DNA from: Prevotellaceae bacterium | GTDB lineage: Bacteria > Bacteroidota > Bacteroidia > Bacteroidales > UBA932 | DNA: 32,767 nt | Reading direction: 5' to 3' | Assembly: GCA_031288865.1 (NCBI GenBank) | Contig: JAITQN010000065.1 | Span: 1-32,767 of the forward strand | Part shown: piece by piece, positions 1 through 32,767 of the stretch | Numbering within the stretch: position 1 is the first letter of the stretch | Layout of the letters: the number at the start of each line of letters is the position of its first letter | The notes under the pieces: model-generated | What the model saw: only the letters and a program-made list of their open reading frames with translations | Databases searched by the model: none | Told to the model about the DNA's origin: nothing | Program-made: the position numbers and the translations under genes

Positions 1-177
1 TAAAGAGTCTATGGCAGTGCCTACTTCTTGCGGATAAGAATGCACACTACTATGGCTTTCTTCATTTTTCTTGTTGCTCATAAAAAAAGAAAAGAGAAAA
101 ACGGTGCATAAAAGTCCAAGAACAAAAAATGTTTTTATCCTTTGAGGTTTAGTTTTATGTTTTTGTTTTGCAGACAT
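1..177 (-). CDS. N-terminus of a membrane-anchored protein, conjugative-element cargo (partial)
   Basis: An open frame starts with ATG at 177 and runs off the left edge of the window. It begins MSAKQKHKTKPQRIKTF, a basic N-terminus, followed by one hydrophobic segment (about residues 18-33) and then a polar serine/glutamate-rich stretch. This is the topology of an inner-membrane protein with a short cytoplasmic tail. It overlaps the end of the preceding small gene by 43 bases in another frame, which suggests translational coupling. The neighbours (primase-like and rteC-like genes) suggest a conjugative or mobilizable element. TraM-type conjugation proteins of Bacteroidales have a similar single N-terminal anchor, but too little is visible to assign that family. 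The reading frame is clear; the function is not known. Confidence 0.5.
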   Translation of the reverse strand, partial: MSAKQKHKTKPQRIKTFFVLGLLCTVFLFSFFMSNKKNEESHSSVHSYPQEVGTAIDSL

Positions 178-347
178 GCTATATTTTGTTTTGTTTCTAT
201 AATTAATATTTCCGTTAATTCTTTAATAAGATCACAAATTTTATTGAGTTGTTCTAATAAAAATTCTTGTTGCTTCGCTTGTCCCGCGTGTTGTTTCTTT
301 AAAGAAGAAATTTCTTGTTGCAAATTGATTTTTTCCGTTTCGTTCAT
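135..347 (-). CDS. small coiled-coil protein of the mobile element
   Basis: This is a 70-residue protein beginning MNETEKINLQQEISSLKKQ. Nearly all of it has a heptad-like pattern of leucine/isoleucine and charged residues (EISSLKKQ, FLLEQLNKI, LIKELTEIL), so a coiled coil is likely. The start was chosen because its ATG overlaps the TGA of the primase-like gene in an ATGA arrangement, which implies coupled translation; a longer upstream extension in the same frame lies within the primase gene. No known domain is recognised. It may be an accessory or multimerisation factor for the primase or for mobilization, but that is inference from position only. Confidence 0.55.
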   Translation of the reverse strand: MNETEKINLQQEISSLKKQHAGQAKQQEFLLEQLNKICDLIKELTEILIIETKQNIACLQNKNIKLNLKG

Positions 348-1285
348 GATATTTTCATTTTTGATGTTACAGAATTCTTTTGTTGTTTGCCCATAGACAT
401 GAGATAATCGTTTATATCTTTGTGATGCTGGTAACAAATGGAAGCATCAAGAATCGGCCGGTACGGGTGCGCAAAATCTCGAAGTTCTTTTACTGCTCTC
501 CGACCGGCATCATCATTGTCTAAATACGCTGTAACCATAAGTTGATTTTCATTTTTTAGAAAATCTTTTGCCTTGTTAATATTAGTTACAGAGTTAAGAA
601 TAATAATATTCTCACTGGGATTAATTTTCGGCCAACTATGTCCGGTTTTCGAACTAAGATTATGTTTCTCTATAGTGAGATGTGATAAATAATCCAAGAA
701 ACCTTCATAAATATGGCAAGTAAAGACGTCCTTGTGATGGATAGTAGTAATATCTTTCGAGGTCGCTCCTTTAAAATATTTATTTCTGATTTCATATCCC
801 CCCGCGTCATTTTTAAAGCCAATACCGAAATAGCGTTTTCCGCCGGCGGTATAATAAATTTCTCTACAATGTTTTTGTGCAATAGGGATGTCAATACATC
901 GTTCCTGCAAATAGGTGATGAGTGCCGAATTATTTAGCGGTTTTTCTTTTAAAATCACTATTCCCGGCTCTTTCTCTTTTGTCGCAACCGGATAATGTTC
1001 CTGTGCCGTTATATTATTTTGACCACTGAGGTGTTTAATGGCCTCTTTAAAGTCAATATTTTGCATCTTCATTACGATGTCTATGATACTCGTCCCCTCA
1101 CCGGTAGCAAAATCATACCATGTGTTTTTCTGTGTATCTACGGCAAAGGACGGATGATTGTCGGTTCTGTATGGGGCATGGTAGAGCAAGGTCCGGCCGG
1201 TTTTATTAATTGGCTCTATGCCTAGCCTTGAGAGATATTGAGAGATGGATATTTGTTTGATTGTCGCTAAGTCTTGTTGTATCAT
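344..1285 (-). CDS. Toprim/CHC2-like primase of a conjugative or mobilizable element
   Basis: A protein of about 313 residues with the layout of the short DnaG-type primases carried by Bacteroidales mobile elements. The N-terminal half contains a CHC2-like segment (YHAPYRTDNHPSFAVD, then WYDFATGEGTSIIDIVMKM), although the zinc-binding cysteines of classical CHC2 fingers are not evident. The C-terminal half has Toprim signatures: the acidic EGFLDYLSHL motif and the YLDNDDAGRRA motif, whose aspartates bind metal. The chosen start, MIQQDLATIK, is preceded by AGGACA at a suitable distance; the frame is open further upstream, but that stretch contains a 21-base palindrome and looks non-coding. Its likely role is to make primers for complementary-strand synthesis after plasmid-like or ICE transfer. 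The next gene overlaps its stop. Confidence 0.75.
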   Translation of the reverse strand: MIQQDLATIKQISISQYLSRLGIEPINKTGRTLLYHAPYRTDNHPSFAVDTQKNTWYDFATGEGTSIIDIVMKMQNIDFKEAIKHLSGQNNITAQEHYPVATKEKEPGIVILKEKPLNNSALITYLQERCIDIPIAQKHCREIYYTAGGKRYFGIGFKNDAGGYEIRNKYFKGATSKDITTIHHKDVFTCHIYEGFLDYLSHLTIEKHNLSSKTGHSWPKINPSENIIILNSVTNINKAKDFLKNENQLMVTAYLDNDDAGRRAVKELRDFAHPYRPILDASICYQHHKDINDYLMSMGKQQKNSVTSKMKIS

Positions 1286-1299
1286 AGTTTGTCCTGATA

Positions 1300-1320
1300 T
1301 TCGCATAAGTTTTATGCGAA
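1300..1320. promoter_or_regulatory. perfect 9-bp inverted repeat upstream of the primase-like gene
   Basis: TTCGCATAA and TTATGCGAA are separated by three bases. The repeat lies just upstream of the ribosome binding site of the primase-like gene. It could be an operator, or in RNA a stem-loop with a very small loop that modulates translation. The symmetry is seen directly; the role is inferred. Confidence 0.45.
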
Positions 1321-1368
1321 ATTCCGGTTTATTGCAATCCGTTATCACGTACTACGGTATGCTTTTTT

Positions 1369-1382
1369 TGAAAATATTTTCA
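1369..1382. promoter_or_regulatory. 14-bp perfect palindrome in the primase upstream region
   Basis: TGAAAATATTTTCA is an uninterrupted palindrome located between the rteC-side terminator and the primase-like gene. Its position fits a repressor operator overlapping the promoter. It is AT-rich, so chance symmetry cannot be excluded. Confidence 0.35.
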
Positions 1383-1399
1383 TAAAGATTGATTATGAG

Positions 1400-1443
1400 T
1401 AAAATAAAAAACCTATTATTCGTTTTCTCAAACAAATAATAAG
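1400..1443 (-). terminator. rho-independent terminator after the rteC-like gene
   Basis: Read on the minus strand, an 11-bp stem (CTTATTATTTG paired with CGAATAATAGG, two G-U pairs) closes a 10-base loop and is followed by TTTTTTATTTT. It lies 24 bases after the stop of the rteC-like gene. It separates that gene from the primase-like gene, which must therefore have its own promoter in 1286-1400. Confidence 0.65.
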
Positions 1444-1466
1444 TTTTTCACCCAATCAACCCTGTA

Positions 1467-2079
1467 TTATCTTTTATTATACAGTCTTTTGGGGCCGTCC
1501 ATCCGTTGTTTCAAAAGTTTTTTGAGTTTGTCGATAAATGGCGTTTGATCTGAACGGAGGCGCATTTCGTAAAAATCACGAGGGAAATGAGAGAGATTGG
1601 TATTAAACATTTCCTCGAAATATGTGGCAATCCGGTTGAGCGATATATTGCCGGAATTGAAGCTACCTGCCGCGTCCAGCGCATAGAGAAGTTCTATTAA
1701 ATCCGTTTTTTTTGCTGTCCATTGCAAGTTTGTTTTGGATAAGGCTTGTTTTCTGAATGAGCAAATAGGCGGATTTTGCTCCGCCAACAGTTGTTTTTCC
1801 ACCCATTCTGTTTGTCTGTCAACCAGGTCAATGGCTTTGCGGATATAGATTGTTGTATTTTTTTTTCGATACCCTTGTTAATAAACTTGCAAGTTCTACA
1901 CGGGTATAAACGAGAGATTTATGGCATGCTTCCTTATTTGTATCTGCAATGTTTTCTGCAAATAAATGACAAGCGAATTTTTCATATTCATCTTCCAATG
2001 AGAATAGATTGTCATTATTTTCTTTTACCAAAAGAAAAAAACGTACTTTTGTAAATCGTTTCATTTTGGACAAACCCAT
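1467..2079 (-). pseudogene. rteC-like regulator interrupted by a frameshift at an A9 run
   Basis: The downstream part (1467 to about 1855) encodes LQWTAKKTDLIELLYALDAAGSF and continues to LKKLLKQRMDG, which resembles the C-terminal region of RteC, the regulator of excision in CTnDOT-type conjugative transposons. The upstream part starts at ATG 2079 (MGLSKMKRFTKVRFF) and runs in a different frame to a stop at 1828. The two frames meet at a run of nine A's on the coding strand (1858-1866); with eight A's they would join into one protein of about 204 residues. Full RteC proteins are nearer 280 residues, so even the joined version is short. This may be a true pseudogene, a sequencing slip in the homopolymer, or expression through slippage. 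A terminator follows it. Confidence 0.6.
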
Positions 2080-2144
2080 ATCTCTACGCTGATTGCTAAA
2101 TCGGACACAAGACTAATTTCTTTGTGCGTACTAATAATTTCGCT

Positions 2145-3785
2145 TCACACAATTTCTTCCCTGTCCTTATCCCAATACATGGTGCGGGCTTCCAAATAGG
2201 CGCGGGTTCCCATGTGGGCGGTGATAGCCTCTTCGAACGCTGCGTCGATATGACAACTTGGCGTTCCGCCGTTGCGGATACATTCTACCCATTCACGAAT
2301 ATGCAGGTATGTGGTGTCGTATCGTTTGCCGTTGACGTAAGCGTACAGCAGTCCCCGCTGGGCGAAATATTGCGCTGTAGCCGAACTGACAGCATCCAAC
2401 TCTTCCTGTCCCGGAACGTAAGTAATCAATGGGGTGTCGGGTTTAATAATGCCTTGCTCAATCTGCGGCGCATAACGTGTGGAGCGGGGATCGACTTTCA
2501 CGACGAGTGAGCTGGAGAGTTCCATCGAGGCATCATGTCCCATGAACACCTTGCCCCGCCAGCGCTCACTTGCCAGTGTGGCACTGTAAAGTAAGGTGAG
2601 GTTTTTGTCAGGAAACTCGAACGAGGTCTGCAGCACGTCGGGCACGGTACGTCCGTCTTTGAAGAAGTAGACTCCGCCGGACGAAGTGGCCGAGTACGGA
2701 ATACCGATATTCATTATTTGGTTGACGGCGTCGTATTCGTGCGTCAGCAAATCGCCGCTCAGGCCAGTGCTGTAGTCCCACCAGCAACGCCAGCGGAAGA
2801 AACGTTTCAAGTCAAAGCGGTCGCGCGGCTCCGGGCCTACATAGCGCATCAGTCCGTGGGATTGCATGTAGTCGAGGTACTCCTTTATGCGGTCTTTGTT
2901 GCCTTCGAATTGCTTCCAGTCGATTGTTTCCGGACTTGCCGCTTCGTGGATGGGATATACCCATGCACCGTTGGGGTCGTTGCGGTTCGTGCATACTTCG
3001 ATAAGGGAAACCGGGCCGAGGATATTTTTTTCGATAATCTGTTTTGCGTTGAGGTAGCTGTCCGTTTGTCGCCCCTGGTGCCCGAACTGGAAAACGACGC
3101 CGCTCTGTTTAACCGCATCGCGTATCATATATGTTTCGGGCACCGTCCACGACATCGGTTTTTCCAGATATATATGTTTGCCTGCCCGCGCGGCGTCTAT
3201 GGCTATCGTGCCGTGCCAGTGGTCGGGCGTAGCAATGATGACGGCATCTATGTCGGCGGCAGCCAGCATGTCTTTGTAGTAGCGATAGCGTTTCGGCGGC
3301 GTGCCGAATTTGCCGTTCGCGCCTTCGCGGTGTATGTTCGCGCCGGCCAGAACAGCGGCTTCGGCATAGGTGTCGAAGATATCGCATACGCCGGTTACTT
3401 CCACGTTCAGGCTTTCCTGTTCCATGTAATCGCGGTAGCGGGTATCGATCGAGTTTATCTGCGCCGCTTCCTTCCATGCGTCGATTAATGCCGGCTCGAC
3501 AAACCCCGCCGCTTGCAGCAACTGTTTTCCCCGAATGCCGTATCCGATAATTCCCAGCCGGATGGTTTTTCCTCCGGGCTTTACACTCATTACCGGAGGC
3601 AGCTCTGCGGAGTCTAATCCGAACATATCGCCGAGATTTCGCCTTGCGCGGTCGTACTGCACCTTTTTGTATACGCCGTATGTCATCGCCCCCAAAACGG
3701 GGATGGATACAAGTTTCTTGATTACATTCCGGCGTTCCGGAGATACCGGCTTTTCCTGTTTTTCGTTATTATTTCCTTCCGACAT
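2145..3785 (-). CDS. Membrane-anchored Gfo/Idh/MocA-family oxidoreductase
   Basis: A 546-residue NAD(P)-dependent oxidoreductase. The N-terminus has a twin-arginine-like segment (SPERRNVIKKL) and a short hydrophobic stretch to about residue 38 with no obvious cleavage site, so it may remain tethered to the inner membrane on the periplasmic side. The Rossmann motif GYGIRG is near residue 81, TPDHWHG lies near the end of the nucleotide-binding domain, and the family signature EKPMSW supplies the conserved lysine. The C-terminal domain is present, so the enzyme looks complete. Its start overlaps the end of the doxX-family gene by 17 bases, indicating a tightly coupled pair. Related exported enzymes oxidise sugars or glycosides, often at C3; the substrate here is unknown, and the rhamnosidase upstream suggests a rhamnose- or uronate-containing compound. 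Confidence 0.85.
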   Translation of the reverse strand: MSEGNNNEKQEKPVSPERRNVIKKLVSIPVLGAMTYGVYKKVQYDRARRNLGDMFGLDSAELPPVMSVKPGGKTIRLGIIGYGIRGKQLLQAAGFVEPALIDAWKEAAQINSIDTRYRDYMEQESLNVEVTGVCDIFDTYAEAAVLAGANIHREGANGKFGTPPKRYRYYKDMLAAADIDAVIIATPDHWHGTIAIDAARAGKHIYLEKPMSWTVPETYMIRDAVKQSGVVFQFGHQGRQTDSYLNAKQIIEKNILGPVSLIEVCTNRNDPNGAWVYPIHEAASPETIDWKQFEGNKDRIKEYLDYMQSHGLMRYVGPEPRDRFDLKRFFRWRCWWDYSTGLSGDLLTHEYDAVNQIMNIGIPYSATSSGGVYFFKDGRTVPDVLQTSFEFPDKNLTLLYSATLASERWRGKVFMGHDASMELSSSLVVKVDPRSTRYAPQIEQGIIKPDTPLITYVPGQEELDAVSSATAQYFAQRGLLYAYVNGKRYDTTYLHIREWVECIRNGGTPSCHIDAAFEEAITAHMGTRAYLEARTMYWDKDREEIV

Positions 3786-4329
3786 GACTTGATGATTTAA
3801 ATGATTTACTTTTCAAAAAGCGTAAAATATAGCCGTCCAATCCGAATACGTTGGATGTGGGGAAGACATACAACAGGGCGAGCGCCGCTATTTCAATCAC
3901 GTTGCGGTCTATCCACAGGTAGGCCCCCTCGCGAGGCAGGATGAACAGGTTTTCGGAACCGATAAACGGCGGATGCGACAGGTAGTAGAACAACAGCAAA
4001 AGCATGCCGCCCACACAGCCGGCCCGGGTCAGGCAGCCGAGAATCAAACTGAGTCCAATCAGGACAAGTCCCCATTCATTTAGAAAATTGACCGCCGCAA
4101 GCGTGTTGGGGCGGCTCGCCATGGAATGGAACAGGGGCGCGAACCATCCCTGCGAATCCATCAGGTAGCCCAGCGACGTCCATCTGGGATGCATCACTTT
4201 GACAAGGCCTTCATAAAGAAAATGCCAGCCAATCAGCAGGCGCAACGCTACCAGACAGCACGCCTGCAATTTTGAATAACCGATTTCCGGCCACTCGCTT
4301 TGAAACCTTTTTATTCTCATTGGTGTCAT
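3769..4329 (-). CDS. DoxX-family integral membrane protein
   Basis: A 186-residue protein with four predicted transmembrane segments: near residues 24-44 (CCLVALRLLIGWHFLYEGLV), 76-96, 99-118 (GCVGGMLLLLFYYLSH) and 137-158. The RLLIGWHFLYEGLVKV segment is typical of the DoxX family, whose best-known members are subunits of quinone-linked oxidoreductases. The gene overlaps the following Gfo/Idh gene by 17 bases and follows the GH78 gene after 64 bases. The pairing suggests a membrane redox partner, for example for cofactor or electron transfer to quinone, but that is inference. ATG 4329 gives the full length; ATG 4320 (MRIKRF) is an alternative start. Confidence 0.8.
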   Translation of the reverse strand: MTPMRIKRFQSEWPEIGYSKLQACCLVALRLLIGWHFLYEGLVKVMHPRWTSLGYLMDSQGWFAPLFHSMASRPNTLAAVNFLNEWGLVLIGLSLILGCLTRAGCVGGMLLLLFYYLSHPPFIGSENLFILPREGAYLWIDRNVIEIAALALLYVFPTSNVFGLDGYILRFLKSKSFKSSSHVGRK

Positions 4330-4393
4330 ATTAATAATTTAGAGAACGCAAACTTACATGAAATTCCCGATTTTGTAAATCGTTTTATTTTTA

Positions 4394-7159
4394 TTATTTT
4401 ACCTCGAAAGCATAATTGCCTGAACCTATTTCGAGTACAGTTTTCCCCCCGGGTGTACTTATGTTTTTTATGCCGGTTATTTTGTCAATGGTTGTTCCGC
4501 TTTCCGTTATTTCTTTGCCTGCCGCATCCGGAAAATAGACCGTAGCCGTGCAGTTGGCCGGTATCGTTATATGCCAGGTAAATTTATCTTCCGATTTTTG
4601 CCAGTGACTTTCAATTTTGCCGCGCACTGACCGGTAAGAAGCCTTCACGTAGTCCAGTTCGTCAACCAGGTGGGGGCGCATCGTGATTCTTTCAAAACCT
4701 GTAGAGGCGTTGCATGCAACGCCTCTACAAGCTGCATTCTGAATGCCGGCGAGGTATTCGTAGCACCACACCAGCAGGTCTCCGAGCAACATCACGTGGT
4801 TGTGCGAATTCATGGCCGGGTCGGCGGTATTACCATTCCAAAGCTCCCAAATGGTGGTAGCGCCATTTTCTACCATATACCCCCAACTCGGGTAATCGCG
4901 ATTGGTGGCGATCCTATAGGCAAGGTCGGCGCGGCCGTAGTCCGACAGCCCGCGCATCAGCCACTGGATACCCACCAGCCCGGTGCTGACATGCCCGTTA
5001 AACTCGGTCAGGGTTTTTTCCTCAATGTTGGCGAACACCCTGTTTTCGTAGCCCTCGGGAACAAGGCCGTAGCACAGCGACAGCAGGTTGGCGGTAACGG
5101 TATTATTGCTGTATTGCGCTGTTTTCGCATTGAAAAATTTGCGATTGTAGGCGTCTTTGATAGCCGCCGCTTCTTCGGCAAACGCTTTGGCATCGTCGGG
5201 CTTATCCTGCAATTCGGCAAAGCGCTGCAAAAGGTATAGCATCCGATAATAAAATGAGGTGCCCAGCAGCGTTCCGTCGGTGCGGCGGGCAGGGTCTTCC
5301 GAGTGGATTAACTCCGGCCGCTCGGGGGGCATGCACCAGTCGCCGTATGTGTCTTTCGTCATGATATTCGCCATCATGTATTTGTTGCGCATGTACGACA
5401 GCCATTTTTTCATAGATGCGTAATGCTTCGTCAGTGGCTCCCTGTCGCCGTATTGCTCATACAGCATATTGGCAATAATGAGGTAAGCGCCCGGCCACGT
5501 CATATTGTCGCTGTAGAATGTCCAATAGGCCGGCGCCACATCGGGGATGCTGCCGTCTTCGCGTTGCGACTGCTCAATATCGTCCAGCCACTTGGCATAC
5601 AGGTTGTGGTTGTTGAAGACAAAACTTTCGCCATGCGAACCTACGGCGCGATCGCCCAACCAGCCCATGCGCTCGTCGCGCTGCGGACAGTCGGTTGGCA
5701 TGCCGCGGTAGTTCCCCCGGATGCCCCAGTACGCATTTTTGTATATTTGGTTAATGGTTTCGTTCGATGTTTCAAACGTGCCGGTGGTTTCCATTTCGTC
5801 GTAGAGCACGCGCCCTTCAAACTGCTCGAGCGCCGGTGTTCCGGGGAAACCGGTAATTTCCACATAGCGGAAGCCGTGATAGGTGAACGAGGGTTCAAAC
5901 GTTTCCACAGCGCCGCCTTTCAGGACGTAGGTGTCCGTGACCTCGGCACCGCGAATGTTGGCTAAGTAAATAGAGCCGTCGGCGCTCACGGTTTCGGAAA
6001 AGCGAAGCTTTACCCGGTCGCCCCTGTTCCCTTTCACTTTCATGTGCACCCAGCCCACCATATTCTGTCCCATGTCGATCACATACACGCCGTTATCCAA
6101 CGATTTTATCGCCACCGGTTTTACAGTTTCCATCACTTTAATATTCTGATTGGTTTGCGCCTCCAGCTTGCCTTCGGGCGCTGCCACCAATTCCGCTGGA
6201 AGCCAGCCGGCGTCGTTAAAATCTGCGGCGTTCCAGCCCGGCATCTCTTTTTTGGCGTCATATTCTTCGCCGTCAAACTCGTTATTGGCGCGAATGGGGC
6301 CTTCGGCGGTGACCTTCCACGTGTCGTCGCTCACCACCGTCTGATGGCTGCCGTCGGCATATTCCAGCTCTAATTGCAGCAGCATTTTAGGGAACCCGAA
6401 ATGCCTGACACTCGGAATACCCGCTTCGTCGATGCGCATGGAAAAGAAGCGTCCGTTGCCCAGGGTGGTAGCCAGCGCATTTTTGCCCTTGGTGATATTG
6501 TCCGTCACGTCAAACGTGTTGTATTTTACCACCTGGGTGTAGTCTGTGGGTGTGGGCGACAATTCCTGCTCGCCGATTTTCCCGCCGTTGACATATAGTT
6601 TGTAAAGCCCCAGCCCGGAGAGGTAGAGCGTGGCTTTTACCGGTTTTTGCGGTGTTTCAAATTCCTTACGGAAATATCGCGCCGCTAAGCGGGTTTTTCC
6701 TTCCAGCATATCGCCGGGGAAGGCGCGGTCAAGGCCTGTCCACCGGGCTTGCCAATCGGCCGCTTCCAGCAGTCCCATACTCCATACGGCCGGCTCGCTC
6801 CACGCCGAAACGCCCTGGTTGGTGGTTACGCCCACTTTCCAGTAGCACACAGCGCGGCTTTCGAGCGGTTTTCCCGCATACGGCACAAAAACCGAACGAT
6901 CGGAATCCACGGTTTGCGAATCCCATAAATCGCCCTCACCGGCATGCAATTTTTCCAACGACGAGGCCACCAGTATATGGTAAGCCGTTTGTTTGACGCC
7001 GCGCGCGCCGGCGGCGATTTCCCAACTCAGGTGCGGCGAAGGGCTGTCAAGACCCTGCGGGTTGACTAACCATTCGCAACGCAACCCATTTACTGTAACA
7101 CGATCGCCCTGGCAAGCGGCCAGCAGCACAACGCCCAAAAAAATCAAAACTCTTCTCAT
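4394..7159 (-). CDS. GH78 alpha-L-rhamnosidase, lipoprotein
   Basis: A 921-residue enzyme that should hydrolyse terminal alpha-L-rhamnose. It starts MRRVLIFLGVVLLAACQ, an SPII signal with lipobox LAAC, so it is membrane-anchored. The order is that of GH78: an N-terminal beta domain (GLRCEWLVNPQGLDSPSPHL), the Bac_rhamnosid_N domain (WTGLDRAF onwards), a fibronectin-like region (VFDMGQNM-type, here IDMGQNMVGWVHMKV), the (alpha/alpha)6 barrel with the catalytic motif DCPQRDERMGWLGD near residues 497-510, and a C-terminal beta domain. Ten residues, CRGVACNAST (about 811-820), interrupt the link between barrel and C-terminal domain; they are encoded by a 30-bp palindrome and are foreign to the family. 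The promoter/leader upstream matches that of the other large GH78 gene. The DoxX and Gfo/Idh genes follow. Confidence 0.92.
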   Translation of the reverse strand: MRRVLIFLGVVLLAACQGDRVTVNGLRCEWLVNPQGLDSPSPHLSWEIAAGARGVKQTAYHILVASSLEKLHAGEGDLWDSQTVDSDRSVFVPYAGKPLESRAVCYWKVGVTTNQGVSAWSEPAVWSMGLLEAADWQARWTGLDRAFPGDMLEGKTRLAARYFRKEFETPQKPVKATLYLSGLGLYKLYVNGGKIGEQELSPTPTDYTQVVKYNTFDVTDNITKGKNALATTLGNGRFFSMRIDEAGIPSVRHFGFPKMLLQLELEYADGSHQTVVSDDTWKVTAEGPIRANNEFDGEEYDAKKEMPGWNAADFNDAGWLPAELVAAPEGKLEAQTNQNIKVMETVKPVAIKSLDNGVYVIDMGQNMVGWVHMKVKGNRGDRVKLRFSETVSADGSIYLANIRGAEVTDTYVLKGGAVETFEPSFTYHGFRYVEITGFPGTPALEQFEGRVLYDEMETTGTFETSNETINQIYKNAYWGIRGNYRGMPTDCPQRDERMGWLGDRAVGSHGESFVFNNHNLYAKWLDDIEQSQREDGSIPDVAPAYWTFYSDNMTWPGAYLIIANMLYEQYGDREPLTKHYASMKKWLSYMRNKYMMANIMTKDTYGDWCMPPERPELIHSEDPARRTDGTLLGTSFYYRMLYLLQRFAELQDKPDDAKAFAEEAAAIKDAYNRKFFNAKTAQYSNNTVTANLLSLCYGLVPEGYENRVFANIEEKTLTEFNGHVSTGLVGIQWLMRGLSDYGRADLAYRIATNRDYPSWGYMVENGATTIWELWNGNTADPAMNSHNHVMLLGDLLVWCYEYLAGIQNAACRGVACNASTGFERITMRPHLVDELDYVKASYRSVRGKIESHWQKSEDKFTWHITIPANCTATVYFPDAAGKEITESGTTIDKITGIKNISTPGGKTVLEIGSGNYAFEVK
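4700..4729. repeat. 30-bp perfect palindrome inserted in frame in a GH78 gene
   Basis: The core is GTAGAGGCGTTGCA followed by its exact reverse complement, with one more matching base pair at each end. It lies inside the coding sequence and adds about ten residues at a domain junction where GH78 proteins usually run directly into GF-x-x-I-x-x-RP. It is the style of dispersed REP/MITE-like palindromes. No second copy was found in this window. Confidence 0.8.
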
Positions 7160-7290
7160 TATATTTTATATTAGCTAAAGACTCTGTTGATGTTATGTTT
7201 ACTATATCTTAAAGTTTGTGTCAAATGTATGTTATTAATATTGAAATACTATTTTGAATTCTGATTTAAGTATTTTGCATTTTGACACTC
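7160..7290 (-). promoter_or_regulatory. promoter and leader of the GH78-doxX-Gfo/Idh operon
   Basis: On the minus strand there is a -7 box TACATTTG (complement of 7222-7229) that fits the Bacteroidota TAnnTTTG consensus, leaving a leader of about 60 bases. Upstream of it is an inverted repeat AAATACT-N18-AGTATTT (7244-7250 and 7269-7275). The whole block aligns with 32244-32377 upstream of the other large GH78 gene, including the leader segment TATAGTAAAC and the bases around CTTTA-CTAA just before the start. This argues for a shared transcriptional regulator responding to rhamnose or rhamno-oligosaccharide. No clear -33 TTTG box was found. The remaining bases 7291-7351 hold only the displaced end of the DUF1080 gene. 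Confidence 0.65.
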
Positions 7291-7440
7291 ATTTGCACAT
7301 TTAGCGGATTTGTACGATAATGACAGATAAACTGACTTACGGCAAAAACCATGTCACGTCCTAAAAAAAGTTGACAGGTTAAATTTGTTTTTATTTGTTG
7401 ATTTTTATTCATTATTTATCGTATATTTTATTTATTTCTT

Positions 7441-8253
7441 CTATGCCGCTTGATGAACCGCTTCCGGCGTCTTAAAGTTCAACGCCCAATGCGGACGACG
7501 AGTATTATACAACTTGATAGCCTCCGCACAGGCCCGCCGGGCATGCTCATAATCTATAAACGTGGCATCCAGCAAGTATTCGTCTTTTAATATCCCATTC
7601 ACCCGCTCGGCCAACGCGTTCTCATAGCAATGGTTCTCCTCAGTCATGCTGATCCGCATCTTATGCTCCCGGAGCAGGGCGACATAATCGGCACAGCAGT
7701 ACTGAACACCCCTGTCGGAATGATGTACTAAACCCTCCGTGTCCCGACAGCCCGAAAGTGCGCCCTTGAGCGCCTGTAAACTGCCCTCTATACTCAAACT
7801 GCGTGAGAGCTGCCAACCTACGACTTTACGAGAGTAACGATCCGTCAAAAGAGATAAATAGCAAAAGCCCCCACGGGTGCGCACATAGGTGATATCCGAT
7901 ACCCACGCCTTATTCGGCTTATCAAGCCGCATATCCTTCAATAAGTTGCCATAACAGCGAAACCGATGATACGACGCCGTCGTACGCGTATAACTCCGCT
8001 TACGGGTTACTAATAAACCCGCTTCTCTGAGCAACCCGAAGAACTTGTCGCGACCCAAACCCAGCATAATCGCATGTAGCCGGTCACCATATACATGATA
8101 CAACTTCCGCCCTCCCAGCCGGGGCTGAAGCCGGCGCTCCTGTATAACCATATCTATGACTAATTCTTTGCCCATGTGCTGCTTTACCTCCTGCTTGTGA
8201 TGTTTGTAATATCCATTCCTGCTTATCTTAAAATATCTGCATAAACCGCTCAC
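7441..8253 (-). CDS. IS3-family transposase OrfB (DDE integrase core)
   Basis: A 270-residue catalytic subunit. An HTH_21-like N-terminus (CRYFKISRNGYYKHH) is followed by the rve integrase core with the DDE residues: D in WVSDITYV, D in HHSDRGVQY and E in ENALAERVNGILKDEY. The C-terminus has the usual NTRRPHWALNFKTPEAVH. The separate frame starts with GTG at 8253, overlapping the orfA stop (GTGA). The orfB frame is, however, open upstream to the A9 run at 8302-8310, and a -1 shift there would give LKKKHRVAAIARCCKERGW joined to SGLCRYF, the usual continuous OrfAB transposase. OrfAB is therefore probably the active product. Confidence 0.92.
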   Translation of the reverse strand: MSGLCRYFKISRNGYYKHHKQEVKQHMGKELVIDMVIQERRLQPRLGGRKLYHVYGDRLHAIMLGLGRDKFFGLLREAGLLVTRKRSYTRTTASYHRFRCYGNLLKDMRLDKPNKAWVSDITYVRTRGGFCYLSLLTDRYSRKVVGWQLSRSLSIEGSLQALKGALSGCRDTEGLVHHSDRGVQYCCADYVALLREHKMRISMTEENHCYENALAERVNGILKDEYLLDATFIDYEHARRACAEAIKLYNTRRPHWALNFKTPEAVHQAA

Positions 8254-8639
8254 GCGCCACCCTCGCTCCTTACAACATCGCGCAATGGCGGCAACGCGGT
8301 GTTTTTTTTTAATGCCGCCCGGTCAATGCCGGCTACCTCCAGCAACGTCTCTAATGCATCATACGCCAAGGACTTGTCGGCCAACGCAATCTTCAAGCGC
8401 TGAACCTCCTTCCGTAATGCTTTTAACTCATCTGTCTCGTGTCTCATCTTTACATATATTACTTCGTTTAACAACTGCGGATACCCATACTGCTTAACCC
8501 ACTTCTTTACCGTATCACCTCCGGTAATCCCATACTTCCGGCTAAGCTCCCGTATGCTTATTCCGCTCTTTAGTTCTTCTACTACTTTCTGCTTAAAGCA
8601 AAGACTATACCGATAGCTCTTTCTTGTACATTTTGTCAT
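8250..8639 (-). CDS. IS3-family OrfA (HTH DNA-binding protein)
   Basis: A protein of about 129 residues starting MTKCTRKSYRYSLCFKQKVV. The start was chosen for the strong GGAGGAG ribosome binding site directly upstream, although the frame is open to 8678. Residues 10-60 form the helix-turn-helix that recognises IS ends (SIRELSRKYGITGGDTVKKWVKQYG). A leucine-zipper-like coiled coil follows (LKALRKEVQRLKIALADKSLAYDAL). The run of nine A's near codon 110 (coding strand, complement of 8302-8310) is the expected slippery site for producing OrfAB. OrfA alone usually represses transposition. Confidence 0.9.
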   Translation of the reverse strand: MTKCTRKSYRYSLCFKQKVVEELKSGISIRELSRKYGITGGDTVKKWVKQYGYPQLLNEVIYVKMRHETDELKALRKEVQRLKIALADKSLAYDALETLLEVAGIDRAALKKNTALPPLRDVVRSEGGA

Positions 8640-8664
8640 CTCTCCTCCGCTTTTAGGTGTCAAC

Positions 8665-10078
8665 CTATACCAGGACATGACACCAAGCTCCTACTTCTTC
8701 GCTCCCAGCTCCTTTATCCTTTATGCTTCTAAATTCGAGTTCAGAGCCATGACCGAGAAATCCGATATGACCGCTTTTGTTGGACAGCCCCGGATGCTTC
8801 TGTTTGTCGATGGTAGCGGTGAAGTTGTTGCTTGCTTCGGCGATGTCTCCGTCGAGTATTACCGTGCCGTTGAGTGTTACTTTGATTTTGTTACCGTTGG
8901 CAACCACCTCCTGCGTGTTCCATTCGCCGGTAGGCTTCAGGTATCCGCGCTTTGCGGGGATTACGCCGTACACCGAGCCGTGGTACTGATATACCGCGAG
9001 GTCTTTATATACGTCCGCCTCGTTGTCGAGTATCTGCAACTCCATGCCGAAGTAAGCAGCGCCGCCATCAAGCGGAGTGCGGATGCCGAGGCCGTTGTTT
9101 GCCGCAGACGTCAGCTTAAACTCAAAGCGCAGGATGAAGTCGGCATACTCCTTTTCGGTGTAGAGGTTGCCGTACCCGCCGCTGGAGGGGATGCACGCAA
9201 TCGCCCCGCTGCGGGCAACGTAGTCCTTGAGGTTACCCACCCAGCCGGTCATGTCTACGCCGTTGAACAGCGGCACAAAGCCTTCGGCTTTTTCAGCGGA
9301 CGACACCTCGTAGGGATTCGGACGGAGTGTTTCGCGAATGTAAATATCACGGTATTCCACGCGTGTGCCGTGCGCTTGCAGCTCAAGCTGCTCTTTGGGG
9401 AAAATCGGCAGCGACCTGTCCCAGTAGTTTTCGAGGATAACGTTGTCGGTTACTAATTGCCCGTTGAGGTAGACGGTCACCCTGTTTCCAACCATTTTTA
9501 TGTAGAACGAGTTCCACTCGTTCACCGCGTTATCGGCAACCAGCAGCGGTTTGGATTCGTTCTTTTGGTTGTTGTACAGGCCGCCCGAACCGACCTGCGC
9601 TCCGACCGATACGCGCGAAGTGTCCCATATCTGCACCTGCGGCGTTCCGCGAAGGTAAACTCCGGCATCGCCTTCCGGCGTGATTTTCCAGTCGACGTAG
9701 ATCTCAACGTCGGCGTAGTCTTTTACCGTGCAGAGGTTGTCGTAGCCCTTGCCGTCAAACACCAGCAACCCGTTTTCGGCGCTCCAGTCGCGGCGCATAA
9801 TTTCATCCGCCGCCTTTTGCTTTGCCGTCATTTTGCTGCGCTTAATCGGGCCTTCCACCAAGCCTTTCCACCCCGTCAGGTCTTTTCCGTTAAAGAGGGA
9901 TACAAAACCTTCGTCCTTCGGCAGCAACGACAGATGCTTTTGGATTTCCTGCTTTTGGTACTCCGCCTCGGGGTCTTTGTTTACGGCGATGGCCTTGCTG
10001 AGCAACGCCGAAACCTCGCTGCCGTAGTAGGCGGGGTTGGCTATGGCTATCCGGCGGACGGCCTGCACCGCCGCCGTC
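8665..10078 (-). pseudogene. Double-DUF1080 (3-keto-glycoside hydrolase-like) gene, 5' truncated and 3' altered
   Basis: The segment encodes a short helical stretch resembling the end of a HEAT-repeat region (AAVQAVRRIAIANPAYYG), then two DUF1080 domains: the first begins FVSLFNGKDLTGWKG, the second FVPLFNGVDMTGWVG. DUF1080 (PF06439) includes enzymes that cleave 3-keto-glycosides made by Gfo/Idh partners. There is no native start or signal peptide; the frame emerges from the middle of a Gfo/Idh gene at a deletion junction near 10066-10078. At the other end a 7-bp tandem duplication changes the expected ending RSIKELGAKK-stop into RSIKDKGAGSEEVGAW, and the IS3 element then supplies the final codons and stop. 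Both domains look otherwise intact, but expression and export are doubtful. A chimera created by assembly is the alternative. Confidence 0.75.
8711..8724. repeat. 7-bp tandem duplication that shifts the DUF1080 reading frame
   Basis: CCTTTAT occurs twice in a row (ATAAAGG twice on the coding strand). Removing one unit restores the frame to EFRSIKELGAKK-stop, which resembles the usual DUF1080 C-terminus. The duplication therefore looks like a recent mutation that preceded, or is independent of, the IS insertion 29 bases away. Confidence 0.75.
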
Positions 10079-10822
10079 GTAATCCCAGTAGCTGCGGAAC
10101 GTACCGTGCACGCGATGGGAATTGTAGGGCTTGAAAGGTACAGGCCCCAGCCACATGTCGTAGTCGAGCTCTGCGGGGACAGGCTCAACGGCAAGCCCCG
10201 TTTTTCCTACCCAGTAAAATTTCCAGTCGAACCCCATAGCCGAGTTGATGGTAACCTTCAGGGGCCACCCCAGCAGCCCGCTGTCCACCAATTTTTTTAT
10301 CGGCTTAACGGTCGTTCCCAAGCCGTAGAAGTTGTCGTGGAAACGAAACCACGTGTTTAACCGGAAAATTCGCCCATGACGCGCAACGGCCTCCTTTATT
10401 TTGATACCTTCGCCGATAGTCCGCGTCATAGGCTTTTCGCACCAGATATCTTTTCCGGCTTTAGCCGCATCGACCGCCATTTTCCCGTGCCAATGCGGCG
10501 GCGTGGCAATGTGCACGACGTCGATGGAAGGATCGGCAAGTATTTCACGGTAATCATGGTAAACCTTCACGCCGGAAGGGCACTGCGCAAGGGCTAACTC
10601 CAGATGCTTTTTATCAACATCGCAGATAGCCGTCAAGCGCGAGCCCGGGTACCCGATATGTACCCGTCCCATATTGCCAACGCCAATGATGGCTTTTGTC
10701 AGCTCGTCGCTCGGTGCAAGGAAGCTGCCTCCTAACACCTTGCGCGGAACAATGGTAAACGCGGTGACCGTGATAGCCGCCGTTTTCAAAAATCCGCGCC
10801 TGCTTTGCTTAATATCACTCAT
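10067..10822 (-). pseudogene. Tat-exported Gfo/Idh/MocA oxidoreductase, C-terminal domain deleted
   Basis: About 250 residues of a normal exported Gfo/Idh enzyme are present. The Tat signal is SRRGFLKTAAITVTAF, followed by a Rossmann motif IIGVGNMGRVHIG, ATPPHWHGKMAVDAAKAGKDIW and the signature CEKPMTRT. The sequence then reaches YWDYDGGG, where intact homologues continue with the rest of the substrate-binding domain. Here the frame instead enters the DUF1080 gene out of frame and stops at 9890 after about 60 unrelated residues. The break lies in GGCGGCGGT (about 10066-10078). A deletion has therefore removed roughly the last 200 residues of this enzyme together with the 5' part of the DUF1080 gene. 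The truncated product probably cannot fold into an active enzyme. Confidence 0.75.
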
Positions 10823-10848
10823 GTTTTTCTACTTCATCTTTGTGTATA

Positions 10849-12717
10849 TCAATCTCTATGCAACCATGTACAAACCTGCGAGCCGCTCCACCCGTTTACC
10901 GAAGCATAATCCACCATGCGGATGGTTCCCTTCGTTGTCGGTATAATAAACTCCATGCGCGTACCCTCGAGTGTCGGTTTCGTTTTGACGGCTTTCACCA
11001 GGCCGGTTTTGTCGGCTTTGACGGTGACAGGCTGATTATAATCCCTGTCTGTGTTTTCGTCGCGCGCCAGGACAATCGGCCCCCAGGTAACCGCCTGCAT
11101 ATTGTCGCCGTTGCGGTTCGTCCCGTGCGGAGAATCCAGCACGCGGCATTTCATATCGAATACGATTTCGACGCGGTCGCCCGGTTTCCACTGACGGGTA
11201 ATATCGGCGTATGCGCCTGCCGTAACGGTCTGTTTCTTTCCGTTTACTTTCACGGACGTGTTTTCGCTCCACGACGGAATACGCAGTTTCAAGGTAAACG
11301 TTTCCGGATGGTCGGGACTTACCTTTATCAACACCTTGTCCGACTGCGGATAATCGGTTTCAATAGCTAGTTTCAACGGATTTTGTCCGGCAGGACTGGT
11401 CATATCCACCGTTGCCGCATTGTAGAGGTTGATTACCGGGCCTTCTTTCGAACCGGTCACGGCAATATACGGAATATACGCCAGTCCCATCGGCCCGTTC
11501 AGGTTACAGCAGGTAACATGCAATTTCCCGTCGTGCCCGTCATCGAAATGCCAGCCCCAGCCGGGGTCGTTCATTTTTTTACCGTTCAGCAGATTGACGT
11601 AGCTAAACCCGTCGCCCGTGGGCTTCATGGCGCCAAGCAGACCGTTGTAGATATATTTTTCTATTTTGTCCACGGACGAAGCATCGCTGGTCAAACGCAG
11701 GATTTGGCTGCAAAACTTTATCCACGTGACGCCTATGCAGGTTTCCATCATACGGGTAATATCGGGATTACTCTGTTCGGACGCCATGCTGTTCCATTCT
11801 TCGCCGCCGGTCCGACCTCCGCCATTGCCGATGATGGTGATTTCCTTTTCTTTGATGTTCTTGAAATAATTGAGTATCGACTGTTTGATACGCTGGTCTC
11901 CCGTTATCCGGTAATACTCCGCAGCACCTTCGAAAAGCGAGGTCATTTCGTAAGCTTTCGGATAGGGAAGTCCCATATTGCGGGGTTCGACATTGTCGTA
12001 CGCCTGTTGAAACAGGTCGCTACCCTTTGCTCCGCCGGCTTCGATGATGTATGTGGCAAAATTGAGATAACGCTGTTCGCCGGTTATCCGGTACAAGCGT
12101 ACAAACGGCTCAAGCAGCGTGCTCGATTCAATCCCGGTCGCGCTCCAGCCCTGTTCGGTAATCGGCGTTTTGGGCGGATTGCCGATTTGTTCAATGATAC
12201 AGTCGGCCTGTTTCTTCAGGCTTTCGAGCACCTCCGGGTCGGGATGTACCCACTCGTAATACTCTTCCATACCGAGCATGACGTATTTGCGTTCCCATAA
12301 ATCGCCACCGCGACTATCGGGCTGCTGGTCGATGCGGACGCAACTGATACTGCCGTTACTCTGTTGCGTGGTCATCATATCCTTTACCGTCGCTTCGAGT
12401 CTCCGTTTCAGTTCGGGATCGTGCGTGTAACGGTAGAACATGCAGCCCGAACGTACCGCTTTACCCCATATCTCGCCAAGAGCAAGCAGGCTTCTTCCAT
12501 TGCGGAAAAAATCGACAAAATCGGCATAAGGCAGTACGCCTCTGTTCCAGTGTTCAATGGAATTTTGAATGTCATTTTCGAGAAACCCCGACAGTCGGAC
12601 GGCGCCTGGCGGAAGCGGGTACTGCCGGTCTTCGACCTTCGCGCTCGCCTCCCGGCAAAATGCCCCTGTATGTAACAGTGCGAGCAATACAATTGATAAT
12701 AAAATTTTTCCTGTCAT
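10849..12717 (-). CDS. GH127-type beta-L-arabinofuranosidase (DUF1680 fold)
   Basis: A 622-residue exported enzyme with a signal peptide (ILLSIVLLALLHTGAFC; cleavage near residue 21, either SPI or an SPII-like FC). The (alpha/alpha)6 barrel occupies most of the protein and is followed by beta-sandwich domains. The residues of the zinc-cysteine centre known from GH127 are all visible: E-T-C at 325-327 and the adjacent cysteines C403-C404 in VTCCNLNGP, with a glutamate pair at 306-307 in the region of the acid/base. The expected reaction is removal of beta-L-arabinofuranose from pectic side chains or arabinosides; GH146 and related families share this fold, so the exact specificity is open. It lies 36 bases after the TIM-barrel hydrolase gene and 26 bases before the truncated Gfo/Idh gene. 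Confidence 0.82.
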   Translation of the reverse strand: MTGKILLSIVLLALLHTGAFCREASAKVEDRQYPLPPGAVRLSGFLENDIQNSIEHWNRGVLPYADFVDFFRNGRSLLALGEIWGKAVRSGCMFYRYTHDPELKRRLEATVKDMMTTQQSNGSISCVRIDQQPDSRGGDLWERKYVMLGMEEYYEWVHPDPEVLESLKKQADCIIEQIGNPPKTPITEQGWSATGIESSTLLEPFVRLYRITGEQRYLNFATYIIEAGGAKGSDLFQQAYDNVEPRNMGLPYPKAYEMTSLFEGAAEYYRITGDQRIKQSILNYFKNIKEKEITIIGNGGGRTGGEEWNSMASEQSNPDITRMMETCIGVTWIKFCSQILRLTSDASSVDKIEKYIYNGLLGAMKPTGDGFSYVNLLNGKKMNDPGWGWHFDDGHDGKLHVTCCNLNGPMGLAYIPYIAVTGSKEGPVINLYNAATVDMTSPAGQNPLKLAIETDYPQSDKVLIKVSPDHPETFTLKLRIPSWSENTSVKVNGKKQTVTAGAYADITRQWKPGDRVEIVFDMKCRVLDSPHGTNRNGDNMQAVTWGPIVLARDENTDRDYNQPVTVKADKTGLVKAVKTKPTLEGTRMEFIIPTTKGTIRMVDYASVNGWSGSQVCTWLHRD

Positions 12718-12753
12718 ATATTTTTCATTTACGAGTTATAAGTTTAACAATAC

Positions 12754-14025
12754 TTATTTTTTGGTAAACAGAATCGTTATGTCTCCCGGTGAAAGTATCT
12801 GTTCTTCCACCACTTTAATTACTTCTCCCGCTTTGTTCACCATTCTCAAATCGGCATTTCCCTTTACACGAACTGTGATGTCGCTGTTGATGTCGTGGTT
12901 CACAATGACAACAAACCGGTCTTTACCTTTTTCGAGCATTGAAACCAAAGCGCCCGGATCGGATATTTCGAGCGATTTCACCTGTTTGGGCAACAGCTCC
13001 GTATTCAAGCTGCTACATCCCCGCGGCACGTTTCCTGTATGGGCAGTCCAGCGCACTTTGCTGTTGAGAAATACTTTTGAAAGGGCTTTGATTTCTTTGT
13101 TCATCGCTTGTACGGTATAATAGATCGGCGATTTGGTGCCGTCGATGCGTACAGGAGCGTTGTCGTCCGCACCTTCACCCCACATCGGGTCGCAGCAGGG
13201 GTCAAGCCAGGTGAAATACTGGATGCACTGCGCACCGTATGCCAGGTCACTGTAAACCTGTAAACGCAGGTCGGCAAGCGTAGGGACAGGATAATCCCAG
13301 TGGGCGGTAGAAAGTGCAAACGCCCAGAAAGGTTTGCCCGCCCTGCGGCTTTCGTCGGCAATAATTTCGAGATTTTCGTAATATTCCGGCCTTATGTAAC
13401 GTTTTTTCTCTCCGTCCGTCAGGATACAGTAATGGTCGAAAGAAATCACCGGAACAGGTATTTCGTCGATGTATTTCCGGACGTGCCTGCGGTAAGCATC
13501 CTCTCCGGAGAAGCCCAGCGCCTGTTCGGGTGCATAGTTCGGGAAAAGGTTGATATAACAGGGATGAATCGAATCGATCGCCTGTATTTTCCTGACAATA
13601 GCCGCCAGATTTTCAAAATCGCTTGCCGACGGCTCGTCACGAATGGTATAGCCCGCTATGGCAGGGTGTTCTTTGAGGCGTTTCATTTCTTCGGGCGTGA
13701 AAAAATTCACCACCTCCCAGTTGATCATGATTTTCATTCCGACAGACTGTGCCTTGTCAAGCAGCGTGAAATAAGGTCCCGCTTCCGAACCGGACCAGCC
13801 GCCGTCCGGAACATGCGGGAGGTTGATGGTAAAGCCCGCGTCCGCCATTTCGCGGTAATATACCGTATCGGCATACGGTCCCGATGCAGGAAGTCCGTGC
13901 CATCCGAGAATGGGAATCTGTTGATTTGAATCGCCTGAAATCCCATTTACTGTAACACGCTCGCCTTGGCAAGCGGATAGCAGCACAACGTTCAAAAAGA
14001 TCAATAATTTTTTCATACGCTGCAT
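12754..14025 (-). CDS. TIM-barrel glycoside hydrolase (GH42-like), lipoprotein
   Basis: A protein of about 423 residues whose barrel starts near PILGWHGLPASGPYADTVYYREM and contains GYTIRDEPSASDF, where the glutamate is a good candidate for the strand-4 acid/base. It continues with WAFALSTAHWDYPVPT and YGAQCIQYFTWLDPCCDP and ends in a small beta domain. Distant similarity to beta-galactosidase clan A enzymes is likely, but I cannot name the family. The first 25 codons (MKKLLIFLNVVLLSACQ, then GERVTVNG) are nearly the same DNA as the start of the GH78 gene at 7159, so the signal peptide seems borrowed. The start at 14025 overlaps the previous stop (TAATG); ATG 14016 is an equally good choice. 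Confidence 0.7.
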   Translation of the reverse strand: MQRMKKLLIFLNVVLLSACQGERVTVNGISGDSNQQIPILGWHGLPASGPYADTVYYREMADAGFTINLPHVPDGGWSGSEAGPYFTLLDKAQSVGMKIMINWEVVNFFTPEEMKRLKEHPAIAGYTIRDEPSASDFENLAAIVRKIQAIDSIHPCYINLFPNYAPEQALGFSGEDAYRRHVRKYIDEIPVPVISFDHYCILTDGEKKRYIRPEYYENLEIIADESRRAGKPFWAFALSTAHWDYPVPTLADLRLQVYSDLAYGAQCIQYFTWLDPCCDPMWGEGADDNAPVRIDGTKSPIYYTVQAMNKEIKALSKVFLNSKVRWTAHTGNVPRGCSSLNTELLPKQVKSLEISDPGALVSMLEKGKDRFVVIVNHDINSDITVRVKGNADLRMVNKAGEVIKVVEEQILSPGDITILFTKK

Positions 14026-14732
14026 TACCAACTGCTCCATGAGCCGCTCGATTCGGTTTCACTTCCACTGCTAAGCGTGATCGACAGCTCTTCATTTTGG
14101 ATCGTTGTACTTCTGTATTTACCGTGTGCCGCATTAGTAAAGAAGGCTGTAACAGCATGTCCGTATGTGGCATTGGTGGCGGTGTTTCCTGCCTTATTGC
14201 CTCCGTCGCCGTTCTCGCCGTAGATGATGGCGCCGGAATGGATTTCAACACCACCGTTTTGCCAGATATAGACCGCGCCGCCGCCTTCATCCGCAGCGGT
14301 ACTGTGGTTGTCATACATTTCCCCGCCGTTCATGGTAAAGCGAGCGCCTGCGCCTAAGATAAGTACGCCGCCGCCATATTGCGCCGAATTATCGTATATC
14401 TTACCGCCATCCATCTGAAAAAGGTCGCGGCTTTCCGCAACGAATGAATTGTAACCATGGTCATTAAAGCCGATAAAACTCATGTACCACACATCGGGAT
14501 TATCCGGCGTCTGATACACGCACGGCACGTCGTAATTGTAAAATCCTTCCGCTCCAGGAATCCTGTAATCCGAAGGAATCACGGCCTCGCGGTGATACGT
14601 CCATCCCCGGTATGGGGCGCTCCATTGACGCATCGTTCCGGCGTCTATCGTCTCCGTCCGTTCTTTTTTCTGTTGGACATCTGCGTGGCCGAAGACAATC
14701 CACGCGATACACATTGCAATAAAACATTTCAT
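14025..14732 (-). CDS. Chimera: beta-propeller hydrolase N-terminus fused to beta-helix repeats
   Basis: A protein of about 235 residues with a signal peptide (MKCFIAMCIAWIVFGHA). Residues to about 100 (MRQWSAPYRGWTYHREAVI, DVPCVYQTPDNPDVWYMSF, NSFVAESRDL) look like the first blade of a GH43/GH32-like five-bladed beta-propeller enzyme. From about residue 105 the sequence turns into parallel beta-helix repeats (MDGGKIYDNSAQYGGGVLI, then FTMNGGEMYDNHSTAADEG) with a serine-rich end, typical of surface adhesin-like proteins. The remaining propeller blades and most of the helix repeats are absent, so this is probably the in-frame scar of a deletion between two genes rather than a functional enzyme. 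Its stop overlaps the next start. The first ATG is at 14732. Confidence 0.65.
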   Translation of the reverse strand: MKCFIAMCIAWIVFGHADVQQKKERTETIDAGTMRQWSAPYRGWTYHREAVIPSDYRIPGAEGFYNYDVPCVYQTPDNPDVWYMSFIGFNDHGYNSFVAESRDLFQMDGGKIYDNSAQYGGGVLILGAGARFTMNGGEMYDNHSTAADEGGGAVYIWQNGGVEIHSGAIIYGENGDGGNKAGNTATNATYGHAVTAFFTNAAHGKYRSTTIQNEELSITLSSGSETESSGSWSSW

Positions 14733-14739
14733 ATACAAT

Positions 14740-16362
14740 TCAATTCTTTTTTACCGTTATCATCAATTCGTTGGCTACGGAGCGAGCCGAGCCGTCGGAA
14801 GGACGGTTTTTCACCTCGCCTTTCACCACCATTGCGGAAGAACCGCCGCCATCGAGGTTCACCGCCGTGTAGGCGCCCAGCGCCTTCATGATGTGTCCCA
14901 GCTGCGGCAGGGTGACGCCGGTGGAATAGCCTGCCTGTCGCCCGTCAATCACCGCGAGGATTGCTTTTTTGCCGTCCTTCGAACATCCTGCGGATGTACG
15001 CGGATGCGCGTCTTTCTCGGCGTCTTCGTTCGGCGTTCCGTTCAGGAGTATGGCGGCGCCCATGCACCCGATGGCATTCAGCCGCCGGTCGGCTGTTTTC
15101 ATTCCGTTTATTTTGACGCCGGTGGTGATGCCGATTTTATCGCCCACGCTCAGGGAGGAAAGGAAGATTGCCGAAGCGCCGTTACCCACCAGTATCGCGC
15201 CCTCGCCGTTAAAACTTTTGCCGCCGGCTGCGTAGTACTGGTTCACGTTGGAGGGAATCACTGTGGTTACGCCGTACTGAATAGCCGTTACCGTAAATTC
15301 CATGCGTTCGTTCACACGCCATCCGCCATCGGGCCAGGAGAGCGAAACATACGTACTTTGGAAGGGCGACCATGCAAATGCCGAGTCGGTTGCCCAGCCG
15401 TGGGCGGAGTTGTTGAACAGCACCGGTTCGCCCTGTGCAGCATGGCCATTGACCACGGAAAACGACATCGCTGCATGTCCGGCGTCCACCGTTCCGTCCA
15501 CCGCGAAAGTGGCAAAACCCATGCTGCCGTTGTCCCGGACGTAAAAGCCGGCGGTTTCGGAGTACGGCGATTCGCCCACCATGCCGTTGCACACTTCGAT
15601 GCCGTTCGGGCGCGAGTAGTCGTATCCGTAGGGGTCTGCGGCAGTTGCCGTCCAGTTAAGACGGTAATAGTCGCCGTTGACGACCACGGCCGGTTCGCGT
15701 CCCGCAGCCTCCAGTTCCGTCTTCTTGCGGTTATATACCGAAACAGGGCTTTCCGTCAGGTTGACGGGCAGCGCCGAAACCACCTCCAGCTTGTTGTCCT
15801 GATTCGACAGGTCGGCTACGGCAACGTTGATGATGAGTCCTTTGCCGGCTACGGCCGTTGCATTTGTAACGCCGTTTTCAAATTCCGGCAGGCTGAGCTT
15901 GTACCATTTTACGCCGGACGACAGCTCTTCCGTTTCCGAAGTGGTCACATCGCAGGTAATTTCGCCGATTTTCATTCGGGCGATTCCCTCGACGGTGACG
16001 GGAATCCTCCTGCTGAGGCTGCCCGACCTTACCGTGACGGTGGCGCTTCCCTGCATCAGGGCGGCGACAAGACCGCTTTCCGAAACCGTAGCCACATCCG
16101 GGTCGCTGGAAACCCACTCGAACGGTCGTCCGGTTGCGTCGGCAGGCACTGGCGCAACTGTCAGCTGCAAAATATCGCCCACCCTGACGTCAACCGACGC
16201 AGGCGTGACGGTGATATCTGTCATGTCGACCGTTTCATCGCCGCCTTCGACTTCGTTTTTGCCACAGGCAACCAGTAAGACTGCCGCCATCGAAAACAGG
16301 ATTACAGTTATCTGTAATCGTAATCTTAATGTGTTTGTTTTCATCTTCATCTTCATTTTCAT
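14740..16362 (-). CDS. BIG2-domain lipoprotein with phosphodiester glycosidase (NAGPA-like) domain
   Basis: A 540-residue lipoprotein. The signal peptide is followed by the lipobox VLLVACGK, and a BIG2 immunoglobulin-like domain covers about residues 45-130 (ITVTPASVDVRVGD, VSSDPDVATVSESGLV). The large C-terminal region matches the phosphodiester glycosidase family related to mammalian N-acetylglucosamine-1-phosphodiester alpha-N-acetylglucosaminidase: VNGDYYRL, then RTSAGCSKDG, VIDGRQAGYSTGVTL and VNLDGGGSSAMVV. Such enzymes remove a sugar joined through a phosphodiester; the natural substrate in Bacteroidota PULs is not generally known. The gene opens with ATGAAR repeated four times (MKMKMKMK), offering several in-frame starts. 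It is 16 bases from the upstream Gfo/Idh gene and 7 bases from the downstream chimera. Confidence 0.82.
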   Translation of the reverse strand: MKMKMKMKTNTLRLRLQITVILFSMAAVLLVACGKNEVEGGDETVDMTDITVTPASVDVRVGDILQLTVAPVPADATGRPFEWVSSDPDVATVSESGLVAALMQGSATVTVRSGSLSRRIPVTVEGIARMKIGEITCDVTTSETEELSSGVKWYKLSLPEFENGVTNATAVAGKGLIINVAVADLSNQDNKLEVVSALPVNLTESPVSVYNRKKTELEAAGREPAVVVNGDYYRLNWTATAADPYGYDYSRPNGIEVCNGMVGESPYSETAGFYVRDNGSMGFATFAVDGTVDAGHAAMSFSVVNGHAAQGEPVLFNNSAHGWATDSAFAWSPFQSTYVSLSWPDGGWRVNERMEFTVTAIQYGVTTVIPSNVNQYYAAGGKSFNGEGAILVGNGASAIFLSSLSVGDKIGITTGVKINGMKTADRRLNAIGCMGAAILLNGTPNEDAEKDAHPRTSAGCSKDGKKAILAVIDGRQAGYSTGVTLPQLGHIMKALGAYTAVNLDGGGSSAMVVKGEVKNRPSDGSARSVANELMITVKKN

Positions 16363-16378
16363 TTAAGTTTACATATAA

Positions 16379-17710
16379 TTAAGGTACCTGCGGAAACTTC
16401 CACGGGTTGCGGTAAGCCGGTTTCCGGTATTTGTCTGCCTGGCGAACATTGAATTTCTTTGTCGTGTCGTCATATACCAACGCTTCTCCTGTTTTTGCCG
16501 CAATGTTGCCCAGATGGGCGTATTTGGCGCAGAAACTGCCGTTTTCAATGGTGCAGGCGGTTTGCGTATTGCGTGTTTTCACACTGTCCAGAAAGTCGGC
16601 AATATGAGCTTTGCGTTCTTGATAGTCGGCTTTCACCGTCAGTTCTGCAGCCTTGTCCTTTTCGGGATAGACGCTCCAGTCCTCACGATTGGCCACTAAC
16701 GTACCATTTGTGCCGCGAAACAGGAATCCATAATTTTTGCCATAAGGACCTGTTTCCGTGCCTGCATTGTTTTCCCATTCGAGAATAAAATCATCGAACT
16801 GATAGACGACAGACATCGTATCGAATGTTTCGTTAGCGCCATCGGGACGGAGATATTTTCCTCCTGCAGCCGTTATTTTCAAGGGCATGGTCTTGATATC
16901 CATTCCCCAGAGTCCCATATCGAGCAGGTGAACGCCCCAGTCGGTAATCAAACCGCCGCCATAGTTCCAGAACATACGCCATGACCCGTGGAAGCGGTCC
17001 TTGTTAAATGTTACCTTGGGTGCCGGCCCCAGCCACATATCGAAATCAACACCTTCGGGGACGGGCGAGTCAGGGCCAAGAGGATTCATGGCGGCATAAT
17101 TGAAGTTCGCCCACACGTGAGCCCTGCCTATTTTGCCTAATTTCCCGGAACGCAGGTATTCCACCATATCCTTGAAATGCCGGCTGCTGCGCTGCTGTTG
17201 CCCCACCTGTACCACACGATTGTATTTCCGGGCGGCTGCCACCATCGCGTCACACTCTGCCATACTGTTAGCAACAGGTTTTTCCACATAGATATCCTTC
17301 CCTGCCCGGCACGCATCGACAAACTGCAAGCAATGCCAGTGGTCGGGTGTGCCTATCACCACGATGTCTATATCTTTCCGGTCGAGTATCCGGCGGTAAT
17401 CACTGTATGTATCTACTTTGCCGCCCTGGCTTTTGTTGAGTTCGCCGGCGCGGAAATTGAGAACATTACTGTCCACATCGCACAGGGCGAGGCATTTTAC
17501 GCCGCCATGTTGAAGCATGTCGCTCAAATCGACCCAGCCCATACTTCCACAACCGATCAGCGCCACGTTAAGGGTATCACTGGGCGCTGCATGTCCGGAA
17601 GCAACGCTCGTCTTTGCACTTATTCCAGCATTTGCCCGCGGAGAAATTGCCAGCCCGGCAGCCAGCGCCGACGATGTGCGAATAAAAGTTCTTCTGTCGA
17701 TATTATTCAT
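16379..17710 (-). CDS. Tat-exported Gfo/Idh/MocA-family oxidoreductase, intact
   Basis: A protein of about 443 residues with a clear twin-arginine signal (IDRRTFIRTSSALAAGLA, cleavage near PRANA). The Rossmann motif is ALIGCGSMGW, followed by TPDHWHCLQFVDACRAGKDI and the signature YVEKPVAN. The C-terminal domain is complete, with FWNYGGGLITDWGVHLLDM containing the conserved Asp-His pair. It is likely to act in the periplasm as a glycoside or sugar dehydrogenase with tightly bound NAD(H). It follows the DUF1080 gene by 11 bases, the combination known from pathways in which a hydroxyl is oxidised to a ketone before glycosidic cleavage. ATG 17710 was chosen; the frame extends to a TTG at 17740 that overlaps the DUF1080 gene. 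Confidence 0.88.
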   Translation of the reverse strand: MNNIDRRTFIRTSSALAAGLAISPRANAGISAKTSVASGHAAPSDTLNVALIGCGSMGWVDLSDMLQHGGVKCLALCDVDSNVLNFRAGELNKSQGGKVDTYSDYRRILDRKDIDIVVIGTPDHWHCLQFVDACRAGKDIYVEKPVANSMAECDAMVAAARKYNRVVQVGQQQRSSRHFKDMVEYLRSGKLGKIGRAHVWANFNYAAMNPLGPDSPVPEGVDFDMWLGPAPKVTFNKDRFHGSWRMFWNYGGGLITDWGVHLLDMGLWGMDIKTMPLKITAAGGKYLRPDGANETFDTMSVVYQFDDFILEWENNAGTETGPYGKNYGFLFRGTNGTLVANREDWSVYPEKDKAAELTVKADYQERKAHIADFLDSVKTRNTQTACTIENGSFCAKYAHLGNIAAKTGEALVYDDTTKKFNVRQADKYRKPAYRNPWKFPQVP

Positions 17711-17721
17711 ATTGTTGTTTT

Positions 17722-18459
17722 TTACAAGTTCCGTATCCAAATGTTCCTGAAAGCGACGGCGGTACCATGATCCTGCAAGGCTAACGGCAGCCTGCCGTGG
17801 GCGTGATATTCGGGTAAACCAGTGTAGGGCGTATTGCCTTTCATCTCAAAATTGTTTTGCACCACGATGCCGTTGAGTACTACCGTAACGTATGCAGGTT
17901 TTTCCAGCACGCCTCCCCTGCCGAATCGCGGGGCTTTGTAGTAGATGTCATACACCTGCCACTCGCCGTTTTTGGTATAGGCGTTTGCCAGCGGTGCGCT
18001 TTGCTTGTAAATGCTGCCTATCATCCCGTTCACGTATGTAGGGTTGTTGTCGCCATCAAGTACCTGTACTTCGTAGGCGCTTTGCAGGAATATCCCGCTG
18101 TTGCCACGGTTCTGCCCGCTATATTTTTCAGCAGGAGGCGATTTGAACTCAATATGCAACTGGCAGTCGCCGAAATATTCTTTCGTTCGAATCATGCCTG
18201 TTCCGGGAACGACGGTCATTTCACCGTTGCTTACTTTCCATTTGGCTTCGCCTGTTCCGTCGGACGAGACCCATTGGGAGAGATTTTTCCCGTCAAAAAG
18301 TACAATTGCGTCCGAAGGCGGTTGTCCGGGCGTTTGGCCCGGATTCACCACCTGAGGTTTGGGATAATACCATTCCGTACTTTCCGGCTTCCATTCCTGA
18401 GCCGATAAAACGCCTGTCATCAATAACAGGCTGCTTGCGATTAAAAATATCTGTTTCAT
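17722..18459 (-). CDS. DUF1080 (PF06439) 3-keto-glycoside hydrolase/lyase-like protein
   Basis: A protein of about 245 residues with a signal peptide (MKQIFLIASSLLLMTGVLSA, cleaved before QEWKP). A single concanavalin-like DUF1080 domain starts at AIVLFDGKNLSQWVS and contains EFKSPPAEKYSGQNRGNSGI, YEVQVLD and the terminal FRNIWIRNL. The ending shows what an undamaged C-terminus of this family looks like. Family members hydrolyse or eliminate 3-keto-glycosides. It sits 13 bases downstream of the GH78-like gene and 11 bases upstream of the intact Gfo/Idh gene, so the three are probably co-transcribed. The start at 18459 follows directly before the signal peptide; a longer in-frame extension overlaps the GH78-like gene. 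Confidence 0.85.
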   Translation of the reverse strand: MKQIFLIASSLLLMTGVLSAQEWKPESTEWYYPKPQVVNPGQTPGQPPSDAIVLFDGKNLSQWVSSDGTGEAKWKVSNGEMTVVPGTGMIRTKEYFGDCQLHIEFKSPPAEKYSGQNRGNSGIFLQSAYEVQVLDGDNNPTYVNGMIGSIYKQSAPLANAYTKNGEWQVYDIYYKAPRFGRGGVLEKPAYVTVVLNGIVVQNNFEMKGNTPYTGLPEYHAHGRLPLALQDHGTAVAFRNIWIRNL

Positions 18460-18472
18460 ATTCAATCTAAAT

Positions 18473-20101
18473 TTAATATTGTTGGAAAATTTCCGGATAC
18501 TTTCGAATAAAATATACCGGTGTGCAACTCCATGCATGGCAATAGCTATTCATCGGATGAAAATTGTAAGGAGAGATATAATCATCCTGAGGATCGTATG
18601 CTTCCCAAAAGGTGTCGGCGCCTTTTTCAATCATTCCTCCCCAAAACGCAATTAAATGGCGCCGCGCTTCAGCATGCAACCCTGCGTCGATCAATGCCTG
18701 GATGTAATAATGATACAGGTACGGCGTTCCCGGCCGGCAATGAATAGCAGGGTCAAGCCCCAATAGCGCGCGTTGAGATTCTTGCCTGTCAGTAATTCCC
18801 GACAGTACGATCCAAATTTGCGAGGCATAGGATACCTGGTCATTCAATATTCCGCAAAAAAATCCGGATGAACGGTCATAATAGTACTTACGGCAGGCCT
18901 GGGACATTTTTTTTATCATCACGGACACCTCTTTCAATTCATTCTCGCGTCCCAATATCCGTGCCAGTTCAAGGGTATGTTTTAAAGCAAAAATAGTTAC
19001 CCCCTGCAGTGCGACTTCTTTATGTAAATCCTCTTTCCAGTCTATGAAAACCCACCATTCACGATTGGCTTTTTCAAAATCCATCAAACCATTGGGCTGT
19101 AAATATGTTCGGGCAATATCAATTTGACGCAATGCCACCGGCCAAAGTTCTTCGGCAGTCCGGCGATCTCCTGTAGCCTTCAAATAGTCCAAGAGCGCCA
19201 CATTGTAAAGAAGCGCATATTCCAATAAGAATTGTTTCGCTTGCGGATGCGGTTCGGGTTTTTCAAAAACCGTTGCATTCAAATACCCGTTTTCATCGCT
19301 CAGCGCTGCAAGAAGGTAAAGACATCGTTTTGTCAAATCATGCTGGCGATAGGAGTAGGTATTACCTAATGCCTCAAGGTAGAGATCGCCAATCCACAAA
19401 CGTTGATCACGCTTAGGCCCATCTTCATAGACCGTCTGCATACATTCGCGTAACGTCATCAATGCCACTTGCTCTATTTGCCTGATTACAGGGGCTGTCT
19501 TGTCCGGTAAGTTTTCAGGTATTTCTGAAACCGAAGTAACAGCCCGAAATGTAATGTCTTCAAATGCATAGTTAAAATGGGGCGTGGCCACAGGTTCAAC
19601 TTTTATATACCGGAACGACAGCCTGCGCGGTATGGTTACCTGTTCGGGAATTGTCATGACGGTAACCACCTCGTCTTGCAACCAGGCACGACATAGCCCA
19701 CCGTTGTATGGATCGAAAGGGGTAGCCAGTTCCGCCGGCACTTCGGCAAAGGTAAATTTTAGCCGCACCGGTGAATCAGGCGTACGGTCTAACGAACGGA
19801 GCGTAAAACTAAAATAACCCGTCACATGTTCTCCCATATCCAGCACAATCCCTTCCTTGCCACGTAATGATATCGTATAAACCGAATCCGCACCGGCCAC
19901 ATTTTCGCATCGCCATCCCTGATAGGCGGTTTTATCGTCCACAACTTTCACTAACCCTACCGGTTTCTTGATAGTTTCTATTAACTTAGGCGTTGCTTCC
20001 GTAGCTTTTTGCAGCCAATTGGCACGTTGTGCGGCATACCTGTCCGTCCCGTTACCCACTAACGGGAAAAGCAGGAGTATGCCTAAAATAATCTTTTTCA
20101 T
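18473..20101 (-). CDS. GH78-like alpha-L-rhamnosidase (short form)
   Basis: A 542-residue exported protein with a signal peptide (MKKIILGILLLFPLVGNG). It has a beta-sandwich region (VLDMGEHVTGYFSFTLRSL, RYIKVEPVATPHF) followed by an (alpha/alpha)6 barrel. The barrel carries the GH78-type catalytic signature DGPKRDQRLWIGDLY near residues 229-243, equivalent to DCPQRDERMGWLGD in the longer enzyme. It lacks the extra N-terminal beta domains, and residues after the barrel are few, so it is about 60 percent of the length of the two other GH78 proteins here. It may act on short rhamnosides or on a related sugar. It is the first gene of a run ending at the IS element; a terminator hairpin lies just upstream, so a promoter is expected in 20102-20141. 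Confidence 0.8.
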   Translation of the reverse strand: MKKIILGILLLFPLVGNGTDRYAAQRANWLQKATEATPKLIETIKKPVGLVKVVDDKTAYQGWRCENVAGADSVYTISLRGKEGIVLDMGEHVTGYFSFTLRSLDRTPDSPVRLKFTFAEVPAELATPFDPYNGGLCRAWLQDEVVTVMTIPEQVTIPRRLSFRYIKVEPVATPHFNYAFEDITFRAVTSVSEIPENLPDKTAPVIRQIEQVALMTLRECMQTVYEDGPKRDQRLWIGDLYLEALGNTYSYRQHDLTKRCLYLLAALSDENGYLNATVFEKPEPHPQAKQFLLEYALLYNVALLDYLKATGDRRTAEELWPVALRQIDIARTYLQPNGLMDFEKANREWWVFIDWKEDLHKEVALQGVTIFALKHTLELARILGRENELKEVSVMIKKMSQACRKYYYDRSSGFFCGILNDQVSYASQIWIVLSGITDRQESQRALLGLDPAIHCRPGTPYLYHYYIQALIDAGLHAEARRHLIAFWGGMIEKGADTFWEAYDPQDDYISPYNFHPMNSYCHAWSCTPVYFIRKYPEIFQQY

Positions 20102-20141
20102 TTTTCAACTCTTAATTCTTAATTGTTATTGGAGTCTGCAC

Positions 20142-20185
20142 ATAAAAAAGCGTGCAAACTTTTTAAAAATTGGTTTACACGCTTT
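20142..20185 (-). terminator. hairpin terminator of the ATPase gene
   Basis: On the minus strand AAAGCGTGTAAAC pairs with GTTTGCACGCTTT (one G-U pair) around a 13-base loop and runs into TTTTTT. It lies about 50 bases after the ATPase stop. The outer arm also forms the left member of the inverted repeat flanking the ATPase cassette. Confidence 0.65.
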
Positions 20186-20194
20186 GGGGCGATT

Positions 20195-20225
20195 GGGGGT
20201 AGGCGACCGCAAGGGTCGCCCCTAC
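20195..20225. repeat. REP-like imperfect palindrome
   Basis: GTAGGCGACC and GGGTCGCCCCTAC form a stem with a GCAA loop and a small bulge. It lies 8 bases after the ATPase stop. Its GC-rich composition differs sharply from the AT-rich intergenic DNA around it, as expected for a dispersed repetitive element; copies elsewhere in the genome cannot be checked here. Confidence 0.6.
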
Positions 20226-20232
20226 ACTGGAT

Positions 20233-21795
20233 TCATAATCCCACTACCGTAACTCTTTCCTCATTTTCATCCCATTTGATACGCTCCTCCCAGGCGGCTT
20301 TTTTGCTTTCGCTGCGGCGGTCGAAGATGAGCAAGTAGAGCGGCGCGCCGGGCGCTTTCCTGTCCTGATAGCGTTTTATCTGTTGCAGGCCTTCCTCCAG
20401 CACGCGTTCATAACTTTTGCTGTCGCGCAAAACTTTTATTTCCATGATACATTTATAGCCATGATATTCTACGTACAAGTCCATTTTCCCACTTCCGGCG
20501 GCTACTTCCCGGTCTATCCGTCCGCCTCCGTTCAATATCCGCTGCAAAAATGCCAGTAACAACAAATGCGGGAACGCTTCCGTGTAATCCGATTTTGCTT
20601 CCCACAGTTCGGAATTGTCCCGCCAGAACTGCTGAAATTCCTGCAGCAGGCTGTCCATGTCTAAGCTGCCGTCCGGTTTCTGCCATTTGAAGTTGGAGGG
20701 CGGCGGCATCATAATCTGCATGCTCGAATTTACCACCCGCGTAAGAATTTCCGTATAAATGGGATTGGATATGCTCAGTCCTTTATTGGCGTCAAACGTT
20801 AGCAGTCCCAAATCCATGGCCTGCTGCACGCCCGGACTGTCGAGGTTCAGGTCCATGTTCGTTTCGCCCGAAATGACGGTCTCCACAACAGGCTTTACCG
20901 CTGCATCCTGCATCCGGTAAACCAGCGAATCCAGATGTGTCTCGCGCGCCTCGATCATCTGCCGGCGCGCCTCCACTATATGCTTTAATTCGACGGTTTC
21001 CGTGCTCCTGTAGTCCAAAACCCTTGTGGTCGCCCGGTCAAACAGGTTGTTGACAATCCACGGCTGCCCCTGCGACTGTTCCCAAACATAATCCAATGCT
21101 TCCTGCGTAATTCTTTGTCCTGTTTCGGCTGTCCGTTGGGCAAAAAGGCGAGTTACGTCTTCTTCCGAGAAATTTTTTAACAGGATAGAATCCTTCTTGA
21201 TGTTAAACGGCGAGCCGGGATTCGGCGCCACGCCGTCCTTGCTTTGCGTAATGTAGTCTTTCAAGTCGCGCATGCCGACAATGGCCACGGATATGGGGAA
21301 TTTTCCCACGCCGCGGGAGGCAAAACCGCCACGCAACTGCCGCAGAAAACTGATCAGGGCATCACCGGTCAAGACATCCACTTCGTCGAAAAATACGATT
21401 AGAGGCTTCGGCGCAACAAGTTTTGCCCAGTTCCCCATGATATTGCTGAGCATAAAACCTGGATCCGCCGTGTCTGCTTGAGGAACAGAAAGGCTGAAAT
21501 CCCCGGCATACTTTCGTATTGATTCGCGAATCAATGGGATTGCACGTTCCACATCAGTCATCCCCTGTGTTATTTCCACGCTCACGTAACAGGCCACATA
21601 TTTACTTGTAGCGTTGAGTTCGTGCATCCAGTTTATCAGGAAGGTTGTTTTCCCTGTCTGACGCGGCGCATAAAGCACCCAATAGAGCCGTTCGTCAAGA
21701 TAACGGCTTAAATTCGCCCCAACCAAACGCTCTTCGGGGGGCAACATATAATGTTCATCCGGGCGGCAGGGACCTGTAGTGTTAAACGATTTCAT
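20233..21795 (-). CDS. AAA-family ATPase with C-terminal PD-(D/E)XK nuclease-like domain
   Basis: A 520-residue protein of a family seen in many Bacteroidota and other phyla, often without a known role. The N-terminus MKSFNTTGPCRPDEHYMLPP is followed by a Walker A motif (APRQTGKTTF, lysine at residue 49) and Walker B (LIVFFDEVDVL), with a sensor-like VAIVGMRDLKDYI. The last 100 residues have the PD-(D/E)XK pattern: GKMDLYVEYHGYKCIMEIKVL with D, E and K in the expected places, then QQIKRYQDRK. It may bind or cut DNA using ATP; a defence or selfish-element role is possible but unproven. The start at 21795 follows a TATCTTTG -7 box. It is flanked by inverted repeats and unrelated to its neighbours. 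Confidence 0.82.
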   Translation of the reverse strand: MKSFNTTGPCRPDEHYMLPPEERLVGANLSRYLDERLYWVLYAPRQTGKTTFLINWMHELNATSKYVACYVSVEITQGMTDVERAIPLIRESIRKYAGDFSLSVPQADTADPGFMLSNIMGNWAKLVAPKPLIVFFDEVDVLTGDALISFLRQLRGGFASRGVGKFPISVAIVGMRDLKDYITQSKDGVAPNPGSPFNIKKDSILLKNFSEEDVTRLFAQRTAETGQRITQEALDYVWEQSQGQPWIVNNLFDRATTRVLDYRSTETVELKHIVEARRQMIEARETHLDSLVYRMQDAAVKPVVETVISGETNMDLNLDSPGVQQAMDLGLLTFDANKGLSISNPIYTEILTRVVNSSMQIMMPPPSNFKWQKPDGSLDMDSLLQEFQQFWRDNSELWEAKSDYTEAFPHLLLLAFLQRILNGGGRIDREVAAGSGKMDLYVEYHGYKCIMEIKVLRDSKSYERVLEEGLQQIKRYQDRKAPGAPLYLLIFDRRSESKKAAWEERIKWDENEERVTVVGL

Positions 21796-21819
21796 AATTT
21801 TTTGCCAATGAATTTCCCG

Positions 21820-21827
21820 CAAAGATA
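21820..21827 (-). promoter_or_regulatory. -7 promoter box of the ATPase gene
   Basis: TATCTTTG on the minus strand matches the Bacteroidota TAnnTTTG box and lies 24 bases before the ATG. No good -33 TTTG element was found at the usual spacing. Confidence 0.55.
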
Positions 21828-21893
21828 CGAAACAATTCTTAATTAAATTAAGCGTGTAAACCAATACGTCAAAGAACCATTTTTATGTAGGAT

Positions 21894-21929
21894 GTATGAA
21901 GTATGAGGTGTTGCCTTTTTACTTCACAC
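21894..21929 (-). terminator. inverted repeat after the SusCD operon, possible terminator
   Basis: On the minus strand GTGTGAAGTA pairs with TACTTCATAC (one G-U pair) around a 16-base loop, 12 bases after the last gene of the operon. A run of T's is missing, so this could instead stabilise the mRNA 3' end. Confidence 0.35.
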
Positions 21930-21940
21930 TTATTCACCGT

Positions 21941-23086
21941 TTACTCCCCCATTTTGGTGTAAACGTCAACCTCGCCGAGGGTTATGATATCTACTTGTGG
22001 GGAAGACCCATATTCAGCCATATATAATTTGACGTAACGCGCCGTGGTCGTAGTCACATCGTAGAGCCGTGCGTTGAGGTTATTCGAACTGCGGTCATAA
22101 TCGAAGGTGCCAAGTGATGTCCAATTTTGGTTGTCCGTACTTACCAACCACTCTACCCGGGACGCCACCCGTGTGTCTGCCACATTGTGGTTGTCGTATC
22201 TTGCGGGAGCTAATCCGAGGCGTGAAATCGACTCTTCGGCGCCCATGTCAATCGTAACCCAATGCGGATAGGGGGCTTCAGCATACCACCTGTCTCCGAT
22301 GTAAATCCCGTTATACATATTACGGGCGAAACACGCATCCCACCAGTCGATTTGCGATGAATAGTCAATGACTTTTTCGGCGCCCTTGTTGTCGAGCAAC
22401 AGGTAAACGCCTGTGATTTCCCTGTAGGCTGTGGGGATTTCCACCGAATACTGCGGGTCGGGCCGGTACACGGTGTTGTAGCGGAAAGCGGTACCCGGTT
22501 TGTGGTCTTCTATTGTGGTGGAGCTTTCTCCGGCAGGGGCGCGGACGGTTTTCTCGCTGTTGTCCGTCGCCGTGTAAACCACATTGCAGTACACTGCGCC
22601 GTTCGATATGTCGGCGGCGCCCCACTCGATGACGAGGTGGGCGCCTCCGCGGGTTTTATAACCGGTAGTCATCCGGTCGAGCATACCGCTGAGGTAATTG
22701 TCGCCGAGGGATCGCCCGATGATTTCTACCGGCACGGACGTATTCCCGTCCTTGTCGAACGTCTTAATGATAAAGGAATAAAGTCCTTCCGGCAGTTCGA
22801 TGCTCCGGCGGACGGTATCCGTTTGGGCCGCTATGTCCACACACACGGAGGTATCCCGCCCGCTATTCCAGTAAATACAGGCGGCGGTTACCGTGCGGGT
22901 GGTGTTGGGCCAGCTGATATCTACACACCCTACTCCGGGGGCGGCTATTGCGTTTTCGGCCCTGTGGGGATACACCCTGCCGCCTTCAACCACGTATTGA
23001 CTGTACATTTCGTCCTGCTGCTTGCAGGCAAAAAAAGCCGAAAGCAGGATTAATAGACTTCCAAAAATTATACTCTTGTGTTTCAT
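21941..23086 (-). CDS. Surface glycan-binding lipoprotein, DUF4998 with F5/8-type C domain
   Basis: A 381-residue SPII lipoprotein (LLSAFFACKQQDE). The N-terminal half matches DUF4998 (GVGCVDISWPNTTRTVTAAC, SIELPEGLYSFIIKTFDKDG, GRSLGDNYL), a domain found almost only in PUL surface proteins. The C-terminal 150 residues form a galactose-binding-like beta-sandwich (PYPHWVTIDMGAEESISRL, VEWLVSTDNQNWTSLGTF, ARYVKLYMAE). It is the last gene of the GH78-SusCD operon, 18 bases after its neighbour. It probably binds polysaccharide at the cell surface and assists SusCD; no catalytic residues are expected. Confidence 0.85.
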   Translation of the reverse strand: MKHKSIIFGSLLILLSAFFACKQQDEMYSQYVVEGGRVYPHRAENAIAAPGVGCVDISWPNTTRTVTAACIYWNSGRDTSVCVDIAAQTDTVRRSIELPEGLYSFIIKTFDKDGNTSVPVEIIGRSLGDNYLSGMLDRMTTGYKTRGGAHLVIEWGAADISNGAVYCNVVYTATDNSEKTVRAPAGESSTTIEDHKPGTAFRYNTVYRPDPQYSVEIPTAYREITGVYLLLDNKGAEKVIDYSSQIDWWDACFARNMYNGIYIGDRWYAEAPYPHWVTIDMGAEESISRLGLAPARYDNHNVADTRVASRVEWLVSTDNQNWTSLGTFDYDRSSNNLNARLYDVTTTTARYVKLYMAEYGSSPQVDIITLGEVDVYTKMGE

Positions 23087-23104
23087 GATAATTATAAATT
23101 ATGA

Positions 23105-24358
23105 TTACTGTTCGTATTTCCCCCAAATATCCAGTTCTCCTATGAACAACCTATCACTTTCGCCGCTTACCTTCCACCATGTTTCGACGAAGCGGATGCG
23201 GACAAACCGCGTCGGCAGGTAGGGGTTGGGAATGTTTTCCGTGGGTTCGAAGAAGAACACGTCGCCGTCATCTACCGCATGGTCAATGTCTGCCCGCGTA
23301 GGTGTTGTATTGCCGGAAGGTATGGTCGAGACGAACTGTCCCAGCAGGTTCCAGTCGCCGCCAAACAGGTTGTCGCCCGGCGTGTCTAAGTCGGAGCCGT
23401 ACACCTCGAAAACTTTCGGCGCAGAATCGGTATAGGCTATACCAGAAAATATGCGGGCGACATACAGGGTGATGTGGCTCAGCATTACCCTTGCCCCCAG
23501 TTTAATGGTGGTGGTAAACGGCAAAATGGCATATCCCACCGTACCGGCTGTCCAGTCCATGGGGTTTTTGTTATCCCACATGTTGGCAGGGCCGTAGAGT
23601 GTTGCGTTGTTTTCCACGTACACCTGACAGTCGGAAGGCAACCATGGGGAATACCATGTCCAGGTGTCTTTGTCTATTTCTTCCTCGAACATCGGGGTGA
23701 GCGTGCTGTAAAGCGTGTCGGAGCGGTTGCCCCACCGGTCTTGCAGATAGGCCGCGAAATGGGTTTCTTTCGATTCCAGTCCGAGATACGTGAATTGAGA
23801 GTTGCGGCCGGTGGACACGAAGGACCGCAGCAGCTCGTAGTTGCCGGTACCGGTGGTGTCTGCCAGCAGGGATACCTTCAGTTCGCTGTCGTGCAGGTTC
23901 TGGTAAGCACCCCGTACGCCTCCGAAAGACGCATTGAGCGTGAGCGAGGGGAATGCTTCGATGACGGGCGGGGTGAGCGGCGAAACGGTAACGCTGATGG
24001 CGCCGGAGGGTTTTTCGTTTTTCCCCATGCAAACGAGTTCTACCGGATAATTGCCGGCCACATTGAAGCCTTCGAGCAACAGCGTATCGATAAAGACCGA
24101 GGCTTTGGCTTCGCGGATCACGCCGGGCGCGGATTCATATACCGCTTTCACGTAAAGCAGGTTTTCGTCGTCGGGCGTCTGGTATTTGATAACCGATTTG
24201 CCCGGCAGGTTTTTCACCGTCACGGTAACCGGGTCGAGCTTCGCCGGCGCCGGTGCGTCGGGATCATAGTAGGTGATTCTTTCCTCCTCTGCGCAGGAAA
24301 AGAACAGCATCGCCGTCAGCAACACGGCGGTTCCGAAATAACACATTATCTTTTTCAT
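23105..24358 (-). CDS. Surface glycan-binding lipoprotein, DUF4959/DUF5126/DUF5000 type
   Basis: A 417-residue lipoprotein with lipobox LFFSCAEEE. The sequence follows the known three-part order: DUF4959 (TVKNLPGKSVIKYQTPDDEN, LLYVKAVYESAPGVIREAK), DUF5126 (SLTLNASFGGVRGAYQN, AAYLQDRWGNRSDTL) and a C-terminal DUF5000 galactose-binding-like domain (TVGYAILPFTTTIKLGARVML, FVRIRFVETWWKV). Proteins of this type lie next to SusD in many pectin and fucose/rhamnose PULs. ATG 24358 is the start; the frame extends three codons to a TTG. It sits 44 bases after susD and 18 before the DUF4998 gene. Confidence 0.88.
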   Translation of the reverse strand: MKKIMCYFGTAVLLTAMLFFSCAEEERITYYDPDAPAPAKLDPVTVTVKNLPGKSVIKYQTPDDENLLYVKAVYESAPGVIREAKASVFIDTLLLEGFNVAGNYPVELVCMGKNEKPSGAISVTVSPLTPPVIEAFPSLTLNASFGGVRGAYQNLHDSELKVSLLADTTGTGNYELLRSFVSTGRNSQFTYLGLESKETHFAAYLQDRWGNRSDTLYSTLTPMFEEEIDKDTWTWYSPWLPSDCQVYVENNATLYGPANMWDNKNPMDWTAGTVGYAILPFTTTIKLGARVMLSHITLYVARIFSGIAYTDSAPKVFEVYGSDLDTPGDNLFGGDWNLLGQFVSTIPSGNTTPTRADIDHAVDDGDVFFFEPTENIPNPYLPTRFVRIRFVETWWKVSGESDRLFIGELDIWGKYEQ

Positions 24359-24402
24359 ATAGATCAATTTTATTAATTCTTAACTCTTAATTTTTAATTT
24401 AC

Positions 24403-26337
24403 CTAGTTCCATCCCAGGTTTTGCACGAGTTTCCTGTTCCGCTGTATTTCGTTGTCGCTGATGGGCGAGAAATAATCTTTCAAGCCGAAACGCTGTTCGT
24501 GGATGGTGGTGGGCCTGTAATAATACGCCGCATCGCCTCTCGAGATGTCCCAGCCCTGTACGGGCGCATTCAGGATTTCGGGCGCGGTTTTCCACCGGCG
24601 CAGGTCCCAGTAGCGTTTTCCTTCGAAGGCGAGTTCAATGGTGCGTTCCTGATGAATGATCTGCCGCAGTCCGTCCTGCGTTTTGTATTTCCCCGGATTG
24701 GTGGAATACGTGTCCCATGCTGTGGCTACATCTTGAAGTTCCGCCCGGTCGCGTATGAGGTTGAGATAGGCTATGGCTTTGTTGCGGGCTTCCTGCGTGT
24801 CGTCTGCCTCGTTGAGGGCTTCGGCGCAGTACAGCATCAATTCGGGCAGCCGCATCAGCGGCCAGATATAGCTTTCTACAGCCATTTGCTCGGAGGCGAT
24901 CCCCTGCGTTTGGAAATGGATGTATTTCTTGGGATAATAGCCGGTAGGACATCCGCCGGATTCGTTGATGCTGAAAGGGCGGCCTCCCCGGTTTTCGACA
25001 TACAGCAGGTTGGAGGGGATGGCGTCGTTTTCAACGCCGTGTCCGTAATAGACGCCCCGGTCGAAAGCCATCCATGCATAATAGCGCGGTTCGCGGTCGA
25101 AATTCATGCGTGCGGTGGCCTGTCCTTCCCTGATGTAGCGGTTTTCGGCTGCCGTGCCTGTGCGGAGGTCGTAGCGGTTGCCGTATTGCCAGTATTTGTC
25201 CTCCTTAATGGGCACGCCGTTGGCGGAATAAAACTGTTCCACCATGCTCAGCGGCACCCCAAACACGCAATAGTTCGCCGACCATTCATACTGTCCCAGG
25301 CTTTTTGCCGTTCTGACTTGCAGGTCGCGTACCCACGCTCCGGTGTACGCCCAGATGACTTCGCTGCTCCATCTTTCGCAGAAAGCCTGCCGCAGCGTCA
25401 TTTGCCGCATTATTTCCGGCGACAGGCTGTAGTTGGGGTGACCGGGGTAGTGGTAAAGGTGCATGCCCTGTCCTGTGGTGCAGAAGTCGTACGCCTCTTC
25501 GCAGGCCTGCGCCGCGCGGCTCCATTTGGCGAGTTTTTTGGATTCGTCCTGCGAAAAGAGTTGGAGGCCGTCACTGTTTTTCAGGGACGCCTGTTCCGCG
25601 TTGCAGTTAAAAAGCGGGCTGGCGGCCGTCACCAGCGCCTGCGCCTTGATGGACATGGCTATGGCTTTGTTGATACGCCCGTAGTCCAGCGTGCTCGCAA
25701 TCTGATCGGGCAGATCCTCCATGGCCTCGTCGAGCAGCTGTACGATATACTCGAAGACCGCATCTACCGACTCGCGCGGCACCTGCACTTCTTCTACGCC
25801 GGCGGAAACCGGCAGGTTTTCCCTGATAATGGGAATGGGGCCGTACATGCGCAGCAGGTAGAAATGATACCATGCCTTCAACACTTTGTTCTCGGCTATC
25901 CAGAGGTCTCTTTCCCAATCGGGAAGATAGGACACCTTGTAGGTTTCCAGCCCTGCGATCATGGTGTTGCAGTTGTTAATGGCTGCATAGATATGCGTCC
26001 AACGGTTGAAGAGGTTGACATACGGCGACTGCCGTCCTTCGGCAATCCGGATTCCTTCGGTGTTCACTACCTGATACTGCGGTTCGCTGTAAGTCCAGAG
26101 TTCGCCGCATCCGGTTACTTCCAGCCCATACAGGGGATCCACCCGCATGGATTCAAGGAAATAATAATTGGAATACAGGTAGCGCAACGCATTTTCGCGC
26201 GTAGTAAATACATTTTCTATCCGTCCCGTTCCTTCGGGCACCACGTCGAGATACTCGTTGCAGGCCCCCAGGAAGAGCAGGCAGGAGAGCGCCAAAACGC
26301 AAACGGTTTTCTTGTATAATTTATTTTTGTAACACAT
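24403..26337 (-). CDS. susD: SusD/RagB-family outer membrane lipoprotein
   Basis: A 644-residue glycan-capture lipoprotein that forms the lid of the SusC channel. The signal ends in FLGACNEYLDVVPEG, the typical lipobox followed by YLD-x-x-P. The N-terminal SusD-like domain (VFTTRENALRYLYSNYYFLE, WTHIYAAINNCNTMI) is followed by TPR-like helices (KAWYHFYLLRMYGPIPII) and the C-terminal RagB domain (LPELMLYCAEALNEADD, IIHQERTIELAFEGKRYWDL). All hallmark segments are present and the length is usual. It is 25 bases downstream of susC, in an AT-rich gap with TTAATTG repeats. Its substrate is inferred from the flanking rhamnosidase. Confidence 0.96.
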   Translation of the reverse strand: MCYKNKLYKKTVCVLALSCLLFLGACNEYLDVVPEGTGRIENVFTTRENALRYLYSNYYFLESMRVDPLYGLEVTGCGELWTYSEPQYQVVNTEGIRIAEGRQSPYVNLFNRWTHIYAAINNCNTMIAGLETYKVSYLPDWERDLWIAENKVLKAWYHFYLLRMYGPIPIIRENLPVSAGVEEVQVPRESVDAVFEYIVQLLDEAMEDLPDQIASTLDYGRINKAIAMSIKAQALVTAASPLFNCNAEQASLKNSDGLQLFSQDESKKLAKWSRAAQACEEAYDFCTTGQGMHLYHYPGHPNYSLSPEIMRQMTLRQAFCERWSSEVIWAYTGAWVRDLQVRTAKSLGQYEWSANYCVFGVPLSMVEQFYSANGVPIKEDKYWQYGNRYDLRTGTAAENRYIREGQATARMNFDREPRYYAWMAFDRGVYYGHGVENDAIPSNLLYVENRGGRPFSINESGGCPTGYYPKKYIHFQTQGIASEQMAVESYIWPLMRLPELMLYCAEALNEADDTQEARNKAIAYLNLIRDRAELQDVATAWDTYSTNPGKYKTQDGLRQIIHQERTIELAFEGKRYWDLRRWKTAPEILNAPVQGWDISRGDAAYYYRPTTIHEQRFGLKDYFSPISDNEIQRNRKLVQNLGWN

Positions 26338-26362
26338 AATAATAATTATTAATTGTTAATTG

Positions 26363-29300
26363 TTAATTGATTGTGAGGTTTACTCCCACATTAAGGACGC
26401 GCTGGATGGGATATCCCAAGCCATTCCCGGCCATTTCGACGTCCCAGAGCTTGAATTTACTGAACGTAAGCAAATTTGTTCCGCTGAAATAGATGCGGAG
26501 CTGGCTCAGGTGAAGCCGCGAGATGAGCTTTTTGGGCAGCGAATAGCCAATTTCTAAGGACTTCAGGCGCAGGAACGAGCCGTCGCGCATGAACCATGTA
26601 CTACTCACGAGGTTGTTTTCGTTGCGGTCGATGCTCAGCCGGGGCCAGAGTGCGTAGAGGTCGCGGTTGGCTTCGCTCCAATGGCTGTCGGCGTAAACTT
26701 GCAGCAGTTGCGTGTCGTTCACAAAAGGCACCGTATTACCGACGTCTGTACCGGTGTTGATCCAGAACGATTCGTTGGCGAGTCCCTGAAAAAATACCGA
26801 CAGGTCGAACCCTTTGTATCCTGTGGAGAAGCCGAAGCCATAAACGATTTCGGGGGTGGTGGGCAATCCGATGGGTACCATGTCGGCGGTAGTAATCACG
26901 CCGTCGCCGTTGACGTCGGAATATTTGATGTCCCCGCCGCCATAGAGGGCAGCGGTAATTTCCTGCCGCGGCGAGTTGGCGGCTTCGGCGTCGTCAATAA
27001 ACAGGCGTTCGGCGATGTAGCCCCATTGCTGGCTGATGGGTTTGCCTGCGCGAAGGCGCCAGCCTTCGCTGTAAAGCGGCTCTTCGTACACGTCGTAACG
27101 GCTGGTAGCGTAGGTGAAATTGGCGCGGGCGACCGTCCAAAAGTCCTTTGACCAGCTTTTCTGGTATTCCAGGCTGAGGTCAACGCCCCAACCGGAGGCC
27201 TCGCCCACATTGGCTTTTGCCACGTAGCTCAAGCCCATCGTGGTGGGCATATAGTTGCGGTCCATCAGGATATTGGTGCGTTTTTCACGAAAATATTCGG
27301 CAATCAGCGTGAGGTCGTTCCATAACCCGACTTCCAGCGCATAATTCTGCTTGCGGGAAATTTCCCAGGTGATGTCCGGGTTGGCGTCGCGCGTAAGGAT
27401 GATGCCGTCTTTGTGGTTGGTGAGGTCTCTTCCGAAAGTGAAACCCCTGCTGCCGCTGGTCATATCCATTTGCGAGATATAATAGAAGCGGTCGCTTGCA
27501 TCGCCGATCTGGTCGTTGCCCACTAATCCGTAGGAATAGCGCAGCTTCAGGAGATTTACCGTTTCTTTCAGCAGCGCCCAGAACGATTCGTTGGCGATGT
27601 TCCAAGCGATCCCCGCCGAAGGGAAAAACCCGAAGCGGTGCTTTTCGGCAAAGCGTTCCGAGCCGTTGTACCCGAAGTTAAATTCGAAGAAATAGCGGTT
27701 GGAGTAGCCGTATGTAAAGCGCCCCGACAGCCCGAGGTTGCGATAGGGCAGCGACTTTTCCAGCGTTCCTGCGGGCGCGTCGAGCGAACTGCGGAGGACG
27801 CCTACCAGCAAGCCGCTCACACTGTGGTTGCCGAAGGTGCGGCTGTAATTGGCCATTACTTCGGCATAGACGGTGGCGTTTACAGCCCTCTCCTCTTCGC
27901 TGTAGCCGAGCCAATCGGTACCATCGGCAGGATTGGTATTGGTCAGCCTGTATTCTCCGGTATTGTAATTGTAGCCGGACATTTCGTACCAGAAGGGGTT
28001 ATAAAAACGGTTTATGGAGAACTGCGATAGGCGCGTGGTGTTGAATATGCCGCGCAGGGAAAGCCCTTCGGTAACGAAGTCCAGCTTTTGATTCAGCTCC
28101 ACCTGCGCCAGCAGTTGCGAGCGGTCGCGTTCCCGATATCCCCGTATGGATTCAGCGTAAGGATTGTAATAGCGGTTTTCTTTGTTGCCGAACATGATAT
28201 GTTTGACGTCTTTCGTTTCTTCCGTCGCGGGGTAATAAGCGGGAAACAGCACAGGGTTGGAGCGGAGAATGTTCCTGAACATGTCGTCGCCCCCTGTGAG
28301 CGGCCCGCTGTAGTCGTCGAAAGTACCGCTAAGCCTGACGCTCATGTTGGTGGTTTTGGTGAGCCGCAGTTCGATGTTCGAGCGCACAGCATAATTGTTG
28401 TTGCTGATATTATTGTTAAAATTCTGCCGCTTGTCCACTTTCATGATGCCGTTGTCGTGGTTAAACCCTCCGGAGACATAATATCTTGCCACTTTTCCGC
28501 CGCCGCTGATGCTCAGGTTGTAGCGCTGGCTGGTGGCGTAGTCTTTGATGAGCATGTCCATCCAGTCGTTGGCGGGGTAGCGCAGCGGGTCGCGTCCCGA
28601 AATCGTGTTGTCGATCTTTTCCTGCGTGTAGATTTCCGATCCCCTTGGGTTCCGTGTCAGGACGGCTTCGTTGGCCAATTGCATGTAGGTGACGGGGTCA
28701 GCCAGCTCCACCATCCGCGTGGGCGAAGAAAAGGAATTTTCCACGCGCACCGAAACAGACATAGCGCCTTCGAACCCCTGCTTGGTGGTAACGAAGATCA
28801 CGCCATTGGCGCCCCGTGCACCGTAGAGGGCGGTAGCGGTGGCGTCCTTCATGATGGAGAAGCTGGCGATGTCGTCCGGTTGCAGGCGGGCGAGGTCGGT
28901 TTTGGTCAGTTCGATATTGTCGATCAGGATCAGCGGGTCGCGCCTTCCGCCGAAAGTGGTGACGCCCCGCACAAAGAAATCGACGGCGTCGTCCGCACCC
29001 GGCTCGCCGCTGCGCTGGTAGGCGATCACGCCTGCCATCTGCCCGGCAAAAGCGGTGGTAAGGTTGCTGTTCGGCACTTTCAGATCCGCCGGGCTAATGG
29101 TGGTAATGGAACCGATGACACTTTCTTTCTTTTGCTTGCCAAAGGCCACCAGCACCACTTCGTCCAGCTCGTTGGCTTTGGGTGCGAGCTGTATGGCCAG
29201 CTTTTTCTGTCCGCCCACCGTAATGGTTTGCGTTTCGTAGCCCAAAAAAGAGATTTCCAGCACGTCGGCCGGCTTCACGCTGATGGAGAAGCTGCCGTCG

Positions 29301-29464
29301 ATGTCGGTAGATACGCTGCGTGTGCTGCCCTGCACCTGCACGATAGCACCCGCCAATGGTTCACCGTTCTCATCGGTAATTGTACCGGTGATCACGTCCT
29401 GCGCCGCCAGTGTCCCCCACAGGGACACCAGCACGCCGCATAAAACAAGTTTAATTTTTTTCAT
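26363..29464 (-). CDS. susC: SusC/RagA-family TonB-dependent transporter
   Basis: A 1033-residue outer-membrane active transporter for oligosaccharides. After the signal peptide (KLVLCGVLVSLWGTLAAQ) comes the CarboxypepD_reg-like domain (VITGTITDENGEPLAGAIV, to about residue 110), then the plug with SusC signatures (FFVRGVTTFGGRRDPLILID and IMKDATATALYGARGANGVI), then the 22-strand barrel ending GVNLTIN. There is no N-terminal sigma-regulator (STN) domain, so transcription is probably not controlled through a linked anti-sigma factor. It is separated from the GH78 stop by only 7 bases, so it is co-transcribed with the enzyme. Confidence 0.97.
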   Translation of the reverse strand: MKKIKLVLCGVLVSLWGTLAAQDVITGTITDENGEPLAGAIVQVQGSTRSVSTDIDGSFSISVKPADVLEISFLGYETQTITVGGQKKLAIQLAPKANELDEVVLVAFGKQKKESVIGSITTISPADLKVPNSNLTTAFAGQMAGVIAYQRSGEPGADDAVDFFVRGVTTFGGRRDPLILIDNIELTKTDLARLQPDDIASFSIMKDATATALYGARGANGVIFVTTKQGFEGAMSVSVRVENSFSSPTRMVELADPVTYMQLANEAVLTRNPRGSEIYTQEKIDNTISGRDPLRYPANDWMDMLIKDYATSQRYNLSISGGGKVARYYVSGGFNHDNGIMKVDKRQNFNNNISNNNYAVRSNIELRLTKTTNMSVRLSGTFDDYSGPLTGGDDMFRNILRSNPVLFPAYYPATEETKDVKHIMFGNKENRYYNPYAESIRGYRERDRSQLLAQVELNQKLDFVTEGLSLRGIFNTTRLSQFSINRFYNPFWYEMSGYNYNTGEYRLTNTNPADGTDWLGYSEEERAVNATVYAEVMANYSRTFGNHSVSGLLVGVLRSSLDAPAGTLEKSLPYRNLGLSGRFTYGYSNRYFFEFNFGYNGSERFAEKHRFGFFPSAGIAWNIANESFWALLKETVNLLKLRYSYGLVGNDQIGDASDRFYYISQMDMTSGSRGFTFGRDLTNHKDGIILTRDANPDITWEISRKQNYALEVGLWNDLTLIAEYFREKRTNILMDRNYMPTTMGLSYVAKANVGEASGWGVDLSLEYQKSWSKDFWTVARANFTYATSRYDVYEEPLYSEGWRLRAGKPISQQWGYIAERLFIDDAEAANSPRQEITAALYGGGDIKYSDVNGDGVITTADMVPIGLPTTPEIVYGFGFSTGYKGFDLSVFFQGLANESFWINTGTDVGNTVPFVNDTQLLQVYADSHWSEANRDLYALWPRLSIDRNENNLVSSTWFMRDGSFLRLKSLEIGYSLPKKLISRLHLSQLRIYFSGTNLLTFSKFKLWDVEMAGNGLGYPIQRVLNVGVNLTIN

Positions 29465-29471
29465 AGTTTAT

Positions 29472-32228
29472 TTAATTGTTAAAGATTAAAAAAGAGTATT
29501 TCCCCGACCGCACCTCGTAAACCATGCGGTTGTTTTCTTTTCTCAAAAAGTGTATGTCGCCGCTGCCGGTCACCGGCTTACCGCTTTCGGTGACCGTTCC
29601 CGCCGGCAGCCACACTTCGGCAGACGTTCCCGGAGGAATGGCAATATCGCACGAAAAGCGGTTGTCTTCCAGTCTCCACGACGATTCGATCGTCCCCCAC
29701 AGCGATTCGTAGCTTCCCGATGCAAATGCAAGGTCGCCTGTTGGTTGCGGGCGCAGGATGATTTTACGGAACGCCGGCGCACCGGCGTTTATGCCGAGAA
29801 TGCTTTGATACATCCATTCGCCCACGCTGCCGAACATCGGGTGATTTTGTGAATATACGTTGTCGGAGTATTGCCACGTTTCCCAGAGTGTGGTTGCGCC
29901 CGACCGTATCATGTGTCCCCATCCGGGAAAATCTTTTTTCGTCACCATTTCGTAAGCGATATCGTTGCGTTTATGTCGCACAAGCGCGTCCAGCACCAAC
30001 GGCGTACCGAATATGCCAGTAGCGACATGTCCGCCGCGTTTTTCTATTTCCTGCAACAAAATCTGAAAGGCTTCTTCCCTTTCGTTCTCGGGAAGCAAAT
30101 CATAAAAAAGCGCGAAAGCCTGCGCCGCTTGCGTATGATTGCCCACTTCGCCTGTACCGATTTTTACGAAGCGTTCGATAAATGCGTTTTTGATATCGCC
30201 GGCGAGGGCGGTATAGGCTTTTTCGTCGTTTACTTGTTTAATAAGCCCCGCAAATTCGGCCAACAGTGCCACATGATGGTAGTAATGCGCGGTGGCAAAC
30301 AGTTCGGGAATGCGCAGTTCGAGGCTTTCGTGGTCGTTGATACACTTGTCGATAATGTGGTTTTGCGCTTTTGTACGCAGGAATTCGACCTGTCGCCGCA
30401 GGACGGGATAATAGGCCCGGATTGTCCGGGTATCGCCGTAATATTCGTAGCGTTGTTTTTGGAGGAAAGCAAAAGCGAGTTGCCAGCCAATGGGACCGGA
30501 ATCGTCGCCGAGACCGGCGTCGGCAATTCCGTTGAAAGGCGCCGTTTCGGTAAATCCTCCGAGCGGGCGCTGGTCGTCGGCAAAGTCCCGGAGCACCTTA
30601 TGGTAGAAGTTCGACATGTCGTAGAACCAGCAGAACGTGCGTGCCGTAGCGACGATATCGCCGCCGTAACCGAATTTTTCACGCGCCGGACAGTCGGACT
30701 GTACGCTGAATACGTTGCTTAAAAAGGTATTGTCCAGCACAGTATCCAATTGATTGAGCAGCCGATTGGAACATTCAAAAACACCTGTGCGGGGCAAGTC
30801 GGCGTTCATGCGCAACGCTTCGACGTTGTCTAATCCGGGACGTCCCGGCCAACCTGTGATTTCCACGTAACGAAATCCGTGGAACGTGAACCGCGGCGAC
30901 CAAGTTTCTTCACCTTCGCCTTTTAATATATAACTGTCCTCCTGCCAGGCGATGGGCGGTTGCCCCGGCGCTGACCGATCGGCGTCCCATACCTTTTTTT
31001 GCTGTCCTGCCACCGAAGTCATCACGTTCAGGCTGCCGTCGGAATAGACGTCTTCGCCGTAACGGATTTTGACCTGCGTTCCCCTCGCGCCCTGCACTTT
31101 AAGACGTACCACACCGCCCATATTCTGTCCCATGTCAAAGACAAACGTTCCGGGTCGGGTTTCCGTCATTCTTACTGGCTTCAACACTTTTGTGACACGT
31201 ATGGGCGGTTGCATCTGCGCCGTCAGCACGCCCGGAGGAGGAGCGACTTTCACGGACAGACTCCAGTTGCTGTCGTCAAATCCGGTGTTGTCCCATCCAT
31301 TCAGTTCCCTGCGGGCGTCGTAATGTTCACCCAGGTACACGTTGTTACGGAGAATGGGACCATCGGCTGTTTTCCATGTTTCGTCGGTTACGATCCATTC
31401 CTCCGTGCCGTCGGCGAACGAAAGTTTGAGTTGCGCCATGACACACGGCCGGCCGATATACAAGTAATCCCGCAATTGCTTGAATATTAGCATCGGCAAA
31501 GGATTGAAAAAGCCGTTGCCCAGCGTTACACCGACAGCATTGTCGCCCGGGCGCACTAAGGATGTAATATCGAAGACGCTGTACAGGATCTGTTTTCCGT
31601 AATTTGTCCAACCCGGGTCTAACCTCCGGTCGTCAACGGGTTTGCCGTTTACACTCGCTTCGTAATATCCAAGTCCGGTAATGTAGAGGCGCGCTTGAAC
31701 GAGGTCTTTTTTAGTATTAAAAACTTTCCGGAAAAGCGGCGCCGGATCGTCTTTGTAGAAATCCGCTTCGTCCTGCGGCGCCACGCTTCCGTCGCCTATC
31801 CATTGCGCCTTCCAGTCGGACGATGACAACATGGCTGTTTCCCAGTATGCCGCCGGGCTCCATCCGGACGTTTTGCCGTCGCGGTCGTATATTTTCACCC
31901 GCCAGTAATAACGCGTAAATGGTCGAAGACGTTTCCCGCCATACGGAATGTTGAAACACTGCCCGGAAACGACTTTCCCGCTTTTCCAGACGAGGTTTTT
32001 GCCCTGTTCCAAATCCTTTTCCGCCAGGGCGACAACCAGTTCGTAAGCCGTTTGATACTGATTACGTTCACCGGACGACAGTTTCCAGCCAAGAGCAGGT
32101 TGCGCCATATCAATGCCCAGCGGATTCGCCTGGTATTCGCAGGTCAATCCGTAAGGCTCCGCCGCATAAGTGACAGTGCGAACAAGCATAAACGCTAATA
32201 CACCGATATATACAGAAAATTTCTTCAA
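29472..32228 (-). CDS. GH78 alpha-L-rhamnosidase, first gene of the SusCD operon
   Basis: A protein of about 918 residues. A signal peptide (KKFSVYIGVLAFMLVRTVTYA) is followed by the GH78 N-terminal domains (YGLTCEYQANPLGIDMAQPA, AQWIGDGS, VFDMGQNMGGVVRLKV), the (alpha/alpha)6 barrel with DCPAREKFGYGGD (about residues 514-526) and a C-terminal beta domain joined by NHPMFGSVGEWMYQS and RKIILRPQP. It lacks the palindrome-encoded insert of the other large GH78. No ATG opens this frame: the first possible start after a stop is TTG 32228. An ATG in the same frame at 32243, aligned with the start of the paralogue, gives only Met-Lys-Ile before TAA. Translation therefore needs the TTG or reinitiation, or the gene carries a recent nonsense mutation. 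Confidence 0.9.
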   Translation of the reverse strand: MKKFSVYIGVLAFMLVRTVTYAAEPYGLTCEYQANPLGIDMAQPALGWKLSSGERNQYQTAYELVVALAEKDLEQGKNLVWKSGKVVSGQCFNIPYGGKRLRPFTRYYWRVKIYDRDGKTSGWSPAAYWETAMLSSSDWKAQWIGDGSVAPQDEADFYKDDPAPLFRKVFNTKKDLVQARLYITGLGYYEASVNGKPVDDRRLDPGWTNYGKQILYSVFDITSLVRPGDNAVGVTLGNGFFNPLPMLIFKQLRDYLYIGRPCVMAQLKLSFADGTEEWIVTDETWKTADGPILRNNVYLGEHYDARRELNGWDNTGFDDSNWSLSVKVAPPPGVLTAQMQPPIRVTKVLKPVRMTETRPGTFVFDMGQNMGGVVRLKVQGARGTQVKIRYGEDVYSDGSLNVMTSVAGQQKKVWDADRSAPGQPPIAWQEDSYILKGEGEETWSPRFTFHGFRYVEITGWPGRPGLDNVEALRMNADLPRTGVFECSNRLLNQLDTVLDNTFLSNVFSVQSDCPAREKFGYGGDIVATARTFCWFYDMSNFYHKVLRDFADDQRPLGGFTETAPFNGIADAGLGDDSGPIGWQLAFAFLQKQRYEYYGDTRTIRAYYPVLRRQVEFLRTKAQNHIIDKCINDHESLELRIPELFATAHYYHHVALLAEFAGLIKQVNDEKAYTALAGDIKNAFIERFVKIGTGEVGNHTQAAQAFALFYDLLPENEREEAFQILLQEIEKRGGHVATGIFGTPLVLDALVRHKRNDIAYEMVTKKDFPGWGHMIRSGATTLWETWQYSDNVYSQNHPMFGSVGEWMYQSILGINAGAPAFRKIILRPQPTGDLAFASGSYESLWGTIESSWRLEDNRFSCDIAIPPGTSAEVWLPAGTVTESGKPVTGSGDIHFLRKENNRMVYEVRSGKYSFLIFNN

Positions 32229-32243
32229 GGGTTAGATTTTCAT

Positions 32244-32377
32244 AGTTTATTTTATGTTAGTTAAAGATTCGGTTGGTGTCAGGTTTACTATACCTTTAAA
32301 CTTGCATCAAATGTATGTTAATTATATTAAATACTATTTTGAATTTTGATTTAAGTATTTTAAATTTTGACATTAGT
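32244..32377 (-). promoter_or_regulatory. promoter and leader of the GH78-SusCD operon
   Basis: The block carries TACATTTG (complement of 32308-32315) as -7 box and the inverted repeat AAATACT-N18-AGTATTT (32329-32335 and 32354-32360). Spacing between repeat arms and relative position are the same as at 7160-7290, and the leader up to the ATG is also alike. The conserved distance suggests a regulator that binds directly upstream of RNA polymerase. The remaining gap to rhaD (32378-32530) is AT-rich; I see no gene or clear terminator in it. Confidence 0.65.
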
Positions 32378-32530
32378 CTGTATAGGGTAGTACGTTTGTA
32401 GTACTGCTCAATTCAAACACCATTTATTGCGCTCATTTTTAACAACTTTATAAATTCAGTGATTTAGTAGGTTTATTTATTTGCTTTATGATGATATTGT
32501 AATGTGTTAACATAAAATAAAATAAATAAA

Positions 32531-32767
32531 CTATGCCTTCCTGAGCGCTTCCATATCTTCCCGGCTTGTGCCTTCAGGGTCGAATCCCATGGCTTTGGCC
32601 GCGAGGTAAATTTGCGCCGACTTCGATAAGGTGTCAACCATGTCGAAGGCCTCCATGATATTTTCACTTACCGCACACACGCCGTGTTTTTCCCACATCA
32701 CCACATCATATTCTTTCAGCATCTCTACGGTTGCATCGGCCAATGCGACAGAGCCGGGCATCTTGTA
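32531..32767 (-). CDS. rhaD: rhamnulose-1-phosphate aldolase, C-terminus (partial)
   Basis: The last 78 residues of a class II aldolase run in from the right edge. PGSVALADATVEMLKEYDVVMWEKHGVCAV followed by MEAFDMVDTLSKSAQIYLAAKAMGFDPEG is typical of RhaD, which splits L-rhamnulose 1-phosphate into dihydroxyacetone phosphate and L-lactaldehyde in the cytoplasm. The active-site zinc histidines lie mostly outside the visible part, although the EKHG segment is present. Its presence directly upstream of the GH78-SusCD operon supports rhamnose as the sugar released by this locus. About 150 bases plus a promoter block separate the two, so they are probably separate transcripts. Confidence 0.88.
   Translation of the reverse strand, partial: YKMPGSVALADATVEMLKEYDVVMWEKHGVCAVSENIMEAFDMVDTLSKSAQIYLAAKAMGFDPEGTSREDMEALRKA

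Follow-up and report, generated by a model that had tools for sequence, protein, structure and literature searches.

Duplicated promoter block before two GH78 genes

The window, that is, the whole stretch of 32,767 nucleotides analysed here, contains two genes for GH78 alpha-L-rhamnosidases, each with all five GH78 Pfam domains present. One of them leads an operon with SusC and SusD and lies next to the end of rhaD at the edge of the contig; the other lies near 7.1 kb. The genes are as follows:

4394-7159, minus strand: GH78 alpha-L-rhamnosidase behind the 7.1-kb (probably fixed) copy of the block
24403-26337: SusD of the 32.2-kb GH78 operon
26363-29464: SusC of the 32.2-kb GH78 operon
29472-32228, minus strand: GH78 alpha-L-rhamnosidase leading the operon with SusC and SusD
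32531-32767, minus strand: rhaD, encoding rhamnulose-1-phosphate aldolase; 3' end only, truncated at the edge of the contig, with 79% identity to its counterpart in genome G002

All genomes concerned are fragmented MAGs, which we take to originate from insect guts, probably of termites and cockroaches.

Within the window, minus-strand positions 7287-7162 and 32372-32248 align over 126 bp with 85% identity (E about 1e-35), whereas the two GH78 proteins, whose genes lie at 7159 and 32228, are 33% identical and the nucleotide matches between the genes are short and scattered. The original prediction, that a near-duplicate stretch precedes two much more diverged coding sequences, is thus borne out, and TACATTTG (at 7229-7222 and 32315-32308), ATTTTGACA and TATAGTAAAC all stand where it had placed them. 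The similarity between the copies ends downstream at a 13-bp element, AACATAAAATAAA. Just upstream of other GH78 relatives, including those of Parabacteroides, no homologue of the promoter was found.

The inverted repeat AAATACT-N18-AGTATTT, which had been proposed as a conserved operator, fared differently. It is exact in both copies, and a genome search returned it exactly at these two sites only; with up to two mismatches it occurs three times in the window against 0.08 expected, but across the draft genome (1.63 Mb, 71% complete) the two-mismatch matches hardly exceed those of a reversed control pattern (18 versus 12). Its arms are not preserved in relatives, with 1-5 of 7 pairs kept outside the window, and it was therefore rejected as the operator.

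Probable RhaR-type operator and -7 box

The conserved feature is a direct repeat of 21 bp, TGTCAAAA-N13-AATCAAAA, with the -7 box TACATTTG after it:

7222-7229, minus strand: main -7 box TACATTTG, 7.1-kb copy
7244-7287, minus strand: putative operator, 7.1-kb copy
32308-32315, minus strand: main -7 box TACATTTG, 32.2-kb copy, 19 bp after the second half-site
32329-32372, minus strand: putative RhaR-type operator, 21-bp direct repeat, 32.2-kb copy (half-site 1 at 32370-32356, half-site 2 at 32349-32335)

In nine copies compared, the main -7 box is kept at 6/6 positions, as TACATTTG, TACGTTTG or TAATTTTG, and the two halves of the direct repeat agree with each other at 9-15 of their 15 positions. 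A promoter search of relatives gave further copies in two genomes of the same genus. For instance, in G002 the operator and -7 box lie between rhaK, with rhaI, rhaT and rhaD behind it, and rhaR, an AraC-family gene transcribed divergently; this copy has the operator and -7 box in common with the GH78 copies, but not the leader. Similarly, the rhamnose catabolic operon beside rhaR carries the operator in the rhaK-rhaR intergenic regions of both G002 and G145. A genus-wide operator scan allowing up to 3 mismatches gave four matches: one at rhaK, one at a susC locus and one at each of the two GH78 genes. With the promoter as query, bases 31-65, an AT-rich region, gave many weak family-wide matches. 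No operator was found in viral contigs. A search for rhaR found it neither in the 71%-complete genome to which the window belongs nor in G144, the source of locus L059, whose operator is the most diverged.

The search was extended to the order with a strict composite, defined as two TCAAAA half-sites 21 bp apart with TAnnTTTG at a fixed distance. It occurs in 9 of 29 Bacteroidales rhaR upstream regions and is absent from 20, and it was found in 0 of 200 shuffled sets and 0 times on the opposite strand. For the AraC-family RhaR of Bacteroides, a direct repeat of 21-bp periodicity has been reconstructed (PMC3870299), and the present operator resembles that published motif as it is described there. 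Since the composite recurs upstream of rhaR, is missing from the shuffled sets and comes with the same rhaK-rhaR arrangement, we conclude that the duplicated block consists of a predicted RhaR-type operator and its promoter, to which RhaR would bind. The earlier guess at an operator for a rhamnose regulator gains support accordingly from the same operator and -7 box at the G002 rhaK-rhaR region and from the restriction of the genus-wide matches to the four loci named above.

Inverted repeats around the 32.2-kb block

At 32.2 kb, the block lies between two inverted copies of the 13-bp element, which the original prediction had missed together with the occurrence of both orientations in relatives:

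32246-32258, minus strand: gene-proximal arm, core AACATAAAATAAA, where the leader ends immediately ahead of the GH78 start (the near-perfect arm spans 32243-32259)
32259-32508: presumed invertible segment of 250 bp, containing the leader, the promoter with its operator and the divergent promoter; its orientation differs among relatives
32365-32398, plus strand: putative divergent promoter TTTTGACA-N18-TACGTTTG, whose -33 box overlaps half-site 1
32509-32521, plus strand: distal arm, core AACATAAAATAAA, separated from the stop codon of rhaD by 9 bp; longest perfect inverted repeat equalled in 1/300 shuffles

Five copies have both ends assembled (the window at 32.2 kb, L059, L066, G145:C144 (L167) and G002:C134 (L025)), and both 13-bp arms are exact in 5/5 of them, although the copies are related by descent and the five repeat pairs do not amount to five independent events. 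The arms are 135-250 bp apart, and dinucleotide shuffles of each region gave a comparable repeat in at most 1/300; exact inverted repeats thus flank a promoter, as in an inverton. The core is short and AT-rich. The exact 14-mer TAACATAAAATAAA occurs 8 times in 11 genomes, 7 of them within this element, and the remaining 13-mer matches are unrelated single sites. By eye, the outer flanks seem to sort into CTATG on the gene side and AGGTTAAAAA on the far side, but by count the sorting into gene side and promoter side is not decisive. At 32531-32545, rhaD has a C-terminus (ALRKA) that falls short of the one in G002 and L066 (IAFNLPG/K) and terminates directly at the distal repeat, which suggests that a junction formed there.

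Orientation in relatives

The promoter points towards GH78 in the 32.2-kb copy of the window and in L059. In L066 the gene order rhaD...GH78 is the same as in the window, yet the promoter points away from GH78 and to an Abi_2 gene with a TATCTTTG box of its own. In G145 it points away from an operon of susC, susD, one SusE-like and one lyase-like gene and a pair of GH78 genes, where a repeat arm stands immediately before the susC start; in G002:C134 it points away from a different susC. In these three reversed copies the genes on the promoter side (Abi_2, RAYT) have their own TAnnTTTG boxes. The opposite orientations at the corresponding rhaD...GH78 locus of the window and L066 come from different species, not from one population.

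Because the promoter faces the rhamnosidase gene in two copies and points away from the rhamnosidase or susC gene in three, the 32.2-kb segment is probably an invertible promoter (inverton) that carries a rhamnose operator, and from the two orientations among relatives we infer that its inversion is reversible. In the six genomes searched, no recombinase linked to the element was found; tyrosine recombinases are present in all six. A serine recombinase was considered as the inverting enzyme and set aside, being found only in G144.

Several further observations concern the surroundings of the copies. A gene for a REP-associated tyrosine transposase lies just beyond the promoter-side repeat in L025 (1084-1677) and L167 (9186-9872); the two transposases are 66% identical, and the susC genes on the other side only 32%. 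In L026 (G002:C11), at 400-1200, a promoter copy adjoins a patchwork of short pieces of GH78 and susC genes; the locus is either decayed or rearranged. In G004, two contig ends (L029 1-265 and L030 4900-5082) have the promoter, the leader and about 70 further bases in common and then diverge, which could mean that the genome has two copies or that the assembly forks here. On one contig the promoter is directed at a glycosidase gene from its 3' side; on the other it precedes an AbiEi/AbiEii-like pair.

The 7.1-kb copy and its surroundings

At the 7.1-kb copy, no distal arm was found and the repeat core is degenerate:

7160-7172, minus strand: degenerate repeat core AATATAAAATATA, 2 changes
7352-8682, minus strand: IS3-family element with a 3-bp duplication (CCA) and ends that are related to each other (TGTCAyGTCCT...), lying 64 bp upstream of the operator of this copy (boundaries read from the sequence)

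Because the distal arm is missing and the core is mutated, the most plausible view of this copy is that it derives from the same promoter but is fixed and would be unable to flip. Nearby, at 8665-10822, the frame of a GFO/IDH/MocA oxidoreductase is broken at about 9.9-10.2 kb into two overlapping ORFs in different frames, and the 3-keto-disaccharide hydrolase ORF further downstream has a 3' end changed by the IS3 element (7352-8682). A GH42-like lipoprotein (12754-14040) starts with KKLLIFLNVVLLSACQGERVTVNGI, close to the RRVLIFLGVVLLAACQGDRVTVNGL of the GH78 protein at 4394-7159, with nearly the same signal peptide and first residues, as if its 5' end were chimeric and start regions had been swapped between genes of the cluster. 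In addition, a gene at 20233-21864, inside the rhamnosidase gene cluster, encodes a protein that has a PD-(D/E)XK nuclease domain (PF08011) at its C-terminus and, apparently, an ATPase part as well.

Proposed mechanism and alternative explanations

The reading that we favour, and hold to be reasonably probable as a whole, is that of a RhaR-activated promoter within a probable inverton at 32.2 kb and a fixed copy at 7.1 kb. The block would be a promoter activated by the AraC-family regulator RhaR through the 21-bp direct-repeat operator and the TACATTTG -7 box, in a layout resembling the rhaK side of the rhaR-rhaK intergenic region. Between rhaD and the GH78-SusC-SusD operon, it would form part of an inverton with 13-bp AACATAAAATAAA repeats, which a site-specific recombinase would exchange so that the 250-bp segment flips. 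In one orientation, rhamnose-bound RhaR would drive the GH78-SusC-SusD operon; in the other, the inducible promoter would point away, and the operon would be left with at most the divergent promoter.

The operator could belong to a hybrid two-component regulator (HTCS) in place of RhaR, as such regulators are the usual controllers of PULs. The motifs predicted for them in Bacteroides likewise consist of direct repeats, with a mean distance of 21 bp (PMC3878776). A nearly identical operator at rhaK adjoins rhaR, however, the composite is common to rhaR upstream regions across the order, and no HTCS gene was recognised within the window, which makes control by an HTCS quite improbable. The structured leader RNA that the original prediction had offered as an alternative is more doubtful still. 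Although the leader is conserved in several copies, the consensus of eight leaders contains 0 base pairs, L059 lacks about 20 nt of the leader, and rhaK carries the operator with no leader; the leader was therefore rejected as an RNA element. Its conservation needs no RNA function if it is part of the presumed inverting segment and ends at the recombination site. A small MITE-like mobile element, which would carry a promoter between 13-bp terminal inverted repeats and insert before genes, would account for the repeats, for several copies per genome, for the REP-associated transposase gene adjoining two of them and for the isolated copies near contig ends in G004. It is nonetheless improbable and was rejected: the flanks of the complete copies show no consistent target-site duplication, placement is biased to rhamnose genes, and there are just one to three copies per genome.

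The divergent promoter bears on a stronger rival. TTTTGACA is the complement of the first half-site, and its distance to TAnnTTTG is exactly 18 bp on the opposite strand of the 32.2-kb copy, L059, G145 and the rhaR side of the G002 rhaK-rhaR region. Because a divergent promoter with the same spacing is present, the element matches the two-way rhaR-rhaK promoter in its layout, and in several copies the reversed state may not be silent. It could be that no inversion takes place at all, one operator serving two divergent promoters, the orientations having arisen by ordinary rearrangement and AACATAAAATAAA being the translation-start context on each side; a repeat arm indeed lies at or near the susC start in G145 and G002:C134. 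However, the distal arm is exact in the window and L059 though no gene starts there, the promoter-side arm is exact in L066, G145 and C134 where the next gene is at least 100 bp away with its own -7 box, and the gap of only about 20 bp between operator and arm in L066 leaves no room for a divergent promoter towards GH78. We regard a two-way promoter without inversion as unlikely, although worth more weight than the three explanations above. The two ideas may also be combined, and we propose only tentatively that the inverton is a relocated copy of the two-way rhaR-rhaK promoter and that neither of its orientations is silent, the rhamnosidase PUL being driven by the RhaR-activated promoter in one and by the divergent promoter in the other. 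If it were both two-way and invertible, each flip within a clone would exchange inducible expression for expression that is basal and perhaps repressed by rhamnose, so that the stochastic choice would lie between modes of regulation instead of ON and OFF.

Sugar sensors are the usual account of how polysaccharide utilization loci are switched, and invertons are commonly portrayed as switches that vary the cell surface at random. In the favoured reading of a RhaR-activated promoter inside an inverton, an operator travelling with the segment would join both controls, so that only part of a clone would answer to rhamnose, and bet-hedging in nutrient use would become testable at one 250-bp segment in insect-gut Bacteroidales. 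In addition, a predicted operator with a promoter at a fixed distance is now available for RhaR-type regulators across Bacteroidales.

Comparison with known systems

As in the Bacteroides RhaR system, an AraC-type regulator adjoins rhaK and rhamnose genes would be activated (PMC3870299; PMC3878776). In B. thetaiotaomicron the reconstructed RhaR regulon is one catabolic operon (PMC3878776); here, by contrast, the operator also precedes rhamnosidase and SusC/D operons and lies inside a repeat-bracketed segment. In the open literature searched, no report of a catabolite-activator site inside an inverton and no inverton report for insect-gut Bacteroidales was found. It has been reported that SusC/D promoter inversions are established in Bacteroides and phase-variable in Bacteroides fragilis (PMC12632263, citing Nakayama-Imaohji 2009). 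As far as they are described in that account, the B. fragilis SusC/SusD promoters are similar to the present segment in that a promoter between inverted repeats precedes SusC/D-type genes and both orientations are found; they differ in that the repeat here is AACATAAAATAAA, the segment holds the putative operator of a sugar regulator, and inversion is deduced from relatives. The invertons of gut Bacteroidales are likewise short promoter segments with inverted repeats of at least 13 bp upstream of surface or uptake genes, but they are described as orientation switches (PMC11892184, PMC8748976), whereas the segment here contains a predicted catabolite-activator site. Both the inversion of SusC/D promoters and RhaR operators of 21 bp have precedents, and it is their combination that looks new.

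Follow-up and report, generated by a model that had tools for sequence, protein, structure and literature searches.

The ATPase-nuclease gene analyzed here, located within a stretch of 32,767 nucleotides from a Prevotellaceae metagenome-assembled genome (the window), is enclosed by ends that recur around quite different genes in other gut Bacteroidales. Based on genome comparison, a family of non-autonomous mobile cassettes is considered probable, featuring fixed boxA-like and terminator ends, exchangeable cargo and read-through by the host operon. The same ends around varied genes, together with full and cargo-less states of one site, identify a mobile cassette with interchangeable cargo, of which the ATPase is one. 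The main finding is this family of cassettes headed by a boxA-like motif; a literature search of open-access full text retrieved no description of these cassette ends.

Within the window, the 16-mer ATTGGTTTACACGCTT occurs at positions 20169-20184 on the forward strand and at 21850-21865 on the reverse strand, as exact copies spaced by 1665 nt and located 52 and 55 nt beyond the ATPase reading frame as matched. At up to three mismatches, just these two copies were detected in the window, and two or more similar copies appeared in 6 of 100 shuffled windows. The whole MAG (1.63 Mb, 71% complete) likewise contained just this pair at up to two mismatches. A preliminary description had reported exact 16-bp inverted repeats, a promoter box and a terminator belonging to the gene itself, and a repeat doubling as a hairpin arm. 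All of these were recovered, the repeat at 20169 forming the 5' arm of the terminator. Its limits for the unit, 20169-21865, rightly denoted a bounded cassette but proved slightly short, the conserved ends reaching from approximately 20142 to 21877 (Table 1). In many of the cassettes, a box resembling TATCTTTG comes after the left end. Small GC-rich palindromes of a REP-like type (GTAGGGGCG...CGCCCCTAC) were observed near the cassette ends in the window and at loci L246, L249 and L314. Elsewhere in the window (7441-8678), an overlapping ORF pair beside glycan genes resembles an IS3-type transposase by eye.

Table 1. Features of the cassette and its ends in the window.
Feature	Position	Strand	Basis or remark
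Whole cassette, from the left end through the right-end T-run	20142..21877	-	Both ends fit the consensus drawn from 42 left ends and the 28 right ends paired with them
Left end GTTCTTTGACGTATTGGTTTACACGCTT	21850..21877	-	Sequence; consensus; pattern in 24/398 family genomes
boxA-like motif GTTCTTTGACGTATTGG	21861..21877	-	Same motif before tRNAs (IMG/VR contigs); related motifs in rRNA leaders/spacers
Left arm ATTGGTTTACACGCTT	21850..21865	-	Exact complement of 20169-20184
Promoter-like box TATCTTTG	21820..21827	-	Sequence
Cargo: AAA+ ATPase with PD-(D/E)XK C-terminus, 520 aa	20233..21795	-	ATG at 21795, stop at 20233; P0001
Small palindrome, REP-like, located after the stop codon and ahead of the terminator	20199..20225	.	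Sequence; absent in the G001 relative
Right end: terminator hairpin and T-run	20144..20185	-	5' arm 20169-20185, 3' arm 20148-20159; -15.8 kcal/mol

In the relative from genome G001 (89%), the 3' hairpin is kept and the flanks differ. The orthologue of the downstream neighbour in genome G002 (87%) has an upstream neighbour other than that of the window, and a SusC-like paralogue in G001, checked for an empty site of the window cassette, contained none. In a looser search within the genus, the upstream arm of the window, GTTTACACGCTTAATT, recurred on contigs G001:C143 and G002:C109, where the hairpin follows 0.9-1.1 kb further on, with a DUF3791/DUF3990 gene pair, not the ATPase, in between. 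The left end extends to the 25-mer CTTTGACGTATTGGTTTACACGCTT, which at up to three mismatches was located 41 times across the family, in 24 of the 398 genomes and five of the 25 genera; the reversed pattern was detected in none of the 398. Since the ends recur elsewhere and the reversed control does not, the repeats of the window are not due to chance. An order-wide draw of 393 genomes yielded the left-end pattern in five, namely the own genome and four genomes from three other Bacteroidales families, all four with the hairpin, and the reversed pattern in one. Viral contigs contained no full left end.

Of the 45 pattern matches that were read, three proved to be right ends in reverse. The other 42 are left ends and hardly vary between positions -3 and +21 (GYTCTTTGACRTATTGGTTTACACG). 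The right end consists of AAGCGTGTAAACCAAT…GGTTTRCACGCTTTTTT, a terminator hairpin, and was recognized downstream for 28 of the 42 left ends, many of the surveyed genomes being fragmentary MAGs. This count includes L266 and excludes L286, which lacks a right end of its own, the apparent one belonging to a neighbouring element. At four left ends the contig runs out within 900 nt, and at nine the right end is absent despite at least 900 nt of contig (L260, L262, L270, L274, L283, L287, L288, L290 and L291). A control for the hairpin on the mirror side gave 0 of 42. Cassettes range from approximately 0.15 to 1.7 kb in length. One could regard these ends as merely a shared terminator with a regulator site that spread when similar intergenic regions were shuffled, and the right end is indeed a good intrinsic terminator; the left ends, however, are conserved although cargo, sites and genera are unrelated, and they pair with right ends, which makes this explanation hardly credible.

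The arrangement of the arms also recalls integron gene cassettes, which likewise hold a single gene or toxin-antitoxin (TA) pair with a 3' hairpin. In such a scheme the hairpin would be an attC-like site and the left arm a direct repeat resulting from integration. The left arm and the 3' arm of the hairpin are direct repeats and the 5' arm is inverted, as in the topology of integron cassettes, and two consecutive cassettes are present in tandem on G091:C35. The integron core consensus is GTTRRRY, whereas the core observed here is GTTTRCA, with T at the fourth base of GTTTACA (position 16) in 42 of 42 left ends. Moreover, most sites are single and dispersed, and the conserved left end of about 25 nt is longer than an integron core. 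An integron-like origin is therefore regarded as very improbable.

For the cassette family proposed here, cargo was assigned by Pfam; 40 proteins were submitted, five of which remained without a family. The assigned families comprise DUF3791, DUF3990, PIN, PIN_3, YafQ, DUF4160 with DUF2442, nucleotidyltransferase, HepT-like, AAA_14-DUF4143, Bro-N, RhuM, GNAT, DUF5618, PDDEXK_2 and Y1_Tnp. Furthermore, a Gp49-like protein (sub-threshold) with HTH_3 was found, and Abi_2 and 23S IVP matches were sub-threshold. Some of the proteins in this list follow a left end without a recognized right end, and their status as cargo is less certain. Where both ends are present, the cargo is DUF3791/DUF3990, PIN, YafQ, HigB-like, MntA/HepT, AAA_14-DUF4143, GNAT, the ATPase-nuclease described here, or nothing at all; outside the window it consists mostly of TA pairs. 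A second ATPase-nuclease relative, L283, has the left end 63 nt ahead of its ATG and lacks the right end.

Comparison of related sites provided further insight into cargo turnover. The flanks of cassette L227 (G001) align on both sides with L229 (G002), where only 41 nt including a remnant of the right end are present. L266, from another genus (G077), features the downstream flank of L227 together with left and right ends, without cargo. A 38-nt repeat flanks the cargo of L227 at offsets 43 and 1035 and is present as a single copy in the cargo-less L266. G002 moreover carries a decayed copy of the TA cassette of L227 one gene further on. Likewise, L264, L290 and L293 have their upstream flank in common but differ in content: L264 holds a PIN pair, L290 an inserted Y1 transposase, and L293 a remnant of 207 nt without cargo. 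As judged from the aligned sequences, cargo was gained, lost and exchanged within both groups. Comparison of L227 and L229 by eye revealed no clean pre-insertion site with a target duplication. Among the loci read, neither a transposase bearing these ends nor an excised form was observed. The one transposase at a left-end locus, the Y1 enzyme of L290, was set aside as the mover, since this locus lacks the right end and lies amid REP-like sequence. Repeated AACCTCATTT...CAACCTCAGTAGC by a Y1 transposase gene looks REP/RAYT-like (L290 1119-1206, L283 2930, L101/L108).

The first 17 nt of the left end match motifs located upstream of tRNA genes in IMG/VR contigs. The motif GTTCTTTGACATATTGG was detected at no fewer than 112 distinct sites in 120 IMG/VR stretches, of which 108 offered room for tRNA scoring. 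Among these 108 listed sites, a same-strand tRNA follows within 400 nt at 80, in 56 cases at a distance of 7-14 nt; a tRNA lies within 400 nt upstream at 46 of the 108, as expected in tRNA clusters. Looser boxA-like forms are present in rRNA leaders and spacers of relatives, best represented by GTTCATTGACATATTG and GTTCTTTGACATAATG, these rRNA-like matches having 2-4 mismatches and all rRNA operons read originating from genomes without cassettes. By position the motif fits a boxA, lying upstream of tRNA genes and, in weaker matches, in rRNA leaders and spacers. A hairpin matching the arm was found at 0 of 114 viral boxA-like sites compared with 25 of 39 other loci. In summary, the left end looks as if it begins with a Bacteroidota boxA, and this start of the left repeat points to a role in transcription, either in addition to one in transposition or in its place. 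On the viral side, GTTCTTTGACATATTGG stands directly before tRNA genes in many of the presumed Bacteroidota phage contigs (IMG/VR, L315-L434), which suggests boxA antitermination of phage tRNA arrays.

With the gene defined as the longest open frame nearby, the upstream gene is co-directional with the cassette in 35 of 41 cases and the downstream gene in 22 of 26. This bias with the operon speaks against the possibility that a transposon family with ordinary terminal inverted repeats accounts for the ends, in which case the cassettes would be moved in trans and their likeness to boxA would reflect AT-rich chance or a favoured target. In favour of it, the left end in reverse complement, boxA part included, resembles the arm and loop of the right end, as illustrated by the three backwards right ends among the 45 matches. 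Moreover, transposons of the Tn3 family can carry TA genes as passengers (PMC7157771). The boxA half, however, is nearly invariant at left ends and eroded at right ends, the motif precedes tRNAs by 7-14 nt at 56 viral sites, and no transposase with these ends was seen; the transposon explanation is thus considered rather unlikely. Nevertheless, the cassettes do have conserved ends around passenger genes without a transposase, as mobile insertion cassettes do. With these and with TA-carrying transposons (PMC7157771), they share conserved ends, the lack of an internal transposase, and passengers of the PIN, Gp49 and HEPN types of TA genes. They differ in that one end is boxA-like and the other a terminator, and a known transposon family with such ends did not turn up.

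For the proposed family of cassettes, pairing between the ends was evaluated. In 23 of 25 elements (the mis-paired L286 being among the 25), the left arm and the 5' arm of the terminator form a duplex whose stability exceeds that of the local terminator. In the window the duplex reaches -24.4 kcal/mol, compared with -15.8 kcal/mol for the local hairpin, with energies that leave out the cost of the 0.4-1.7 kb loop. The left arm is exact over 10 nt in 19 of the 25 elements. Among the six non-exact arms, three are G-U compatible, L285 has one mismatch, L286 is mis-paired, and L268 is incompatible, its arm change being uncompensated. Both arms changed together in L314 and in the second element on L285; covariation is thin (two cases) because the arms hardly vary. 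Conservation of both arms would also be expected if a recombinase binds them.

From these features, the following course of transcription is proposed. Each cassette would combine a fixed left end, composed of the boxA-like motif and an arm, with a fixed right end, composed of the complementary arm followed by the terminator, and would hold one exchangeable gene or gene pair under its own promoter. When RNA polymerase enters from the host operon, boxA would load Nus factors and tether the left arm. The terminator would then fail in the read-through RNA because the left arm captures its 5' arm, and the operon would be read through. Transcripts starting at the internal promoter would stop at the terminator because they lack the left arm. 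The insert would thus be nearly invisible to the operon, much as boxA and a long-range stem enclose the 16S gene in pre-rRNA. A separate enzyme would move the cassette in trans. L264, L290 and L293 are located after an upstream terminator, so read-through would matter less there.

In pre-rRNA, boxA adjoins the 5' arm of the stem from which 16S rRNA is processed (PMC4807359). The cassettes resemble this pre-rRNA bracket in having boxA directly before an arm able to pair far downstream around an insert; they differ in enclosing protein genes with their own promoter and in that the right arm doubles as part of the terminator. Similarity also extends to a second rRNA feature, cargo at two left-end loci weakly matching 23S IVP. 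Intervening sequences of rRNA feature inverted arms around an insert in 23S rRNA; the cassettes share such arms but reside in operons of protein genes.

The 520-aa protein encoded by the window cassette was assigned to PF08011 (PDDEXK_9) with 28.6 bits against a cut-off of 25.5. Its AAA part is sub-threshold in Pfam and clear in the structure model (mean pLDDT 85, pTM 0.65). This model matches archaeal Walker ATPases (2qen, E 2.9e-10, TM-score by target 0.65; 2fna, E 9.6e-9) and also Cdc6/Orc1, RuvB and clamp loaders. Across 32 homologues, the Walker A residues and the DE of Walker B are invariant, as are D439, E452 and K454, with E430 nearly so; both predicted activities therefore appear intact. 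PF09820 (AAA-ATPase_like) gave no hit in the window ATPase at E up to 1, a PDB search by sequence returned no chain, PADLOC returned weak hits only, and viral contigs yielded neither an ATPase relative nor a phage record.

ATPase matches were present in 12 of 59 genomes searched, the own genome included. The best 80 GTDB hits span Bacteroidota, Spirochaetes, Verrucomicrobia, Planctomycetes, Chitinispirillales and others, with mis-binning possible for hits on short contigs; the closest full-length relatives among these 80 share 58-62%. Isolate codes among the GTDB hits presumably denote termite-gut MAGs. In the own genome, two further relatives (L041 6038 on C121 and L042 10195 on C15), both truncated by contig ends, are 95% alike over 516 nt, the likeness ending at the stop codon.

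Copy numbers were compared among 18 genomes chosen for holding hits. Omnitrophus magneticus (G070) contains at least 83 ATPase-nuclease copies (83 scored of 165 candidates), partly as head-to-tail 1.6-kb units in arrays filling whole contigs (L102, L103, L120). One SAR324 genome holds 39 copies and a Chitinispirillales MAG 24. On Pseudanabaena plasmids (L160-L167, L187), two strains each carry one copy on each of four large plasmids, eight in all. On these plasmids a tyrosine recombinase often adjoins the gene, the upstream region is long and conserved with a palindrome, and a ninth plasmid retains a remnant consisting of the upstream part and the 3' end only. The multicopy state could imply that the ATPase-nuclease itself is mobile, with the repeats being incidental, and is moved by its own nuclease, which the preliminary description had named as an option beside movement in trans. 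Homology between close copies mostly stops at the stop codon with unrelated DNA thereafter, which favours this reading, downstream similarity being retained in L050/L068, L084/L111 and the Omnitrophus tandem copies. However, the homology begins anywhere from about 20 to 600 nt upstream without a common terminal sequence being seen, and the cassette ends occur without the ATPase; movement by its own nuclease is accordingly not supported and rated improbable.

Of 85 distinct full homologues, eight were dropped for short flanks, and the remaining 77 were searched for inverted repeats with 150-nt flanks. The window alone featured a strong unexplained one. The inverted repeat of L126 scored 29, compared with 16 for the window, and was rejected since it sits in a repeat that is also direct; those of L032 (15) and L117 (14) are AT-rich or near-promoter matches. 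The supposition that the repeats belong to the ATPase and mark its homologues could not be upheld: they enclose many other genes, and a comparable repeat is absent from the other 76 of the 77, a few repeat-rich, AT-rich or tandem cases aside. The ATPase with its PD-(D/E)XK-like C-terminus was confirmed. That the cassette is self-contained is supported by its clear limits, the hairpin marking one of them, its patchy occurrence, and a site that is occupied in one genome and cargo-less in another. Expansion and horizontal spread have been published for the sibling DUF1703 proteins (PMC6387759, PMC1913061). As described there, DUF1703/PDDEXK_9 proteins with an AAA-ATPase part likewise combine AAA+ with a following PD-(D/E)XK, are multicopy and are horizontally spread, whereas the N-terminal part of the window protein, compared with the two-domain DUF1703 family of Cardinium, lacks PF09820 and represents a different AAA subfamily. 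The window ATPase is cargo, and plausibly a selfish or defence gene like the other cargo.

Operon inserts normally silence downstream genes. It is tentatively proposed, with some doubt, that the cassettes represent a previously undescribed type of transcription-transparent insertion, in which cargo would reside in operons without polarity by means of pre-rRNA-like folding of the read-through RNA. The cargo, toxin-antitoxin pairs or ATPase-nuclease, would stay transcriptionally insulated, and the shell would persist at a site through gain, loss and replacement of its cargo. If true, an antitermination signal of rRNA would have been borrowed to avoid polarity, and this would explain how single toxin-antitoxin genes persist in metabolic operons such as polysaccharide-use loci. 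The cassettes would also represent a direct test of boxA working beyond rRNA, tRNA and phage RNAs. Moreover, a boxA-like motif with a matching downstream hairpin offers a simple sequence rule by which such cassettes and their cargo could be sought across Bacteroidota.
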